Assembly (NCBI GenBank): GCA_002951815.1
Contig: CP019454.1
Coordinates: forward strand, 558,001 to 622,000
Direction of reading: 5' to 3'
DNA length: 64,000 nt
Origin: Sulfobacillus thermotolerans
GTDB taxonomy: Bacteria; Bacillota; Sulfobacillia; Sulfobacillales; Sulfobacillaceae
Position 1 is the stretch's first letter; every line of letters starts with the position of its first letter. Shown piece by piece: positions 1 through 64,000 of the stretch. Under the pieces are notes generated by a model. It saw only the letters and a list, made by a program, of their open reading frames with translations. It had not been told where the DNA came from and did not search any database. A program made the translations under genes and the position numbers.

Positions 1-79
1 ACTTTATGCACCGTGAAATTCACGGCTCCTAATCTTGTACATCATCAACAAGTGGCGCGCTGACTCCCAGCCGATCGAA

Positions 80-108
80 TTGAAATCCTGGCGAAATGAT
101 CATATAAT
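80..108 (+). promoter_or_regulatory. Sigma-A-type promoter of smpB-ssrA
   Basis: TTGAAA (80-85) and a perfect TATAAT (103-108) are separated by exactly 17 bases. The -10 box lies 33 bases before the smpB ATG at 141. Any smpB start at 108 would lie inside the -10 box, so this promoter also supports the downstream start. It probably drives smpB and can read on into ssrA. Confidence 0.75.
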
Positions 109-140
109 TGAACAGCACATCGCCGGGGAGGACGACACAC

Positions 141-602
141 ATGGCCAGAAGCGAGAAGCCGATTGCGGAAAATCGCAAGGCGCGTCATGATTATTTCATT
201 GACGAAGTCGTCGAGGCCGGTTTAGTGTTGGTGGGTACGGAAGTCAAATCGCTGCGGGCTGGGCGTGTGAATTTGCGCGATAGCTTTGCTCGGTTTGATA
301 AAGGGGAGCTGTACCTGTTCAATTGTCATATTGCTCCTTATGAATATGGCAATCGCTACAATCATGATCCGTACCGCAGCCGTAAATTGCTGGTGCACCG
401 GAAGCAGTTGCGGGAACTGGCCGCGCGGGTGAAGCAAGAGGGCATGACGCTGGTGCCATTGCGGATGTATTTTGATGTTCATGGACGGGCTAAATTGGCC
501 TTAGCGGTAGCGCGCGGTAAAAAGAGTTATGACAAGCGGCAAACCATAGCCGCCAAAGAGGCTAGCCGCCGTATCGAGCGGGCGATGAAACAGCATTTTT
601 AG
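141..602 (+). CDS. smpB: SsrA-binding protein SmpB
   Basis: SmpB binds tmRNA and carries it to stalled ribosomes for trans-translation. The 153-aa product has the family hallmarks: an N-terminal [10 protein letters not shown] block, GTEVKSLR, the NCHIAPYE strand and a basic C-terminal tail ([15 protein letters not shown]) that enters the decoding channel. The ATG at 141 is chosen because GGGGAGG lies 8 bases upstream; an ATG at 108 would overlap the -10 box. The gene sits directly upstream of its RNA partner ssrA, a common bacterial arrangement. Length and motifs are normal and nothing looks damaged. Confidence 0.97.
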
Positions 603-621
603 CCTGTGCGGTGTATTGTAT

Positions 622-977
622 GGGGGCGAACTAGATTCGACGGGGATGAACGGGATGTTGGAACGCGAGCCGAGGGCCTGAGCCTCGTTAAAAAGCAGGA
701 AACCATTAAGTGCCAAGAACAACGAAGAAAACTACGCTTTAGCTGCCTAAATCCCAGCTAACGCCAAAGCCTCTGGTTCCTGCCCGGCGACTTTTGGCGT
801 AAAAAAATGCAGGATACCTGGTATAGTGTCCGATATGCCATGGGAAACTAGGACTGGTTTGGCAACGACCGCGCTGTGGCGATCTTGTCAAATGAGATCA
901 ATTCCACGGCTACGCTCGTAGGGGTCTAACATGACGTATCTTCGGACGGGACGGGCAGTACGTCCCCGCCTCCACCA
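622..977 (+). ncRNA. ssrA: Transfer-messenger RNA (tmRNA)
   Basis: The 5' end (GGGGGCG, then a GATTCGACGGGGATG block) pairs with the 3' acceptor strand CGCCTCC followed by ACCA at 971-977, giving the tRNA-like domain. The resume codon GCC at 712 opens a tag frame ending at TAA 748-750 that encodes AKNNEENYALAA, a typical Firmicutes degradation tag ending ALAA. The length is about 356 nt, normal for tmRNA. It follows smpB by 19 bases and is closed by a terminator at 984-1013. The 3' CCA is encoded, so the ends are well defined. Confidence 0.96.
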
Positions 978-983
978 AGTTTT

Positions 984-1013
984 CTCCCGCCTTCCTGGGT
1001 GGGAGTTTTTTTT
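984..1013 (+). terminator. Rho-independent terminator of ssrA
   Basis: CTCCCGCC (984-991) pairs with GGTGGGAG (998-1005, one G-U pair) and is followed by eight T residues (1006-1013). It ends the tmRNA transcript. The rph ribosome-binding site begins only a few bases later. Confidence 0.85.
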
Positions 1014-1022
1014 CGAAAGGAG

Positions 1023-1769
1023 ATGGTGGCCATTCAGCGCCGCGATGGACGCAGTAATGATGCGATTCGGCCGGTCGAATTGCAAATGGGTTTTAATGAG
1101 TGGGCAGAAGGGTCGTGTTTAATTACGGCCGGACACACGCGCGTCCTGGTGACGGCGACGGTGGAGGACCGTGTACCCCCCTTTGTTCGGGGCACGGGCC
1201 AAGGCTGGATTTCCGCGGAATATGGGATGTTGCCGCGGGCGACCAATGATCGCACCTTTCGGGAAGCCACACGCGGCAAACAACAAGGGCGGACGGTGGA
1301 AATTCAGCGATTAATTGGGCGCTCATTGCGGGCCGCGGTGAATCTCAAGGCGATGGGAGAAAAGAGTATTCTTCTCGATTGTGATGTGATTCAAGCTGAT
1401 GGGGGCACGCGGACTGCGGCTATTACCGCGGGTTTTATGGCGCTGACCCAGGCGCTATTGAAAATACATAAGGCGACGCCATTTACCGGGAAGCCGCTGA
1501 AAGATTGGACCGCGGCGATTAGCGTGGGACTATCGATGGGCGAAGTCTATTTAGATCTGGACTATCACGAAGATGTACAGATTGGCGTGGATATGAATGT
1601 GGTGATGACTAGTCAGCACCAGCTGATTGAAATTCAAGGCACCGCCGAGCACGGCTTATTCAGTCGCCAACAATTGGACTTGCTGTTGGATTTTGTGGAG
1701 CCCGGTATTGATGAACTGGTGGCGCTGGAACGGCAAGCGTTGCCAGAAGGAGCGTTGTTGATTGGCTAA
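1023..1769 (+). CDS. rph: Ribonuclease PH
   Basis: RNase PH is a phosphate-dependent 3'-5' exonuclease that trims tRNA 3' ends. The 248-aa product has the expected N-terminal RRDGRSNDAIRPVELQ block, GSCLITAGHTRVLVTATVE, the PRATNDR substrate loop, EIQRLIGRSLRAAV and the C-terminal EIQGTAEHG segment. Length is normal for the family (about 240-250 aa). An upstream start at 999 would sit inside the ssrA terminator. AAAGGAG abuts the ATG at 1023, so the GTG at 1026 may be the actual start; it differs by one codon. The gene overlaps rdgB by 8 bases. Confidence 0.95.
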   Translation: MVAIQRRDGRSNDAIRPVELQMGFNEWAEGSCLITAGHTRVLVTATVEDRVPPFVRGTGQGWISAEYGMLPRATNDRTFREATRGKQQGRTVEIQRLIGRSLRAAVNLKAMGEKSILLDCDVIQADGGTRTAAITAGFMALTQALLKIHKATPFTGKPLKDWTAAISVGLSMGEVYLDLDYHEDVQIGVDMNVVMTSQHQLIEIQGTAEHGLFSRQQLDLLLDFVEPGIDELVALERQALPEGALLIG

Positions 1770-2364
1770 TTTTCATGAACACCCCATTATTTTGGCCAGC
1801 CACAATCGTGGCAAACTCGAAGAGTTCCGCCGCCTCTTTGCTAGTGTCGATCTCCCTTTGGTGCTGGATGACTATGGCGAAAAGGAAATCATTGAAGAAA
1901 CCGGGGATAGTTACCGGGCCAATGCGCAATTAAAAGCCCAGGCGGTCGCGTCTCGTACAGGACGCTGGGCGCTGGCCGACGATTCCGGGGTCGAAGTCGA
2001 CGCGTTAGGGGGATTGCCAGGCATTCATTCGGCGCGCTTTGTCAGTTCCGACAGCTGGGAAAACAACCGAGAGATTCTCTTACGTCTGCTAGAAGTGCCG
2101 TGGGCGTTACGCACGGCACGCATGCGTGCCGTCTTGTGTTTAGCATCACCCGATGGTCTCGTGTTTTTCTCAGAAGGCGTGGTCGAAGGGCGGATTCTCA
2201 CCTGGCCGCGGGGTCAACAGGGTTTTGGCATGGATCCCATTTTCAGCATTGATGGCGAAACATCGTTTGCACAGTGGCCCCAGGAATATAAAGACCGGGT
2301 TTCGCACCGCGCTATGGCAGTGCAAGGTATTATTCCGGTGATTCAGCAGGTGATGGCGTTATAA
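1762..2364 (+). CDS. rdgB: RdgB/HAM1 family non-canonical purine NTP pyrophosphatase
   Basis: This enzyme hydrolyses XTP, dITP and ITP to monophosphates and keeps deaminated purines out of nucleic acids. The 200-aa product shows ILASHNRGKLEEF at the N-terminus, the ETGDSYRANAQLKA block, the WALADDSGVEVDALGG motif, HSARF, and the C-terminal GMDPIF and SHRAMA segments. It starts at TTG 1762, with AAGGAG 9 bases upstream, and overlaps the end of rph. This rph-rdgB-phosphodiesterase order recurs in many Bacillota. No anomalies are seen. Confidence 0.93.
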   Translation: MANFHEHPIILASHNRGKLEEFRRLFASVDLPLVLDDYGEKEIIEETGDSYRANAQLKAQAVASRTGRWALADDSGVEVDALGGLPGIHSARFVSSDSWENNREILLRLLEVPWALRTARMRAVLCLASPDGLVFFSEGVVEGRILTWPRGQQGFGMDPIFSIDGETSFAQWPQEYKDRVSHRAMAVQGIIPVIQQVMAL

Positions 2365-2840
2365 TGCGCTATGTGGTCATCAGTGATACGCATGGCCGGA
2401 TAGCGAAATGGGCTAACCAACTTGTGAATTTATCTGACGTGGATGGCCTGATCTGTGCCGGCGATTTTTACCGCGATGGCTTATGGTTGGCACAGAAAAT
2501 GGGGGTGCCCTATTACGGGGCTCAAGGCAACAATGACCATGACGTCCATGCTCCATGGGCAACGTTTTGGCAATCTCAGGGTGTGCGTTTCGGGGTCATT
2601 CATGGCCACCAATGGCCTTCTTCGCAGCGATTGGAGGCTTTACAGCGCTTGGCTCACCAGTTTACTCTACAGGTTTTAGTCTTTGGCCACAGCCACAAAC
2701 GGGAGTCCTATCACACATCAGAGACGTGGATTGTGAATCCGGGTGCAGGATTTCGGCCGGTGCAGTCCCCGCCGAGTTTCGGTTGGTTGACGTATGATGC
2801 TGAAGGTTCCCTGAATTTTTTGTGGGACGTGCTTTTCTAG
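2364..2840 (+). CDS. YfcE/MJ0936-family metallophosphoesterase
   Basis: A 158-aa calcineurin-like phosphodiesterase. Metal-binding motifs are visible in order: ISDTHGR near the N-terminus, CAGDFY, GNNDHD, GVIHGHQW and FGHSHKR, followed by NPGAGF near the C-terminus. The family hydrolyses phosphodiester model substrates; the physiological substrate is usually unknown. The ATG overlaps the last base of the rdgB stop codon, so the two are probably translated together. The length is typical. Confidence 0.9.
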   Translation: MRYVVISDTHGRIAKWANQLVNLSDVDGLICAGDFYRDGLWLAQKMGVPYYGAQGNNDHDVHAPWATFWQSQGVRFGVIHGHQWPSSQRLEALQRLAHQFTLQVLVFGHSHKRESYHTSETWIVNPGAGFRPVQSPPSFGWLTYDAEGSLNFLWDVLF

Positions 2841-2902
2841 ACGCTGAACGACGATAGAATGAAGGCAACATCGTGCGAAGACCCGGAGAATGGAGGGAGC
2901 TT

Positions 2903-3619
2903 GTGAATCTTTATGTCTTGCTAGCGGCATTTTTAGCATCATCTGTGGAATTCGTAGAGGCGCTCTCCATTGTGTTAGCGGCTGCGGTGTTTGGGGTGCG
3001 CCCTGCCATGCGTGGGGTGTTTTATGCAGTCTTGACGTTGGCGGCGTTGGTGCTGATCTTAGGGGAGGGCATCTTGCGCGTGGTTCCCTTGCATGTACTG
3101 CAAGGGGTTGTCGGTATTTTACTCTTGTTATTCGGTCTGAAGTGGATTCGCAAAGCGATCTTGCGTTATGCTGGCCTTAAGGCACTGCATAACGAAGCAG
3201 AAGCTTATGCCCGGCAAGTGAAAAAATTAGAGGCCAGTAGCAATGCCGCGTTCGAGGCACAAGCCACGGCCTTTAATGGCGTGTTGCTCGAGGGCTTGGA
3301 AGTGGTCGTCATTATTTTGACCATGGGATCGGGAGCTCATGCATTTGGCAGCGCGATTTTAGGCTCGGCTATTGGGCTGGTGGCGGTATTAGCGCTTGGC
3401 CTTGCACTGCGTGCGCCCTTGTCTCGGGTGCCCGAAAACACGCTGAAATTTGTCGTCGGTGTGATGTTGACCAGTTTTGGAACGTTTTGGGCCGGGGCTG
3501 CCTTAGGCGTGCATTGGCCGTTGTCGGAAGCGACGTTGTTAGTCTTGATTGCGGGATATTTAGCCATGAGTGGCTGGTATGTGAAAATGCTTAAGGCAAG
3601 GGGGCAGGCATCCGCATGA
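2903..3619 (+). CDS. COG4280-like polytopic membrane protein
   Basis: A 238-aa membrane protein with about six hydrophobic segments. The repeated acidic motifs SSVEFVEALSIVLA (near the N-terminus) and LLEGLEVVVIILT (middle) mark an inverted-repeat architecture similar to the UPF0016/TMEM165-like and COG4280 families. A basic stretch follows the third segment (about residues 85-125). Conserved E-x-x-E residues in membrane helices would suit a cation transporter, but no substrate can be assigned. The GTG start at 2903 is preferred because GGAGGG lies 5 bases upstream. A 59-aa membrane ORF overlaps its stop by ATGA. Confidence 0.72.
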   Translation: MNLYVLLAAFLASSVEFVEALSIVLAAAVFGVRPAMRGVFYAVLTLAALVLILGEGILRVVPLHVLQGVVGILLLLFGLKWIRKAILRYAGLKALHNEAEAYARQVKKLEASSNAAFEAQATAFNGVLLEGLEVVVIILTMGSGAHAFGSAILGSAIGLVAVLALGLALRAPLSRVPENTLKFVVGVMLTSFGTFWAGAALGVHWPLSEATLLVLIAGYLAMSGWYVKMLKARGQASA

Positions 3620-3795
3620 AGTGGGTGAAAAAAGTCTATGGACTCTTTGTGGAAGACCCCTTGCTGGCCGTTTTAGGATTGGGCTCGTTGCTCATTGCCT
3701 TTATCTTGTCGCATGTGGGTTTAGCCCAGTTGTCTGGCTTGGTGTTGTTTATATTTATTGCGGCATCTATTTTTATAAGCTTACGCCGGTCTTAA
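3616..3795 (+). CDS. Small membrane protein, 59 aa
   Basis: A short ORF that starts at an ATG overlapping the stop of the COG4280-like gene (ATGA, 3616-3619), which implies translational coupling. It begins MKWVKKVYGLFVEDP, has two hydrophobic stretches (about residues 16-32 and 36-55), and ends SLRRS, with basic residues at both ends as in small inner-membrane proteins. No family is recognised. It could be an accessory subunit of the upstream membrane protein. The overlap, hydrophobic pattern and normal codon use support it as a real gene. Confidence 0.6.
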   Translation: MKWVKKVYGLFVEDPLLAVLGLGSLLIAFILSHVGLAQLSGLVLFIFIAASIFISLRRS

Positions 3796-3803
3796 CGGTG
3801 TCA

Positions 3804-3832
3804 TTGACGGGCCTTTATCCCTATGGTATATT
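3804..3832 (+). promoter_or_regulatory. Promoter of the tRNA-Pro/tRNA-Arg pair
   Basis: TTGACG (3804-3809) and TATATT (3827-3832) with a 17-base spacer stand 16 bases before the tRNA-Pro 5' end. This is the expected distance for a stable-RNA promoter. Confidence 0.7.
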
Positions 3833-3848
3833 ATTAAATGCTTTATGT

Positions 3849-3925
<77 letters not shown>

Positions 3926-3960
3926 TTTTTATTGTCAAGGAGTACGCCACCACCCAGAGC

Positions 3961-4036
3961 GTCCCCGTAGCTCAGTGGATAGAGCGCGGGACTTCTAATC
4001 CCGGCGTCGCAGGTTCGAATCCTGCCGGGGACACCA
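3961..4036 (+). tRNA. tRNA-Arg (anticodon TCT); integration site of the genomic island
   Basis: The 76-nt cloverleaf has acceptor strands GTCCCCG and CGGGGAC, anticodon stem CGGGA/TCCCG around CTTCTAA (TCT at 3994-3996), and encoded CCA. The last 47 bases, from the anticodon stem to CCA, recur exactly at 24428-24474, so a tyrosine integrase has used this gene as attB and rebuilt it on insertion. The gene is intact and should be functional. Confidence 0.97.
3990..4036 (+). repeat. attL core, 47-bp direct repeat
   Basis: This is a perfect copy of 24428-24474. It spans the tRNA-Arg anticodon loop, T-arm and CCA. Bases on either side differ (GG versus GA before, AA versus TC after), so the crossover lies within these 47 bp. 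Confidence 0.93.
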
Positions 4037-4070
4037 AATTAGTTGAGGCACCACAAGGGTTTCCGGGTTT

Positions 4071-4100
4071 TCACCGTTGCCAACGCAGACGGTGATTTTT
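4071..4100 (+). terminator. Element-borne terminator behind tRNA-Arg
   Basis: TCACCGT (4071-4077) pairs with ACGGTGA (4089-4095) and is followed by TTTTT. It lies just inside the element, so it would replace the chromosomal tRNA terminator that was displaced to 24483-24509 by the insertion. Confidence 0.7.
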
Positions 4101-4104
4101 ATTT

Positions 4105-4123
4105 TGTGTGCCTATAGTGTGCC
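4105..4123 (+). promoter_or_regulatory. Candidate left integrase arm site
   Basis: TGTGTGCC-TAT-AGTGTGCC is two near-identical half-sites 11 bases apart. It matches the motif at 24282-24300 and, inverted, at 5288-5306. It overlaps the int stop codon and lies 69 bases from the attL core. Its function is inferred from motif repetition at both ends of the element. Confidence 0.6.
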
Positions 4124-5257
4124 GTTCCCAAACAGGAGGCTTTCGAGTTTACTCGTGGCCTGCTGTTGCAACGTCGGCAACACATGACTGTAGGTGTCCA
4201 GGGTGAGCGTAATGCTCGCATGTCCCAATCGTTCACTGACCACCTTGGGGTTTTCGCCTGCCACTAGGAGCAATGTGGCACACGTATGACGCAGGTCATA
4301 GAGCCGCAGGTCTTCTGGGAGTCCGGCTTTCTTGACCAACGGCTTAAAGTGTCGGATTCTGAAGTTCGAGTGATGAATCGGTTCACCGTTTTCTGCGGTA
4401 AACACCAACCCGTGGTCCTTCCACCTTTCCCCAAGACTTAGGCGTTGCTTGGCTTGTTCCACTTTCAGCGTTTTCAACGACGCGATGAGGGTTTGGGGAA
4501 TCGGTATGCTGCGGCCACTGTTCTGCGTTTTCGGTTCGTCCCATCGCCAGCCACCACCTTTGGCCACCCGCACCAGCACTTTTTTTACTTGCACTCTCCC
4601 GTTTTGCCAGTCGATGTCCTCCCAGCGTAGACCAAAATATTCTTCTGGTCGCATCCCCGTGACGAGGGCGAATTGGAACAACGTAAACCAGCGAGAGGAT
4701 TCTGCCGCGCTGAGAAAGCGTTTCGCTTCTTCTGGACTCAATGCATACATCTCGCGTCGTTGCTGTTTAGGCACCGAGACCTTGTCCGCTGGATTTTGAC
4801 TGAGCATCTGCCGCCGGACAGCCTGCTTCAGGGCGGACGAGAGAATGGCGTGGGTGTACCGAATCGTTCGGGGAGTCAGGCCCTGTTCTTGCATCGCCGA
4901 ATACAGCTTCTGTAGATCCAGTGGCTTAATCGTTGCTAATTTGCGCGGCCCCAAAGCGGGTCTCACGTATCGGTCTATCGTGGCCCTATAGTGATCATAG
5001 GTCTGGGGCCGAACCTTCGTTTTCACTGCCGATTGGTACCATTCGTCAAGGTATTCGTTAAGCGTACGCCGTTGCGGAGCCACTAAGGAACCCATGTCAT
5101 GATCGCGCAACAACGAATTCAAGACCTGTTGCGCTTCTTTTTTGGTTCCATGGACCGTCTGGTTGTGATAGGTCCGTTTTCCCGTTTTCGGGTCCCGACC
5201 AATAAAGATCCGGATCAACCACGTCCGGTCCCCTCGGGAGATGATTTGTCCAGCCAC
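4112..5257 (-). CDS. int: Tyrosine recombinase (phage-type integrase)
   Basis: A 381-aa site-specific integrase that would insert the element at tRNA-Arg. It has an N-terminal arm-binding domain (GQIISRGDRTWLIRIFIGRD...), a SAM-like core-binding domain (about residues 55-150), and a catalytic domain with R in TGMRPEEYFGLRWEDID, the YDLRHTCATLL box, LGHAS and the nucleophile in DTYSHV. The GTG at 5257 is the best start: AGGAGG is 7 bases upstream, and earlier in-frame codons run through a repeat motif in the leader. The gene points at the attL core 75 bases from its stop codon. All catalytic boxes are intact. Confidence 0.94.
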   Translation of the reverse strand: MAGQIISRGDRTWLIRIFIGRDPKTGKRTYHNQTVHGTKKEAQQVLNSLLRDHDMGSLVAPQRRTLNEYLDEWYQSAVKTKVRPQTYDHYRATIDRYVRPALGPRKLATIKPLDLQKLYSAMQEQGLTPRTIRYTHAILSSALKQAVRRQMLSQNPADKVSVPKQQRREMYALSPEEAKRFLSAAESSRWFTLFQFALVTGMRPEEYFGLRWEDIDWQNGRVQVKKVLVRVAKGGGWRWDEPKTQNSGRSIPIPQTLIASLKTLKVEQAKQRLSLGERWKDHGLVFTAENGEPIHHSNFRIRHFKPLVKKAGLPEDLRLYDLRHTCATLLLVAGENPKVVSERLGHASITLTLDTYSHVLPTLQQQATSKLESLLFGNGTL

Positions 5258-5287
5258 ATTTTTTCCTCCTGTGTGTTTTTTCGCAAC

Positions 5288-5306
5288 GGCACACATTTGG
5301 CACACA
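5288..5306 (-). promoter_or_regulatory. Copy of the arm-site motif in front of int
   Basis: On the minus strand this reads TGTGTGCCAAATGTGTGCC, identical over 19 bases to 24282-24300. It lies about 30 bases upstream of the int GTG start, in the leader or promoter, so integrase binding here could autoregulate int. This is an inference from identity and position. Confidence 0.55.
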
Positions 5307-5342
5307 GCCATCATGATACTGTTGTGTAGTAATGATTTCAAG

Positions 5343-5375
5343 AGTGAGCAGGAGATAGATAATCTCCTGCTCACT
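5343..5375. repeat. Perfect 14-bp hairpin between the HTH gene and int
   Basis: AGTGAGCAGGAGAT (5343-5356) and ATCTCCTGCTCACT (5362-5375) flank a 5-base loop. No T-run follows on either strand, so a classic terminator is unlikely. An operator, an excisionase site or an mRNA-processing structure is possible. Confidence 0.7.
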
Positions 5376-5435
5376 AGATGAAAAGCAAGTAGAACATCGG
5401 GATATTCCTAGAAGGACACAGGGGAAGTCGTTGCC

Positions 5436-5618
5436 TTACATGGCCTGACGTTGTGCTTGAATCAGTTCCCACAGCTTGTCGCGGGGGATGCGTACTTGAC
5501 GGCCCAGACGCACGGCTGGGATGACGTTTTGTGCGATGAGGTCGTAAATGCGCCAGCGGGACACTCGGAGTATGTCTGCGGCTTCTTGGGCTGTTAGCAA
5601 AACAGGGTAGGTATTCAT
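5436..5618 (-). CDS. Excisionase-like helix-turn-helix protein
   Basis: A 60-aa protein of the MerR-like HTH_17/excisionase group: LLTAQEAADILRVSRWRIYDLIAQ forms the helix-turn-helix and VIPAVRLGRQVRIPRDKL the wing. AAGGAG lies 7 bases before the ATG. It stands upstream of int in the same direction, the common position of a recombination directionality factor. A role in excision or int control is likely, but not separable from sequence alone. Confidence 0.8.
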   Translation of the reverse strand: MNTYPVLLTAQEAADILRVSRWRIYDLIAQNVIPAVRLGRQVRIPRDKLWELIQAQRQAM

Positions 5619-5639
5619 GTGATCGTCTCCTTATAGGTT

Positions 5640-6733
5640 TCTGAGTTGGTGGTGCGTAATGTGCGGGTATACCCATACGGAAAAAAACGGGGTGAATCCC
5701 GGAGCATCAAGCGAGAGCCATGATTTAGAGCGTAAGAAACTACGGGTCATAAATCAGGGATAACGGTGAGAAAATTTAAAAGGCTCGAATGCTCTACTAA
5801 GCATGGATTCTGCGAGATTTGATGAGTTCCGGCAGACTCTCGGATCTAATTGCCGGGGTCTATGGGGTACTCGGATTATACATGCTGGGGCTCACGATTT
5901 CACCGCCATTTCGCTTGGGGTAGTATGTGGAACCTAAAAATGCCCAAATTCTATCAATTTTAATCATCCATTGAGATGACGCCAAATCATGAAACCGTTA
6001 TCTATCAAGGCATTGGAGCGTATTGGACGCTACTCAGTGCGTGATAAAGGACTCCTCCTTAAATGGGACTTAACGGAGTGATGGTGACTTTCAACGTTCC
6101 CTTCACCTTTATTACTCGGAATGGGTCACGCAATTTGTCCCCGGTTAAAAAACAAAATTTTTTTTGAAAAATAGGGTCGAGAGTGGGGCCGTTATTGGGG
6201 GGGTTATTCCGTATATAAGAGATGACATGTATTCCACGTCCATACTATTGCATGGTAAGGGGTTTAGCCTCCACTGTAGTGGAAAGTCGACGCCTCACCA
6301 TTCCCCTATTATGGTTGCACTAGTGACAGGAGCGTCGGAAGAGTACCCGGATGACCTTAAGCCGTGACAACCCAATTTATACGATAGTTATACCGTTTGT
6401 GTTGATGCCTTTGAAGTTCTTACGGAGTCTTAGATCGTGAGGCGAGGTGGGGAGATTGCGAAGGAAGAGAGCGTCTGCTTAAGTAGTGGAGGGTGAATGG
6501 ACGTTATTTCAGACGTAACAGATCTATTGCTGGATGAGCATTTGAGGCTCGTTGACCAATGGTTAGCCCCGCTTCGCAAAGAAAGAATGAGTGACCGCAG
6601 TCTTTTATACCGCGCGGGGGCATTAGCTGATGACTTCAACCATTGTAGGAACAACCAGGTGGTGATGACGGTATTCCTTGACTGGTTCAGCACGTCGTGA
6701 AGCTTTTGTATAGTCATATGCTACTCGTTTCAA
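5640..6733. other. Long stretch without a convincing gene
   Basis: No ORF with family features is seen in about 1.1 kb. A 67-aa ORF at 6497-6700 has GGAGG three bases before its ATG (MDVISDVTDLLLDEHLRLVD...) and may be a small gene or the remains of one, but nothing else supports it. The stretch is followed by a frameshifted ATPase-like remnant, so it probably holds decayed cargo. Confidence 0.45.
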
Positions 6734-7094
6734 TTCCTGGAATCGACTATCCTGGTTCTCACTGGCCTACCGGCATGCGGAAAAAACCACGTTCACCCAA
6801 TGGATGGCGGAGAAGCATGATTTATCATTACGGTGTTGGGAACCTGTCCGGCCTATTTGTATCAATGTGCGGTACTCCTCATCATTGACATGGCGCAAGC
6901 ATTTATCAAACTGCTCCGGGATAATGGAGGCCCTATAATTTGTGACTGGGGGCTTCCCTTCCTCGTTAGGGCAAGCGGTGCAAGACTTTATAGATGCGGG
7001 CCCAACCGTTTGGTGGTTTTATGACCCGTCTCTTGTTGCGCGCGAACGATATCAAGAGCTTGAAGGAAAACCAATCATTTTGACAGGTAGTTAG
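6734..7094 (+). pseudogene. Frameshifted P-loop ATPase/kinase-like remnant
   Basis: Three pieces of one protein lie in successive frames. The first reads STILVLTGLPACGK and, with one A removed from the AAAAAA run at 6781-6786, continues TTFTQWMAEKHD (a Walker A motif). The second reads AVLLIIDMAQAF followed by LLRDNGGPIICDWGLP. The third reads SLGQAVQDFIDAGPTVWWFY and ends ELEGKPIILTGS at stop 7092-7094. At least two indels separate them. It looks like a small P-loop kinase/ATPase of the element, now inactive. The family is not identified further. Confidence 0.5.
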
Positions 7095-7510
7095 CTCTAA
7101 TCAATCAATTTGGTGGAAAGGTTGCTAACCGTGAGGAGATTCATAACCTCCAAATATTATGAGAAGATGAATTGTATATGGCGGGCGATGACAGTTTCCG
7201 GTGTTACGACCCGTAGGCTAGCGATATGATCATCTTTGTGAACAAGGATGGGAATATATCTTTCTGTTCCAGGTGGCCCAGAAACGGTATGTTCGTCGAC
7301 ATGGGATGATCGACGTAAAAGGGCTACGGTCCTTACCTTGGGGTGGTTGAGCTCGTCCGAGCAACAAACTGCGACCGTACTAGCTGCCAAACTACGCCTC
7401 GTCGAGCTATTTATTGTTCTACGAATTAACGTTAAAACTGGAGAAGGAAAAACAAGGGAATTTGTCGAATGTTAGAATAAAGTTAGGATTCCTTGATTGG
7501 AGGGCTAACG
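7095..7510. other. Leader region upstream of the ABC-3C operon
   Basis: No supported gene. Short ORFs on both strands here lack ribosome-binding sites and family features. The operon promoter should lie here, but no strong -35/-10 pair is evident. Confidence 0.4.
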
Positions 7511-8682
7511 ATGAGTACCGGTCATGATGCTGCAGGACAAGCATTAGGATATGTATATCAGTTTGATCGTGCGACGTATAGACTCTTCCAGTCTGCCGTG
7601 GATGTTGTAGAAATAGGATTCGAAGATATAGACGATGTGAGTGTTCATTTTGACGATGGTAAGGAAATACGGGAACAAGATAAGTCTACAGTCAATTCTG
7701 GGTCGCCACTCTCCGATAGAAGTGTTGCCTTATGGAAGACTCTCCACGTCTGGGCAGAAACAATTTTAAGTGCCCCATCTGTTATAGATAATACAGAGTT
7801 TCATCTCGTTACAACTGGATCGCTTTCAACAGAATGTATCGCACGGCGGATTGATAGAGCCACGGATGAAAAATCGGCATGCAGTGTTCGTGATGAGCTA
7901 CGGAGTATGATTCCTACCTTGAGAAGTGATTTGGTTCCTTTTGGAACAACGATCAGTAAGCTAAGCGACTACCATTTATGTATGTTGATTCTAAAGGTTT
8001 CGGTGGTCGATGAGATGAGCTCTAGATTTGGAGGTAACCTTCGGGACTTGGAGGTCCTTAGGTTATTTGACTCAGGGATGCAACAAGGGATGTTTGATCA
8101 AATGAGGGGTTGGGTACAACGAAAGATCAGAAGTCTCGTCGAAAACAAGGAAAGGCCTCGAATTACACGTGACGATTTTGATAAGGAGCTGCAGGGGTTA
8201 TTTAAAAGGGTGACGGGGGCTCGTTTGTCGGCCATTATTGAGCCGTTTGACATGAAGAATGTCGACATTAGTGAGTACGGGGCACACGGTTTTGTCCAAC
8301 AACTTGATTGGATTAACGTGGATGAAGACGTAATTAGGGAGGCGATTCTAGACTATGTTTATGCAGAAGACACACGAATTAAATGGTCAGATACTAATGC
8401 TGTTTCAGAAACAACTCTGTTGCTTTATGAACAGGATCTAACAAAATGCTGGAAAACGGCTAGCAGAAGAGCATATAGAAATTCTCTTCCTTCCGATGAA
8501 TTAAAAGGGCAGGAATGCTTGGACCTAACTTTAGAACACGACACATATATTCATAACCATATTATGCCAAAATCGTTCTCTTGTGGAAATTTCCATGCTT
8601 TGGCTCATTTCGGCGAAGGACAGGAACCAGTAATCGGTTGGCATCCTCACTTCAAAGGCCTGTCTAAAGGACGCTCTAAGCA

Positions 8683-8686
<4 letters not shown>
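7511..8686 (+). CDS. ABC-3C effector component, DUF4297/Cap4-like nuclease with ABC-3C C-terminal domain
   Basis: A 391-aa protein, first gene of a three-gene operon. The N-terminus resembles DUF4297/Cap4-type PD-(D/E)xK nucleases: GYVYQFDRATYRLFQ, then E34, the acidic EDIDDV (residues 38-43) and a Q56-x-K58 motif, followed by LWKTLHVWAETIL. The C-terminus has the pattern of the ABC-3C C-terminal domain: VQQLDWINVDEDVIREAILDY, DTRIKWS, and FHALAHFGEGQEPVIGWHPHF. The ATG at 7511 has GGAGG 7 bases upstream. It overlaps the next gene by ATGA. By analogy with ABC-3C conflict systems it should be the toxic DNA-cutting part released by the ATPase; this role is inferred. Confidence 0.82.
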
Positions 8687-11387
<2,701 letters not shown>

Positions 11388-11827
11388 AGAGGCAGTCAAT
11401 TAACCGGCAGCCTAATGTTAATAAAGATATCCAACTGTGCGCGACTAGTATGTTTCGGCTTGGAACTCACACCGCTCAGTGATGCGCTTCTTATTGCATA
11501 ATTATGGACTAGGATGAAATTTATCGAGGGCATTCATATGCGCGATTGATAGGCGTAGGATGCCGATGACCAACCTGACGTAATACTCCCTCTGGTGATC
11601 AGATATAAGGACGACCCGGACAGGCCCTGATACGTTGACTTCGACGTTATTAAAGCTACTATGTCTGTGTTACTTTTACCCTTTTCCAGCGCGTTAGGTA
11701 AGCGTTGTGGGTGCTGCCATCCGAACCACCTTCACTGTGGTACGATCTCTCCCTAATTCCTTCCTAATCCAGTATAATTCTCAATATCATAGAATGTTGT
11801 GTCGAATGGAAGGGGTTCCGAATCTCT
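11388..11827. other. Gene-free spacer before the hsd operon
   Basis: No ORF with family features in 440 bases. TATAAT at 11773-11778, 50 bases before hsdM, is a candidate -10 box but no good -35 lies 17 bases upstream. The composition is AT-rich, like the ABC-3C operon. Confidence 0.4.
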
Positions 11828-13303
11828 ATGGCTTTGACGCTTCAAGAACTCGAATCGCACCTGTGGGAATCCGCCAACATCCTGCGAGGCAGTATTGACT
11901 CAGCGGACTACAAGAATTATATCTTTGGGCTATTATTTCTGAAACGGCTCAATGATGTCTTTGAGGAAGAACGTGACGCTTTACAAAATATTCCCGGTGC
12001 CGATCCCGACGAGCCCGTGGAATACCAATTCTTTGTCCCTGAACGTGCTCGATGGAGCTATTTGCGCACCATCGCGGTCAATGTCGGGGAAGCGATTAAC
12101 AAAGCCTTCGAAGCCTTGGAAGAACAGAACCGACGCCTCGAAGGAGTCTTGGTTAGCATTGATTTCAACAATAAAGACCGCCTTCCGGATCAGGTCTTAT
12201 TGCGCCTGTTGGCACACTTTAGTCAAATCCGCATTGGGAATCGCGATCTGCCCGAACCGGATATGCTAGGCCGTGCGTATGAATATCTCATTGCCCAGTT
12301 TGCCGATGATGCGGGGAAGAAAGGCGGCGAGTTCTACACGCCTCGTGGTGTCGTGCAATTGCTTGTAGCTCTTCTTCAACCCGAAGAAGGCATGCGCATT
12401 TGTGACCCGACCGTGGGTTCGGGAGGCATGCTGATCGAGTCGGTTCACTACATTGAGGCTCACGGTGGCAATGCCAAGAATGTGAGTCTCTACGGACAAG
12501 AAAAGAATCTCAACACGTGGAGCATATGTAAGATGAACATGCTTCTGCACGGCTTGCTCGATGCGCGGATTGACAAAGGAGACACCATCCGCGATCCCAA
12601 ACTGGTGGACCATGGCGAACTGATGCTGTTCGACCGGGTCATTGCCAATCCGCCGTTTAGTCTTAAAAACTGGGGACGCGAAGCAGCGGAGCATGATCCG
12701 TATGGTCGTTTTAAATATAGCCTGCCGCCGAAGAGTTATGGGGATTTGGCCTTCGTGCAACATATGGTGGCGACTCTGAATGTCACCGGGCGTCTGGGGG
12801 TTGTGATGCCCCATGGGATCTTGTTTAGGGGGAATAGCGAGCAACATATTCGCCAAGGACTTTTAGAAGATGATTTGATTGATGCGGTGATCGGCCTCCC
12901 CCCAAATCTTTTCTATGGGACGGGCATTCCGGCCGCTATCCTGATCATTCGAAAAGCGAAACCCGAAAGCCATCGGCACTGCGTCTTGTTTATTGAGGCG
13001 TCGCGGGACTTTCAACCGGGGAAAAACCAAAATAGCTTGCGACCTGAGGACATCGCCAAGATTGTGGATGCGTATACCGCGTATGAGGACGTGGAGAAGT
13101 ATGCGCGGGTGGTGTCAATCGAAGAAATCCGACAAAATGGCTATAATCTCAATATCTCTCGGTATGTGGATACCTTTGAAGAGCAGAAAGCGGTAGACAT
13201 CGGCGCCGTAATCCGGGAATTACGAGAACTGGAAGCGCAGCGGGCTGAATTGGAAGCCAAAATGTATGGATATTTGAAGGAGTTGGGGTATGAATATGAG
13301 TAA
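11828..13303 (+). CDS. hsdM: Type I restriction-modification methyltransferase subunit HsdM
   Basis: A 491-aa N6-adenine methyltransferase. The N-terminal HsdM domain starts LQELESHLWESANILRGSID and includes YIFGLLFLKRLND. The catalytic domain has GGEFYTPRGVVQLLVALL, the SAM-binding motif CDPTVGSGGMLIES (about residues 195-208), and the NPPF catalytic motif (VIANPPFSLKNW). The C-terminus is helical (ELRELEAQRAELEAKMYGYL). It methylates host sites and forms the core complex with HsdS and HsdR. It is followed, with a 14-base overlap, by an AbiTii/TIGR02391 gene rather than directly by hsdS. Confidence 0.96.
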   Translation: MALTLQELESHLWESANILRGSIDSADYKNYIFGLLFLKRLNDVFEEERDALQNIPGADPDEPVEYQFFVPERARWSYLRTIAVNVGEAINKAFEALEEQNRRLEGVLVSIDFNNKDRLPDQVLLRLLAHFSQIRIGNRDLPEPDMLGRAYEYLIAQFADDAGKKGGEFYTPRGVVQLLVALLQPEEGMRICDPTVGSGGMLIESVHYIEAHGGNAKNVSLYGQEKNLNTWSICKMNMLLHGLLDARIDKGDTIRDPKLVDHGELMLFDRVIANPPFSLKNWGREAAEHDPYGRFKYSLPPKSYGDLAFVQHMVATLNVTGRLGVVMPHGILFRGNSEQHIRQGLLEDDLIDAVIGLPPNLFYGTGIPAAILIIRKAKPESHRHCVLFIEASRDFQPGKNQNSLRPEDIAKIVDAYTAYEDVEKYARVVSIEEIRQNGYNLNISRYVDTFEEQKAVDIGAVIRELRELEAQRAELEAKMYGYLKELGYEYE

Positions 13304-14168
13304 CCAACCAATAAGCGACAGTCTTAATGAAATATTAGATCTTGCCATTCGAACGGATTCGGACAAAATTGTGCACTGGGTTCATTTAGAGTTGGGAGGA
13401 TATTATGAAAATAATCCCTTTGTGAAGCCAGACGACAATGTACCCGATTATAGAACAATACGAATAGTTTATCAATTAGAGAATGGGAGGCAAGTCTTTA
13501 TATCTGACGACAAGCTTGGGTTCGTTAATAATTATCCACTTCGTTTTAGTGTGCGGGAAATGGAAGAAATGGCCCAATCTCACACCGATTCCTTTATAAT
13601 TCCTGACCCGCCTCTGGTGAAACTTATTCAGCAGTACATGGGTGTGAATGTTGTATCTTTGGTTTTTCAAAAGGTGAGCATGATGTCGGTGTTGGATACT
13701 ATTCGAATGATGGCATTATCGTATAAGACTCAGTTGGCTAGTACTCTTGGACAGCCGGCACATGATCTTCTTAGCTCGTTGAATTTTCTCCACCCTAAAG
13801 TTCATGAATGTGCCGACGAGCTTATCGCCTCGAAACATTATCGAAATGCGGTGCTGGATGTTTATATTGCGCTCATAGAAGAAGTTAAAAAGCGATCCGG
13901 AGTTACAACCGCTGACGGTAAAGGTCTTATGCAGCATGTATTCTCTGCTAATAGACCAATTCTGCGTATTTCAACTGATCCCGATGAACAAGAAGGATTC
14001 ATGCATTTGTTTGAAGGTGCTATACAGGCTATTCGCAATCCGAAAGCACATTCCATTAGCATTGATACCACTTTCGAAGAGGCACTACAATGGTTAGCAT
14101 TTGCATCCTCGCTATTTCGCAGATTGGATCAGGCTGTACTTCAGCAGAAAAACGGTACTCAATCATGA
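13290..14168 (+). CDS. AbiTii-TIGR02391 fusion, abortive-infection-like protein embedded in the hsd operon
   Basis: A 292-aa protein with two recognisable parts. Residues about 8-110 resemble the AbiTii domain (SLNEILDLAIRTDSDKIVHW followed by VHLELGGY and PDYRTIRI). Residues about 160-285 resemble the TIGR02391/Ymh C-terminal family: HPKVHECADELIASKHYRNA, EEVKKRSG, a GLMQHVF segment and a terminal GAIQAIRNPKAHS with an R-x4-H HEPN-like signature (RNPKAH). It overlaps hsdM by 14 bases and hsdS by ATGA, so it is co-translated with the restriction enzyme. An RNase or abortive role is plausible but inferred. Confidence 0.8.
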   Translation: MNMSNQPISDSLNEILDLAIRTDSDKIVHWVHLELGGYYENNPFVKPDDNVPDYRTIRIVYQLENGRQVFISDDKLGFVNNYPLRFSVREMEEMAQSHTDSFIIPDPPLVKLIQQYMGVNVVSLVFQKVSMMSVLDTIRMMALSYKTQLASTLGQPAHDLLSSLNFLHPKVHECADELIASKHYRNAVLDVYIALIEEVKKRSGVTTADGKGLMQHVFSANRPILRISTDPDEQEGFMHLFEGAIQAIRNPKAHSISIDTTFEEALQWLAFASSLFRRLDQAVLQQKNGTQS

Positions 14169-15355
14169 AGACTAGTGACAAAACGCTGCACGAATGGGCC
14201 TTAGTGTCGTTAGGACAAGTATCTGACATTATTATGGGACAGTCGCCGCCCTCTAATAATGTCATCGATCAGCAAATAGGCCTGCCTTTTTATCAAGGCA
14301 AAACAGATTTTGGTGATGTTCACCCGATACCAACCGTGTATTGTCTTAAACCATTGAAGATAGCAGAACCTGAGGATATTCTTATAACGGTTAGAGCTCC
14401 TGTCGGGGCCGTGAATACTAACCATACCCGAGCAGTTATAGGGCGAGGGATAGCCTCCATTCGGCCACACCGTGACCGACTTCTGTCTAATTTTTTGTTT
14501 TATGTCATGCAATCTCCGAAAATCTCGTCTTATTGGAAACAAATTAAACAAGGAAGCACCTTCGATGCTATAAATAAGGACTCTCTTGAGTCTCTTAAAA
14601 TCCCCCTCCCCCCGCTCCCCGTACAACGGCGCATTGCGGAGATTTTGGGGAGTGTGGATAGTATTATTTTGGTCCGGAAGACTTTGGTCGAGAAGTTAAG
14701 GCTTCTTATGAACAACATAATGCAGGACCAGTTTTCTCGACTAGCAGGAAACAGGACGACTATAGGGGATATCGCAGAAGTGCAAACGGGACCATTTGGT
14801 TCGTTACTAAAATCATCATCGTTTGCCGCCGAAGGGGTCCCAGTCCTCAATATCGGCAATGTGAAGCAGGGATTCCTTGATACGACATCTTTATCCTTCG
14901 TTAATGACGGCACTGCAACTGCACTTAAGAATTACCGCTTAAGACAAGGTGACCTGTTATTTTCGCGCATGGCTACAGTAGGACGTACTTGTATCGTGCC
15001 TGAAGATGCAGAAGGCTGGTTGATGTCGTATCATCTAATACGTTTACGAATTCGTGACGAGAATATATTACCCCAATATGTGATGTATTCTCTCATTGGC
15101 TCGCCCAAAATCCAACATCAAGTTGCCATTCAAGCGTCTGGAGGCACCCGGTCTGGTGTCAATACAAGTATTCTTGAGGGGTTAGTTATCGATGTTCCTA
15201 GTCTCGATTCCCAAAAAAAATTGGTGAATTCTCTTGACGTAATTCAAAAACGCATAGCACATGGAGATGTACTTATTAAACAATATGAAACACTGCGGGA
15301 TAGTTTGTTAAATAAGTTACTTTCTCACCAATCACGCGAGGTATTAACGATATGA
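14165..15355 (+). CDS. hsdS: Type I restriction-modification specificity subunit HsdS
   Basis: A 396-aa specificity protein with two target-recognition domains, each followed by a conserved helical region. The first half reads WALVSLGQVSDIIMGQSPPS and ends PLPPLPVQRRIAEILGSVDS. The second starts TTIGDIAEVQTGPFGSLLKS and ends with a weaker LDSQKKLVNSLDVIQKRIA spacer. The ATG at 14165 overlaps the previous stop by ATGA. It recognises a bipartite DNA site whose sequence cannot be predicted here. The stop overlaps hsdR by ATGA. Confidence 0.94.
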   Translation: MKTSDKTLHEWALVSLGQVSDIIMGQSPPSNNVIDQQIGLPFYQGKTDFGDVHPIPTVYCLKPLKIAEPEDILITVRAPVGAVNTNHTRAVIGRGIASIRPHRDRLLSNFLFYVMQSPKISSYWKQIKQGSTFDAINKDSLESLKIPLPPLPVQRRIAEILGSVDSIILVRKTLVEKLRLLMNNIMQDQFSRLAGNRTTIGDIAEVQTGPFGSLLKSSSFAAEGVPVLNIGNVKQGFLDTTSLSFVNDGTATALKNYRLRQGDLLFSRMATVGRTCIVPEDAEGWLMSYHLIRLRIRDENILPQYVMYSLIGSPKIQHQVAIQASGGTRSGVNTSILEGLVIDVPSLDSQKKLVNSLDVIQKRIAHGDVLIKQYETLRDSLLNKLLSHQSREVLTI

Positions 15356-18291
15356 CCCAATGGTCTGAATCCCACCTCTCTGAATCCCCCGCCCTGCGCC
15401 GTCTGATCGCACTCGGTTGGACGCATGTCCCCGGCTCCACCATCGACCAAGAGCGAGACTCCTTGGCACATGCCATCTTGCCCCAACGTCTCTTAAACGC
15501 CGTCAAACGGCTCAATCCATGGATATCCCCGGCCAATACGGTTCAAGTAATGCGTCGGGTCACGCAAGTACAAGCTGCCAGCCTCTTGGAAGCCAATGCG
15601 CAAGTGCATCAAGATTTGACCACGTACTTTAGTCTGGAACAGGATCTCGGTCAAGGGCGGCGACACCAGACGGTGCAGATCATTGATTGGGATGACCCTT
15701 CAAATAATGATTTTGTTGTGGTCGACCAGTTTTGGGTGCATGGCACTGAAAAGATTCGGGCCGATCTCGTGCTCTTCGTCAATGGGCTTCCGTTGGTCGT
15801 CATTGAAGCCAAAAATCCTGCCTTAGTCTCTCATCCCCTCGAAGAGGCTACGGATCAATTGGAACGCTATCAACGGGTGGCGCCCCAACTCTTCTGGACG
15901 AATCAACTCTGTGTGGCGATTTGGGGCCAAGGCGCACGGCTGGCTCCGATTCAAGCTCCCGCACGGCATTGGGCGGAATGGAAAGATCCTTATCCATGGG
16001 CCATAGAGGACTTGGGTGCAGATGCGTTGCCACAAGATACGTTGCTGGCCGGAGCGTTGACTCCCGCACATCTGTTGGACCTGTCGCGCAACTTCATCGT
16101 CTTTGAACCCGATGGGCATACGATCATAAAAAAAGTCGCCCGATATCAACAATGGCGAGCTGTCACCAAAGCCATGGATCGCATTGTGCATGCGCCAAAT
16201 AATGCAGAACGGGGTGGAGTGGTGTGGCATACCCAAGGGTCGGGGAAGTCGTTGACCATGGTGTATATGGCGTTGAAACTGCGGCGCACCCCCGGTTTGC
16301 AAAACCCCACAATTTTGGTGGTCACGGATCGGCGGGACTTAGACCGGCAGATCGCGGGAACCTTTCAACGGTGCGGATTCCCGAACCCCGTGCGCGTAGA
16401 GAGCATCCAGCAGTTACGCGATCAGTTGCTGAATGGCGGGCAGGGTCAGACGCTCATGACCACCATTCAAAAGTTCCAAGTCCCGAAAACTTCGCCTACG
16501 GCCAAGCACCCAGTCCTGAGCGAAGACAGTAATCTCTTTGTGATGGTTGATGAGGCTCACCGAACTCAATATCACGGATTGGCGCATAACATGCGGGTCG
16601 CGTTGCCGCATGCCTTCTTCCTTGGCTTTACCGGGACACCCATTGATAAAAAGGATCGGAGTACGCCCCAGACGTTTGGCTCTTACATTGATACCTACAC
16701 CATTAAGCAGTCGGTCGAGGATGGCGCGACCGTGCCGATCTTCTATGAGTCCCGGCTGCCGGAGGTGCAGGTGGAAGGGCACTCGCTTGATACCTTATTT
16801 GACCGCGTGTTTCGGGATTACCGCGAGGAAGAACGGGAAGCGATTAAGAAACGTTACGCCAATCTGAACAGCATTATTCGAAGTCCGCAACGGATTGAGC
16901 AGGTTTGTTTGGATTTGATTCAGCATTATGAAACCCATATCCAGCCTAATGGGTTTAAGGCCCAAATTGTGGCGATTGATCGCGAGACGGCGGTACTTTA
17001 TCACGAAACCCTTCGACGCCTCAATGGCCCCCAAAGTGCCGTCATTATTTCCGTGACCAACGATGACAATGACCGAATGAAGCAGTATAAACTGACGGCG
17101 GACCAAGAAGCGAGGCTCATTGATCGCTTTAAACAGCCGTTGGATGTAGATCCCTTAGCTATGCTCATTGTCTGCGATAAGCTCATCACGGGATTTGATG
17201 CGCCCGTGGAACAAGTGCTGTACTTAGATGATGGACTGCGCGAACATACCTTGCTTCAAGCCATTGCCCGCGTGAATCGGCCCGCTCCCGGTAAAACCTA
17301 TGGGCTCGTGGTGGATTATTACGGCATTGGCGGCTTGTTAGATGAGGCTCTAGGTATTTTTGACACGCAGGATGTCCAAGATATCCTGCATCCCTTAACT
17401 GATGATCTGCCTGCCTTGGAACAAGCGCATAGGACCGTGATGAGGATTTTTGATGGGATTGACCCGAATGATTTGGATGCGTTGGTGCGCTATTTAGAAC
17501 CGGAAGATCGGCGGATTCATTTTGATAACGCTTTTTTGCAATTTGCCAAGCACTTAGACCGGGTGATGCCCGATCCAGTGGCGGCACCTTATCTCGATGA
17601 CATGCGCTGGCTCGGAAAAATTCGCATGGGGGCCAAGAATCGGTATCGGGAAGAGACCTTAGATCTCTCTGGTGTCGGCGCGAAGGTTCGCCAGCTCATT
17701 GATGATCATATTCGGTCTTCGGGAGTAACTAGCCTTTTAGCTCCGATATCCATTCTGGACCCCGCCTTTCATCAAAAAATCATGGAGGGACTTCCTGATC
17801 CGGAAGCCCGTGCGCATGAAATGGAACATGCCTTGCGCCATGAGATTCGTGTCCGTCAGAAAGAAAACCCGGTCGCATGGACGTCCCTGCGGCAACGGTT
17901 GGATGAGCTAATTCAGCAATACCGTCAACTGCGGATTACATTGGCAGAACTCTTGCAACAAATGGCCACCATGCGGACCGAGGCACAGGAAATTGTTCAA
18001 GGCAGTCAAGTCGATGGTCTATCCCCTACCGTGTCGGCGTTTCGGAGCCTGTTGGTGGAGGCATTAGATGCTTCTGGAGAACGGACGGATACCATGACTG
18101 CATTGGCTGAATCGATTGTAGAAGGACTCCAAGGGCTGCGAGTGATTGATTGGCAAGTCAAAGAGGATGTGCAGCGGGAAATGCAGCGGTTTATTCGGAG
18201 GCAATTGCGGGTGGCCGGGGTTACGGAGTCTAGCGTATTAGCCCAGTTGACGGGGAAGTTGATGGAGTTGGTGAGAGTGAGATTAACATGA
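15352..18291 (+). CDS. hsdR: Type I restriction enzyme motor/nuclease subunit HsdR
   Basis: A 979-aa protein with an N-terminal HSDR_N PD-(D/E)xK nuclease domain (RADLVLFVNGLPLVVIEAKN; ID...EAK motif near residues 140-150), an SF2 translocase with Walker A TQGSGKSLTM (about residue 295), DEAHRTQYHG, FLGFTGTP, ITGFDAPVEQVLYLDD and AIARVNRPAPGK, and a helical C-terminal assembly region. All nuclease and helicase motifs look intact. It starts inside the hsdS stop (ATGA) and its own stop overlaps the next gene by ATGA. Confidence 0.96.
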   Translation: MTQWSESHLSESPALRRLIALGWTHVPGSTIDQERDSLAHAILPQRLLNAVKRLNPWISPANTVQVMRRVTQVQAASLLEANAQVHQDLTTYFSLEQDLGQGRRHQTVQIIDWDDPSNNDFVVVDQFWVHGTEKIRADLVLFVNGLPLVVIEAKNPALVSHPLEEATDQLERYQRVAPQLFWTNQLCVAIWGQGARLAPIQAPARHWAEWKDPYPWAIEDLGADALPQDTLLAGALTPAHLLDLSRNFIVFEPDGHTIIKKVARYQQWRAVTKAMDRIVHAPNNAERGGVVWHTQGSGKSLTMVYMALKLRRTPGLQNPTILVVTDRRDLDRQIAGTFQRCGFPNPVRVESIQQLRDQLLNGGQGQTLMTTIQKFQVPKTSPTAKHPVLSEDSNLFVMVDEAHRTQYHGLAHNMRVALPHAFFLGFTGTPIDKKDRSTPQTFGSYIDTYTIKQSVEDGATVPIFYESRLPEVQVEGHSLDTLFDRVFRDYREEEREAIKKRYANLNSIIRSPQRIEQVCLDLIQHYETHIQPNGFKAQIVAIDRETAVLYHETLRRLNGPQSAVIISVTNDDNDRMKQYKLTADQEARLIDRFKQPLDVDPLAMLIVCDKLITGFDAPVEQVLYLDDGLREHTLLQAIARVNRPAPGKTYGLVVDYYGIGGLLDEALGIFDTQDVQDILHPLTDDLPALEQAHRTVMRIFDGIDPNDLDALVRYLEPEDRRIHFDNAFLQFAKHLDRVMPDPVAAPYLDDMRWLGKIRMGAKNRYREETLDLSGVGAKVRQLIDDHIRSSGVTSLLAPISILDPAFHQKIMEGLPDPEARAHEMEHALRHEIRVRQKENPVAWTSLRQRLDELIQQYRQLRITLAELLQQMATMRTEAQEIVQGSQVDGLSPTVSAFRSLLVEALDASGERTDTMTALAESIVEGLQGLRVIDWQVKEDVQREMQRFIRRQLRVAGVTESSVLAQLTGKLMELVRVRLT

Positions 18292-18950
18292 CATTACTCG
18301 TCCAATGGATTTCCGCCCATGGTGTAACAATTTTGTCAGCAGTGTTTACTGGGGTTGCAGCAAGCTTGTTATCGCCGTGGATGAGATATCTCGTCGAAAC
18401 AAAAATAGAAAAAAGGCATCGAAGACAACAAATTATGGAAGAGGAGTTGAAAGCCCTCTACGAACCTCTCGTGAAAATTATGGAAAGATATCTTGATCCG
18501 TATTCCGAAGATTATGGCGGAATGGATGAGGTTCTTAAATTGACCTACAAATCTCGTCGATATGCTTCTCGTGATTTAATTACATTGGTCACTTCTGCAA
18601 CTGCTCAGCACAACCTCAGGGGTGGATATGAATATGACGAAGACGGGCAACTAGCACGATTCGTATATCACCGTTTTGAGTACCTTCGCAAACACTGTGG
18701 TTATAGCCGAGACATGAAAAATATAAGCATTTCTAAAACCCTGCGAAGTCTTAAATTCTATTATCAGCTAATCACTCTTAAAATCTATCTATGGAAACAC
18801 CAAACCGAGACCATCACCACCCCAATTCCGCCCCGTGATCCCGAAGCCACTGTTTCCGCGCCTCAAAGTCCGGGAGAATCACCCGTACTGCATCCCAAAA
18901 CGTCTGGCGATGATGCGGATAGCGGCGATGCGTCAACTCATGGACCATGA
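18288..18950 (+). CDS. Membrane-anchored protein at the end of the hsd operon
   Basis: A 220-aa protein starting within the hsdR stop (ATGA). Residues about 8-33 form one transmembrane segment (ISAHGVTILSAVFTGVAASL), followed by a basic helical region (VETKIEKRHRRQQIMEEELK) and an otherwise soluble domain. The last 45 residues are proline/serine-rich and lie antisense to the 3' end of the YgjP-like gene (137-base overlap). No family is recognised. Coupling to hsdR suggests a role with the restriction system, perhaps a membrane-located abortive or sensor function; this is inference only. Confidence 0.7.
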   Translation: MTLLVQWISAHGVTILSAVFTGVAASLLSPWMRYLVETKIEKRHRRQQIMEEELKALYEPLVKIMERYLDPYSEDYGGMDEVLKLTYKSRRYASRDLITLVTSATAQHNLRGGYEYDEDGQLARFVYHRFEYLRKHCGYSRDMKNISISKTLRSLKFYYQLITLKIYLWKHQTETITTPIPPRDPEATVSAPQSPGESPVLHPKTSGDDADSGDASTHGP

Positions 18951-19533
18951 CGTAATCAATGACAGAGAGTGGGGCTTGAATAAGACGCCAGTTTAAGGCA
19001 ATTAACCCGTCCTCACGACAGAAACCCCAACGCGATTTGTACTCCGCGATCTTGAGCCGTGTGGGATGGATTCCCACAGTCGGCGCATAGTGGTTGATGC
19101 GCTCGGGGAACAGGGTTTCAGCCTGTTGGGTGTACCACTGGATGAGAAGTTCACGTACGAGGATCGGTTGTTGCGCCAGCGGCAGCGACGGAATGGTAAC
19201 ACGCAACGTTCGTCCCTCCACAATGGCGCTGGGCTCAATCGTGTTATTCTGCTGTACTTTTAGCCGTAAAGGGTGTCCACGAAGCAAGAAGCCTTCTCCA
19301 CTGACAAATTCCTTGGAATTGGTGATGTACGGCGTTGGCGATGCTGTCAAATGCTTTAACAGCCACCGAGCCTTGCGGTTCAAAAGAGGCTCCAGTTGTT
19401 GAACATCAAATTGTGAAGGCACTAAAACAGTCACCTGTCTAGAGGCATCAATCTGGATAGCGGGATGTTGGCGACGAGGCCGTTCTTCAATAGTATAAGG
19501 GATGGTCGTGGTTCCAATCGTAATCGTTGGCAT
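18814..19533 (-). CDS. YgjP-like (M48/SprT-type) zinc metallopeptidase
   Basis: A 239-aa protein with the zinc motif HELTHRRYPHH (HExxH followed by a later H), preceded by KSRWGFCREDGLIALNWRLIQ and followed by WDAVRVILPDFEARKQWLRD, the pattern of the YgjP/DUF45 family. AAGGAG lies 9 bases before the ATG at 19533. YgjP-like genes are often found beside type I restriction genes. The substrate is unknown; turnover of restriction subunits has been suggested for neighbours of this type but cannot be shown here. It converges on, and overlaps, the upstream membrane-protein gene. Confidence 0.88.
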   Translation of the reverse strand: MPTITIGTTTIPYTIEERPRRQHPAIQIDASRQVTVLVPSQFDVQQLEPLLNRKARWLLKHLTASPTPYITNSKEFVSGEGFLLRGHPLRLKVQQNNTIEPSAIVEGRTLRVTIPSLPLAQQPILVRELLIQWYTQQAETLFPERINHYAPTVGIHPTRLKIAEYKSRWGFCREDGLIALNWRLIQAPLSVIDYVMVHELTHRRYPHHRQTFWDAVRVILPDFEARKQWLRDHGAELGW

Positions 19534-19806
19534 GGCATCTCGCTCCTTCCCTTCGCATTGTAGCGGAATGGGCGCAATCGTAAAGGGGCAATGGGAAATG
19601 GAAGAGGGAACCATCGAGGATTTTTAGATTTTTGACTAGGATGCTCAGGCCTTCTTAGAATACTAGCATCATCCCGGCGGATTCAACAGCAGATTCAGAA
19701 ACTCCTGGCTGTGGGAGAGAACGGCGAGGGTTGGTCGGGACCGAATTGGGTTCCAAACGGGTGGTACTGTAATGAATTTGATAGTTATAAAGGAGAACGG
19801 CGTACT

Positions 19807-21894
19807 ATGAAAGCATCTGAAACAAACCTCTTGAAGTTCCTGCAGGGTCCAAGACAATTCTTAGTTCCTATTTATCAACGGAAATACAGTTGGACAATCC
19901 AACAATGTCACCAGCTATGGAATGACATCATTCGGGCTGCGTCACGTGATGAAATCAAAGGGCATTTTCTTGGCTCCATCGTTTACATAGAGCGTGGACT
20001 GTACCACATTTCGACAGTCCCTCAGTTACTTGTCATTGATGGACAGCAACGCTTGACAACACTGTCCCTATTGTTGCTTGCGCTGGGTGAAGCCATCGAA
20101 AAGAGTGGTCAGTCGTGCATGATGACGAAGAGGAAGATGCTGAATCACTATCTAGTGAACAATGATGAAGAGAGTGAATGGTATAACAAACTGGTGCTTA
20201 CGCGCAGTGATAAGGACACCCTCATCAGCTTGATTGCAGGCAAGAAACTTCCCGATGAATCATCCAAAAGGATATATGAAAACTATAAGTATTTTGTAGA
20301 CGCGATCAAAAACAGTAACATCAGCCTGGACGATTTATACCAAGGCATCTCGAAACTGATTGTCGTCGATATATCGCTGGATCGCGACCATGATAATCCT
20401 CAACTGATTTTTGAAAGCCTGAATTCCACGGGTCTTGACCTGTCTCAGGCAGACCTTATCCGTAATTTCGTTTTGATGGGAGTGGAACCGAAAGAACAAA
20501 CCGAGCTATACAACGAGTATTGGTATCCTATGGAAAAGAGTTTCGGCAATCTGAGCGATTCTGTTCTTTTTGACCGATTCATGCGCGACTACCTCACTGT
20601 AAGGACTGGACGCATCCCCAATATCCAGCAAGTATATGCAAGTTTTAAGGAATACGTGTATCAGAACAGTCCGCTGAGTGTGAAGCAGATCGTCGAAGAC
20701 CTCTATCGTTTCTCAAAGTATTTTGTCAAGCTGGCATTTCAAACTGAGAAGGACAAGGACATTAATCTAGCACTGCAAGATATCAACACTTTAAAGGTGG
20801 ATGTATCTTATCCGTTCTTACTGGAAGTGTACGATGACTACGAGAGCCATCGGCTTTCAAAATCGGACTTTATTGCGATTTTGAGACTGGTCGAAACCTA
20901 TGTGTTCCGTAGAGGGATTTGTGGAGTACCCACTAACTCGCTGAATAAGACGTTCGCGAACTTAAGCAAGGAAATCGCCAAGGACAACTATTTGGAAAGC
21001 GTATGTGTGGCGTTCTTGCTTAAGGATACGTATAGACGCCTTCCCTCTGATGAGGAGTTCGCAAGGGAATTAGTGGTGAAAGATATCTACAACTTCAGAA
21101 ATCGCAACTACCTGCTTCGGAAGCTCGAAAATTTTAACCGAAAAGAGATTGTGGACATCGAAGCATATACCATCGAACACATCATGCCGCAAAATAACGA
21201 CTTATCGAACGAGTGGCGAAAAGATCTGGGGGAAAGTTGGGAGGAAGTTCACAAGACCTACTTGCACACCCTTGGGAACCTGACCCTCACCAGATACAAC
21301 TCCGAGTTGAGTGACCGACCTTTTAAGGCAAAGCGGGACATGGAAGGGGGCTTTGCCGACAGCCCTTTATGGCTCAATAAGGGGCTTAGGAACTTGGACT
21401 GTTGGAATAAGGCGACTATCGTAGAGCGTGCTCGGTCACTGGCGGATCGGGCATTGCAGGTATGGGAGTATCCCCAACTGTCAGAGGACGTATTATCAAA
21501 GTACAGGAATAAGGGGACTGAAGGCGAGACAGTGACTTACTCGCTTGCAGACTATCCGAACTTGCAAGGGGATATACTGACTCTATTCGAAGAACTGAGC
21601 AAGCGGATCTGTAATCTGGACAGCTCCGTACGAATGGAGGTCAAAAAGCTTTATATTGCCTTTAAGACGACTACGAACTTCGTCGATATTGTTCCGCAAA
21701 AGAGCAAATTGAGATTGTTCTTGAACATGCCATTTGATGAGATGCACGACCCAAAAGGACTTTGCAGGAATGTGGGGAATGTCGGACGGTGGGGCAATGG
21801 AGAAGTGGAGGTAAATACGTCATCCACCGATGAAATCGACGACGTGATGTTCCTCATCAATCAATCATTTGAGAAACATAGGGATGAGGAGTAG
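19807..21894 (+). CDS. Single-chain GmrSD-type restriction protein (DUF262-DUF1524-DUF5655)
   Basis: A 695-aa protein. The N-terminal DUF262 (ParB/Srx-like NTPase) part shows QFLVPIYQRKYSW and LLVIDGQQRLTTLSLL (DGQQR catalytic motif). The DUF1524 HNH nuclease part shows YTIEHIMPQN and LHTLGNLTLTRYNSELSD. The C-terminal about 110 residues (YSLADYPNLQGDILTLFEEL onward) resemble DUF5655. GmrSD enzymes use NTP to cut modified, often glucosylated hydroxymethylcytosine, phage DNA. The ATG at 19807 follows AAAGGAG. All catalytic motifs appear intact. Target modification is not predictable. Confidence 0.88.
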   Translation: MKASETNLLKFLQGPRQFLVPIYQRKYSWTIQQCHQLWNDIIRAASRDEIKGHFLGSIVYIERGLYHISTVPQLLVIDGQQRLTTLSLLLLALGEAIEKSGQSCMMTKRKMLNHYLVNNDEESEWYNKLVLTRSDKDTLISLIAGKKLPDESSKRIYENYKYFVDAIKNSNISLDDLYQGISKLIVVDISLDRDHDNPQLIFESLNSTGLDLSQADLIRNFVLMGVEPKEQTELYNEYWYPMEKSFGNLSDSVLFDRFMRDYLTVRTGRIPNIQQVYASFKEYVYQNSPLSVKQIVEDLYRFSKYFVKLAFQTEKDKDINLALQDINTLKVDVSYPFLLEVYDDYESHRLSKSDFIAILRLVETYVFRRGICGVPTNSLNKTFANLSKEIAKDNYLESVCVAFLLKDTYRRLPSDEEFARELVVKDIYNFRNRNYLLRKLENFNRKEIVDIEAYTIEHIMPQNNDLSNEWRKDLGESWEEVHKTYLHTLGNLTLTRYNSELSDRPFKAKRDMEGGFADSPLWLNKGLRNLDCWNKATIVERARSLADRALQVWEYPQLSEDVLSKYRNKGTEGETVTYSLADYPNLQGDILTLFEELSKRICNLDSSVRMEVKKLYIAFKTTTNFVDIVPQKSKLRLFLNMPFDEMHDPKGLCRNVGNVGRWGNGEVEVNTSSTDEIDDVMFLINQSFEKHRDEE

Positions 21895-22064
21895 ATGAAG
21901 TAAGCGGTGTAAGTTCCCCCAGAGGATACATCACGATGCTGTGTCAATGTTTCAAGTCACCCCGCGAGTATTTATAGTGATTTTGAGCGGCTTGGGGTAT
22001 TCAGGTTACATAGGTTGGAGTCCTTGTGACGATATATCTTCGAAAGGTTCGGTAACCATGAAAG

Positions 22065-22124
22065 TGTGACATGAAATTCTTGTTGTACTAGGTATTTTTC
22101 ATACAACAAGACACTCATGTCACA
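22065..22124. repeat. 60-nt cruciform abutting the rep stop codon
   Basis: The outer arms TGTGACATGA (22065-22074) and TCATGTCACA (22115-22124) are perfect complements. Inner arms TCTTGTTGTA (22078-22087) and TACAACAAGA (22102-22111) are also perfect, with 3-base internal mismatches and a 14-base loop. No T-run follows on either strand. It overlaps the last codons of the Rep gene, so it may be an origin, a single-strand initiation site or a transcription barrier. Confidence 0.85.
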
Positions 22125-23479
22125 CCTGATGGGCTCAGCAATCGAATAACCTGTCGCCGGCTGATTCCCACTTGTCTTGCGATGGTGGATTTATTATATC
22201 CCAAAGCCGAAAGTGTCTGCACTTCCGACCGATGGGCAGAGGCTGCGGCTTCTCGTGATGGCTTACCATGCTTGGCACGTGCGTGTTTCTTTCGTTCGCG
22301 GTCCCGTCTTCGACGTTCCTCAGGACCGATGATGGTGGTCATCTGCCGTTGTTCTTCTGCCGTAATATCTAGCCGATCAATGAGTGTTTCATTTTTTAGG
22401 CGATATAGTGGGGCAAACTCGTGGCCCTTCCATTCCACCGTTTCTCCGGCTTTGTGTTTTTGGACCGTTTGGATGACAGCCTGTAACCGATTGGCCAGTT
22501 CTTCTTCGTCCCAATCACTCAAAGACTGCACGAGTTCCTTCATCGCCGATGCAATATCGTCCTCTCCCAAATGGCTCAGGGCTACACCCAGCAGAAAGAA
22601 ATAACGGTCTCGCTCTCCGTGAGGGAGATATTCGCCATATCGCGTCACAATCAAGTGGAGAATGTCCTTCGCCACGGCTTGATACCGTGTCTCCACGGTA
22701 AAGTTACGGAGCCAATCCGGTTTACGCCGTCGTGTTGAAGGGGTTTTCCTGTTGGACGTAGCTTGTGGTGTCTTGTGGGACTCGTGCCGACCTAGGATGG
22801 CGTATTCGAGACTTTCGAAGTCCCAGCGAGTCTGCCAATAATAGTTGGCGGCATGGGGAAGGGCCGCAGTCCATGAAGCTTCCCAATGCGCCGCAATCTG
22901 TTCTAAGACGGCGGGCCTGTGACCCGTCTTGCTATTGGTGGCACCAACGAGGCGGACACATCGGGCGACATCCACCGCACTGGGATCAGCACCTAAGGAA
23001 CTTAGGGTCTTCCGTAGGTGTTTGATGACGTTTTGCCACCGTGGCAGCATGGTGGGTAGAATGGGATCAATACGCCAAAGGAGCCACATCCCGTTCCCCG
23101 ATGTTTGGGCAAACGTCGGGAGGGGAATCTGGGCATGGGTGAGCACCTTCACGGCTTCTGCTAGTACGGCCTCGGGGCTTGCCTGTTGCCACTGGGGCTT
23201 GGTGTGATAGTCTAAATCGACCCATATCGCATTAAGTTCCCGAAGATTTTTGGATTGACGAGGCCCGTTAAAACGGTTGAGTGTGATTACCATATCAAGA
23301 TGGTTCGAATACTGTGTCAAAACCTGCGGAATTGCGGAGACGGCCTGGGTATCCCAAGCCTTCGAATTGTTGCCGTTTTCCATCATACCAAAGGTTACGT
23401 AGCCAGAATACTCCCCGTGGAGCCATAGCGCATAATCCACGGGCTGTTGAATGTGGGACATGGAGGGAAGATTGACCAT
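22115..23479 (-). CDS. Primase-polymerase (AEP)-type replication protein with C-terminal HTH
   Basis: A 454-aa protein. Its first half has AEP primase motifs: LNAIWVDLDYH (DxD metal site, about residue 100), TSGNGMWLLWRI (about 150), and DPSAVDVARCVRLVGATNSK (about 190-210), as in Rep/RepB primases of plasmids. The middle is helical (HLIVTRYGEYLPHGERDRYF). The last about 50 residues form an HTH (LSALGYNKSTIARQVGISRR). The ATG at 23479 has AAGGAAAGG 11 bases upstream; an earlier ATG at 23554 has a poorly spaced site. It probably replicates the excised element. Confidence 0.82.
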   Translation of the reverse strand: MVNLPSMSHIQQPVDYALWLHGEYSGYVTFGMMENGNNSKAWDTQAVSAIPQVLTQYSNHLDMVITLNRFNGPRQSKNLRELNAIWVDLDYHTKPQWQQASPEAVLAEAVKVLTHAQIPLPTFAQTSGNGMWLLWRIDPILPTMLPRWQNVIKHLRKTLSSLGADPSAVDVARCVRLVGATNSKTGHRPAVLEQIAAHWEASWTAALPHAANYYWQTRWDFESLEYAILGRHESHKTPQATSNRKTPSTRRRKPDWLRNFTVETRYQAVAKDILHLIVTRYGEYLPHGERDRYFFLLGVALSHLGEDDIASAMKELVQSLSDWDEEELANRLQAVIQTVQKHKAGETVEWKGHEFAPLYRLKNETLIDRLDITAEEQRQMTTIIGPEERRRRDRERKKHARAKHGKPSREAAASAHRSEVQTLSALGYNKSTIARQVGISRRQVIRLLSPSGVT

Positions 23480-23584
23480 GTTGACGCCATCCTTTCCTTG
23501 GAGAATTGTCGTGTTCGGAAAATAAAAAGAGCCATCGCATGAGACGGCTCTCATTTCCTGCGTTAAGGGGTGAAACTAATGGGT

Positions 23585-23743
23585 CTAATGGTTAGGCGGT
23601 CCCTGAGTTCTCGCAAGTCCAGCTTGGAGCAGTTGGACAAACGCCTGATTTTGCGAGGCTCTATGGTCATCGGCAAACTGCTTTACGGCGGCCACGATGG
23701 GGACGGGGATTCGTAAGGTCACGTTATTCACGGCTTCGCGCAT
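23585..23743 (-). CDS. Small ribbon-helix-helix-like protein
   Basis: A 52-aa protein, MREAVNNVTLRIPVPIVAAV..., with one short strand (NVTLRIP) and two helices, the layout of CopG/Arc ribbon-helix-helix DNA-binding proteins. The ATG at 23743 is chosen because AAGGAGG lies 10 bases upstream. It is directly upstream of rep in the same direction, as copy-control repressors of plasmids often are. Regulation of rep is inferred. Confidence 0.6.
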   Translation of the reverse strand: MREAVNNVTLRIPVPIVAAVKQFADDHRASQNQAFVQLLQAGLARTQGPPNH

Positions 23744-24281
23744 TCGATGATATCCTCCTTTTTCATAGAAATCGCGCCATAAGCGTGTAGAAGCCCCGAT
23801 AGTGTCCAATAGGGGTTGATGGCCTCGCTGTATACGGACATGCGTGGGGAGGGGCTTCTAGACCCGTTCTAGACAACAGATTCGGGTTAACAAGGGTTAG
23901 CCCCCGATTAGAAGGTCCTTAAAGAATACCCGGACACCATCTGATGAGGGGCGATGACGCTTCCAGTGCGTTAACATGGCCGCACCTGAGAGTACTGATA
24001 TATGATCCTATACTATTATCCGCGAAATCAGGTAAAAAGCAGGATCATTCAAAGCGACTCACCATGAAAATTTTAGTGGGTAGTATAAAAGGTGTCCCTG
24101 CCCCCATGCTAAAAATTATCCGTGTACTTGGCGTTTGACCGCAAATCCACAATGTGTCCCGACTTTTTAAAGCCCCTTAGCAGGACCGTTTGACGGCCAA
24201 ATGCCGTGAAGGGGGCCTCACAATTCATCGGGCGACATCTGTTTGAGATGGCCAACGGCGTAAGATTCGCGTCACATTTTT
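23744..24281. other. Non-coding right end of the element
   Basis: No supported gene. GTTAACAAGGGTTAGCCCCC near 23886 and other short repeats are present. The stretch lies between the rep operon start and the attR arm sites, so rep promoter and origin sequences may be here. Confidence 0.4.
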
Positions 24282-24300
24282 GTGTGCCAAATGTGTGCCA
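24282..24300 (+). promoter_or_regulatory. Candidate right integrase arm site
   Basis: TGTGTGCCAAATGTGTGCC is a direct repeat of TGTGTGCC spaced by 11 bases. It is identical, inverted, to 5288-5306 and closely matches 4105-4123. It lies 128 bases inside the attR core. Together the sites suit the P and P' arms of an attP. Confidence 0.6.
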
Positions 24301-24331
24301 ACTCAGCCAAACCGGGCCAAATTCGGCCAAT
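24287..24331 (+). repeat. Five phased GCCAA repeats
   Basis: GCCAA occurs at 24287, 24298, 24307, 24317 and 24327, spaced 9-11 bases, about one helical turn. The array overlaps the right arm site and extends toward attR. It may bind integrase, excisionase or a bending protein in phase. Confidence 0.6.
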
Positions 24332-24427
24332 CATGGGGTCAAAGCCAATGTCTCGAAAGCCTTAGAGAATCACACTCTGACCCACTCTGCCTCACTTACT
24401 CCAACACATCCATCCAGCGCCTTTTGA

Positions 24428-24474
24428 GACTTCTAATCCCGGCGTCGCAGGTTCGAATCCTGCCGGGGACACCA
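24428..24474 (+). repeat. attR core, 47-bp copy of the tRNA-Arg 3' end
   Basis: Identical to 3990-4036. The 5' part of a tRNA is absent before it, so this is not a functional tRNA gene but the displaced original 3' end of tRNA-Arg. Confidence 0.93.
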
Positions 24475-24482
24475 TCACAAAG

Positions 24483-24509
24483 CCGCATCCCACAAGGGAT
24501 TGCGGGTTT
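24483..24509 (+). terminator. Original chromosomal tRNA-Arg terminator
   Basis: CCGCATCCC pairs with GGGATTGCGG (one bulged T) around an ACAA loop and is followed by GTTTTTTATTTT. It lies 9 bases beyond attR, where the native tRNA-Arg terminator should be after insertion. Confidence 0.75.
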
Positions 24510-24871
24510 TTTATTTTGCGTAGTGCAGCTAAAAATGGCTTGCGGGCCGCAGGAAAACCACGTGACGTTTCGGGCCGCAATACAGCGTAACCAGACGGAA
24601 CAAAAGCCGCCCCGGAGTGTGCCGGAGCGTCTCGCCGCGCATGGACTGAAATTGGCTATCTTTTTTCAGCCCAATTTGGACAATTTACCGAAATATCGCT
24701 ATTGGATATTGCTTTATCTTGTGAAACATTGTACCATCCAATAGAGGGAACAATCAGACATTATCCTGAGTCTAAACACTGCAGTGATCAAGCCGTTCCC
24801 TCCACTTGCATTGGTGACTTCTTTCTATTTATTTAGCTACTGGATAAATTTTAGGCGGGAGAAGATCAAAG
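24510..24871. other. Spacer between attR and the murein-recovery operon
   Basis: No supported gene in about 360 bases. The promoter of the RpiR-type regulator and any operator for it should be here, but I see no clear palindrome or -35/-10 pair. Confidence 0.4.
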
Positions 24872-25726
24872 ATGCCGGTAAGCGGTGCTTTGGACCGAAT
24901 CAGACAGAATTTAGATCGGTTGCCTCCTGGAGAGGTTCGGATCGCTCAGTGGATTCTCGATCACTCCGCCAAGTTGCCTACGATGACTGTGCGGGAACTC
25001 GCTGCTCACAGTCAGGGTTCCCAAGCGGCCGTGATGCGATTGTGTGATTCACTGCAATTCGGTAGTTTTATGAATTTGAAAATGAGCATTGTCGCAGACC
25101 TTAGTCAAAATCCTGTTGAAGAGCCGTTTATGGAAATCGATCCTGAGAGCGACTTTCATGCGGTGATGCTAGGGTTAGAAAGTAGCCTTGTTCGCTCTGT
25201 GCAAAATACCCTCCGCGGTGTTCATGAAGATATATTGCGGAATGTGACCCAATACATTGTGAACAGTCATCGCATAGTATTGTTTGGCTCAGGGGCGTCG
25301 TCCGTCGCGGCAGAAGATCTTACTCAAAAACTTCAACGACTTGGTTTGACAGCATGGCATACTGTTGATTTTCACTCGAGTGCGACCCTCTTGTCCTTAT
25401 TTGGACCCGATGATGTCCTATTAATAATCAGTTATTCGGGACATACGACAGACGGTGTCGAGCTTGCCCGGATGGTGCATGATCATCAGGGTATTGTTGT
25501 TGCAATTAGCGCGTACGGGTATTCGCCCTTGAGTGAACAAGCCGATATCATTCTGCCGGTGGTAGCGCAAGAAGCGCGGGCTCGGGTGGGTGCTACCGCG
25601 TCACTGGTTGCCTCGTTAGCTGTAGTCAATGCGTTGTTGTTATACATCGTCAATGCATATCCCCAGACAGTCGTAGGACCGTTACAGTTAACTCGAAAAG
25701 GTGTGGAAGCACACCAAATAGAGTGA
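24872..25726 (+). CDS. MurR/RpiR-family regulator
   Basis: A 284-aa regulator. The N-terminal HTH_6 domain (LPPGEVRIAQWILDHSAKLP, then LAAHSQGSQAAVMRLCDSLQ) binds DNA. The C-terminal SIS domain (IVLFGSGASSVAAEDLTQKL, then LLIISYSGHTTDGVELARMV) binds a phosphosugar. Its place in front of murQ and anmK suggests it responds to MurNAc-6-phosphate like MurR, but this is inferred from context. It precedes the transport genes by 45 bases and is probably the first gene of the operon. Confidence 0.87.
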   Translation: MPVSGALDRIRQNLDRLPPGEVRIAQWILDHSAKLPTMTVRELAAHSQGSQAAVMRLCDSLQFGSFMNLKMSIVADLSQNPVEEPFMEIDPESDFHAVMLGLESSLVRSVQNTLRGVHEDILRNVTQYIVNSHRIVLFGSGASSVAAEDLTQKLQRLGLTAWHTVDFHSSATLLSLFGPDDVLLIISYSGHTTDGVELARMVHDHQGIVVAISAYGYSPLSEQADIILPVVAQEARARVGATASLVASLAVVNALLLYIVNAYPQTVVGPLQLTRKGVEAHQIE

Positions 25727-25771
25727 AATTCTAAGTGGTAAACGCAGATATCGAAAAGGAGGCTCCTATCT

Positions 25772-27352
25772 ATGCAATATCGACGACTTGCCTTACTTGC
25801 CGCGGTAGCAAGCATGAGTTTGTCCCTTGCTGCTTGTGGTTCTACAACCTCCGGTGCGCCCTCTAATAATACAGCGGGACCAAATACACCGGTAGTTGGG
25901 GGAACGTTAACCATTGGAATGAAGGGTGATGCGTTAACTCTGGATCCAATGCTGACAACCGACGAATATTCTAAGCCGGTAGAATCGTTATTATATAATA
26001 GCTTGGTTAAGCTTGGGCCGGACCAGCAAGTGGAGCCGGACTTGGCGTCGCACTGGACTGTGTCGTCCAATGGTTTGGTATACACGTTTGACTTGCGTAA
26101 AAACGTGGCGTTTCAGACAGGTGGGGATATGACGGCGGCTGACGTCGTTTATAGTTTTAACCGAATTATGTCGCCCAAGCTTGCTTCTCCATGGGCTTCA
26201 TTCTTTCAGTCGGTTAAGAATGTTGTAGCCCTGAATGATAATACTGTTCGGGTGACATTAAATCAGCCGGACGCGGCCTTCCTCCCTGTGGTTGCCAGTT
26301 TTCTAGTTATTATGAACCCGACCTTCGTCAATGCGCACGACGGCAATCTGCAACGCGTCGAGGACGGTACGGGTCCTTATATCTTGAAGAAGTGGATACC
26401 GAACGAGTCCATTACACTCGTAAGAAATCCACATTACTTTATCCATGGGAAACCATATTTTAAAGAAATAGTCTTTCAGATTATCCCGTCGACAAACGCG
26501 CGCATTGCTGCGTTACAAAGTGGACAGATTCAATTCGCAGAGTTTCTCGATCCTGACCACTTTGCTCAGTTAGATAATATGGCTGCATCGCATAAGATCG
26601 TGGCAGAAAAATATTTGAGTTCTGAATACCATATGTTTGGGTTTAATACTACTTGGGGCCCTTTTAAACATCAAAAAGTTCGTCTGGCCTTTAGTTACGC
26701 CATAAATCGATCCCAGATTCTCGAGAGCGCAGGATTTGGACAAGGCACCGTGACAGGTATCTTGACCCCGGCATTGAGTCGGTGGGCTATCCCGACTTCA
26801 GAATATCCCTCCTATACCCAAAATATCGAAAAAGCCAAGAAGTTGCTGGCGGAAGCAGGCTACCCACACGGGTTCACTTTTACTATTATGGCGCCGCCGT
26901 CTTTTCCGATTGATGAGTCTTCGGCTGTTATCATCTCCGATCAATTAAAAGCAATAGGCGTAACCGCCAAAGTCGTTCCTACTGAGTGGGGCACGTATGT
27001 CAATAATTGGGTCAAGCATGATTTTGAAAGCTTCACGGGTGAAAATGGGGATTGGACTGACCCGGATTTGGCAATGTATGCTGCCCTACACACCGGCGGA
27101 TCAACCAACGCATTTCAGTTTAGTAACTCTCAAGTCAATACGTTGTTACAAGAAGGCCAGGCTACTCAAAATTTTTCTCAGCGCCACCAAATTTATGATC
27201 AGCTCCAAAAACTGGTTGTCGAACAGTCACCCATGTTGTACACGTTCGCGGGGTATGACCTCTTTGGCATAAGCCCGTCTGTGAAGGGATATGTTCATGT
27301 TCCGGGTAATGCATTTCAAACACTAGCGTCCGCCTGGTATGCCAAACCTTAA
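25772..27352 (+). CDS. Dpp/Opp-family solute-binding lipoprotein
   Basis: A 526-aa SBP_bac_5 protein. It has a lipoprotein signal (RLALLAAVASMSLSLAACGS; lipobox LAAC), a Ser/Thr/Asn/Pro linker, and the family body: TLTIGMKGDALTLDPM, YTFDLRKNVAFQTGGDMTAA (DVVYSFNR), GTGPYILKKW, and RLAFSYAINR. AAAAGGAGG is well placed before the ATG. It should capture the substrate outside the membrane for the two permeases that follow. In this operon a muropeptide or anhydro-amino-sugar ligand is likely. Confidence 0.9.
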   Translation: MQYRRLALLAAVASMSLSLAACGSTTSGAPSNNTAGPNTPVVGGTLTIGMKGDALTLDPMLTTDEYSKPVESLLYNSLVKLGPDQQVEPDLASHWTVSSNGLVYTFDLRKNVAFQTGGDMTAADVVYSFNRIMSPKLASPWASFFQSVKNVVALNDNTVRVTLNQPDAAFLPVVASFLVIMNPTFVNAHDGNLQRVEDGTGPYILKKWIPNESITLVRNPHYFIHGKPYFKEIVFQIIPSTNARIAALQSGQIQFAEFLDPDHFAQLDNMAASHKIVAEKYLSSEYHMFGFNTTWGPFKHQKVRLAFSYAINRSQILESAGFGQGTVTGILTPALSRWAIPTSEYPSYTQNIEKAKKLLAEAGYPHGFTFTIMAPPSFPIDESSAVIISDQLKAIGVTAKVVPTEWGTYVNNWVKHDFESFTGENGDWTDPDLAMYAALHTGGSTNAFQFSNSQVNTLLQEGQATQNFSQRHQIYDQLQKLVVEQSPMLYTFAGYDLFGISPSVKGYVHVPGNAFQTLASAWYAKP

Positions 27353-27416
27353 CGGTCAATTCGTTGGGTTAATCACTGAATTTGTTCGGACTCCTAGAGG
27401 AGGGAGATAAGTTATC

Positions 27417-28367
27417 ATGCGTCAATACATCGTACGACGAATGCTAATGACCGTGCCTACATTGCTAGGAGTCACTATCGTGGCGTTTTTGATGATTCAT
27501 CTCATTCCCGGGAATATTGTGCAGGTGATGCTCGGAACCCGTACGGATGTCACGCCGCACCAAGTGCAACAATTATATCAGCTTTACGGGTTGAACCAGC
27601 CGTTGTATGTTCAATACTGGCGTTGGTTAATGCAATTGCTTCAAGGAAATTTAGGATTTTCATTGCGAACGGGATTGCCGATATCTTCTCTCATTAGTCA
27701 ATCGTTTGGCGTAACTGCGGAGCTTGCGGTTGGGGCATTAATATTAGCGGTGGCGGTGGCGGTACCTCTCGGCACGATTGCAGCACTGTACAAGAAGACC
27801 ATCTGGGATTATCTTGCAAGAGGATTCGCCATGTTTGGTCTTGTCATACCGAACTTCTGGCTAGGTGCAATGCTGGTAATGCTCACGTCGATATATTTAC
27901 CTGTCTTATCGGTCTTTAATTATGTGCCGTTCTTGACGAATCCTCTATTAAATATTAGGGACATGATTGTGCCCATCTTTGCCTTAGCATTATCACTAAC
28001 GGCAATCATTACCCGAATGACGCGGGCAGCCGTATTAGAGACTATGCAGTTTGATCATGTGCGAACGGCACGGGCAAAGGGATTAAGGCAGTTTACTGTG
28101 AATATGAAGCATGTACTGCGCAATAGTTTAATTCCCATTACCACGATTGTGGGATTACAGTTTGGCTACCTCTTGGGTGGAGCCATAATTATCGAAAATG
28201 TCTTTTCGTTACCGGGAATGGGGCGTTTAATTGTTGATGCGATCAATCAACGGGACTATCCTGTGGTGCAATCGTCAGTCCTGTTCGTGTCGGCTATCTT
28301 TGTGTTAATCAACCTGGTGGTGGATATCTCCTATGGCTTTATTAACCCGCAAATTCGATACCAATAA
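27417..28367 (+). CDS. Dpp/Opp-family ABC permease, DppB type
   Basis: A 316-aa permease with six predicted transmembrane helices. The N-terminus is RRMLMTVPTLLGVTIVAFLM; the EAA loop is visible at TARAKGLRQFTVNMKHVLRN; and the end is VNLVVDISYGFINPQIRY, all typical of DppB. GAGGAGG lies upstream of the ATG. It pairs with the following DppC-type protein. Confidence 0.92.
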   Translation: MRQYIVRRMLMTVPTLLGVTIVAFLMIHLIPGNIVQVMLGTRTDVTPHQVQQLYQLYGLNQPLYVQYWRWLMQLLQGNLGFSLRTGLPISSLISQSFGVTAELAVGALILAVAVAVPLGTIAALYKKTIWDYLARGFAMFGLVIPNFWLGAMLVMLTSIYLPVLSVFNYVPFLTNPLLNIRDMIVPIFALALSLTAIITRMTRAAVLETMQFDHVRTARAKGLRQFTVNMKHVLRNSLIPITTIVGLQFGYLLGGAIIIENVFSLPGMGRLIVDAINQRDYPVVQSSVLFVSAIFVLINLVVDISYGFINPQIRYQ

Positions 28368-28383
28368 TAAGACTGAGCGGCAA

Positions 28384-29199
28384 ATGTCCGTGCATAAAAG
28401 GCGTTTCGATGCCAGCTTGTGGTTCGGGGGAAGTTTGGTTGCTTTCCTCCTATTGTTGGGAATTGCTGGACCATTGGTGTTTCGCAACCCAGATGAGATG
28501 AGTACCTTTTATTTAGCGCCGCCTGGTGCTCATGGTTTTCTTCTCGGCACGGACCAGTTCGGACGATCTGAACTCACACGTATTATTTGGGGAATAAGAA
28601 CTTCGTTGGAAATTAGTTTTATATCGATTGGGATTGCGTGCATATTGGGAGTTTCTATTGGATTATTTGCTGCAAAAAGCAAGGCCTTTGACATGGGAAT
28701 TATGAGAATTATGGATGTGCTTTTGGCATTTCCGGCAATGTTGTTGGCGATTGGTATCATGGCCATGGTTGGACCTGGTATAACTGGCGTAATTGAGGCC
28801 ATTACCATCGTATATCTTCCGATATTTGCCCGGGTGAGTCGCGCCCCAGCTATAGAACAAATGACTCGGGAATATATAGAAGCAGAACATTCACTCGGGG
28901 CGTCCACTATTCGCATATTGTTTCGGCATGTGTTAACCAATATCTGGCCAGTGATTATTATTCAGTTGTCTCTGGCTATTTCTGATGCGATTTTAATTGA
29001 AGCAGCTTTGAGTTATCTCGGCTTAGGTGTGGTTCCGCCCGCTGCATCTCTGGGTGAATTGCTGGCCAGTGGTCAATCCTTGATGTTTACCGATCCATGG
29101 TTGGTTGTGTTCCCTGGCATTGCCATTGCTCTGGCCGTATTAGGATTTAATGTGTTGGGTGACGCGATAAGAGACCGTGGAGCCGTACGTGGACAATAA
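28384..29199 (+). CDS. Dpp/Opp-family ABC permease, DppC type
   Basis: A 271-aa permease from the ATG at 28384 (an ATG at 28333 would overlap the previous gene by 35 bases; the sequence does not decide). It has an N-terminal helix (ASLWFGGSLVAFLLLLGIAG), a GTDQFGRSELTRIIWGIRTS block, the EAA-like AEHSLGASTIRILFRHVLTN loop, and the terminal LAVLGFNVLGDAIRDR segment. No ATP-binding subunit follows, which is unusual for this transporter type. Confidence 0.9.
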   Translation: MSVHKRRFDASLWFGGSLVAFLLLLGIAGPLVFRNPDEMSTFYLAPPGAHGFLLGTDQFGRSELTRIIWGIRTSLEISFISIGIACILGVSIGLFAAKSKAFDMGIMRIMDVLLAFPAMLLAIGIMAMVGPGITGVIEAITIVYLPIFARVSRAPAIEQMTREYIEAEHSLGASTIRILFRHVLTNIWPVIIIQLSLAISDAILIEAALSYLGLGVVPPAASLGELLASGQSLMFTDPWLVVFPGIAIALAVLGFNVLGDAIRDRGAVRGQ

Positions 29200-29218
29200 C
29201 AGTCTTGGAGGAATGCGT

Positions 29219-30127
29219 GTGTCATATTTGTTGAATATGCAAAATTTATCCACCGAAATCAGTAGCCCGGATGTGCACATTCTTGATTCACTGTCGTCGC
29301 TGGACTTATTGATGCTTTTAAATCAACAAGACCAAACGGTAGCCATTCAGGTATCTAAGATTCTACCGAGTGTTGCGTGCGCTGTGGAAAAAATCAGCCA
29401 AAACATGGCTGCTGGCGGACGTCTGATATATGTGGGCGCGGGAACCAGCGGCCGACTTGGTGTTTTAGATGCTGCGGAATGCCCTCCTACATTCGGAGTA
29501 GATTACCAGACGGTCATCGCTGTTATAGCGGGCGGAGACAAGGCGATTCGACAGGCCGTTGAAAAAGCGGAAGATGATATGGATCAAGGTGCTCGCGAAC
29601 TAGAATTATTAGGCATTGGGCCGTTGGATTCAGTAATCGGAATATCCGCCAGCGGGCGAACTCCCTATGTCCTCGGAGCTCTGCAATACGCCGCATTCCA
29701 GAAAGCTCTAACGGTTTCTGTAAGTAATAATGTGAACAGTGAAATTGGTCGGGCAAGTACTGTTGTTATCGAGGTGGAGACTGGTCCAGAAGTGTTAGCG
29801 GGCTCAACTCGACTTAAAGCTGGCACCGCCCAGAAAATGGTTCTGAATATGATCAGTACGGCGGTAATGGTTCGATTGGGGAAAACCTACAAAAATTTTA
29901 TGATTGACATGCGCCCTACTAACGAAAAGTTGATCGAACGTGCCAAGCACATGATAGCCGCAGTATGCCAATGTTCTCAAGAACATGCATCGGATGTTTT
30001 TGAGAAAGCGCATAGCAATGTGAAGGTGGCCATTGTCATGGAGAAACGGGGCTGTGATTATGAGACGGCCTTAGATTTGTTAGGCAAATCTAAAGGAAAT
30101 ATAGACGAAGCACTGATTTTGGAATAG
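29219..30127 (+). CDS. murQ: N-acetylmuramic acid 6-phosphate etherase
   Basis: MurQ cleaves the lactyl ether of MurNAc-6-phosphate to give GlcNAc-6-phosphate and D-lactate. The 302-aa product has the SIS-fold motifs GGRLIYVGAGTSGRLGVLDA (then AECPPTFG), VIGISASGRTPYVLGAL, SEIGRASTVVIEVETGPEVL, STRLKAGTAQKMVLNM, and the C-terminal MRPTNEKLIERA helix, with the catalytic glutamate in the AECPPTFG loop. GTG 29219 has GGAGG 7 bases upstream; ATG 29213 is too close to it. It is followed 7 bases later by anmK. Confidence 0.95.
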   Translation: MSYLLNMQNLSTEISSPDVHILDSLSSLDLLMLLNQQDQTVAIQVSKILPSVACAVEKISQNMAAGGRLIYVGAGTSGRLGVLDAAECPPTFGVDYQTVIAVIAGGDKAIRQAVEKAEDDMDQGARELELLGIGPLDSVIGISASGRTPYVLGALQYAAFQKALTVSVSNNVNSEIGRASTVVIEVETGPEVLAGSTRLKAGTAQKMVLNMISTAVMVRLGKTYKNFMIDMRPTNEKLIERAKHMIAAVCQCSQEHASDVFEKAHSNVKVAIVMEKRGCDYETALDLLGKSKGNIDEALILE

Positions 30128-30134
30128 AAAGGAC

Positions 30135-31316
30135 GTGTTAGCCGTTTCAAAATTTGCCATTGGCCTCATGACAGGCACATCAATCGATGGAATAGACGCA
30201 GCCCTGATTGAGGTGGTTGAACGTTCAAGATTATCTTTTCCGGAGATAAAGGTTGCCAATACGCTGTCAGTGCCATTTAATTCATCCCAAAGAAATCAAA
30301 TATTAGACGTGTGTTCTCCTGATGCCTCTGTGTTTGCGATGGGACGAGTGCATGTTCAGCTTGGACAATGGCTGGGGGATGCCGTGAATCAGCTCATTGG
30401 AGCCGCTGGGATTCCTCGTGAGTCAATCGCTGTGATCGGGATGCATGGTCAGACCGTCGCCCATTATCCTTCCAGCGAATCAGAAATTCCAGGATTTACA
30501 ATCCAAATCGGCGATGCGGCAACGCTCGCAGCACGTACAGGAATTGGTGTGGTTTCCCAATTTCGCGCCATGGATATGGCATTTGGCGGTCAAGGGGCTC
30601 CCTTGGTACCCTATTTTGATTACGCAGTATTGCACTCCCACGAACAAGATCGTGTTTCATTGAACATCGGTGGTGTGGCTAACATTACGGTTTTATCCCA
30701 AGGAAACGAATTAGAAGATGTGATGGGGTTTGATACTGGACCTGGGAATATGGTATTAGATGGCATGATGGAATTGGTGACCAACGGTACCGCGAAATAT
30801 GACAAAGATGGTGGCTTGGCTGGTGCCGGACGAGCGAATTCGAAATTGGTGGAAACGTGGATGACGCATCCCTTCTTTCATCGTAATCCTCCTAAAAGCA
30901 CAGGACGCGAGGAGTTTGGTCGGGATTATTGCCGTTGTCTCTATCAGCAGATGAAATCAGTGTCTCTAGACCCTGCGGACATGTTGGCCACTGTGACGGA
31001 CTTCGTAGCTGAGAGTATTGCTCACGGAATTCAACAAGTACAGGCTAAACCGTTCGTTCTTATCGCCGCGGGGGGAGGAATCCACAACACTACGTTGATG
31101 AACAATCTCGCTAGGAAATTGAATCTGGTCAATCGTTGGTCCAGCAGTGATGTTTTCGGTATTCCTAGTGACTTTAAAGAGGCGATTGCCTTTGCCTATT
31201 TTGCGTGGCAATTTCTTAAAGGGCGTCCAACCAATTTGCCTAAAGTTACAGGTGCATCTCAAAGGGTGTTACAGGGGATGTGGACGCCTGCACAAAAAAC
31301 GGGTAATGCACTATAG
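30135..31316 (+). CDS. anmK: Anhydro-N-acetylmuramic acid kinase
   Basis: AnmK phosphorylates and opens 1,6-anhydro-MurNAc to MurNAc-6-phosphate. The 393-aa product has the family motifs FAIGLMTGTSIDGIDAALIE, VIGMHGQTVAHYP, RAMDMAFGGQGAPLVPYFDY (catalytic D), LNIGGVANIT, MGFDTGPGNMVLDG and LIAAGGGIHNTTLM. It starts at GTG 30135; the Shine-Dalgarno (AAAGGA) is close. With MurQ it forms a two-step route from anhydro-MurNAc to GlcNAc-6-phosphate. Confidence 0.95.
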   Translation: MLAVSKFAIGLMTGTSIDGIDAALIEVVERSRLSFPEIKVANTLSVPFNSSQRNQILDVCSPDASVFAMGRVHVQLGQWLGDAVNQLIGAAGIPRESIAVIGMHGQTVAHYPSSESEIPGFTIQIGDAATLAARTGIGVVSQFRAMDMAFGGQGAPLVPYFDYAVLHSHEQDRVSLNIGGVANITVLSQGNELEDVMGFDTGPGNMVLDGMMELVTNGTAKYDKDGGLAGAGRANSKLVETWMTHPFFHRNPPKSTGREEFGRDYCRCLYQQMKSVSLDPADMLATVTDFVAESIAHGIQQVQAKPFVLIAAGGGIHNTTLMNNLARKLNLVNRWSSSDVFGIPSDFKEAIAFAYFAWQFLKGRPTNLPKVTGASQRVLQGMWTPAQKTGNAL

Positions 31317-31330
31317 GAGGAGACATTCCG

Positions 31331-32395
31331 ATGGCTTATGTAATACCCAAAAATTCCCATGAGCTTGGAGCCATGCTAAACAGGGCGGTAACAAATCATA
31401 TTATCCCTGGTGCCATTGCCATGATCGGCTGTGGGCATAAGGCTACGGAACTGTTTGTGGTAGGGCAACAGCTCCTTGAGGGAGGAGAACCTTCTCCGAT
31501 GCGCGAGAATACTCTCTTCGATATGGCGTCTTTGACGAAGGTGATGGTCACATTACCTTTGGTATTATCTCTAATAGAGGATAAGCGTCTTACATTGCAA
31601 GATCGTGTGCGGGATTATTTGCCAGAATTTCAAGGAATGGATAAAGACTCGGTGACCATCTCTCAATTATTGACTCATACTGCCGGATTGATAGCGCACA
31701 GGGAATATTTTAAATATCTGACTGGTTACTCTCCTATTGTTGAGGCCGTGATGACCGAGCCATTGGAATATAAACCCGGTACTAAAATTATTTATAGTGA
31801 CCTGGGCTACATATTGCTAGGAGAAATTGTCCAGCGAGTGACCAAAAAAACACTTCATAACGCTGCGGAAGAACGTGTGTTTTCACGATTGGGAATGGTA
31901 GAGAGTGGTTATAAGCCATCAGAATCCTTGCGGAATCGCATTGCAGCGACCGAAGTTATGAAGGACGGGCGCGCGAAGGTCGGGATTGTCCATGATGACA
32001 ATGCGGAGGCGATGGGAGGGGAGTCTGGGCATGCCGGGTTGTTTTCAACCGTCTACGATGTCATGCACTATGTTATGGAATGGTCAGAGCCATCCGGAAA
32101 ATTATTATGTCCCGCAACAATTACCTCAAGTCTCAGTTTCAGGACGAAAGGGCTAAATGGGTATAGAGCCTTAGGATGGGTTTTGAGGGGGGATGCACAT
32201 GATGTCCTGGGGAATGCTTGGCCGGCCACCAGTGCGAGCCATACAGGCTATACTGGGACTTCCATTGCCTTCGATATAGAATCCCATTATTGGGTGATCC
32301 TCTTAACGAATCGCGTGCATTTGGGACGGCAAAACGACATTACGGAACTTCGGCACCAGTTTCACAAGGCTGCTATCAGTGTGTTAATGTCATGA
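31331..32395 (+). CDS. Serine hydrolase of the beta-lactamase/AmpC fold
   Basis: A 354-aa class C-like serine hydrolase. It has the SxxK motif in DMASLTKVMVTLPLVLSL, the YxN-like motif in IIYSDLGYILLGEI (YSD), and an HTG-type third box (SHTGYTGTS). There is no signal peptide, so it should act in the cytoplasm. In Bacillus murein-recovery operons a similar protein (YbbE/AmiE) is found beside murQ-murR; a muropeptide amidase or esterase role is therefore likely here. AGGAGGA stands upstream of the ATG. Confidence 0.85.
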   Translation: MAYVIPKNSHELGAMLNRAVTNHIIPGAIAMIGCGHKATELFVVGQQLLEGGEPSPMRENTLFDMASLTKVMVTLPLVLSLIEDKRLTLQDRVRDYLPEFQGMDKDSVTISQLLTHTAGLIAHREYFKYLTGYSPIVEAVMTEPLEYKPGTKIIYSDLGYILLGEIVQRVTKKTLHNAAEERVFSRLGMVESGYKPSESLRNRIAATEVMKDGRAKVGIVHDDNAEAMGGESGHAGLFSTVYDVMHYVMEWSEPSGKLLCPATITSSLSFRTKGLNGYRALGWVLRGDAHDVLGNAWPATSASHTGYTGTSIAFDIESHYWVILLTNRVHLGRQNDITELRHQFHKAAISVLMS

Positions 32396-32889
32396 ACCAG
32401 TATATTTATAGATTATGGGAAACGAAGGATATTCCCGAAATCGCGAAATTGATGTCCTCGCTGCCGCTTTGGCAACATTATGGTGTTTCCTATCTCAGCG
32501 CGGCCGAACGTTTAAAAGCTCTGTGGTTGGAAGGCGAGCAAGGATTTGCCGTGGTAAATTCATCGGGGTTATTGGTGGGATTTGTCCTTTTCAACACTAA
32601 AACCTTTGGTAATAATGGGTATATACGGTTATTTGGTGTCAGTCCTCATAAAGCGCGCGCCGGCATCGGTCAATCTTTATTGCAGCATGTGGAGTGCGCA
32701 TTACATCAACAAGGAGTCTCTAAATTGCTCTTATTGTGTACGGATTGGAATTATTCGGCCAGGTCTTTTTATGAGAAGGTGGGATTCGTAAAAATCGGTG
32801 AACTACCTAATTGGGTATTGGAAGGTACGATAGAAGTTCTTTATGCGAAGTATTTGTTGCCGATTTCGGATTGTTCTAGGGAGATTTAA
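32392..32889 (+). CDS. GNAT-family N-acetyltransferase
   Basis: A 165-aa acetyltransferase whose ATG overlaps the preceding stop by ATGA. The GNAT fold is visible: RLWETKDIPEIAKLM at the N-terminus, FAVVNSSGLLVGFVLFNT (strands 2-4), the acetyl-CoA loop IRLFGVSPHKARAGIGQSLL, and ARSFYEKVGFVKIGELPNWV near the end. The substrate is unknown; an amino sugar or peptide from murein turnover fits the operon. Confidence 0.88.
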   Translation: MNQYIYRLWETKDIPEIAKLMSSLPLWQHYGVSYLSAAERLKALWLEGEQGFAVVNSSGLLVGFVLFNTKTFGNNGYIRLFGVSPHKARAGIGQSLLQHVECALHQQGVSKLLLLCTDWNYSARSFYEKVGFVKIGELPNWVLEGTIEVLYAKYLLPISDCSREI

Positions 32890-32980
32890 AATATTAAGGG
32901 TGATGTTTTGGCGGAAAAGCAAGAACCGGAAGTTATCACATTCAAAGAGCAAGAGGAATACCGATTTGTTTCCATTAGTT

Positions 32981-34610
32981 AGATTCTGCTGAAAAAGTCA
33001 CCCGCTTCCGATCCCCGAAAACCGCATAAAAGCAGGGATTTCCGGCCCCTTTTGTCGAATTTATCTAGTGACGAAACCATCCAAATTCGAGAGGGGGAAA
33101 TCCCGACAGCAGAGGTATTCGCGCTAACGGGTGCCATTTCCTGCTTCGGGACCACATGCAACGTGAGGACCAGGTGCAATTAGACTTTTTGACGGCGGCA
33201 ATGCCGCCGGACGTGTGGACATTACCGGCGGAATTGGCCTCTGTTGATCGCCTCCTCGGGGATCCCAGTATTCTCGCTCCTCTCTTGAGCAAGCTCGACC
33301 CCGTCCGGGGTCGGCCCTCCGTGCCGGCCGCGCAAGTTCTACGTTTGTTTTACTTGAAGGAACGGTATCAGTTGTCGGACCGCGATCTCATCCAGGAGGT
33401 CTCCGACAGCTTTCACTGGCGGCGGTTCTGCCACTTTGGAGTGGCCGATCGGTTGCCGCACCCCACCACGTTGACCTATTGGCCCCGACGGCTGGGCTCG
33501 GAGGGCGTGGCGGCCATCAACCGGGCCGTAACGGCCCGGCTGCAGGCGGAGAAAATCATCCGCGGTCGCCGATTGCGCATGGACTCGACCGTCATCGAAG
33601 CCGATATTCATCACCCGACCGATTCCGGTCTGATTGCGGATGGCATTCGTCGGGTCACGCGCGTCGCCCGACAGTTAGGAGCCACGCTTGAAGGAGCTTC
33701 GGTCCCCATCCGCGATCGGGCGCGCGCCATCAAACACCGCATTCTCGCCATCGGCAAGGTCTTGCGGCGTCGCACCGGGGAAGCCGTGGCGGAGGTGCGA
33801 CGGATTACCGAAGAACTCGCACGCATCGGCGAGGCGCAAGGCCGTGCGATCGCCCAGTTGGTTGACAGCGCCAAGCAGCAGATCACCGTCCTCGACCAGT
33901 CCCGAGCTCGTCGGGTGGCCCAGGTGGAACAAGCGCTCCAGGATCTCCAGACGGTCATTCGGCAGAGCCGCGCGGCCACGGATGGCGAACGCATTGCTGA
34001 CCGCGTCGTGAGTCTGGCCGACCCGGATGCCCGGCCCATTAATAAAGGGAAACTCGGTCAGCCGGTTCAATTTGGCTACAAAGTCCAGATCATCGAGGCG
34101 GAAGACGGGTTCGTCACCGGCTACACCGTGAGCATGGGAAATCCACCCGATACGGATGCCCTCGGCCCAGCCCTGGACCAGCATCGCGCCCACTTTGGCG
34201 CGATCCGGACATCGTCGCGACCGACCGGGGCTACGACAGTGCGGCAAATCAACGCGATTGTGGCCATCGCGGCATTAAAACGATCGCCATCCCGAAACGC
34301 GGTAAGAAATCGGCCACCCGCCTGGCCGAGGAACGGCGTCCCGCCTTTCGCCGGGCGCAACGCTGGCGCGCCGGCGGTGAAGGCACGATTAGCCGGTTGA
34401 AACGAAAATACGGGCTGCGCCGGAGTCGTTATCGTGAATACGAGGCTGTCTCTACCGGCATTGGCCTCGGAATTTTTACCCACAATGTGCGCCGCTGGGC
34501 CCAGCGGCACATCGCGTAGGAATCCACCCCGGATGGAAATGCCATAAAGTGGCGCTTTCCTCTGTCGGGTTCGTCGACATCGCGGTCTCCGGACTTTTTC
34601 AGCAGAATCT
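32981..34610 (+). mobile_element. Insertion sequence (ISNCY/IS5-like DDE), 1.63 kb
   Basis: Perfect 19-bp terminal inverted repeats AGATTCTGCTGAAAAAGTC (32981-32999) and its complement (34592-34610) bound a single frameshifted transposase gene. Flanks read TTAG on the left and CTAG on the right if counted from ATTCTGC, so a target duplication is uncertain. It is inserted just after the GNAT gene, close to a possible 25-aa ORF. Confidence 0.85.
33156..34519 (+). pseudogene. Transposase of the IS, frameshifted near the DDE second Asp
   Basis: The first frame (33156 to about 34200) carries an InsH-type N-terminal domain (SKLDPVRGRPSVPAAQVLRL), the first catalytic Asp in GRRLRMDSTVIEADIHHPTD, and a long helical insertion. 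After HFGA at about 34200 the family sequence continues in another frame: DPDIVATDRGYDSAANQRD (second Asp), KTIAIPKRG, GGEGTISRLKRKYG (catalytic Glu) and RRWAQRHIA, ending at TAG 34517-34519. One base is missing near 34200. No slippery run is present, so this looks like inactivation rather than programmed frameshifting. Confidence 0.8.
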
Positions 34611-34743
34611 AGCTATAGGTGAGGGAGACAAAAACGCCAACGAATTTCAGGGGGAATAAGAGGATAAGAGGCATGGGCAGGAATTGGTGAACCGATTGGT
34701 GAATGTTCCTTGCAAGGTGATGGATGAAAGGATGGGGTAATCA

Positions 34744-35067
34744 ATGGATGCTGAACTCAAAGCCTATCTGGACGCCATGCAACAGACGTTGTCGGCACAA
34801 ATTGCGGAGACACGCCAGCATGCCGAGCGACTGAATCAGGACACCCGCCAAGATCTGATGGCCCACGCTGAACGGCTGAATCAAGACACGCGTGTGCTTC
34901 TCGAAGACACGCGTGTGCTTCTCGAAGACACGCGTGTGCTTCTCGAAGACCTGCGCCACGACCTTCAGGCCGTGGCCAAAGGGGTGCTGACCGTCAATGA
35001 CAAGTTGGATCGGGTTACCGCCGACCACGAAGATCGGATCAGCCGCATGGAACGGAGAGTGCCGTAA
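34744..35067 (+). CDS. Short coiled-coil protein with heptad repeats
   Basis: A 107-aa protein, almost entirely helical and charged. It contains HAERLNQDTR twice and three exact DTRVLLE heptads encoded by three identical 21-bp repeats. The C-terminal part (VAKGVLTVNDKLDRVTADHE) is also coiled-coil. It lies 3 bases before the truncated integrase gene and probably belongs to the same former element. No function can be assigned. Confidence 0.6.
   Translation: MDAELKAYLDAMQQTLSAQIAETRQHAERLNQDTRQDLMAHAERLNQDTRVLLEDTRVLLEDTRVLLEDLRHDLQAVAKGVLTVNDKLDRVTADHEDRISRMERRVP
34885..34947 (+). repeat. Three tandem 21-bp repeats
   Basis: Three perfect copies of a 21-bp unit (starts at 34885, 34906, 34927) each contain the palindrome ACACGCGTGT. 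One unit encodes one heptad, DTRVLLE, so copy-number change would lengthen or shorten the coiled coil in frame. Confidence 0.9.
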
Positions 35068-35070
35068 GCG

Positions 35071-35385
35071 ATGCCGAAAGGCCCCAAAGATCCCTATGCC
35101 GTGGAACCCCGGAAACTGCCTTCCAGTCGTTTGAAAGGCCGGGTTGTACGCTATGACGAGATGGGCAAACGACACGAACTGACCCAAACGTTTGACACGA
35201 AACGTGAAGCCAAGCAGTGGGCCGAAACCGAAGCCGCACGGTATCGGGAAGACCCGAACCGCAAGCCGCCGAGTGAGGTCACGTTTACCGAGTTATTTGA
35301 AAAATGGTTGAACGGGGTGGCTGCGGCCCGGACACGGGATACGACCGTGATAGCGTATCGTCGGTATGGGAAACCTGGATGTTAG
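35071..35385 (+). pseudogene. Integrase N-terminal fragment, cut by an IS3-family element
   Basis: The 104-aa remnant has a basic arm-binding-like N-terminus (KLPSSRLKGRVVRYDEMGKR), the TFDTKREAKQWAETEAARYR segment, and the start of a core-binding domain (TFTELFEKWLNGVAAARTRD followed by TTVIAYRRYG). The catalytic domain is absent because the IS3-family end begins at about 35386. It is a different integrase from the one at 4112-5257 and marks the edge of a second, destroyed element. Confidence 0.75.
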
Positions 35386-35450
35386 TCTAAATTGTGGACA
35401 CCTCGAATTGAGACACGATGATACAATCATTCTCCATGGAGGTGAATCCG

Positions 35451-35727
35451 ATGGCCAATCAATATGATCGAGCGTTTAAAGAACAAGCGGTTCAACTCGT
35501 GTTGACCCAGCAAAAAAGTGGCGCGTGAACTGGGCATTCCCCCTAAGACCTTATATGGTTGGGTTGCCGCGTATAAGGGCGATCCGGTGGAACCCTTTGT
35601 GGGTCGTGGGCATCTGAAAGCGGAAGACCAAGCCCTGCGCGATTTGCAGCGACGCATTCGGGATCTCGAAGAGGAGAATGCGATCCTAAAAAAAGCGATG
35701 CGCATCTTCACCAACGATCGGAAGTAA
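35451..35727 (+). pseudogene. IS3-family OrfA, frameshifted
   Basis: It starts at ATG 35451 with GGAGG upstream and reads NQYDRAFKEQAVQLVLTQQK, then hits a stop after a run of six A residues (about 35511-35516). The HTH (VARELGIPPKTLYGWVAAYK) and leucine-zipper part (EEENAILKKAMRIFTNDRK) continue in another frame to TAA 35725-35727. Several residues typical of the HTH linker appear to be missing. Confidence 0.75.
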
Positions 35728-36584
35728 TCTTTCAGTTCATTCATGAACACCGCTTCACCTTCTCGATCACGAAGATGTGCCAAATCCTCGACGTTTCGCG
35801 AAGCGGGTATTATGCGTGGAGCCATCGTCCACCCAGTCCCCGGGCGCAGGCCCGGGCCCGGCGGGTCGAACGGATTCGGGCAGTGTTTACTGCGTCAGGG
35901 GAACGTTACGGCAGCCCCAAAATCACCGCCGTGTGACGGCGGGAAGGCGAGCGCATCCGTCAAAAAACGGTGGCACGGTGGATGCACGATCATCGATTGC
36001 GCTCTCGCGTGACACGGAAATATAAAGCCACCACCAATTCTCGGCATACGTGGCCGGTGCATGAGAATGTGTTGAATCAAACGTTTACCGCGGATCGCCC
36101 GCATGCCGTGTGGATGGCAGATATTCCCGACATCCCCACCGAGGAAGGATGGCTCTATTTAGCAAGCCTCGAAGACTTGTACACCCGAAAAATTGTGGGA
36201 TGGGCGGTGGATCGGCGCATGATGCAAGACTTAGTTCTCCGGGCCTTAGACCGCGCGGTCACGCACAGCCGGCCGCCGGCCGGCGTGCTGCATCACTCGG
36301 ATCGGGGGAGCCAATACGCCGCGACGGCTTACCAAGAGCGCCTTAAGCAATACGAGATGACGGCCAGCATGAGTCGAAAGGGCAATTGCTATGATAATGC
36401 CATGATTGAATCATGGCATAGCCTCCTGAAAAAGGAGCTCATTGACCTGACGAAATTCCGAACCCGGGCAGAAGCGGAAGTTGCGATCTTTGCCTATATC
36501 GAGATTTTTTATAATCGGCAGCGCGTCCATAGCGCCCTAGATTATCAGACTCCGACCGAGGCTGAGGCGGCATATCAAGCGTGA
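35724..36584 (+). pseudogene. IS3-family OrfB transposase with an in-frame stop
   Basis: From 35724 the frame reads VIFQFIHEHRFTFSITKMCQ, then the HTH_21-like SRSGYYAWSHRPPSPRAQAR, to a TGA at 35934-35936. Past it the frame continues with RREGERIRQKTVARWMHDH and a complete rve/DDE core: VWMADIPDIPTEEGWLYLAS (Asp), HHSDRGSQYAATAY (Asp), and NCYDNAMIESWHSLLKKELI (Glu). The catalytic residues remain, but one nonsense mutation blocks the full product. Confidence 0.8.
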
Positions 36585-36628
36585 TCGGGATAATGTCTCC
36601 ATTTTGGGTGTCCATTTTATTGACATAG

Positions 36629-37414
36629 GTCCAGACGACGCGGTTGACCAACCAGTTGACGGCCGCATTGAAGAGCTATTATTCGCAGGTCTTGGCCGCG
36701 TTCGCCGACATCGGCCGCCCGGTGGCGTTGGCTTTTTTGGCCGCATGGCCCGACCCGGTCGAGGCGCGCAAAATCGCGCTGAGCGATCTGATGACCTGGC
36801 TGCGGCAACATCGGTACCCACGGGCCGCCCAGGAGGCACCGCGCATCTGGAGCACGGTGCAACAGCGGGCCTTGGAGGCGTCGCTGGGGAAGCGCCGGGC
36901 CCAGGTGTGGGCCGTCCGCGCGCTGGTCGCCCAACTGCAAGCCTTGCAGGCGGAGCAGCGTGCGTTGCGCGAACACCTCGAAGAGCTTTTTTTGACGAAC
37001 CCGGATGCTGACCTCTGGATGAGCGTGCCCGGCGTCGCCGTAACGTTGGGCGCTCGTCTCCTGGCCGGGTTCGGTCCCGACCGGGACCGGTTTGAGCTGG
37101 CGGAGGCGGCTCAAGCGTTGGCGGGCACTAGTCCCGTGTTGTACCAAAGCGGAAAATTGAAACGGGTGCATATGCGTCGGGCTTGCGACAAGCATTTTCG
37201 GGCCACCGTGCATCAATTCGCATTCACCTCCTTGTCTCGTTGTGCGTGGGCTCGGCAGTACTACGACCAACACCGGGCCCGGGGTCACGGCCATCATGCG
37301 GCCTTACGCGCCTTGGCGAATCTCTGGATGCGCATTCTATTCCGGATGTGGAAAACCGGCCAACACTACGACGAATCCCGATTCTTGGCCAATCGGGCGC
37401 GGCACGCGTCCTAG
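36629..37414 (+). pseudogene. IS110-family transposase, C-terminal part only
   Basis: About 260 residues of the C-terminal half: TRLTNQLTAALKSYYSQVLA, DIGRPVALAFLAAW, and the Transposase_20 region MSVPGVAVTLGARLLAGFGP, EAAQALAGTSPVLYQSGKLK, ending FRMWKTGQHYDESRFLANRA. The N-terminal DEDD RuvC-like catalytic domain is missing because the IS3-family end abuts it at about 36623. It cannot be active. Confidence 0.75.
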
Positions 37415-37592
37415 CATCGGGCTCGAGTTGTCGGGCGATCGTCGATCGGCGATCGCTAAATTGCCCACACCCTCCATGCGCCGTTACGACCTATTTAAGT
37501 TATCCACACTATTGACATAGACCGTCTTTCGTGCCATGAAGTTTGGTATGTTTTAGCGATAGAAGCCCCCAGTTGGCGGATGGCTCGGTTAT

Positions 37593-38209
37593 TTGGCGTA
37601 CGCCATCGTTCCACCTGATTTTATAGAAGCGAACTTGTCTTTTTGCCAGTACCGATGTGAGAGCCGTGAGCTGGGAGAACTCGATAATTGTAGATTTGAG
37701 CCGCCAAAGATAAAAAGAGTAAGCTGTTGCATAACCAGTCGCAACGCAGTCCTATCGCATGGCGTTCTACTTCATCCTGGCCACGTGCCCGGAATTCGCC
37801 CATCGCCTCATCGCCAAGTGACGCTCCGCTATCCGCTACGCGATGTGGGCCCGACGATTCGACAACACTCGACGGGGGCTTTAAAAGTCGCAGCGGACCT
37901 GTATCCAGCGTTCAGCAAAAGTGCGGGAGAGCTATTTCCTATTGACAAAATGCAACCGTGCCTCGTGTCCAGCACGTCACCGCCACTTCGGCTCACTTGC
38001 CCACTCCGGGAGTACCAGGCGCAGGATTGTCCAACCTGTCCTTTACGCGACTGCTGTACCACAGCGACGTATCCCTCAGCGTGAGCCCAAAACTTCTGCG
38101 GTACAAACAGCATGTCCGGGACCAATTGGTCACCGAATCGGGGGTGGCCTTAATGAAACGCCGTGGCATCGAAGTGGAAAGTGTATTCGGACAGATTAAA
38201 GGAGATTGA
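37593..38209 (+). pseudogene. IS1182-like transposase debris
   Basis: Fragments in two frames recall the IS1182-family C-terminus: the cysteine cluster TCPLREYQAQDCPTCPLRDC followed by KLLRYKQHVRDQLVTESGVA and LMKRRGIEVESVFGQIKGD. Stops and frameshifts separate the pieces. The rest of 37415-38550 contains no supported gene. Confidence 0.5.
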
Positions 38210-38550
38210 TCGATGATTGGGCCTGGAAAAAGGGGCAACGCTATGGTACGGTGGTCCAATGGGTAACAAGTTCTGCGCTAGGTGGCCTCGGCCAGTTTCT
38301 TCTTTGAGGACACCTTAACCCGAATTCCCGGTTATCGCGAGATTGCAAACGGCCTTAAAATCCGCCGTGCCGCACAAGCCCAAACAAGAAACCGAGCAAA
38401 TCGGTTAAATCACGAGAAAGGATACGCTAGCGAAATTCCACGACGTGTGGGACAACCTCAAAGCAACCTGTATAATTGACACGAGATATGGCAACAAGCG
38501 AAGTCGCGTTACTGATGAGAGTGCAGATTGCTTGTGATGGGGGTGAGAAT

Positions 38551-39321
38551 ATGACTTGTTCAGTTGAGTCGAATAAGGAAAAGATAATTAAAAGTAAAAT
38601 GCGTGTCCAAAATCATGGGGAAGTGTTTACCCCAATGAGAATTGTTAACAGAATGCTTAACTTGCCTAAAATTCGTGAAGCTTGTCAGAACGTAACTTCT
38701 ACTTTCCTGGAGCCAACCGCAGGAGAAGGTGTGTTTCTGGTTGAAATTTTAAATAGGAAATTGAAGATGGTAGCAAACCATTATGGCGATGATTTAACAC
38801 GTTACGAGAACTATTCATTACTTGCTTTATCAACGTTGTATGGTGTTGAATTGCTTGAAGATAATGCTCAAAAATGCGTAATGAATATGTTTAAGGTCTA
38901 TTATGACGCTTATCGACAACAAGCAACTGAACATTGTGCAAAAATGAAAAATAAGGTCTTAGACAGCGCCAAAGTGATTATCGCTAACAACATTGCACTC
39001 GGCAACTTTCTGACTAAATTGACTACAAACGGTAATCCTATTACATTTAGTGAGTGGCAACCTATAAATTTACGCAAAGACACTAAGATAATCAAGATTC
39101 AACGTACTGAATACACGATCGACGATATTCTTGATGGCACAGTGAAGCAGAGCAACGCTTCAACTCATTTAGACAAAGTAGTTCAAATCACGTTGTTTAA
39201 CTTGTTTGATGATGATAAAGTATCCGAGACCGCGAAGAAACGAATGAGATACGTTCCTGTTAGGATTACTGATGTCTATAAGGAAGAGATGGAGGAAATC
39301 GATGGACAGAACAATAATTAA
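38551..39321 (+). CDS. N6-adenine methyltransferase-like small subunit
   Basis: A 256-aa AT-rich gene. It has a SAM-binding N6-MTase motif (FTPMRIVNRMLNLP, then FLEPTAGEGVFLVEILNRKL, motif I) but no NPPY motif; the equivalent position reads VIIANNIAL, so it may be non-catalytic. GGGGGTGAG stands 4 bases before the ATG at 38551. It overlaps the large GIY-YIG-helicase-MTase gene by 20 bases. Such pairs are annotated as restriction-modification systems; the small subunit probably assists the large one. Lys/Asn-rich codon use differs from the chromosomal genes, indicating recent transfer. Confidence 0.75.
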   Translation: MTCSVESNKEKIIKSKMRVQNHGEVFTPMRIVNRMLNLPKIREACQNVTSTFLEPTAGEGVFLVEILNRKLKMVANHYGDDLTRYENYSLLALSTLYGVELLEDNAQKCVMNMFKVYYDAYRQQATEHCAKMKNKVLDSAKVIIANNIALGNFLTKLTTNGNPITFSEWQPINLRKDTKIIKIQRTEYTIDDILDGTVKQSNASTHLDKVVQITLFNLFDDDKVSETAKKRMRYVPVRITDVYKEEMEEIDGQNNN

Positions 39322-42300
39322 ACCATATGAAGAACTGGACTTGAGAATATATGCCTATACCTTACCTGAAGTTCCTTCTCATGAAGGTTACGTTAAAATC
39401 GGTGATACGACTAGACAAGTCAAAAAACGTATTTTAGAACAGGTTGGAACGGCAGGGCTGAAACCTAATATTCTTTTTGAAAAGGTGGCAAAGAAGTCTG
39501 ATGGAACGTGGTTTCATGATAAGTCGCTTCATCACTTCCTTCAACAGAATGGGGTTCAAAAACAGGATTTTAATGGTCATGCAGACGAATGGTTCTATTT
39601 TAATGGAACACCAGAAAAGGCAGAACAGTTAACTGACAAGTACATTAATCGTGATTATGATGAAATTCAAGTTGATAACACTCATACAACCTACTTGCTG
39701 AGGACTGAACAACAAAGAGCGGTTCAGCTCACGCTGGATTATTACAATAGTGGAAAAGAACCGAGGGAATTTCTTTGGAATGCAAAACCCCGCTTTGGAA
39801 AAACACTGACTTCATACGATTTTTTAACAAAAATAAACGCTACAAACATTCTTATCGTAACCAACAGACCTGCTATAGCGAACTCATGGTTTGATGATTT
39901 TAAGAAATTCATTTCCTGGCAACAAACAGGAATGAAGTTCGTTTCTGAAACGGATTCATTGAAAGGTAGGGCATTATCTCGCGAGGATTTCCTTAATTTT
40001 ATAAACATCACCCACCATAAGAATCCTTCGCAAATAACCTTCATTTCGCTCCAAGACTTGAAGGGTGCAAAATTTGCTGGCGGGAACTACCAAAAGCTTG
40101 AATGGGTTAGTGGACTAAATTGGGATTTGCTAATCATCGATGAAGCACACGAAGGCGTTGATACCGTAAAAACAGACGTAGTTTTCGATAAAATCAAACG
40201 AAACTTCACACTACATTTGTCAGGTACTCCTTTCAAAGCATTGGCAAACAATAAATTTAATGAAGACCAAATTTTCAACTGGTCGTATGTTGATGAACAA
40301 GCAGCAAAAACAGATTGGGATTACACGAAAGGCAGTAATCCGTATGAAAATCTGCCAACATTGAGCTTATTCACTTACCAAATGAGTAAAATGATTGAGG
40401 ACCAAGTGTCTAAGGGATTAATATTGGATGACGGTAGTAATGTTGATTATGCTTTCGACTTGAATGAATTTTTTAGTGTTAAGGGAAATGGCAAATTTGA
40501 ATATGAATCAAGCGTGAAAAGATTCCTTGATAACCTATCCTCAGGTAAGTTTCCGTTTTCGACAGAAGAACACAGAAGCGAATTAAACCATACTTTTTGG
40601 CTATTACCGCGTGTTAACTCTGCAAAGGCACTGGAAGCATTGCTAAAATCTCACCCTGTCTTCAGTGAATATAAGATTGTCTTAGCGGCCGGGGACGGAA
40701 TGAGCCTTGACAGCGATCTGGTTCTTGAAGAAGAAGGACGGGACTATAAGCGGAACGAAAGGAGTTTCGATAAGGTTAAAAAGGCAATTTCTGAAAATGA
40801 AAAAACGATAACCTTATCTGTTGGGCAACTTACAACTGGTGTTACCATTCCCCAATGGTCTGCCGTGCTTATGCTCAGCAACATTAAATCTTCGGCTTTG
40901 TATTTCCAAGCGGCGTTTCGTGCCCAAAACCCTTATGAGTTTGAGCAGGGCGGGATGCTTTACAGGAAAGAAAACGCCTATATTTTCGATTTCGCTCCAG
41001 AACGAACACTGGTACTCTTTGACGAATTCGCTAATAACTTAACAAGTGGCAGGTTAAAAACAAATGAGGAACGTAAGAAGAAGATCAAAAAGTTGTTGAA
41101 CTTCTTCCCGGTTATTGGGGAAGATGATGAAGGTAATATGCACGAGTTGGACGCGGTAGAAGTTTTAACTATTCCTACGCATCTTACCTCGATAGAAATA
41201 GTCAAACGTGGGTTTATGAGTAACCTTTTATTTGCAAATATCTCAGGTATTTTTGGTGGTGGAAATTCACCGTTTAAGGATATACTGAATAAGATGAAGC
41301 CTGAAAAAAATAAGCGTTTAATAGACCGTAGGGATGTTAATGTAACATCTCCAATGCTTGATGTTGCTGGAAACGTTAATGTTCCTACAGACATAGTTAT
41401 CAGTCATACAAAAGACATGTTCGGAGACGCAATCTATAGGGTCATGGAAACATCCGCAATTTATAGAATACCTGAAGCTTCCGCTCTCGCTAACGGAATC
41501 CAACATACGCTAGATAAAGGTTTCGGCAAGTTTAAAGAAGCATTTAAGTTAAATAAAGCTCAAACGGATAAAATAAAAAATGAAGTAACATCAGTAATTC
41601 AAGATGTTGTTCAAAAAAACATTGAAATGTACGAAAATCAAATTCGGGAAGTAGAACGCAATTTAAAGGATGAATTTCACACAGCCCAAGAAGATCATGA
41701 TGACGTTAAAGTTGGCCAACTCAAAGCTGAACTCGAACGAAAAAAGGGAGAAGTTAATCAAAGCCTCATTGTAAATCTTAATAGAGAAGTGAGTGAAACG
41801 GTTGAAATTGCGGTCGAAAAGCAAATTGTCGAAGTGGAAGAGAAGAAGAAAAAGACTACCGAAGATGATGTTCGGGATCATTTGCGTGGATTTGCTCGAA
41901 CCATTCCTTCATTCCTTATGGCTTATGGCGACGATGATACGACTTTAGCCAATTTTGAAGTAAATATTGATGAATCAACTTTTGAAGAATTAACAAGCAT
42001 TACAGTTGATGAATTTAAAAAACTGCGAGATGGGTTTGATTATGTAGACGAACTTGGAAATAACCATAAAGTTTCTGGTTTATTCAATGAGGTGGTGTTT
42101 GACGCTAGTATCAAAGAATTCCTCGATACGGAAAAACGATTATCAAATTATTTTGATGAAACGCTTAGCGAAGACATTTTTGATTACATTCCTCCGCAGC
42201 AAACAAACCAAATATTCACTCCCAGAGGAGTGGTGAAATTGATGTGCGATTTACTCGCCGCAAACAATATTGGAATCTTTAGCAATTATAATGTTAAGTT

Positions 42301-43213
42301 CATCGATTTATATACAAAAAGTGGACTTTATATTACGGAAATCGTGAAACGCTTGAATGAAGGTTTGAAGGACCAAATTACCAATCCCGAAGAACGAATT
42401 AAATGGATTCTTGAAAATCAGGTTTATGCATGTGCTCCAAGTAACATTATTTATAACATTGCCAAAAAATATATTTTTGGCGACTTTAAGGGTATTTCTA
42501 CCAAACACATTGTTGAATGTGATCTAATGGAATTTGCAAAGAACGGCACTGTTAAAAAGAAATTACGAGATTTATTTGGAGATGAGAATTTGAAGTTTAA
42601 TGTGATTATTGGAAACCCACCATATCAAGAAATGGATGGAGGAGCGCAAGCAAGTGCTAGCCCGATTTATCACCATTTTGTACGCTTGGCAAAGGCGCTT
42701 AATCCAGAACTAATTTCATTTATTATGCCTACTCGATGGTATGCAGGCGGGAAAGGTCTTGATGATTTCCGAGACGAAATGATAAACGATATTCATGTTC
42801 GAGAGCTTCACGACTGGTTAACCCCTGACGATATTTTTCCTAATACTAATATTCGTGGTGGAGTATGTTATTTCTTATGGGATAAAAATTATGACAATAG
42901 CCAAAATCTTACACGAGTTGTTACGCACGAAAATAATGTAGTCATTGGTGATGTGGTAAGACCAATGAAAATCGAGGGCGCTGACATATTTGTTCGTGAT
43001 GGAAACGCAGTTCCTATTCTTGCTAAAGTATTTGCTGATCAAAACACAAATACAATGCTTAAGTATATTTCGCCGCTAAGACCGGTTGTGCTCTGCCCAG
43101 GTACCCATTCGCCATTAATCCACTGCTGGCTGATCTGTTCGATATCCAACGGCGTCATCCTCTCTGGAATTTTTCATATTGCGTATCTAGATTATATATT
43201 ATATACATATTAA
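39302..43213 (+). CDS. GIY-YIG/helicase/N6-MTase fusion restriction-modification protein, C-terminally truncated
   Basis: A 1303-aa fusion. Residues about 10-100 form a GIY-YIG/T5orf172-like nuclease (GYVKIGDTTRQVKKRILEQV). Residues about 135-560 form an SF2 helicase: AKPRFGKTLTSYDFL (Walker A-like), LLIIDEAHEGVDT, LHLSGTPFKAL, LTTGVTIPQWSAVLML, YFQAAFRAQNPYE. A long coiled coil follows (about 750-860). Residues about 960-1240 form an Eco57I-type MTase (NQIFTPRGVVKLMCDLLAAN, NVIIGNPPYQEMDGGAQASA). After MLKYISPLRPV (about 43085) the sequence leaves the family and ends in unrelated hydrophobic residues, so the target-recognition C-terminus is missing. Probably inactive for sequence-specific modification. 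Confidence 0.8.
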   Translation: MDRTIIKPYEELDLRIYAYTLPEVPSHEGYVKIGDTTRQVKKRILEQVGTAGLKPNILFEKVAKKSDGTWFHDKSLHHFLQQNGVQKQDFNGHADEWFYFNGTPEKAEQLTDKYINRDYDEIQVDNTHTTYLLRTEQQRAVQLTLDYYNSGKEPREFLWNAKPRFGKTLTSYDFLTKINATNILIVTNRPAIANSWFDDFKKFISWQQTGMKFVSETDSLKGRALSREDFLNFINITHHKNPSQITFISLQDLKGAKFAGGNYQKLEWVSGLNWDLLIIDEAHEGVDTVKTDVVFDKIKRNFTLHLSGTPFKALANNKFNEDQIFNWSYVDEQAAKTDWDYTKGSNPYENLPTLSLFTYQMSKMIEDQVSKGLILDDGSNVDYAFDLNEFFSVKGNGKFEYESSVKRFLDNLSSGKFPFSTEEHRSELNHTFWLLPRVNSAKALEALLKSHPVFSEYKIVLAAGDGMSLDSDLVLEEEGRDYKRNERSFDKVKKAISENEKTITLSVGQLTTGVTIPQWSAVLMLSNIKSSALYFQAAFRAQNPYEFEQGGMLYRKENAYIFDFAPERTLVLFDEFANNLTSGRLKTNEERKKKIKKLLNFFPVIGEDDEGNMHELDAVEVLTIPTHLTSIEIVKRGFMSNLLFANISGIFGGGNSPFKDILNKMKPEKNKRLIDRRDVNVTSPMLDVAGNVNVPTDIVISHTKDMFGDAIYRVMETSAIYRIPEASALANGIQHTLDKGFGKFKEAFKLNKAQTDKIKNEVTSVIQDVVQKNIEMYENQIREVERNLKDEFHTAQEDHDDVKVGQLKAELERKKGEVNQSLIVNLNREVSETVEIAVEKQIVEVEEKKKKTTEDDVRDHLRGFARTIPSFLMAYGDDDTTLANFEVNIDESTFEELTSITVDEFKKLRDGFDYVDELGNNHKVSGLFNEVVFDASIKEFLDTEKRLSNYFDETLSEDIFDYIPPQQTNQIFTPRGVVKLMCDLLAANNIGIFSNYNVKFIDLYTKSGLYITEIVKRLNEGLKDQITNPEERIKWILENQVYACAPSNIIYNIAKKYIFGDFKGISTKHIVECDLMEFAKNGTVKKKLRDLFGDENLKFNVIIGNPPYQEMDGGAQASASPIYHHFVRLAKALNPELISFIMPTRWYAGGKGLDDFRDEMINDIHVRELHDWLTPDDIFPNTNIRGGVCYFLWDKNYDNSQNLTRVVTHENNVVIGDVVRPMKIEGADIFVRDGNAVPILAKVFADQNTNTMLKYISPLRPVVLCPGTHSPLIHCWLICSISNGVILSGIFHIAYLDYILYTY

Positions 43214-43662
43214 ACGGGTACATAGCCATTCGGAGTCTTTGAAGAAAGTTGTCCCTGCCATTGCGTGAAGGGAAGAAGACGGCCGACTTTTGATGCGTTC
43301 TCATGTTGTGCGCCTCTACTCAATACCTGCTGGGTCTTTGCACCGAATCGCCAATCGGCTTGGAGGAATCAATTGTCGTCAACTCGCAAACTTCTTACAT
43401 TGATCTGTGAGAAGGTTCTTGGCAGCTTGTGGCGTGATATGCTAAGAAAAACAACAAAATATGGTGAACTTGTTAAAAGTTGAAAGATGTGGGTATGAAG
43501 GTCTCAATAAAGGGACTGCATCCGTTTAGTCCCTAATGCCGTGTTCGGCGAAGGGGATTAGGGGCGCCGTGCCAAGACAATTGGTGAATCTCGCGACAGA
43601 GGTTGGCACCTATTGAGATAGGTTTGGGATACCACAATATCTTGTGAAGGGCGTTGATCATC
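43214..43662. other. Junction and leader region without a supported gene
   Basis: The sequence is a patchwork after the break in the restriction gene. A minus-strand reading from about 43158 down to 43085 gives MTPLDIEQISQQWINGEWVP, which resembles the N-terminus of an aldehyde dehydrogenase, suggesting a rearranged fragment. No complete gene is present. Confidence 0.4.
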
Positions 43663-45207
43663 GTGTTAGTCAAAAGTCGTGCAGCATTGGTCAGCGGGGT
43701 TCTATTGGTTTCGAGTGCCAGTCTGATAGTTCCTTCTACGGTAGCCGATGCCGCAACATTACCTGGTCCAATTTATAAATTAGCTAACGCACCAACGGTC
43801 TATGTTGACCATAATGGCTCGCTCCATGCGGTAGCGTCGCCCGCGATGCTCTATGCTTTAGGGTATCAGTGGAGTGATCTGACCACGGTCAAAACGTTGC
43901 CAGCACCCGTACGCAGTCCTATTACTCTATTAAAGCTTGCAGCTAGCCCGCAAGTCTATTTATACCAAAATGGGCAATTGCATTGGATTGAGAACGGTAC
44001 GGTCTTTAGGGAAAATGGGTTTCAGTGGGCCAATGTGTACCTTGTACGTAAGCTGCCAGCTCCCATTGGCACGCCATTAACGGGAATTACGAAGGGCATG
44101 GGCACAGTTCCTCCTGCAGCTTCCTATTCATCGTTATCCGCATTTCCCTATATCCCGGCCGGAGGCACTAAAACCATTGCTATTGATGCTTTAGACGCGA
44201 ACGGTTCGATTGATACCACCTACAATGGGGATCTCACGGTATCAAGTTCGTCGTCCAGTGTTCGGTTTGAAAATAGTGCGGGTGCTATTGTCTTAGGGCC
44301 GATATCGGTGCCGTTTACTAATGGAGTGGGCAAAGTTACGCTGAAGGCCGCGCAGGTAACGGGTCACGTAGTGCTTCAGTGGAATACCGGATCGCTTCCC
44401 CTGACAATTATGCCCAACACGACTACTCAAGTGGGGTGGAGAGCGTTTACCGCCTCTGGTACCCCCATTTCGTCGCTGAGTCCCATTACCACGAGCACCA
44501 CAGTCGTTCTAGAGCCTGTCGATGCCGCGGGGGCCATTGTTCCGGGGACGTTAGCCGACAATGTCGCCTTGACCTTAAATAGCAACGCTCCAGGTTACCA
44601 AGCGTATATGGAAATGTCCGAGTGGCCGGGAATACCAACTTTACAGACCCTTTACGCATCTGCTCAAGGGACCTCCTATTCTTTTTCGGGATCAGCTTTT
44701 GGTGAACCCCTTGGAGTCAGTAACGCCTATCCGGCGACGTTTTCGGTTGCCCCAGACGCTCCCGCCAACCTCAAAGTGACAGCAGTCACCGGACCTACTT
44801 CGAGTGCGGTTCCCGATCTCTCAGCCCCTGTGTCTAACAATATTGGGCAAATTCAATTGGTCACGGGCATTCGCGCTAATGAGACCTACCAGGTGCAACT
44901 ACAGCTTGAAACGAACAACAATCAACCTATTTTAGGTATTGCGCAGTTATTTGGCTCTCAAGCCTATCCGACTACCGCAAACGCTACTGAGGTACCAACC
45001 TTTAGCGTGAGCGCCAGTGGACGGTCAACGCCTTCGACGCTAACTTTTGGACACGTTGGCACCAACCATGTGTATCTCACGTATCATACCGGGTCTGCCA
45101 ACAATGTGCCGGATGTGCTATCTCTTTACGGGATACAAAACGAACAGCTTTATGGGCCAGACCTTGGCTTTGTTCCCATTGTCCAATTGGTGACTAATGC
45201 ATTTTAA
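43663..45207 (+). CDS. Secreted protein with N-terminal LPAP repeats
   Basis: A 514-aa exported protein. The signal peptide (SRAALVSGVLLVSSASLIVP, cleavage near ADA-ATL) is followed by two similar repeats of about 60 residues: PTVYVDHNGSLHAVASPAML with WSDLTTVKTLPAPV, and PQVYLYQNGQLHWIENG with WANVYLVRKLPAP. The rest is Ser/Thr/Gly-rich, beta-strand-like, with no cysteines, as in S-layer or cell-surface proteins. GTG 43663 is preferred (GAAGGG about 11 bases upstream); TTG 43654 is possible. The function is unknown. Confidence 0.75.
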   Translation: MLVKSRAALVSGVLLVSSASLIVPSTVADAATLPGPIYKLANAPTVYVDHNGSLHAVASPAMLYALGYQWSDLTTVKTLPAPVRSPITLLKLAASPQVYLYQNGQLHWIENGTVFRENGFQWANVYLVRKLPAPIGTPLTGITKGMGTVPPAASYSSLSAFPYIPAGGTKTIAIDALDANGSIDTTYNGDLTVSSSSSSVRFENSAGAIVLGPISVPFTNGVGKVTLKAAQVTGHVVLQWNTGSLPLTIMPNTTTQVGWRAFTASGTPISSLSPITTSTTVVLEPVDAAGAIVPGTLADNVALTLNSNAPGYQAYMEMSEWPGIPTLQTLYASAQGTSYSFSGSAFGEPLGVSNAYPATFSVAPDAPANLKVTAVTGPTSSAVPDLSAPVSNNIGQIQLVTGIRANETYQVQLQLETNNNQPILGIAQLFGSQAYPTTANATEVPTFSVSASGRSTPSTLTFGHVGTNHVYLTYHTGSANNVPDVLSLYGIQNEQLYGPDLGFVPIVQLVTNAF

Positions 45208-45972
45208 GGTTTTTATTGGGACGAGAGGTAATGTATCTTGTGCGTGATGATAGCTTAAAGAGACTCAGAGTATAGCCCCAGATTGTTGAATCCCAGATAT
45301 GCCTTGCTTTATATTGAAGAGACTATGAGGCCACCGGGTTAATAGTGCAAAGATCAATCGGGCCGGACTGATGCATGGAGCAAGCGGCTTTAAATTAGTC
45401 CGCTTGCTCTTGACCTGGAAAATAGTTTTAAGGTCCACATCTGGATTGAGAATAGGACTAGACTGCAAGCTAAAAGATTTCTGAACTAGCGTCGTGAAAG
45501 GGAGCGTTGTGCATTTTCTACAAAATCTATGCACGGGGTCATCTCTCTTTTTAATTCGGCAGAGCGTAAACAGCCGATGCTGCTGTAATTCCAATGATAC
45601 TGAAAAATTTTTAGCCCTACGTGAGAACACCTTGTACCTTTGCATATTATTGGTATCTCGTAACGGTTTTGCTGCAGGTGTACTCGGCATGTGCATTACC
45701 AGCTTTGGAGTTTGCGACATCCTGCCTGATCTTAGCCATGTAGTTGCAGCAATACCGTGTCCATCAAATTGCGCTACTTTTCCTGTGATCGAAACAAGGG
45801 GCCAAGCGGTGGCATCTTCTGAATAACTTCGAAGAAGCGGACCGCAACTCCGTCACCAGGTGGAGAATTGATATTGCATGGTCGTTTTTGCGGAGAATTG
45901 GGGAAGGCGTGTTAACCGCTTAGCGTTTTCTCGGATAATGGTGTTACCAGACTAGATAGTGGGGGGATTACG
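45208..45972. other. Long intergenic stretch
   Basis: In 765 bases I find no ORF with a ribosome-binding site and natural composition. Overlapping ORFs on both strands at 45265-45826 look spurious. No clear terminator or operator is identified. Confidence 0.4.
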
Positions 45973-47415
45973 ATGGCTCAGCATCCTATTTACATTGGGG
46001 TGGATATTGGAACACAAGGGTTACGATGTATTGGATGGCAAAACGGTAGTATTATCGCGAGAAACTCTATACCATTGACAACACTAAATCCCCGAAGCGG
46101 ATGGGCTGTTCAAGATGCATCTGAAATTTGGGATGCGTTTGTGAAAGTCGTTAAACTAACCGTAGAACAGTGTCAGCCGTATGGTGAATTGAGAGGAATT
46201 GGTTTAGATGCGACATCTAGCATTATGATGGTCGGCAGAGATGGTACACCTAAAAGTGAAGTGATGTTGTGGATGGATGTGCGGGCTGGGAAATATGCTC
46301 AAACCATTGGCGGTCTCGTAGGCCGTTCGGAATCAGCTGAATTACCATGGTCAAAGGCCCTGTGGCTCTATGACACTTACCCTCACCTTTTCAATGAATC
46401 CAATTATCTTATCGAGGTGGCCGATTGGATTAACTGGAACTTAACGGGTGAATGGACACGTTCACGTGCTAGTGCCTCACTCAAATGGCATGCGACAACA
46501 AAATCGGACCTTCCCGAGTGGGCTAATTTGTTCCCGGAAATTGTTAAGTGCCTACCGAAAACAACCGTCGGAGTCGCAGAGCGCTTAGGTGTGGTTTGTT
46601 CACGTGCTGCACAGCAGATCGGGGTCAAAGAGTCCAATGTTATTGTTGCGGGACCCATTATTGATGCTTATGCGGGGGCCATTGGTTCGGGAGCGATTCA
46701 GCCTGGTTCGATGGCACTCATATTAGGGTCGTCTACCTGTGAGTTGTTCCATGACTATTCCTTTAAGCCTACAGCGGGGTTATGGGGACCGTTTGATGAT
46801 GTGTATCATGTGGGATTAGATGTACTTGAGGCGGGGCAACCATCGACAGGGTCTGTTGTACGATGGGTTGAACGGAATATGGGAGCGTCGCGTTCTTTGG
46901 ATGAATTAGACAAAATGGCATGTGAAATTGAACCAGGATGCGGTGGGCTTCGAGTTTTTCCAGCCTTCCAAGGAGTACGCAGTCCATGGCCCAATGAACG
47001 TGCTCGGGGGGCGATTCACGGATTGTCGCTTGGCCATAGTGTTGCCCACGTTATCCGCGCTGTCTATGAGGGAACCAGTTCAGACATACGGCGCATAATG
47101 GACACGTTAAAAATGGGGGCAACTCGTCGAATCGTGGCGTCGGGTGGGGGGACAAATAGTCGGCTATGGTTACAAATTATTGCCGACATTTGCGGCCTAC
47201 CTCTCGAGATTGCGGATAATGACTCAGTTACACGGGGGGCTGCGATGTTAGCGGCTAAGGCAGATGGTTATATTTCGCAACTTAACGATTTAAGTGTCGC
47301 ATGGCCTATTATCCAGCCGTCTGAACAAATGGGCGTATATCAAGAGGTTTACCAGAAATACTTAGAGGAGTTCCCCACATTTATGCCTGCGGACCGGGTT
47401 AATATATCGGGATAA
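45973..47415 (+). CDS. FGGY-family carbohydrate kinase
   Basis: A 480-aa kinase related to xylulokinase and ribulokinase. The N-terminal phosphate-1 motif is IYIGVDIGTQGLRCIGWQNG. Further family motifs are GIGLDATSSIMMVG, SEVMLWMDVRA, SLKWHATTKSDLPEW, and in the C-terminal domain GAGAIQPGSMALILGSSTCE-like (GAIQPGSMALILGSSTCE), FQGVRSPWPNERARGAIHGL and VASGGGTNSRLWLQIIADIC. GTGGGGGGAT precedes the ATG. The sugar cannot be decided. The gene stands alone. Confidence 0.88.
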   Translation: MAQHPIYIGVDIGTQGLRCIGWQNGSIIARNSIPLTTLNPRSGWAVQDASEIWDAFVKVVKLTVEQCQPYGELRGIGLDATSSIMMVGRDGTPKSEVMLWMDVRAGKYAQTIGGLVGRSESAELPWSKALWLYDTYPHLFNESNYLIEVADWINWNLTGEWTRSRASASLKWHATTKSDLPEWANLFPEIVKCLPKTTVGVAERLGVVCSRAAQQIGVKESNVIVAGPIIDAYAGAIGSGAIQPGSMALILGSSTCELFHDYSFKPTAGLWGPFDDVYHVGLDVLEAGQPSTGSVVRWVERNMGASRSLDELDKMACEIEPGCGGLRVFPAFQGVRSPWPNERARGAIHGLSLGHSVAHVIRAVYEGTSSDIRRIMDTLKMGATRRIVASGGGTNSRLWLQIIADICGLPLEIADNDSVTRGAAMLAAKADGYISQLNDLSVAWPIIQPSEQMGVYQEVYQKYLEEFPTFMPADRVNISG

Positions 47416-47609
47416 ACATTTGCTCTTACCGGAGGAATTCCATTTCTCGACCAAATAAAGGCGCTATGGTGAGCTTTTAGATTATGTCCTGCGAATACTG
47501 CAAGAACTTCGATTTTCTAGCGGCGTTAGCGTAAGCATCTTTTTACATGTGGTGATTAAAAGCAATGACTCCTTTCGAAGGTATCACTGGATGAATCTTT
47601 ACTATGATA

Positions 47610-48230
47610 TCAAGGGGTAGAGTTTAAAGACTCGCGAGCATGAGGCAGCCTCCAGTGAAACTTCATGGACAATAGGCGCAGGCCGAAAATAGCGATAATC
47701 AAAGTATAGATGTGCCAATCTTTTTGGGTTTGGATCCATTGAAATCCAATGATGGCGCCCGCTAATAAAGCCCACATCGCGTAGATATCGGCACGCAAAA
47801 CAAGCGGCTTGCGCTGTGCTAAAATGTCGCGAATGACCCCTCCGCCGGTGCCGGTCATGACGGCGGCAACCATCACTGTGCTCAAGGGGGCATGAATACG
47901 GGCGGCGTACAATGCGCCTTCCACGGCGAAGGTCGACAACCCAAGCGCGTCAAAGATGAGCATGGTTTTGAGCCCGTATTTTACCACAGCCGAGGGCGAT
48001 AGAATGGCCAGTAATATGGCAATGAGCGCAGCGATGAAAGCGCCATTTTGGTGCCAAACCATGGCTATGGGAAGACCAACAATCAGATTTCTAATCATGC
48101 CTCCTGCGAAAGCAGTCATAAAGCCCAGCACCATGATGCCGAAAATGTCATAGTCTTCTTCAATGGCTACCAGTGCGCCGCTCATCGCAAATGCGGCACT
48201 GCCGATAATGCTTAAAATCGTTAATACCAA
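47610..48230 (-). CDS. TRIC/YadS-family (UPF0126) membrane protein
   Basis: A 206-aa membrane protein with the double UPF0126 repeat: SIIGSAAFAMSGALVAIEED with GGMIRNLIVG, and LGLSTFAVEGALYAARIH with GTGGGVIRDILAQRKPLVLR. About seven transmembrane segments are expected. Trimeric intracellular cation channels are distant relatives, and the prokaryotic ones conduct cations. TTG 48230 is preferred: AAGGTGGG lies 6 bases upstream and the protein then begins as family members do. The upstream ATG at 48275 has no ribosome-binding site. Confidence 0.87.
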   Translation of the reverse strand: MVLTILSIIGSAAFAMSGALVAIEEDYDIFGIMVLGFMTAFAGGMIRNLIVGLPIAMVWHQNGAFIAALIAILLAILSPSAVVKYGLKTMLIFDALGLSTFAVEGALYAARIHAPLSTVMVAAVMTGTGGGVIRDILAQRKPLVLRADIYAMWALLAGAIIGFQWIQTQKDWHIYTLIIAIFGLRLLSMKFHWRLPHARESLNSTP

Positions 48231-48243
48231 ATGTAAACCCACC

Positions 48244-48501
48244 TTAAGTCGTTTGCTGTGCCATCGTCCCACCATACCAAATGCGCGGTTCCGCCTTCAG
48301 CAGCCTATTCAAAATGTTCGCGGCCTCATAGTGAAGGTGTATCTCGTGCATCAGTATAGCGGTTTGTTTCGGCGACAGGAATCCCTTCTCCTGGATATCC
48401 AAGTGCCGCATGGCGTGACGTCTGCCAACAGTCAAAAACGTTTTTGGACTCGAGTGGGAGATGAGGAAATTTCTTATCGAGAGAGAAAAAACCTCTTGCA
48501 A
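48244..48501 (-). CDS. Possible small protein upstream of the TRIC-like gene
   Basis: An 85-aa ORF (or about 55 aa from an internal ATG, MRHLDIQEKGFLSPKQTAIL...) that ends 14 bases before the TRIC-like start on the same strand. The sequence looks protein-like and contains HEIHLHYEAAN, but no ribosome-binding site is clear and no family is recognised. It may be a real short gene in an operon. Confidence 0.3.
   Translation of the reverse strand: MQEVFSLSIRNFLISHSSPKTFLTVGRRHAMRHLDIQEKGFLSPKQTAILMHEIHLHYEAANILNRLLKAEPRIWYGGTMAQQTT
48433..48446. promoter_or_regulatory. CG-centred palindrome, candidate LacI operator
   Basis: CAAAAACGTTTTTG is a perfect 14-bp palindrome with a central CG, a typical LacI-family operator form. 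A similar site lies at 48590-48603. Both are upstream of the beta-glucoside transport operon, which ends in a lacI-type gene. Confidence 0.5.
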
Positions 48502-48589
48502 AAATGCAGCATATAAGCCAATAATGGGTTGTTATTTAATAGTCGCATGCGACTGAATTAACAGATAATGAGGTCATCATGCGATTTCC

Positions 48590-48603
48590 CGAAAACGTTT
48601 TTG
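48590..48603. promoter_or_regulatory. Second CG-centred palindrome, candidate LacI operator
   Basis: CGAAAACGTTTTTG is nearly the same as 48433-48446 and lies 124 bases before the binding-protein ATG, close to where the promoter should be. Confidence 0.5.
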
Positions 48604-48726
48604 GAGCAATTTCTTCGTCAAGACATTTTGGCGGAGAAATATCTAAATATATTGTCAATTAACGATGTGGGTTTGCTGCATGCAGGGTGACAGTGGAACC
48701 CAAGGGTCATCCCGAGGAGGAAAAAT

Positions 48727-50367
48727 ATGAAGCGCATCGGTAAAACAACATTAGCTGCAGGCTCTGCTGTGTTGATGATGGGAGCACTCGCTGGGTGTGG
48801 ATCCAGCTCGAACGCCAGCACAACGTCCGCGGCTTCTAGCACGGCGCAGCCTTTAATCATGGCTCCTGCTCCCTATGGGTCATATACCGACAATTTTAAC
48901 CCGTTCTCGACGTCCAATAACCCCGGGACGGATGGATTTATTTATGAACCGTTATTTTACTTTAGCACCGTTAGCAGTAATCAATACGGGCTGTTGGGGC
49001 AGTCGTATCAATGGAGCAACGGTGGCAAGACGCTTACCGTCGACTTGCGCACCAATGTCAAGTGGACCAATGGGACGCCTTTTACCTCAAAAGATGTCGT
49101 GTTCACGTTCAATTTGCTGAAGCAAAACCCGGCGTTAGACACGTCCGGTGTGTGGACGAAACTCCAGTCGGTCACTGCGCCCAATGCGCATACCGTCGTT
49201 TTTCAGTTCAACCAAACTGATGTGCCTTTCGGTGTCTATGTGTTAGAAACGTATATTGTGCCCGAAAGCATTTGGTCGAAAATTTCTGATCCAGCCAAAT
49301 ACATGAATAGCCAGCCGGTAGGTACAGGGCCTTATCTCTTAAGTTCTTTCAATGCCGAAGACTACAAATTCACGGCGAATCCCCATTACTATTTAGGAAA
49401 GCCCAAAGTGCCGGTGATTGAGGTGCCCGCGTATGATAGCAACAACTCGCTTAATGAGGCACTGGCTGCGGGACAAGTAGGATGGAGTGGACAGTTTATT
49501 CCGGATATCAAGGGCGTGTATACCTCCAAGAGCCCTAATAACCATTACTGGTTTGCCCCTTATGAAGTGGTAGGCCTGTTTCCCAATTTGAAAAACCCCT
49601 TGTTAAGCCAATTGGCGGTTCGCCAAGCAATTAATCTCGCCATCAATCGACCGGAATTGGGACAAAAAGGCGAATATGGCTACGAGAAAGCCGCCAGCCC
49701 CACGGCATTGGTGCTACCGTTTCAAAAAAGCTATTTGAACCCGAGTCTGCCTGTATCGGAAACGTACAACCCCACAAAAGCGGAACAGATCTTAGAGAAA
49801 GCCGGATTTAAGAAAAATGCGTCGGGAGTGTTTGTATCACCATCGGGCCAGCCGCTCTCCTTGACCATTCAGGTGCCAGCAGGATGGTCTGACTGGGATG
49901 CAGACTGTGCCATCATGGCCCAAGAATTAAGTGCGATTGGCATTCAAACCACCGTGACGCAAGATGCCTACGGAGAGTACGTGGCTAATTTGCAAGGCGG
50001 TAAATATGATTTGGCCATGTCTTGGACCAATCCCGGGCCAACACCGTACTACGCGTTGTATAACTCTTTAGGTTCCACCGGTGACTGGAATATTGAAGGC
50101 TGGAACAATGCCGCCACGAACAACGCCTTAAACGCTTATGCCTCAAGTACGAATCCGGCGGTGCAGAAACAAGCGATTGAGACGTTAGAAGGGATTATGG
50201 TCAATGACCTGCCATTTATTCCGGTACTGGACGGTGCGCTATGGGATGAATACAGCACAGCCAATTACACGGGATGGCCCACGCAATCTGATCCTTATGT
50301 GACGAATGCGCCGTATAGCTGGCCCGCGCCGGAAATTGTTGTCGAGCACCTAACGCCCAAATCCTAA
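48727..50367 (+). CDS. Dpp-type sugar/peptide-binding lipoprotein
   Basis: A 546-aa SBP_bac_5 protein. The lipoprotein signal (TTLAAGSAVLMMGALAGCGS; lipobox LAGC) is followed by a Ser/Ala/Thr linker and the mature domain (LTVDLRTNVKWTNGTPFTSK, then DVVFTFNLLK, then PVGTGPYLLSSFNAEDYKFT, VRQAINLAINRPELGQKGEY). GAGGAGG precedes the ATG. Next to GH1 and GH5-like genes it probably binds beta-linked oligosaccharides such as cellobiose, as do archaeal/Thermotoga Dpp-type cellobiose systems. Confidence 0.88.
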   Translation: MKRIGKTTLAAGSAVLMMGALAGCGSSSNASTTSAASSTAQPLIMAPAPYGSYTDNFNPFSTSNNPGTDGFIYEPLFYFSTVSSNQYGLLGQSYQWSNGGKTLTVDLRTNVKWTNGTPFTSKDVVFTFNLLKQNPALDTSGVWTKLQSVTAPNAHTVVFQFNQTDVPFGVYVLETYIVPESIWSKISDPAKYMNSQPVGTGPYLLSSFNAEDYKFTANPHYYLGKPKVPVIEVPAYDSNNSLNEALAAGQVGWSGQFIPDIKGVYTSKSPNNHYWFAPYEVVGLFPNLKNPLLSQLAVRQAINLAINRPELGQKGEYGYEKAASPTALVLPFQKSYLNPSLPVSETYNPTKAEQILEKAGFKKNASGVFVSPSGQPLSLTIQVPAGWSDWDADCAIMAQELSAIGIQTTVTQDAYGEYVANLQGGKYDLAMSWTNPGPTPYYALYNSLGSTGDWNIEGWNNAATNNALNAYASSTNPAVQKQAIETLEGIMVNDLPFIPVLDGALWDEYSTANYTGWPTQSDPYVTNAPYSWPAPEIVVEHLTPKS

Positions 50368-50392
50368 CGAAAAGATGTCTGTCGCGAGGCGG

Positions 50393-50417
50393 GGTCCAAG
50401 GCGTCACGCCTTGGACC
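50393..50417 (+). other. Intercistronic stem-loop after the binding-protein gene
   Basis: GGTCCAAGGCG and CGCCTTGGACC form a perfect 11-bp stem with a 3-base loop and no T-run. Such structures after binding-protein genes commonly protect the upstream mRNA and keep binding protein in excess of permease. Confidence 0.75.
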
Positions 50418-50462
50418 GCCTTGGACACAGCGGGGATGTGGTGAGGAAAGGCGGGACAGAGA

Positions 50463-51452
50463 ATGCGGTACGTGACTCAAAAGGTCCTCTTTTTTGTCGT
50501 GTGTTTATGGGCTGCCATGACCCTGAATTTCATTCTGCCGCGAATGATTCCAGGCAATCCAGCATTAGCCATGTTTGCGAAGTTTCAGGGCCAGTTAAAT
50601 CCTCAGGCGTTGCATGCTTTGGAGCTGCAATTTGGGTTTTCGCATCAGCCCATTTTGTTGCAATATGTCAATTATCTTAAGAGCTTTTTGACCTTGCATT
50701 GGGGATTGTCGTATACGTACTATCCCACGCCGGTTGCCACCGTGATTGCACACAGTTTGCCTTGGACCATTGGTTTGGTGGGAACTGCCACGTTTATTGC
50801 GGTGGTCGTGGGAACGGTTTTAGGTATTTATATTTCGTGGCGGCGCGGAGGAGTATTAGACAATACGTTGCCAGTAGCGACAATGTTTTTGCAAGCGATG
50901 CCTTATTTCTGGACAGGAACCATCCTGTTATTTGTCTTTGCCTTTGAACTCCATTGGTTTCCTTTAGGCCATGCGTACTCTAACACGGTTACGCCGGGAT
51001 TTAATGGCCCATTTATTGCGAGTGTACTGCGCCATGGGCTGTTGCCGGGGCTGACCGTCTTCTTGGGATCGTTAAGCGGGTGGGTGATTGGCATGCGCAA
51101 TAACATGGTCAATACCTTAGGAGAGGATTACGTGATTTTTGCTGAAGCAAAAGGCGTCTCCACTTGGCGCGTCATGTCAAGCTATGCGGCGCGCAACGCC
51201 ATATTGCCGCAAGTAACCAGTTTTGCCTTGGCTATGGGATTGATTGTCAGCGGCTCGATATTGACAGAGGTCGTTTTCTCCTATCCGGGCATTGGGTTTC
51301 AACTTACCAACGCCGTTTTGTCACAAGACTTGCCGTTGATTCAGGCGTCGTTCCTCATCATTGCCGTCTCCGTGCTGGTGGTTAATCTGATTGTCGATTT
51401 GCTGTATGCCCGGCTTGATCCACGAGTGCGCCAAGGAGGGGAGACACACTAA
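50463..51452 (+). CDS. Dpp-type ABC permease, DppB type
   Basis: A 329-aa six-helix permease. The N-terminal helix (FFVVCLWAAMTLNFILPRMI) is followed by a periplasmic loop, TM helices, the EAA-type AKGVSTWRVMSSYAARNAIL loop and the terminal VNLIVDLLYARLDPRVRQ. Its stop is directly followed by the ATG of the next permease. It belongs to the complete DppABCDF-type transporter. Confidence 0.92.
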   Translation: MRYVTQKVLFFVVCLWAAMTLNFILPRMIPGNPALAMFAKFQGQLNPQALHALELQFGFSHQPILLQYVNYLKSFLTLHWGLSYTYYPTPVATVIAHSLPWTIGLVGTATFIAVVVGTVLGIYISWRRGGVLDNTLPVATMFLQAMPYFWTGTILLFVFAFELHWFPLGHAYSNTVTPGFNGPFIASVLRHGLLPGLTVFLGSLSGWVIGMRNNMVNTLGEDYVIFAEAKGVSTWRVMSSYAARNAILPQVTSFALAMGLIVSGSILTEVVFSYPGIGFQLTNAVLSQDLPLIQASFLIIAVSVLVVNLIVDLLYARLDPRVRQGGETH

Positions 51453-52400
51453 ATGGCTCAAAATTCAGCAGTGCAGCGGCCCGGTGTGCCGCCCGTGCCT
51501 TCACCTGCGACCCGCCCGCGGAAGGTCGGGGCGATGCGCCGCGTGGTGCAAATCATGTTTTCTAATCGCAAATCGGCGGTAGGGTTTTGCCTGTTCCTGT
51601 TCTTTGTGGCACTCGCCGTGTTGGCTCCGTGGATTGCTCCGTATAGTCCCACGTCGACCCAATTTGCGCCCTCGCTGCATCCGAGTGCCCAGCACTGGTT
51701 TGGCACTACCGCGCAGGGCCAGGATATTTTTTCTCAGTTTTTGTACGGAGCCCGCTCGACGCTCGTGGTAGGAATCGGGGCTGGCATGCTGGCCACCGCT
51801 TTAAGCTTGTTAATTGGGGTGACGGCTGGTTACCGCGGCGGGATGACGGATACGATTCTCAACTTTCTGAGCAATATTTTTCTGGTGCTGCCAGGGTTAG
51901 CGTTATTGATCTTAATCGAGTCCTATGTGCACAACAGCACACCCGTGTTCAATGGATTGATTATTGGCTTGACGGGATGGGCCTGGGGTGCTCGCGTCTT
52001 CCGGTCCCAAACCATGTCATTGGCGCACCGGGATTTTGTGACCGCGGCCAAATTGACGGGGGCGTCAGATCTGCGCGTGATGGTGATGGAAATCATGCCT
52101 AATATGACGTCGATTATTGCGTCGAACATCATGTATGCGTGCTTGGCGGCGATTTTAGCCGAATCCGGGCTGGCCTTCTTAGGACTAGAAAACGTGTCAT
52201 CAATTTCCTGGGGGACAATGCTGTATTGGTCTTCTCAAGGAGATGCCATTCTGACAGGCGGCTGGTGGTGGTTCATTCCGCCGGGCTTGGGAATCGCCTT
52301 GGTGGGACTCAGTTTGGTGTTGATGAATTACGCGATTGACCAACTGACTAATCCGCGCTTACGGGAACTGCCCAAGGCCAAAAAGAAGGTGATATGGTGA
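51453..52400 (+). CDS. Dpp-type ABC permease, DppC type
   Basis: A 315-aa permease with a Pro/Arg-rich N-terminus, a first TM helix (AVGFCLFLFFVALAVLAPWI), the GTTAQGQDIFSQFLYGARST block, and the EAA-like AAKLTGASDLRVMVMEIMPN loop. It starts immediately after the DppB-type stop and overlaps the first ATPase gene by 7 bases. Confidence 0.92.
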   Translation: MAQNSAVQRPGVPPVPSPATRPRKVGAMRRVVQIMFSNRKSAVGFCLFLFFVALAVLAPWIAPYSPTSTQFAPSLHPSAQHWFGTTAQGQDIFSQFLYGARSTLVVGIGAGMLATALSLLIGVTAGYRGGMTDTILNFLSNIFLVLPGLALLILIESYVHNSTPVFNGLIIGLTGWAWGARVFRSQTMSLAHRDFVTAAKLTGASDLRVMVMEIMPNMTSIIASNIMYACLAAILAESGLAFLGLENVSSISWGTMLYWSSQGDAILTGGWWWFIPPGLGIALVGLSLVLMNYAIDQLTNPRLRELPKAKKKVIW

Positions 52401-53398
52401 GCGAGCAACCCGTTTTGGTTCTGCGCGATGTGTCGATTGCCTATGATTCGCCAGCAGGTCCGGTGCAAGCGGTTTCACATGTGAACCTAGAACTGATGCC
52501 CAATACGATCGTGGGATTAATCGGAGAATCGGGCAGCGGCAAATCCACTTTGGCCACCGGAATTATGCGCCTTTTGCGAGGAGGTGCCCACCTTACCCAC
52601 GGAGAAATTCTGATCAAAGGGCAAAACGTCTATGACATGGACGCCAAAACCTTGCGGAAGTTTCGCTGGGAGGCCATGTCGATGGTATTTCAAAGCGCCA
52701 TGACAGTGTTGAACCCGGTCATGACCGTGGAGCAGCAAATGGTAGACGTATTCTTGGCGCATCGGCCCGGGATGTCGAAAGCGGAGGCCTTGCAAAAATC
52801 CTACGCATTGCTGGATCTGGTGCGTATTGCCCGGAAACACGGGAAAAGCTACCCGCATGAACTGTCTGGGGGTATGAAACAACGCATTGTCATTGCCATT
52901 GCCTTGGCATTGGATCCGGCATTGGTGATTATGGACGAACCGACCACCGCCTTAGATGTAGTCGTTCAGCGATCGATTTTGGAACAAATTCAAGATTTGC
53001 AGCAAGAACGGCATTTTGCTGTCCTCTTTATCAGCCATGACTTCAGCCTGGTCGCCGAATTGGCATCACGCGTCGCCATTATGTATGCCGGGCGATTTGT
53101 CGAGGTCACGGAAAGTGGCGGTTTAACCGTCTCGGATCAAGACCATCACCCTTATACCCAAGGACTGATGCGGGCTATTCCGCGCCTTACGCATGAAGAT
53201 GTCGTGATCGAAGGTATCCCGGGTCATCCGCCGGATTTGGTCACGCTGCCCACGGGGTGTGCGTACCATCCCCGGTGTCCCTATGCCGTGCCGCTGTGTA
53301 CGGTAGAACGCCCAGAACCGCGCGATTGGCAAGGACGTTTGATTGCATGCCACCGTTTTGATCCCCAGAAGGCAGGTGAGTTCTCTCATGTCTCTTGA
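52394..53398 (+). CDS. Dpp/Opp ABC transporter ATPase, DppD type
   Basis: A 334-aa ATPase with Walker A GESGSGKST (about residues 43-51), the signature ELSGGMKQRIVIAIALALDP, Walker B LVIMDEPTTALD, and an oligopeptide-transporter C-terminal region with a cysteine cluster (GCAYHPRCPYAVPLCTVERP) likely to bind Fe-S or zinc. It overlaps both neighbours. Confidence 0.93.
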   Translation: MVSEQPVLVLRDVSIAYDSPAGPVQAVSHVNLELMPNTIVGLIGESGSGKSTLATGIMRLLRGGAHLTHGEILIKGQNVYDMDAKTLRKFRWEAMSMVFQSAMTVLNPVMTVEQQMVDVFLAHRPGMSKAEALQKSYALLDLVRIARKHGKSYPHELSGGMKQRIVIAIALALDPALVIMDEPTTALDVVVQRSILEQIQDLQQERHFAVLFISHDFSLVAELASRVAIMYAGRFVEVTESGGLTVSDQDHHPYTQGLMRAIPRLTHEDVVIEGIPGHPPDLVTLPTGCAYHPRCPYAVPLCTVERPEPRDWQGRLIACHRFDPQKAGEFSHVS

Positions 53399-54386
53399 GC
53401 CATTAGCGGCTGCTCCCTTAGTGACGGTCGAGCATTTGGTTGTGCGCTTTCCTCTGCGAGGGGGACGCCAATTTATCCGTCCCGTAGACGATGTCTCCTT
53501 TACCATAGGGTCAGGCGAAGTTCTGGCGTTAGTGGGGGAATCCGGAAGTGGCAAGACTACAATTGGGCGGACGCTTTTACGGATTTTAGAACCTTCTTTC
53601 GGCCGTATTAGCGTAGCTGGCACCGATGTTAGTCATATCAAAGGCCGGGAGCTCACTGCGTATCGGCGTCAAGCGCAGATGATTTTCCAAGACCCGTTTG
53701 CCTCGCTTAATCCTGTCAAAACCGTGGAGAATCACTTAGTCTTTCCGATTCGCAAACACCAAGGGGGCAATAAAGAGAGCGTCGACCAGCTGATTGATGA
53801 CCTCTTGGAGCGCGTGGGCCTTACCCCGGTGAATGAGACGCGAAAGAAATTTCCGCATGAACTTTCGGGCGGTCAACGCCAACGTCTGGCCATAGCCCGA
53901 GCCTTAGCGGTTCAGCCGCAGTTCTTAGTGGCGGATGAGCCGATTTCAATGCTGGATGTCTCCATTCGCGCGGGCATCTTGCAATTGCTGGGCCAGCTCA
54001 AGCGTGATTTTCACCTCTCATTTTTATATGTGACCCACGACTTGGCCTCAGCACGCTATTTTGGGGACCGCATTATGGTCTTGTATGCGGGAAAGATTAT
54101 GGAATCTGCTCCGTCTCGGGACCTGATTCGCAATCCTTTGCATCCCTATACCAAACTGTTGTTGGCCGCGACACCGGGCAGTTCCACACGCCACCGGTTG
54201 CCGGAAAAGGACAATCAACCACCAGACCTGAGTGAAGCGCGGGTAGGGTGTCCGTTTGCCCCCCGATGTTTGTCAGCGACGACCGAATGCACAAACAGCA
54301 TGCCGCCTATGACGGTTGTAGCTCCGGAGCGTTCGGTGGCATGCTATCATCCCGACGCTCTTATCAGTGTCAAGCCGCTTCCGTAA
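53388..54386 (+). CDS. Dpp/Opp ABC transporter ATPase, DppF type
   Basis: A 332-aa ATPase with Walker A GESGSGKTT, signature ELSGGQRQRLAIARALAVQP, Walker B FLVADEPISMLD, and the cysteine cluster GCPFAPRCLSATTEC. ATG 53388 has AGGTGAG 7 bases upstream and overlaps the DppD-type gene by 11 bases. It completes the heterodimeric motor. These two ATPases might also power the ATPase-less Dpp system at 25772-29199. Confidence 0.93.
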   Translation: MSLEPLAAAPLVTVEHLVVRFPLRGGRQFIRPVDDVSFTIGSGEVLALVGESGSGKTTIGRTLLRILEPSFGRISVAGTDVSHIKGRELTAYRRQAQMIFQDPFASLNPVKTVENHLVFPIRKHQGGNKESVDQLIDDLLERVGLTPVNETRKKFPHELSGGQRQRLAIARALAVQPQFLVADEPISMLDVSIRAGILQLLGQLKRDFHLSFLYVTHDLASARYFGDRIMVLYAGKIMESAPSRDLIRNPLHPYTKLLLAATPGSSTRHRLPEKDNQPPDLSEARVGCPFAPRCLSATTECTNSMPPMTVVAPERSVACYHPDALISVKPLP

Positions 54387-54422
54387 AACCCGAGATAGGA
54401 AATTCTCTAATGAGGTGACATT

Positions 54423-55790
54423 GTGACCGACAAATACGATTTGACTTTCCCTGCAGACTTTATTTTTGGGGTGGCAACCTCCTCGTATCAAATTGAAGGA
54501 GCTGTGGCCGAAGATGGCCGGACGCCATCGCACTGGGATACCTTTTCCCATACGCCAGGTAAGGTGTTGGGACAGGAAACCGGAGATATCGCCTGTGATC
54601 ATTATCATCGCTATCGCCAAGACGTTGACCTGATCGCCGACTTAGGGGTGTCCTCTTACCGGTTTTCATTGGCATGGCCGCGCATTGTGACCGAAGACAA
54701 TCGCTTGAATACCCGCGGTATAGATTTTTACCACCGACTGCTTGATGCCTTGGCGGAAAGAAATGTGACACCAGCCGCCACCATTTACCATTGGGACTTG
54801 CCGCAATGGCTTGCAGACCGTGGAGGATGGGCCAATCGCGATACCGTGCGCTATTTTACCGATTATGCGCAAATGGTCTTTCAGGCGTTTGGAGACCGCA
54901 TTCCCCAGTGGATTACGCATAACGAACCGTGGTGTGCGTCGTTTCTTAGCTACGGACTTGGGGAGCATGCGCCTGGGCACCGGGACTGGCGTGAAGCCGT
55001 GTTGGCAAGCCACCATATTCTCCTCTCTCACGGAGAAACGGTTAAGCTGTACCGTGCTATGGGACTTAAAGGACAAATTGGCATTACCCTCAATCTCAAC
55101 GTGACAGATCCAAAGACTGACACCGATGCGGACCGGGCGGCAGCCCGCCGGGGCGATGGCTTTTCCAACCGCTGGTTTTTAGACCCCTTATTTCGTGGGG
55201 CCTATCCGGAAGATATGCTGGATATCTTCAGGCCCTATGTGCAAAATTTTCGGTTTATCCGCCCAGGGGATTTAGAAACCATTTCTACACCCATGAACTT
55301 TCTGGGGGTGAATTACTACACACGCTCCGTGGTCTTTGACGAGCCGGGGACGTCCTTGTTGCAGCTAGGCCATGTGGTACCGGCTAAGGACCGGGTCACG
55401 GAAATGGGATGGGAAGTGCATCCAGACTCCTTGTACCGACTGCTCAAACGCTTAGCGGGTGAATATACAGCCTTACCTTTATATATTACCGAAAATGGCG
55501 CAGCGTATCCGGATGCGGTAGATGCTGATGGCCAGGTGCATGATCCTCTGCGCACCGCGTACGTACAAAGCCATTTGCAAGCGGCACAGCGTTTTGTAGA
55601 GGAAGGTGGGGCATTGAAAGGCTATTATTTGTGGTCCTTAATGGATAACTTTGAATGGGCCTACGGGTACTCCAAACGCTTTGGGATCGTCTATGTCGAC
55701 TTTGCTTCGCAAGAGCGCATCTTAAAGGACAGCGCCAAGTGGTACAAAGAGCTGATTGCCCGACATCGCCTGCGCCACGGGCAGGGGTAA
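54423..55790 (+). CDS. GH1 beta-glucosidase
   Basis: A 455-aa family 1 glycoside hydrolase. The N-terminal FPADFIFGVATSSYQIEGAV signature, the acid/base motif ITHNEPWCASFLSYGLGEHA (Glu in NEP) and the nucleophile motif LPLYITENGAAYPDAV (Glu in TENG) are intact, as is WSLMDNFEWAYGYSKRFGIV. It splits cellobiose or other beta-glucosides in the cytoplasm (no signal peptide). GTG start with AGGTGA upstream. Confidence 0.95.
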   Translation: MTDKYDLTFPADFIFGVATSSYQIEGAVAEDGRTPSHWDTFSHTPGKVLGQETGDIACDHYHRYRQDVDLIADLGVSSYRFSLAWPRIVTEDNRLNTRGIDFYHRLLDALAERNVTPAATIYHWDLPQWLADRGGWANRDTVRYFTDYAQMVFQAFGDRIPQWITHNEPWCASFLSYGLGEHAPGHRDWREAVLASHHILLSHGETVKLYRAMGLKGQIGITLNLNVTDPKTDTDADRAAARRGDGFSNRWFLDPLFRGAYPEDMLDIFRPYVQNFRFIRPGDLETISTPMNFLGVNYYTRSVVFDEPGTSLLQLGHVVPAKDRVTEMGWEVHPDSLYRLLKRLAGEYTALPLYITENGAAYPDAVDADGQVHDPLRTAYVQSHLQAAQRFVEEGGALKGYYLWSLMDNFEWAYGYSKRFGIVYVDFASQERILKDSAKWYKELIARHRLRHGQG

Positions 55791-55807
55791 AGGGGGGAGT
55801 AGGCAGC

Positions 55808-57628
55808 ATGGACGGATTTTCATTAGGTGCGAATTATTGGAGCCGGCAAGGTGGGCCGTTGATGTGGACGCAGTTTAATCCACAAGTGGTGCGAGAAGAG
55901 CTCAAGGCGGCAAAAAGTATGGGCCTGACCACCTTGCGATGGTTTCTCTACTGGCCAGATTTTGAACCGAGCCCGGGCGTGGATAACGAGGCGTGTTGGG
56001 CCCATGTTGATGAATTTCTATCGTTGGTGCAAGAGGCGGGTCTTAAGACCTTTCCCACATTGCTGGTTGGCCATATGTCAGGTCAAAATTGGGATCCGCT
56101 GTGGCGCGAAGGCCGGGATTTGTGGACAGACCCTTGGATGTTAGACCACGAAGAAAGCTTTATCCGCCGTGCTGTGACAAGGTTAAGCTCCTATGATAGC
56201 GTAGCTGGCTGGGTGTTGACGAACGAGTGGCCGCTTTACGCGGGGAAGACGACGCCCGAGGTCTTTGACGGTTGGATTCGGCGCATGGTCCAAGCGGTGC
56301 GCGATCATGACGGGCAAAACCGCCCGATTACCATGGGGGATGGTTTATGGAATGCCATGGGCGTTGATAACGGGATTGCTGTGGAGTTATTGTCCCGGGC
56401 CGTGGATATTGTGGGGCCGCATGTGTATCCTGAAAACGAGGACGCGTTAGCCGTGGCCATGGCCTCTTATGTCCATTGTGCGCTTGCGCAGGGAGAAAAC
56501 CCGGTGTTGCTCGAAGAGTTTGGCACCACAGACGCATTTGGCTCGGCAGATGGGCAAGCAGCTTTTTATCGTTCCCAGTTAACCGGCGCTTTGATGGCGG
56601 GCGCGGTTGGAGCATGGGCATGGTGCTTGACGGACTTTGATTTACCCCAACAATTGCCGTATGCCCACCATCCCTTTGAGTTACGGTTTGGGCTTATGAC
56701 CACCACAGGCCAGCGTAAGGCCACAGGAGATGTAATGCACCAGTTTGCAGAAGTCAGTCAAGGCTTTGGCGCCGTACAGCATGACGCCACCGGGATTTTA
56801 GTGCCTGCATTGCAAACCGCGATGGTACCCTTTGCGCGCGGCCCAGAAGGCGTATTGCAAACCCGTGTTGCGCAGGCCATGCTCATGACCTTAGCGCAGC
56901 TGGGATTCAATCCCCGCGTATTGCGCGAACCTATGCCCTCTCAAACGGCGATAATAGAGACTATTCCCACCTTGCCAGAACTAGACGACTGCAGCGTTAT
57001 CTTTTTAGTAGCTCCACGCATTGGCGAGCCTCTTCGCCAGCGCTTATGGGACTGGGTCGAGCGTGGAGGACACCTTTATGTGGCGTACTCCCACACCTTT
57101 TGGTTTCCGCAAATGAAAGAACAGTTGGGCGTACGTTATGAAGGACGGTACAACGTCATCGAGACACTGTCTGGACCAAAACGCTTAACATGCCATTTCG
57201 GCGACACGATTGATTTTACGCTGCCCCCGGGAATGTCGGTTCCTTTTGTGACGCTAGGTGCACAAGGGGCAGAAGTATGGGCTCACCTAGAAGACGAGCG
57301 CCCTGTGCTCTTTCGCTATCAAGTAGGCCGTGGGTCCATAGTAACTAACGCCGTGGGGTGGGAGGCATCTCCCGTTCGTCTGGAAAGCTTATTGGCGTTA
57401 TACCAGAGCCTTTTGGCGGCACTGAACATTTATCCCGACATTCAAATTGTGGGTACGAGCACTCAGTTAGCACGGTCTACAACCGGACGGATCATCGCGA
57501 TGAATCACGGGGAGCGGCCATCTGGTCTGCGAAGCCGCGCCGGATCGCTACGGGACCAAGAAGGGACGCCGTGTCCGCAAGGCGTGACCTTAGCCCCGCA
57601 TACGTGGTGGAGTGGATTTTTGTCCTAA
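55808..57628 (+). CDS. GH5/GH42-like glycoside hydrolase with GATase-like C-terminal domain
   Basis: A 606-aa cytoplasmic enzyme. The N-terminal (beta/alpha)8 domain has FSLGANYWSRQGGPLMWTQF, LTTLRWFLYWPDFEP, acid/base VLTNEWPLYAG (Glu in NEW) and nucleophile VLLEEFGTTDAFGSADGQA (Glu in EEF). The C-terminal part (from about residue 370; CSVIFLVAPRIGEPLRQRLW and RGGHLYVAYSHTFWF) resembles the glutamine-amidotransferase-like domain found in GH42 beta-galactosidases. ATG 55808 has AGGGGGGAG 8 bases upstream. Beta-mannoside or beta-glucan oligomers are plausible substrates. Confidence 0.82.
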   Translation: MDGFSLGANYWSRQGGPLMWTQFNPQVVREELKAAKSMGLTTLRWFLYWPDFEPSPGVDNEACWAHVDEFLSLVQEAGLKTFPTLLVGHMSGQNWDPLWREGRDLWTDPWMLDHEESFIRRAVTRLSSYDSVAGWVLTNEWPLYAGKTTPEVFDGWIRRMVQAVRDHDGQNRPITMGDGLWNAMGVDNGIAVELLSRAVDIVGPHVYPENEDALAVAMASYVHCALAQGENPVLLEEFGTTDAFGSADGQAAFYRSQLTGALMAGAVGAWAWCLTDFDLPQQLPYAHHPFELRFGLMTTTGQRKATGDVMHQFAEVSQGFGAVQHDATGILVPALQTAMVPFARGPEGVLQTRVAQAMLMTLAQLGFNPRVLREPMPSQTAIIETIPTLPELDDCSVIFLVAPRIGEPLRQRLWDWVERGGHLYVAYSHTFWFPQMKEQLGVRYEGRYNVIETLSGPKRLTCHFGDTIDFTLPPGMSVPFVTLGAQGAEVWAHLEDERPVLFRYQVGRGSIVTNAVGWEASPVRLESLLALYQSLLAALNIYPDIQIVGTSTQLARSTTGRIIAMNHGERPSGLRSRAGSLRDQEGTPCPQGVTLAPHTWWSGFLS

Positions 57629-57740
57629 AGGACCAGCGCTCGACGTATTTTGCCAGGTTCGGTATATTTTGAGAAATGGCTTGACGGGTATAGGCTGGTG
57701 AAGAGAAATTGGGCGGACAGGAAAGAGGGAGCGACGAACC

Positions 57741-58781
57741 ATGGCCACGATCAAAGATATTGCCAAGCGCGCGGGGGTTTCTGTATCGTGTGTCTCCCGC
57801 GCCATAAACGGCTATCCCGATATCAGTGCGGAAACCCGTCAAAAGGTACTCCAGATCGTGGAGGAATTACATTACTATCCTAGAGCGTCGGCCCGTCATT
57901 TGGTGACTAATCAGACGCACATGATTGGTCTTATTTTTGAAACCCATGATCAATCTGGGCTGATGCATCCCTATATTGCCAAGGTGTTAACGGCATTTTC
58001 GCAGGCGATTGGATCACAAGGTTATGACTTGCTCATGTTTAGCAACAGCCGTAAACCTTTCGACCATTGGGGCTTTGTCGAACGGGTTAAACACCGTGCG
58101 GTGGATGGGCTTTTTCTGATTGGGAAGCCGCCGGATCTCGATGCCCTCATGGAAACCGCCGTCCCCATGGTCGGGCTGGACTTCACTCTGACCGGGCCAT
58201 CGGCGGCCAGTGTCATGTCGGATAACCGGCAGGGTGTGCAGCAGTTAGTTCATCTTCTCTATCAGCAAGGCTACCGCCGCTTTGGCTTTGCCCATGGCCC
58301 GCTTACCATGCTGCCGGCGATGGAGCGTCTGCAAGGTTTTTATAGTGGATTGCGGGACGTGGGATTGGTACCCCGGCCCGACTGGATATGGAATGACAAT
58401 TTCACATACGCAGGCGGGCGAGCGGCTGCTGAGACGATTCTGCGCATGACAGAGCGGCCAGAAGTGGTGTTATTTTCAGCGGACTTAGCCGCGATTGGAG
58501 CCATGCAAACGTTTCAAGAGCACGGCTTGCGCATCCCTGAAGACATTAGTGTTACGGGATTCGACGATGTGGATGCGGCTACCATTGTGTACCCGGCACT
58601 CACCACGGTTAAACAGCCAATGGTAGAACTAGGACAGGCTGCCGCCCAATTGCTGTTAGAGATGCTGCGTAACGGCCAACACTCTCTTCCGCAGCATTTA
58701 ACCATTCCGACCGAGATTGTATGGCGCAATAGTACAATGACTCAGTCGCTTCTTGCTCCTGATATGCCCAAGGAAGCGTGA
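57741..58781 (+). CDS. LacI-family transcriptional regulator
   Basis: A 346-aa regulator. The HTH is ATIKDIAKRAGVSVSCVSRA with the hinge helix INGYPDISAETRQKVLQIVE; the periplasmic-binding-like domain includes IGLIFETHDQSGLMHP, RFGFAHGPLTMLPAMERL and ISVTGFDDVDAATIVYPALT. It likely represses the beta-glucoside operon until a disaccharide binds. Candidate operators are at 48433 and 48590. Confidence 0.93.
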   Translation: MATIKDIAKRAGVSVSCVSRAINGYPDISAETRQKVLQIVEELHYYPRASARHLVTNQTHMIGLIFETHDQSGLMHPYIAKVLTAFSQAIGSQGYDLLMFSNSRKPFDHWGFVERVKHRAVDGLFLIGKPPDLDALMETAVPMVGLDFTLTGPSAASVMSDNRQGVQQLVHLLYQQGYRRFGFAHGPLTMLPAMERLQGFYSGLRDVGLVPRPDWIWNDNFTYAGGRAAAETILRMTERPEVVLFSADLAAIGAMQTFQEHGLRIPEDISVTGFDDVDAATIVYPALTTVKQPMVELGQAAAQLLLEMLRNGQHSLPQHLTIPTEIVWRNSTMTQSLLAPDMPKEA

Positions 58782-58795
58782 CAAGGGCAGTGGCC

Positions 58796-59212
58796 TTAAG
58801 GGTTGGAGAGAAGAGTCACATCGTCATCATATTCTACCCACCGCGCTGATTGCAGTTGGTTAAGAGTTTCTTGGGGAATACCAAAGTGCGTAGAGAGCTC
58901 TTGTAGGCTAACTGGCTCGGGCATGTGGCGGCGGTGTAACAGGCCATAGCGCGTGCGGTTGTAATGTCCCCACAAGCCCATGACTATACCTGCCACGATG
59001 GCAACAACGCATGTGACGACGAGAACATGCCACGTTAAAGCGGGCTCGGCAGTCACCCAAAGATACCGTTTGACATAGGTAATGCCGAGACCCCACAAAA
59101 GTAATGAGAGTAAAAATTGCGTGGCCAGGGACAACATCAAAATCCATCCGCTTACGGTTGTGAGGTATTCCAAAAGGCGCTTGCCTCGTGATTGGCGACC
59201 GTTGATAATCAT
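58796..59212 (-). CDS. PgaD-like membrane protein
   Basis: A 138-aa protein with two TM segments (WILMLSLATQFLLSLLLWGL and LVVTCVVAIVAGIVMGLWGH) and a C-terminal RHMPEPVSLQELSTHFGIPQ domain, matching PgaD, which works with PgaC in poly-N-acetylglucosamine export. The ATG at 59212 overlaps the PgaC-like stop by ATGA. The role is inferred from fold pattern and partner. Confidence 0.75.
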   Translation of the reverse strand: MIINGRQSRGKRLLEYLTTVSGWILMLSLATQFLLSLLLWGLGITYVKRYLWVTAEPALTWHVLVVTCVVAIVAGIVMGLWGHYNRTRYGLLHRRHMPEPVSLQELSTHFGIPQETLNQLQSARWVEYDDDVTLLSNP

Positions 59213-60447
59213 CGGGACATTCCTTCTGTTATTCCGCGGTCGGGACTGGTCCACACCGCATATTTGGGGGACGATGAATGGTGGACTAGGGATCGCAGCA
59301 AAGCAAAAACGATAACGACCGCATTGATAAACCAATATAGGCTCGGATACCATACGCTCCACCAGTAGTATTTAATCACACCGTGCTCATAATGATGGTC
59401 TATCGTTAGGGCAACAGCGGCTTGAATTAAGGATAATACGGCCAAGTACGTTCCCATCCAAAAAATGGGTACATAGAAACCATGGGTAACGATCATCCTT
59501 CCCATTAAAATAAGGGTAAACACGACCCACACGACCGCCCAAACGATGCTTGTGTATTGCTCAATAATGACTGGCCATAACCGCCGTTGTTTCCAGATGA
59601 ACAAGGCATGCCAATGTCGAGACAGCACTTCTAAGCCTCCTTGCGCCCACCTGACGCGTTGTTTCCACAAACCCCGCAAGGTCTCCGGGACCAGCATCCA
59701 ACAAATCGCACGTGGTTCGTACCGGATATCCCAGAAACGTTGTTCCAATTTCCAGGTGACAGCAATGTCTTCGGTGATGATGTCCGAATCCCAAAGGCCG
59801 CAGTCGAGGAGTGCACGCTTACGAAATGCCACAATGACACCGGAAACAGTCATGACTTTTCCTAAAATACGCTGGGAACGTTTAATGAGGCCGATAATAC
59901 TGGCGTATTCCACTAACTGGATCTTGGACAACAACGAATTGCGGTTACGCACCCGTGGTTTTCCCGTGACAGCGCCGACGCGTTCGCCTGACTGGGAGGG
60001 ATCAAAGTGCGCAACAAGAAAGGTTAGCGCATCAGGATCCAATATTGCATCCGAATCGACCGTAACAAGAATTTCTCCTTGTGCTGCCAGTAGTCCTACG
60101 GTTAAGGCGTGTGCCTTACCACGGTTAGCCGGGGTACGAATAACGCGCAAGTTGCTGACATGGTCGATGAGGCGACGCAATAACTGAGGAGTGTTGTCTT
60201 GACTACCATCGTCAATAACCACAACCTCGTAGTTGGGATAGTGTAAGTTCTGCATTTTTTCAACGGTCTCTACAATAGTGTCTTGTTCGTTGAAGGTCGG
60301 TATCAGAAGGGAAACCCGAGGGGTATGGGCAATAGAAGGCAATGACGAGGATCGTTCTCGCCTCCAATAAAATATCAGTGAACCGACTATCCAAATGACA
60401 CTCATGACCAAAGGATAATAAAAAATGAATTGAGCCCATATTGACAT
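59209..60447 (-). CDS. PgaC/IcaA-like processive GT2 glycosyltransferase
   Basis: A 412-aa membrane synthase. An N-terminal TM precedes the GT2 domain (RVSLLIPTFNEQDTIVETVE, DDGSQDNT, VDSDAILD, ITEDIAVTWKLEQRFWDIRY, QRVRWAQGGLEVLSRHW), then three or four C-terminal TM helices. The D-D-TED-QxxRW signature fits synthesis of a beta-linked polymer such as poly-GlcNAc. Coupled to a PgaD-like partner, it probably contributes to biofilm exopolysaccharide. Deacetylase and export genes are absent here. Confidence 0.85.
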   Translation of the reverse strand: MSIWAQFIFYYPLVMSVIWIVGSLIFYWRRERSSSLPSIAHTPRVSLLIPTFNEQDTIVETVEKMQNLHYPNYEVVVIDDGSQDNTPQLLRRLIDHVSNLRVIRTPANRGKAHALTVGLLAAQGEILVTVDSDAILDPDALTFLVAHFDPSQSGERVGAVTGKPRVRNRNSLLSKIQLVEYASIIGLIKRSQRILGKVMTVSGVIVAFRKRALLDCGLWDSDIITEDIAVTWKLEQRFWDIRYEPRAICWMLVPETLRGLWKQRVRWAQGGLEVLSRHWHALFIWKQRRLWPVIIEQYTSIVWAVVWVVFTLILMGRMIVTHGFYVPIFWMGTYLAVLSLIQAAVALTIDHHYEHGVIKYYWWSVWYPSLYWFINAVVIVFALLRSLVHHSSSPKYAVWTSPDRGITEGMSR

Positions 60448-60737
60448 GTTATTTTCCTCCTAAAACCATTGTTCGCCATAAAGTGACGGGCCCTAGCCAA
60501 AAGTCCCATGTGGGCAGATGGGCATACCGTATCACCAGAAAACTTTTTGGGCTCTTGGGGATAATTTATGATAAGGGGCTCAATTGCCTAGTGTCAATTA
60601 GGGGTTTTTAGTGCATATGAAGAGGAATCATACGGAGTGTGCTGAATGAATTTACTCGAGAGAAATTATGGTGATCGTGTCAGGAGGGCTCACACCTCCA
60701 CTATGGGGAAAACCTCCTGACGCTCTTTGTAATCTCT
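60448..60737. other. Spacer with a hairpin between the polysaccharide and acyl-CoA genes
   Basis: No gene. GTCAGGAGG (60679-60687) and CCTCCTGAC (60714-60722) form a 9-bp stem with a long loop, close behind the stop of the acyl-CoA synthetase, so it may act as a weak terminator, although no T-run follows on the minus strand. The PgaC-like promoter region is also here. Confidence 0.55.
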
Positions 60738-62291
60738 CTATTGGGTTCGCAAAGCCGCTTTATTGATTTTTCCTGCACTTGTGACGGGCATCTGGTGGAT
60801 AAACTGAAAAACGTCCGGAACCGCGAATTTGGCCAATTGGCCCTGCTTTACCGCTTGCCTAAGAAATTCTCGCAGTATGCTCTCGGTCACTGACGGGGAG
60901 GCTTCTACAATGGCTTTGGGTCGTTCGCCCCATTGCGCGTCAGGAACCGCGATAACAGCCACCGATTTGACACCGGGGACTTCCGATAAGATCGATTCAA
61001 TGGTACTTGAGGCAATCCATTCTCCTCCACTTTTAATCGCATCGCGCATTCGGTCCACGACGCTGATGCTGCCATCGGGATAGCGTATAGCTAAATCCCC
61101 TGACCGGAACCAACCATTGATATAGGTTTGCTGGGATTGTTCCGGATTATCAAGATAACCGTCTGGCAACCAGGGGCTTTGCACCCATAGTTCCCCAAGA
61201 CTCTGGCCGTCTGCATTGACCAAATCACCGGTTGCCGTCCGAACTTCCATACGTACCATCGGAAAGGGCATCATATGCGTGGACAATTGCTTAATGCGGT
61301 CGTCGCCCGTTAAACCGGCAGCGGTAGAGATAGCACTCCCCAATTGGTCGGATCCTCCATAAATCATTGAAAAAGTCATGTGAAATTGCGCGGCCCTGCG
61401 CGCCAGACCCATTGCCATGGGACTTCCTCCCGTGAGGATTTTGAGGGGAAGGTCTTGCACACCAGCGCTCTGGGCCGCTTCAAGAAGCATGAACAATTGA
61501 GTGGGCACCATATTAATCCATGTCACGCCGTGGCGCTGGATTAGGCTAATTTGTTCAAGCGCATTACTGCGTTCGGGGAGGATTAAGGGGGTGCCGAGGT
61601 AGGGGGCGACAAATGGAGTGCCCCAGCCATGAATGTGGAAGAAGGGAATCAAGGGCATCATGACGTCCTGTGCGCTTAGTGTGGCACCGGTATCATGGAG
61701 TGCTAGGTGGTGCGCAATTTGTAAGGACCCCATCAGCATCTGTTGATGGCTATATCGTAGACCTTTGGGTTGGCCTGTGGTCCCTGTCGTATAAAAGATG
61801 GAGTAGATGTCTTCGGGTCGCACATGGGATGCGGCGCGCGGCATTTGGAATTTACCCTCGTCAATCAGTGACTCATATTCAAGACCACCCTCATGCACCG
61901 TGATATCAGACATCCATACCGTATGGGGTATAGATTTGGAGACAGTTGCCCCTAGTTCTCCAAATCCATCCCATATAAACAACCATTCATCTTGCGCATG
62001 TTGCATGGTAAAAAGTACATCTTGTGGGGATAGACGAAAATTGATGGGATGAATTATCGCTCCCAGCATAGACAAGGCATATTTCAATTCTAGGTAGCGG
62101 TGACTGTTGATATCCATCACCCCGACGACGCAGCCTGGGCGAACACCTAAGGATTCGAGACAATTGGCCAACCGAACGCTGCGCGTATACACTTGTGCGT
62201 AGTCAAAGGTGTGTGTTCCGCTGGTAACGGGAACCGTACTGTGCTGGTAGGCGGCATCTTCCAACAGCGCATGAACGACGACCTTATTCAT
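60738..62291 (-). CDS. AMP-forming acyl-CoA synthetase (long-/medium-chain fatty acid CoA ligase)
   Basis: A 517-aa ANL-superfamily enzyme. The P-loop YSIFYTTGTTGQPKGLRYSH, LTGGSPMAMGLARRAAQFHM, SMIYGGSDQLGSAISTAAGL, YINGWFRSGDLAIRYPDGSI and the C-terminal catalytic Lys in PVTSAGKINKAALRTQ are intact. It activates a carboxylic acid with ATP and CoA. ATG 62291 has GAGGGG upstream and overlaps the acyl-CoA dehydrogenase stop by 8 bases; an ATG at 62390 would overlap far more. Confidence 0.92.
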   Translation of the reverse strand: MNKVVVHALLEDAAYQHSTVPVTSGTHTFDYAQVYTRSVRLANCLESLGVRPGCVVGVMDINSHRYLELKYALSMLGAIIHPINFRLSPQDVLFTMQHAQDEWLFIWDGFGELGATVSKSIPHTVWMSDITVHEGGLEYESLIDEGKFQMPRAASHVRPEDIYSIFYTTGTTGQPKGLRYSHQQMLMGSLQIAHHLALHDTGATLSAQDVMMPLIPFFHIHGWGTPFVAPYLGTPLILPERSNALEQISLIQRHGVTWINMVPTQLFMLLEAAQSAGVQDLPLKILTGGSPMAMGLARRAAQFHMTFSMIYGGSDQLGSAISTAAGLTGDDRIKQLSTHMMPFPMVRMEVRTATGDLVNADGQSLGELWVQSPWLPDGYLDNPEQSQQTYINGWFRSGDLAIRYPDGSISVVDRMRDAIKSGGEWIASSTIESILSEVPGVKSVAVIAVPDAQWGERPKAIVEASPSVTESILREFLRQAVKQGQLAKFAVPDVFQFIHQMPVTSAGKINKAALRTQ

Positions 62292-63897
62292 CAACAACCC
62301 CTCCCCAGATGTCCTGGTCGGTATCGGCCCAAAAGGGATATTCTTGATGTTCCAAAAACTTTGTGGCATAAAGGTCTGCCAATTTGGCATAGCGCTCCCC
62401 TTGATCTTCCGCCATGTCGTAGAGCAGCGCCACCTGCGTAGCGTCTGCTATAGCGCGCAAGTCGTTCTTGGCGTGCCACTGAGCTTCGCGTCCGCTCATC
62501 GCCTGTAAGTGATGAAGACTATTATCGAGGGTTTCTTGGGCAAGATGCGCCGCGTGCGTTCCGGCGTGAGTCAAATAGGCATGGAGTTCTTCAAGAACGG
62601 CCTGGTGCGCGTGATGGCGTGTGACGGTTTCAAGAAAATCCAGGGCCTGAATGTTGCTAGGCCCCTCCCATATGGGAGTAATCAATGCTTCGCGGTGCCA
62701 CCGGGAGACAGCATATTCTTCCAGGAAGCCTAAGCCACCAAACAACTCCATGCCCATGGCTGTCATGGCTGCTGCGTGTTCTGCGGTTCGGTTTTTGGCC
62801 AAGTGGGTGACAAAGCGGGCGGCATGGTAGCGGTCCGTATAAGGTGGCCGATCCGTCCATGCGGCATCGAATTTTTGCACCCCGTAAAACGCCAGAGCTA
62901 ATCCGCCTGCAGACCGCACTGCAAAGTCGGTGAGATCTCGCCGTATGAGCGGATGATTTTGCAACGTTGCCCCAAAACTGTGGCGACGTGCGACGCGTTC
63001 TAGGACTTCGAAGTGCGCTTTCTTGCCCGTGGCCATTGCCACAACGGCGTTGGCTAAGCGTGAGACGGTCAAGTTTTCTAATGTGTAGTATATGCCGTGG
63101 TTCGCCTGCCCAATGAGGTAGGCCTCACTGCCATTGAGTTCGACTTCTCCAGATGGCACCGCGCGCGTTGCGCTCTTGTCTTTTAAGCGACGCACCTGAA
63201 AGTTCAAGGTGCCTTGGCGGGTCAAACGAGGCAGTAAATAGAGCCCCAAACCTTTTGGGCCAGGCTGGCTACCATCCGGACGTGCCGTGGTAATCGCATA
63301 GTCGGTTAATCCGGCACCGCTTGCGAAATATTTGTCTCCAAAAAGTCTCCAGACCTCGCCATCGAAGGTGGCACGGGTTTCATTGGCACCTAAGTCGCTG
63401 CCGCCTTGCGATTCTGTCATCCACGTGGCTCCCCATGCTGCACCCGATAGCAAGTGGGATATGATGGCGTCTTTGCCGGGAATGCTGTCGTCGCCATATT
63501 TGTGCAGCGCATAAGCGGTTTGACCGGTGATCGTCAAAATGCAGCCTATGCCGGGGTCTCCAAGCAAATAGAGAAGGGCGTAGTGAAAAGGCCAGCCTTG
63601 GTGCTGGTAAGGGGGGGAGGCAATCCATGCACTTTGCGATAAAACGCTGCGCTCACTAGGACTAAGACGCACACGGTCAATGCGGTGGCCATCGAGATCA
63701 TGGGCGACTAATACTGGCGGTGCATCATGGTCAATATGGTAGCACGCTTCATAGACGTCACGGCCCGCCCATGCTCCGAACTCCTGCAGGCGTGGCCATT
63801 GTTCTTGAGAAGCTGGCCAAAAGTGACGAAGGACGGCCTGCAATTCGCGGTCGTTGTCGAAATGATTGGTGCCATAAGCATAGGAAATGCTTTCCAT
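62284..63897 (-). CDS. Acyl-CoA dehydrogenase (AidB-like subfamily)
   Basis: A 537-aa FAD enzyme, longer than the usual 380-400 aa, as in AidB-type proteins. The FAD-domain motif GAAWGATWMTESQGGSDLGA, SGAGLTDYAITTARPDGSQP, RLANAVVAMATGKKAHFEVL, MELFGGLGFLEEYAVSRWHR and TPIWEGPSNIQALDFLE (catalytic Glu region) are clear. AAAGGAGGAGAG precedes the ATG at 63897. It probably oxidises an acyl-CoA made by the next gene's product. Confidence 0.92.
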   Translation of the reverse strand: MESISYAYGTNHFDNDRELQAVLRHFWPASQEQWPRLQEFGAWAGRDVYEACYHIDHDAPPVLVAHDLDGHRIDRVRLSPSERSVLSQSAWIASPPYQHQGWPFHYALLYLLGDPGIGCILTITGQTAYALHKYGDDSIPGKDAIISHLLSGAAWGATWMTESQGGSDLGANETRATFDGEVWRLFGDKYFASGAGLTDYAITTARPDGSQPGPKGLGLYLLPRLTRQGTLNFQVRRLKDKSATRAVPSGEVELNGSEAYLIGQANHGIYYTLENLTVSRLANAVVAMATGKKAHFEVLERVARRHSFGATLQNHPLIRRDLTDFAVRSAGGLALAFYGVQKFDAAWTDRPPYTDRYHAARFVTHLAKNRTAEHAAAMTAMGMELFGGLGFLEEYAVSRWHREALITPIWEGPSNIQALDFLETVTRHHAHQAVLEELHAYLTHAGTHAAHLAQETLDNSLHHLQAMSGREAQWHAKNDLRAIADATQVALLYDMAEDQGERYAKLADLYATKFLEHQEYPFWADTDQDIWGGVVDE

Positions 63898-63898
63898 A

Positions 63899-64000
63899 TT
63901 ACTCTCCTCCTTTTGTGATGTGATCGAGGCGGTTTTTCATCACGGACCGGAGTTCTTTAATTTCCGTGATGATGGCTTGTAGTGCTTCCACTTGTGTCTG
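63899..64000 (-). CDS. C-terminal end of an unidentified coiled-coil protein, partial
   Basis: The last 33 codons of a gene that begins beyond the window, ending at TAA 63899-63901, one base before the acyl-CoA dehydrogenase ATG. The fragment (VEALQAIITEIKELRSVMKN...) is helical and charged. No family can be named from this piece. The spacing suggests the same operon. Confidence 0.6.
   Translation of the reverse strand, partial: QTQVEALQAIITEIKELRSVMKNRLDHITKGGE

Follow-up and report, generated by a model that had tools for sequence, protein, structure and literature searches.

In the type IC R-M system EcoprrI, the gene of the anticodon nuclease PrrC, a HEPN RNase, is embedded in the hsdMSR locus; PrrC is silenced by the Hsd complex and released upon restriction failure (reviewed in PMC12707154). 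The general idea of R-M-linked HEPN or Ymh proteins as backup suicide RNases appeared in print in 2012-2013, in two papers (Makarova 2012, PMC3506569; Anantharaman 2013, PMC3710099) that include R-M-linked Ymh proteins such as paraMORC-Ymh fusions. Anantharaman 2013 (PMC3710099) counts Ymh (PF09509) among HEPN families whose motif is active, lists AbiTii-Ymh fusions and describes some HEPN domains as non-catalytic. According to the same paper, lactococcal AbiTii, part of the AbiT system (AbiTi and AbiTii), carries no HEPN domain. It was non-toxic upon expression in E. coli (PMC3985639). A Ymh domain is also contained in PD-Lambda-3_B, as modelled in PADLOC. PD-Lambda-3 reportedly belongs to the PD systems described in Vassallo 2022.

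Here we describe an AbiTii-Ymh fusion gene located between hsdM and hsdS of Sulfobacillus thermotolerans, within a stretch of 64,000 nucleotides that was analyzed as a whole (the window). One PrrC-like guardian trait is present, namely a HEPN gene embedded in an hsd operon. PrrC combines an ABC NTPase at its N-terminus with a different HEPN family, whereas the window protein joins AbiTii to Ymh; Pfam, NCBIfam and PADLOC gave no match to ABC or PrrC in it. Silencing by the Hsd complex and release upon restriction failure, known for PrrC, are proposed for AbiTii-Ymh by analogy. The protein has the same domain and the same association as the R-M-linked Ymh proteins mentioned above. It has the AbiTii domain in common with lactococcal AbiT, here fused to Ymh, and no AbiTi partner is adjacent at the hsd operon, where the neighbours are hsdM and hsdS. 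PD-Lambda-3_B is matched by the Ymh part only (aa 170-284 to the C-terminal part of the model, 41 bits), with AbiTii in place of the PD-Lambda-3_B N-terminus.

Both halves of the general claim, i.e. Ymh as an R-M-linked HEPN toxin and the existence of AbiTii-Ymh fusions, are known from these papers. The available text of PMC3710099 and PMC3506569 mentions no AbiTii-Ymh in the hsdM/hsdS slot, no exchange with hsdS and no start-codon junction, though a similar operon may be drawn in the figures of the 2013 paper. As far as the searched literature goes, the occurrence of AbiTii-Ymh in this slot, the number of independent entries, the comparison with the empty site and the joint exchange with hsdS are new.

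The AbiTii-Ymh gene and its operon

The initial annotation had placed an AbiTii-TIGR02391 gene between hsdM and hsdS, and this was confirmed by domain matches above cut-off for the ORF at 13290-14168 (abiTii-ymh, 292 aa). On the same + strand lie hsdM (11828..13303; 491 aa; Pfam N6_Mtase and HsdM_N, TIGR00497 above cut-off), hsdS (14165..15355; 396 aa; Methylase_S, 118.5 bits) and hsdR (15352..18291; 979 aa; Pfam HSDR_N and SWI2_SNF2, TIGR00348 530 bits). All three exceed profile cut-offs and form a complete type I R-M system in a single operon. The overlaps of 14 nt and ATGA reported earlier are borne out by the sequence: the 3' end of hsdM (13303) overlaps the 5' end of abiTii-ymh by 14 nt, and the abiTii-ymh stop codon (14166-14168) overlaps the hsdS ATG (14165) as ATGA. 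Another ATGA-type overlap joins hsdS and hsdR at 15352. We took the ATGA at 14165 as the hsdS start, the mechanical ORF call from 14090 being an upstream in-frame extension. No terminator-like sites were found on the + strand inside the operon, and a consensus scan for a separate abiTii promoter yielded no clear case; abiTii-ymh is presumably co-translated with the hsd genes. Among the listed ORFs, no further gene that might serve as antitoxin lies between hsdM and hsdR. AbiTii-Ymh is the only TIGR02391 match in the whole genome. A chance ORF was ruled out by the two domain matches, and a pseudogene by the intact frame and motif.

The translation start of abiTii-ymh is built into hsdM. Its last codons (...YLKELGYE; 13277..13292, + strand) read AAGGAG-TTGGGGT-ATG, in which a ribosome-binding site is followed after 7 nt by a start codon. 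This start serves abiTii here and hsdS in relatives: a closely similar layout precedes hsdS in three same-family genomes (L188-L190) and in Geobacillus, Vibrio and Rhizobium operons, and a similar hsdM-internal start precedes a PDDEXK gene in Iodobacter. Any gene downstream can use the hsdM-encoded start. Since the start lies ready in hsdM, the 14-nt overlap needs no special selection on abiTii. The overlap as a sign of functional partnership was rejected, because relatives start other genes at the same junction.

The AbiTii domain spans aa 4-154 (13299..13751, + strand) and matches PF18864 with 56.5 bits against a cut-off of 27.6, in line with the abortive-infection likeness first suggested. 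It is proposed as the sensor or docking part and contains a W...ELxGY motif around E34, in common with the protein of region L013. The Ymh domain, the proposed RNase, occupies aa 167-279 (13788..14126, + strand; PF09509, Hypoth_Ymh, 98.9 bits, cut-off 25), and the protein matches TIGR02391 of NCBIfam with 64.3 bits (cut-off 39.45). RNPKAH at residues 249-254 (14034..14051, + strand) is the predicted RxxxxH catalytic motif; in an alignment of 61 Ymh domains, 58 have an arginine where R249 stands, and all 61 have the histidine corresponding to H254.

An AlphaFold2 model built from 15 alignment rows was confident over most of aa 167-282 and all helical there, with pLDDT >90 over most of the Ymh domain. 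For the AbiTii half no usable model was obtained (pLDDT <50, and aa 1-109 without any confidence). Foldseek by itself gave no significant match to the Ymh model. When the Foldseek candidates were realigned with VIA-align, the top eight rows (1wwp, 1ufb, 5yep, 7ae2, 2jpu, 4nqf, 1wty and 7ae8; Z 5.8-7.0) were all of the HEPN family. Four of them have HEPN in the entry title or represent the known HEPN toxin SO_3166; the remaining four we take to be HEPN-type. R102 and H107, which are named in the HEPN toxin entries, are spaced like R249 and H254. Z values of 5.8-7.0 are no proof for helical bundles; together with the motif, the predicted HEPN assignment is good, and the modelled all-helical HEPN fold of the Ymh domain has moderate support. 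The assignment to HEPN that the initial annotation had drawn from RNPKAH is thus supported by R/H conservation and the fold match. A sequence search of the PDB with AbiTii-Ymh returned solely an insignificant ClpB match.

Genes between hsdM and hsdS in other genomes

We examined how often Ymh genes occupy this position elsewhere. In a set of 348 Bacillota genomes, ten others had a Ymh match, and in two of these (L036 and L037) the gene lies nested in the hsdM/hsdS slot, its ends overlapping the neighbours by 4 nt. In L037, hsdM (6050-8095), Ymh (8092-8901) and hsdS (from 8898) follow each other; L036 is nested alike, with hsdR present too. The same order was seen in Parcubacteria C7867-006 (L029), with hsdM at 7136-8620, Ymh at 8617-9366, hsdS at 9368-11083 and hsdR at 11092-13410. 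Further samples of 333 Patescibacteria and 301 Chloroflexota genomes contributed two more regions. One (L120) has hsdM, Ymh, hsdS and hsdR in order. The other (L074) has hsdM, a cytosine-methylase-like gene, an ATPase-Ymh fusion, hsdS, a Fic-like gene and hsdR, its fusion being of the ATPase-Ymh type known from PMC3710099 and PMC3506569. Altogether, 5/42 Ymh regions, each annotated by profiles, were nested (L029, L036, L037, L074 and L120, from Bacillota, Patescibacteria and Chloroflexota) and 37/42 were not.

By rough arithmetic (one junction in some 3000 genes), 0.014 of 42 regions would be nested by chance; clustering in defence islands raises this expectation, but hardly to one exact junction. 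When 58 Ymh domains were placed on a tree, the nested ones required five changes, forced by well-supported branches, and a single clade of nested Ymh was rejected (p-AU 6e-36). The simplest reading of these sequence comparisons is that Ymh entered the hsdM/hsdS slot at least five separate times. The conserved synteny anticipated by the initial annotation was therefore found for the Ymh half, which is not confined to this genome, whereas the exact AbiTii-Ymh architecture was seen only here. The N-terminal parts vary among nested Ymh proteins, and AbiTii occurs only in the window protein. As judged by PF18864, there was no other AbiTii-Ymh in the 348 Bacillota genomes or in 267 genomes of the phylum of a deltaproteobacterial MAG (G350), and no second one among 62 Ymh proteins or in 40 relatives. 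In 26 plasmid records there were AbiTii-like stretches, at about 27% identity; phage records gave no match, and the one Ymh relative from viral contigs was not accompanied by hsd genes. Ymh genes are mostly solitary, and many are plasmid-borne.

As for other occupants of the slot, 14 of 19 examined Bacillota type I operons had no gene >600 bp between hsdM and hsdS. The five filled slots held Schlafen AlbA_2, Bro-N/DinD-like proteins, RhuM and an Abi_C (AbiJ-like) HEPN gene (L168, 2589-3311), the last being a second HEPN family at this place. In an Iodobacter plasmid the slot contains a PDDEXK (YhcG) gene. From the varied families of these occupants, it can be inferred that the slot accepts several kinds of conflict-related genes, HEPN recurrently. 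Since Bro-N/DinD-like, RhuM, PDDEXK and Schlafen AlbA_2 are not HEPN, the slot may simply take passengers.

Empty site, exchange with hsdS and defence neighbourhood

In seven same-genus genomes no copy of the gene was found, and a search of 40 relatives gave nothing except a single partial Ymh match containing a stop codon. The same R-M lineage is present in three same-family genomes (L188-L190), with HsdM 95, 88 and 83% and HsdR 95, 87 and 72% identical to the window proteins. In all three, hsdS directly follows hsdM, without abiTii-ymh. Because three close relatives keep near-identical hsdM and hsdR without the gene, it is dispensable for the R-M system.

The closest relative (G1002, region L190, the one with 95% identical HsdM) aligns by blastn with 91% DNA identity up to 13293 and again with 93% from 15350. 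Between these break points, the window has abiTii-ymh and hsdS (2056 bp; 13294..15349, + strand), and L190 has just another hsdS, 27% identical at the amino acid level. The left break point coincides with the start codon of abiTii, which is that of hsdS in relatives, and the right one with the start codon of hsdR; this indicates that abiTii-ymh was exchanged jointly with hsdS, the two forming one cassette. Its GC content is 35-45% except for a short conserved hsdS centre (54%), as compared with 51-53% in hsdM and hsdR. The hsdS genes of relatives are GC-poor too (43-49%), so low GC marks the exchanged region as a whole. In G1002, hsdM is split over two frames (L190 4584-5959; aa 1-387 and 376-462), through a genuine frameshift or else a fault of the assembly, and the L190 operon may be non-functional; hsdM is intact in L188 and L189.

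The hsd operon lies inside a defence cluster comprising an integrase, Lamassu-type genes, the R-M operon, a YgjP/SprT peptidase and GmrSD. The phage-type integrase gene is located at 4115-5374. Directly upstream of hsdM is a Lamassu-type (ABC three-component) operon (7493-11387) encoding LmuA-like (PADLOC 161 bits) and LmuB-like (451 bits) proteins, with MC3/LmuC as the middle component. Downstream, on the - strand, is a YgjP/SprT-like metallopeptidase gene (18814..19614; PF01863), a recurrent companion of this R-M lineage (L151-L155, L159 and L188-L190). At 22118-23554 lies a gene for a 479-aa protein without Pfam match. In L190, a 90% identical copy of it accompanies the same R-M lineage, suggesting a mobile element whose parts can be exchanged. 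Possibly, this gene and the integrase represent the ends of an integrative defence element.

Several other genes were observed in these surroundings. An ORF at 18288-18950 (220 aa, no Pfam match) overlaps hsdR by 4 nt. The space between hsdR and ygjP contains genes of 355+209 aa in L188, 335+209 aa in L190 and 374 aa in L189; as same-family operons hold other genes there, it constitutes a second variable slot. The GmrSD-type protein encoded at 19801-21891 has both GmrSD_N and GmrSD_C and, at its C-terminus, DUF5655. Another restriction-type gene (39272-43213) encodes a 1313-aa protein with ResIII helicase, Eco57I methylase and T5orf172 matches. In a Vibrio casei plasmid with the same R-M lineage (L158, 8242-14416), Fic and AbiEi/AbiEii genes are situated between hsdS and hsdR.

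Candidate functions of AbiTii-Ymh

In the explanation we prefer, held tentatively and with slightly less than even confidence, AbiTii-Ymh is a latent HEPN RNase, produced along with the Hsd subunits and set free once restriction is blocked, similarly to PrrC in EcoprrI. It would be translated from the hsdMSR message, from the ribosome-binding site inside hsdM, alongside HsdM and HsdS. As long as the Hsd complex is intact, the RNase would be kept off; a phage blocking or overwhelming restriction would free it, and the freed RNase would cut RNA (tRNA or mRNA), stopping growth before progeny form. The C-terminal Ymh domain would act as the RNase via R249/H254, probably as a dimer, and the N-terminal AbiTii domain might be a sensor or docking part, a role that fits the lack of toxicity of the HEPN-less lactococcal AbiTii in E. 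coli (PMC3985639). Such a guardian would resemble PrrC/EcoprrI but with another sensor domain and another HEPN family; its RNase activity, toxicity, inhibition by Hsd proteins and trigger are predictions of the model. Gene order and overlaps were observed directly. The model is favoured because domains, motif and fold matches point to HEPN, because HEPN genes (including Abi_C in L168) were repeatedly recruited to the hsdM/hsdS junction, because abiTii-ymh was exchanged together with hsdS, and because the operon holds no other candidate antitoxin gene. The full-length match of the nested L037 protein to the defence component PD-Lambda-3_B (264 bits) and the precedent of PrrC (PMC12707154, PMC3710099) also speak for it. 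Against it stand the 37/42 Ymh regions that are not nested, the non-HEPN genes in the same slot, the relatives with 83-95% identical HsdM that do without the gene, the lack of an ABC ATPase such as that of PrrC, and an AbiTii half for which there is neither a usable model nor a second AbiTii-Ymh in the searched sets.

Some of these observations would be expected if AbiTii-Ymh were an independent abortive-infection effector, with AbiTii sensing a phage product and the protein cutting RNA unaided. The R-M operon would then be a mere promoter, translation start and vehicle for spread. This is the main and a serious rival, and we consider it quite possible: Ymh genes mostly stand alone, many of them on plasmids, unrelated defence-type genes occupy the same slot, and the Ymh protein PD-Lambda-3_B is listed within its own defence system. 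However, at least five independent entries at the exact hsdM/hsdS junction, as well as the joint exchange with hsdS, exceed what loose defence-island clustering would bring. The cassette exchange, which links the gene with the specificity subunit, would also suit an effector activated by recognition itself, where HsdMS bound to unmethylated foreign DNA turns HEPN on as a second output and not as a backup. A PADLOC match to the Aga_HEPN model points the same way, but it is weak (36 bits) and the cell would pay at each entry of unmodified DNA, making this alternative improbable. Slightly less probable still is a non-toxic accessory, in which HEPN, instead of cutting RNA, would bind it or adjust how HsdS is expressed or assembled, or a decaying passenger; non-catalytic HEPN domains do exist (PMC3710099), yet the ORF is intact, the overlaps are tight and the R/H motif is conserved.

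Returning to the RNase held in check by the Hsd complex, a bolder extension of it, which we regard as doubtful, would make the hsdM/hsdS junction a plug-in site for RNase effectors, where hsdM lends the ribosome-binding site and start codon, HEPN genes come in and are swapped along with hsdS, and each HsdS travels with its own matched, HsdS-gated suicide RNase. The experimental basis for HEPN suicide RNases as a second line of R-M defence has so far been mainly PrrC. The locus described here offers an unusually clean natural experiment, since within one bacterial family near-identical hsdM and hsdR genes occur both next to the HEPN gene and in its absence, and it is accompanied by at least five independent recruitments to one slot in three phyla. 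Owing to this natural experiment and the repeated recruitments, the coupling of immunity and suicide becomes directly testable outside PrrC.

Follow-up and report, generated by a model that had tools for sequence, protein, structure and literature searches.

A widespread family of putative ATP-dependent restriction-modification systems whose N6-adenine methyltransferase is probably divided over two proteins

Results

Two overlapping genes in the Sulfobacillus thermotolerans window

The window analysed here is a stretch of 64,000 nucleotides from Sulfobacillus thermotolerans, in whose list of open reading frames two overlapping genes on the + strand occupy positions 38551-43213, a small gene for a protein of 256 amino acids and, following it, the gene for a large chain. 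The small ORF extends from 38476 to 39321 (+), with an ATG at 38551, and the large ORF from 39272 to 43213 (+), with a probable ATG at 39302, which is the start used in relatives. The two genes encode the following features:

38551..39321, +: small subunit (256 aa, from ORF and motifs), SAM-binding half of a gamma-class N6-methyltransferase (MTase) with motifs X, I, II and III and no NPPY
38620..38634, +: motif X of the small subunit, EVFTP
38704..38736, +: motif I of the small subunit, FLEPTAGEGVF, with intact GxG
38836..38865, +: motif II of the small subunit, LYGVELLEDN, with intact acid
39302..43213 (ORF open from 39272), +: large chain, comprising GIY-YIG domain, SF2 motor, helical linker, SAM-dead MTase half and catalytic half; truncated
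39350..39625, +: GIY-YIG (T5orf172) domain, residues 27-118, with Tyr27, Lys42-Ile-Gly44-x-Thr46, Arg53 and Asp83
39698..41251, +: SF2 helicase-like motor with RFGKT, DEAH, SGTPF and QAAFRAQ
41852..42151, +: helical domain preceding the MTase and modelled with it
42158..42511, +: SAM-dead MTase N-half with motif X IFTP, FIDLYTKSGLY (Lys1016 in place of Gly) and YACAPS without the acid
42581..43084, +: catalytic half, from strand 4 and NPPY to the end of homology
42605-42628, +: NPPY motif IIGNPPYQ, residues 1112-1119
43085..43213, +: unrelated tail past the break

In the following, SMALL denotes the small protein, NHALF' the N-half of the large chain's MTase (the dead half) and CHALF everything from the NPPY strand onward (the catalytic half). 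An earlier sequence-only reading of the locus had described a second MTase-like subunit with motif I and without NPPY, and this holds: FLEPTAGEGVF is present and motif reading found no NPPY in the small protein. The protein covers only positions 22-132 of the 311 in the Pfam profile N6_Mtase, with a score below the cut-off, and matches the PADLOC model PDLC03626 (REase_MTase_IIG) weakly (E=0.007). Sequence comparison with solved structures returned only weak BsmI rows (E 0.35-0.37), and a profile of the small subunit matched no solved structure at E<=0.01. A profile made from the N-half of the large chain matches the small protein of the window pair with E 9e-12, and judged by this similarity the two are paralogues.

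The same reading had placed a GIY-YIG-like nuclease, an SF2 motor and an N6-MTase in one chain, and all three are recovered by Pfam in the large protein, namely T5orf172 at residues 27-118 (23.0 bits, cut-off 20), ResIII at residues 143-321 (E=5.6e-16) and Eco57I at residues 1049-1189 (E=1e-21). The GIY-YIG likeness of the N-terminal 100 residues, chosen beforehand as one of two points on which that reading would stand or fall, is borne out by the T5orf172 match and by conservation of the core residues: the profile is matched by seven of nine aligned members (E<=0.01), and Tyr, Lys-x-Gly-x-Thr and Asp are kept in 70/70 homologous domains and Arg in 69/70. The core acid of GIY-YIG enzymes is Glu; here it is Asp. 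The domain is predicted to cleave DNA. The helicase motifs RFGKT, DEAH, SGTPF and QAAFRAQ are largely invariant in nine aligned relatives. PADLOC names the large chain REase_MTase_IIG (PDLC03626, E=5.8e-52), as it does all nine aligned large chains; NCBIfam gave no hits, and sequence comparison of the large chain with solved structures gave no match.

The reading as a single-chain N6-MTase is supported in part only, as the large chain does not look self-sufficient at the sequence level. Gamma-class fold and the motif order X, I, IV, followed by the recognition domain, are found, the C-terminal domain in relatives only, whereas the SAM-binding motifs I and II are missing from the NPPY chain and present in the small subunit: in the large chain, DLYTKSG (motif I) and YACAPS (motif II) lack the SAM-holding residues that the small subunit has. 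In alignment with CamA, the Lys of the dead half falls on the GxG; it is invariant in an 11-row alignment drawn from the main groups. In CamA, according to the accessible part of its description, the matching Asp residues, in motif I and in motif II, make contact with SAH.

Truncation and origin of the window copy

The window copy is broken, as had been supposed when intact relatives were named as worth studying. Three such relatives of 1430-1454 aa, L002 from Neobacillus cucumis, L003 and L006, align with it up to nucleotide 43084, which corresponds to large-chain residue 1271; the last ~42 residues of the chain are unrelated, and the ~180-residue C-terminal part of the relatives is missing. 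With the C-terminal parts of L002 and L006 as queries, the rest of the window yielded no convincing match (best E 0.011). Full-length homologues with a C-terminal domain thus exist, as anticipated; that the missing part is the target-recognition domain is a tentative assignment by position. The corresponding region of the chain L104 gives Z values of 5-7 in alignments with HsdS and Esub1 chains. Having no recognition domain, the window copy is probably inactive.

Two other origins of the gene arrangement were dropped. The overlap of the ORFs would fit a frame-shifted single gene; the small protein, however, is a homologue of the large chain's N-half and not a piece that the chain has lost. An insertion with target-site repeats does not agree with the absence of direct repeats at the ends, and the sequence behind the break occurs nowhere else in the genome.

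The GC content of 36-40% over 39-43 kb compares with about 43-62% in the other 1-kb steps of the window. Of 398 genomes from the phylum that were searched, eight, including the genome itself, matched at E<=0.001, and among the genomes listed none of the two of the same family and none of the 13 of the same class did so. The nearest relatives, 79-82% identical, are from Bacillaceae and one Paenisporosarcina plasmid. Because the locus is AT-rich, absent from the listed genomes of its own family and class, and closest to Bacillaceae and a Paenisporosarcina plasmid, these sequence data fit a recent lateral acquisition, as proposed earlier. Directly upstream, a GC-rich block (window 33156-37414) holds pieces of several mobile elements, among them a DUF772 transposase, an rve integrase-core transposase, an IS110/IS116-type transposase and a 104-aa ORF with weak integrase-like matches; at 34883-34955, a 21-base unit is tandemly repeated within a small ORF.

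The architecture had been called uncommon, which is no longer tenable: matches to the large chain occur in 89 plasmid records and extend over at least 80% of its length in 31 of these, and the system family is widespread. Features of the locus are kept in dozens of relatives and are therefore not due to chance. Enterococcus accounts for 39 of the 89 plasmid records. On the conjugative Enterococcus plasmid pE1123 (L030 290-4369), an intact system adjoins predicted fexA and optrA resistance genes.

SAM-binding and catalytic motifs lie on different proteins

Relatives were gathered from genome contigs, genomes of the phylum, plasmids, phages and viral contigs, and the motif census of SAM-half-like domains comprised 269 matched domains, or 189 after identical ones had been dropped, the motif I column lying outside the matched stretch in 14. 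Chains with neither motor nor CHALF contribute 108 domains, with Gly at the motif I position in 95 and Lys in four (nine unreadable), these four being NHALF' pieces from broken or split ORFs (L056, L038, L114 and L160). The 52 domains in chains with CHALF but no motor have Lys in 41 and Gly in six (five unreadable); the six are five SMALL-CHALF fusions and L088. All 29 domains in motor chains carry Lys (27) or Thr (2). Among distinct sequences, lone Gly-type SAM halves combine motif I Gly with the motif II acid in 95/95 cases and have NPPY or a variant in 0/95. The other 74 N-halves have Lys (72) or Thr (2) in place of the motif I Gly, with the motif II acid in none of the 70 that are readable. 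NPP is kept in all 61 chains that carry an N-half together with the catalytic half.

Each of the 62 dereplicated loci with a nuclease-motor and an NPPY half has a dead half, 56 with Lys and two with Thr by script and four with Lys by eye where the profile had missed it (L035, L039, L119, L014/L017), and 60 of them have a SAM half nearby. Of the two loci without SMALL, L119 ends at a contig edge and L137 has none in the DNA seen; in L032, SMALL lies across the start of the plasmid record. The pairing of SMALL with the large chain is conserved in Bacillota, Actinomycetota, Spirochaetota and Pseudomonadota.

Lone SAM-half genes were also encountered. In 28 loci (L071-L098), such a gene, mostly of 130-250 aa, occurs and the catalytic half was not found by profile. 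The lone SAM-half protein is matched by 93 phage records, many of them from cyanophages and Aeromonas phages.

The catalytic half is an exchangeable cassette

Clustering of the 119 loci with CHALF at 90% CHALF identity gave 73 clusters, 62 of which have a GIY-motor chain. In the commonest lay-out (33/73 clusters), SMALL is accompanied by an NHALF'-CHALF chain and a GIY-motor chain, so that nuclease-motor and MTase are separate proteins; the window type, with SMALL and a GIY-motor-NHALF'-CHALF chain, makes up eight clusters. The expectation that homologues retain the helicase fusion therefore fails in part. Six clusters have SMALL, CHALF and GIY-motor-NHALF' as separate genes in this order, two have SMALL, GIY-motor-NHALF' and CHALF, and five combine a SMALL-CHALF fusion with GIY-motor-NHALF', two of these being complete only in the overlapping loci L021 and L022. 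The remaining eight GIY-motor clusters are edge-cut or interrupted forms. The catalytic cassette thus occurs as part of the motor chain, as a chain of its own, following the dead half on a separate chain, or joined to the small protein.

Pairwise comparisons show the exchange. Between the window chain and that of a Lysinibacillus plasmid (L035), the N-half is 13% and the catalytic half 69% identical, the switch falling within about 20 residues before NPPY. L004 and L005 share 81% in the motor and 79% in the N-half and 35% in the catalytic half plus C-terminal domain, and for L006 and L002 these values are 93%, 93% and 63%. By these sequence comparisons, the mobile unit is the NPPY half plus recognition domain, starting at the NPPY strand, and its boundary is the point at which the gene is cut in the three-gene lay-outs. 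The plasmid locus L035 (5950-9942) is itself a clear case of cassette exchange, an otherwise distant enzyme with a catalytic half like that of the window.

Candidate partners of the catalytic half

In L021, L022, L104, L105 and L110, the SAM half and the catalytic half are joined, in canonical order, in a single chain that lies next to a motor chain. A sixth such fusion is found in Fusobacterium phage FNU4, whose complete genome has no match to the dead half at E<=1; the FNU4 chain, used as query in a viral scan, returned no relative. Only SMALL and CHALF are present in the DNA seen of L092, of L190/L191 and of one S-CAM7 pair in L168, S-CAM7 being the sole complete genome among these cases and holding another, intact-looking pair too. 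Two relatives of the L092 CHALF, L187 and L189, have an intact SAM half and CHALF in one chain.

In the AlphaFold model of the window's NHALF' and CHALF, the two form a single canonical MTase (pLDDT 84.9, pTM 0.85), which aligns with CamA-SAH at Z 23.7 (rmsd 3.5 A over 260 residues); the MTase part also models on 5ffj_B (Z 21.2) and 4xqk_B (Z 20.9). Packing of the catalytic half with the dead half in cis is therefore structurally credible in these models. For the natural fusion L104 (pLDDT 82, pTM 0.54), the NPPY strand was unformed and the SAM half not docked on the catalytic half; only 3/38 rows of the underlying alignment span both halves, and whole-length alignments to gamma MTases gave rmsd values of 7-10 A. 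We dropped this model as proof of docking, as the halves did not dock. Structure prediction thus favours the dead half as partner of the catalytic half, while the residues for SAM binding are on SMALL. This leaves either an exchange between the halves or a mode of SAM binding that is not visible here.

Phage loci add further combinations. Chains with NPPY and, by eye, an N-half without SAM motif lie beside a small SAM-half gene in L069, L070 and L192, and exceptions in which the small SAM half adjoins an MTase chain with an intact-looking SAM motif are L088, L076 and one S-CAM7 pair. In Vibrio phage phi-ST2 (L167 3301-5459), a 552-aa 'hypothetical protein' shows the former pattern, with a small SAM half next to it and queuosine-type genes around; by eye, it appears to start with a GIY-YIG-like part, followed by a half without SAM motif and an NPPY half. 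Tenacibaculum phage PTm1 was withdrawn as a case without dead half, since a weak, frame-shifted dead-half match lies upstream of its catalytic half. There (L037 4600-7451), a gene annotated 'type II restriction endonuclease' is the SAM half, and the NPPY gene seems to be preceded by a dead half that is frame-shifted and bears no annotation.

Discussion

Relation to known systems

The parallel with type ISP enzymes (LlaGI, LlaBIII) that had been drawn from the sequence holds in the domain order on one chain, with nuclease, SF2 motor, helical linker, gamma N6-MTase and recognition domain. As far as the accessible texts go, type ISP is defined with an Mrr-family nuclease, and recognition of an unmodified site starts the SF2 motor, upon which the nuclease cuts. 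The present nuclease is GIY-YIG-like (T5orf172) instead. A self-sufficient single chain is likewise not what we find here: the SAM site of the chain looks dead by its motifs, the motifs are in a second, SAM-half subunit, and catalytic half and recognition domain are exchangeable as one cassette. By analogy with type ISP, translocation and collision-triggered cleavage are predicted for this system.

In Bacillus subtilis and relatives, dnmA-yeeB-yeeC likewise encode an MTase, an SF2 helicase and a T5orf172 protein together, although in three separate genes and with a type IIL-like MTase; this comparison is by description rather than by sequence, and the available part of that description mentions no divided MTase. 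M.AquI and M.EcoHK31I also form an MTase from two polypeptides. They are, however, according to the portions of the reports at hand, C5-MTases in which the division lies after motif VIII or around motif IX, whereas here an N6-adenine MTase would be divided between motifs III and IV and is accompanied by a dead paralogue of its first half. CamA and the gamma N6-MTases M.TaqI, M.BseCI, DrdV and HsdM share the modelled fold of dead half plus catalytic half, but carry SAM-binding and catalytic motifs on one chain, which are here on two. The PADLOC name REase_MTase_IIG leaves the split unrecorded. The accessible part of a survey of the GIY-YIG superfamily describes no fusion of this kind, and searches of one open-access library, which excludes subscription papers and REBASE and is weak evidence of absence, found no description of an N6-MTase divided in this way.

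A probable divided methyltransferase and its alternatives

Split motifs, co-occurrence, natural fusions, loci with only SMALL and CHALF, and cassette exchange together favour a divided MTase. We therefore consider it probable that this is an ATP-dependent restriction-modification family in which a GIY-YIG nuclease and an SF2 motor are combined with a gamma N6-adenine MTase divided over two proteins, both of which are needed for methylation. From the distribution of the motifs we infer an active site shared by the two proteins, with SAM bound by the small subunit only. Several observations speak against this division: the undocked L104 model, the dead half that models in cis, the intact-looking phage chains, L137, the 28 loci with lone SAM halves, and PTm1.

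Some of these would suit a large chain that is itself a complete MTase, whose dead-looking half tolerates the Lys and binds SAM in an altered way, the small subunit being an accessory such as a SAM sensor or docking subunit. Such a chain agrees with the canonical model formed in cis by the two halves and with the phage loci where an intact-looking MTase chain accompanies a small SAM half, and M.TaqI, according to the accessible part of its description, functions with an AxAxG motif I. We nevertheless regard it as rather unlikely, given that loss of the motif I Gly goes with loss of the motif II acid in every readable case while the small-subunit paralogue keeps both, and that catalytic half and Lys half are on different chains in several lay-outs. 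A pair that does not methylate at all, its large chain restricting only and reading DNA with a defunct MTase fold and its small protein a remnant or active elsewhere, could explain the degenerate SAM side of the large chain, and the available text on B. subtilis dnmA-yeeB-yeeC, with similar ingredients, reports no effect on phage infection. Without methylation, however, NPP and the SAM half would be expected to decay; NPP is retained throughout the N-half plus catalytic-half chains (61/61), and an intact SAM half stands beside the catalytic half in 60/62 loci, overlapping the next gene in the window, in the Paenisporosarcina plasmid locus L029 and in L030, which makes this explanation very improbable. 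Least of all do we expect an ordinary type IIG or type ISP enzyme next to an independent orphan methylase gene. The PADLOC call on the large chain (E=5.8e-52, 9/9 members) would agree with it, but the neighbour entirely lacks a catalytic half, and the pairing is conserved over four phyla (Bacillota to Pseudomonadota), with the parts fused in some loci.

In the divided-MTase system as we envisage it, the small subunit would contribute the SAM-binding half, and the large chain the catalytic half with NPPY and, in intact copies, the target-recognition domain. The dead half, a non-binding paralogue with an almost invariant Lys, could have been retained as a structural or signalling part. Once catalytic half and recognition domain have read an unmethylated target, the motor would be free to travel on the DNA and the GIY-YIG domain to cut, following type ISP logic; translocation and cleavage by the system are assumed by this analogy. 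A more daring extension, which we think unlikely, is that the catalytic half methylates when paired with the SAM-loaded small subunit and, when paired with the motor-tied dead half, only reads the site and passes it on to the nuclease. In that case, the switch between modifying and cutting would consist in an exchange of half-domains at one edge of the beta-sheet, with the Lys marking the 'cut' partner.

If true, the system would represent a natural N6-adenine methylase divided between SAM site and catalytic motif, and its mobile catalytic half plus recognition domain a natural route to the exchange of sequence specificity. It would also offer a testable model for the coupling of methylation and cutting in a restriction enzyme, and provide the laboratory with natural split-methylase parts. 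Annotations of SAM-half genes would be corrected, which public records currently file as 'N-6 DNA methylase', 'hypothetical protein' or 'type II restriction endonuclease'.
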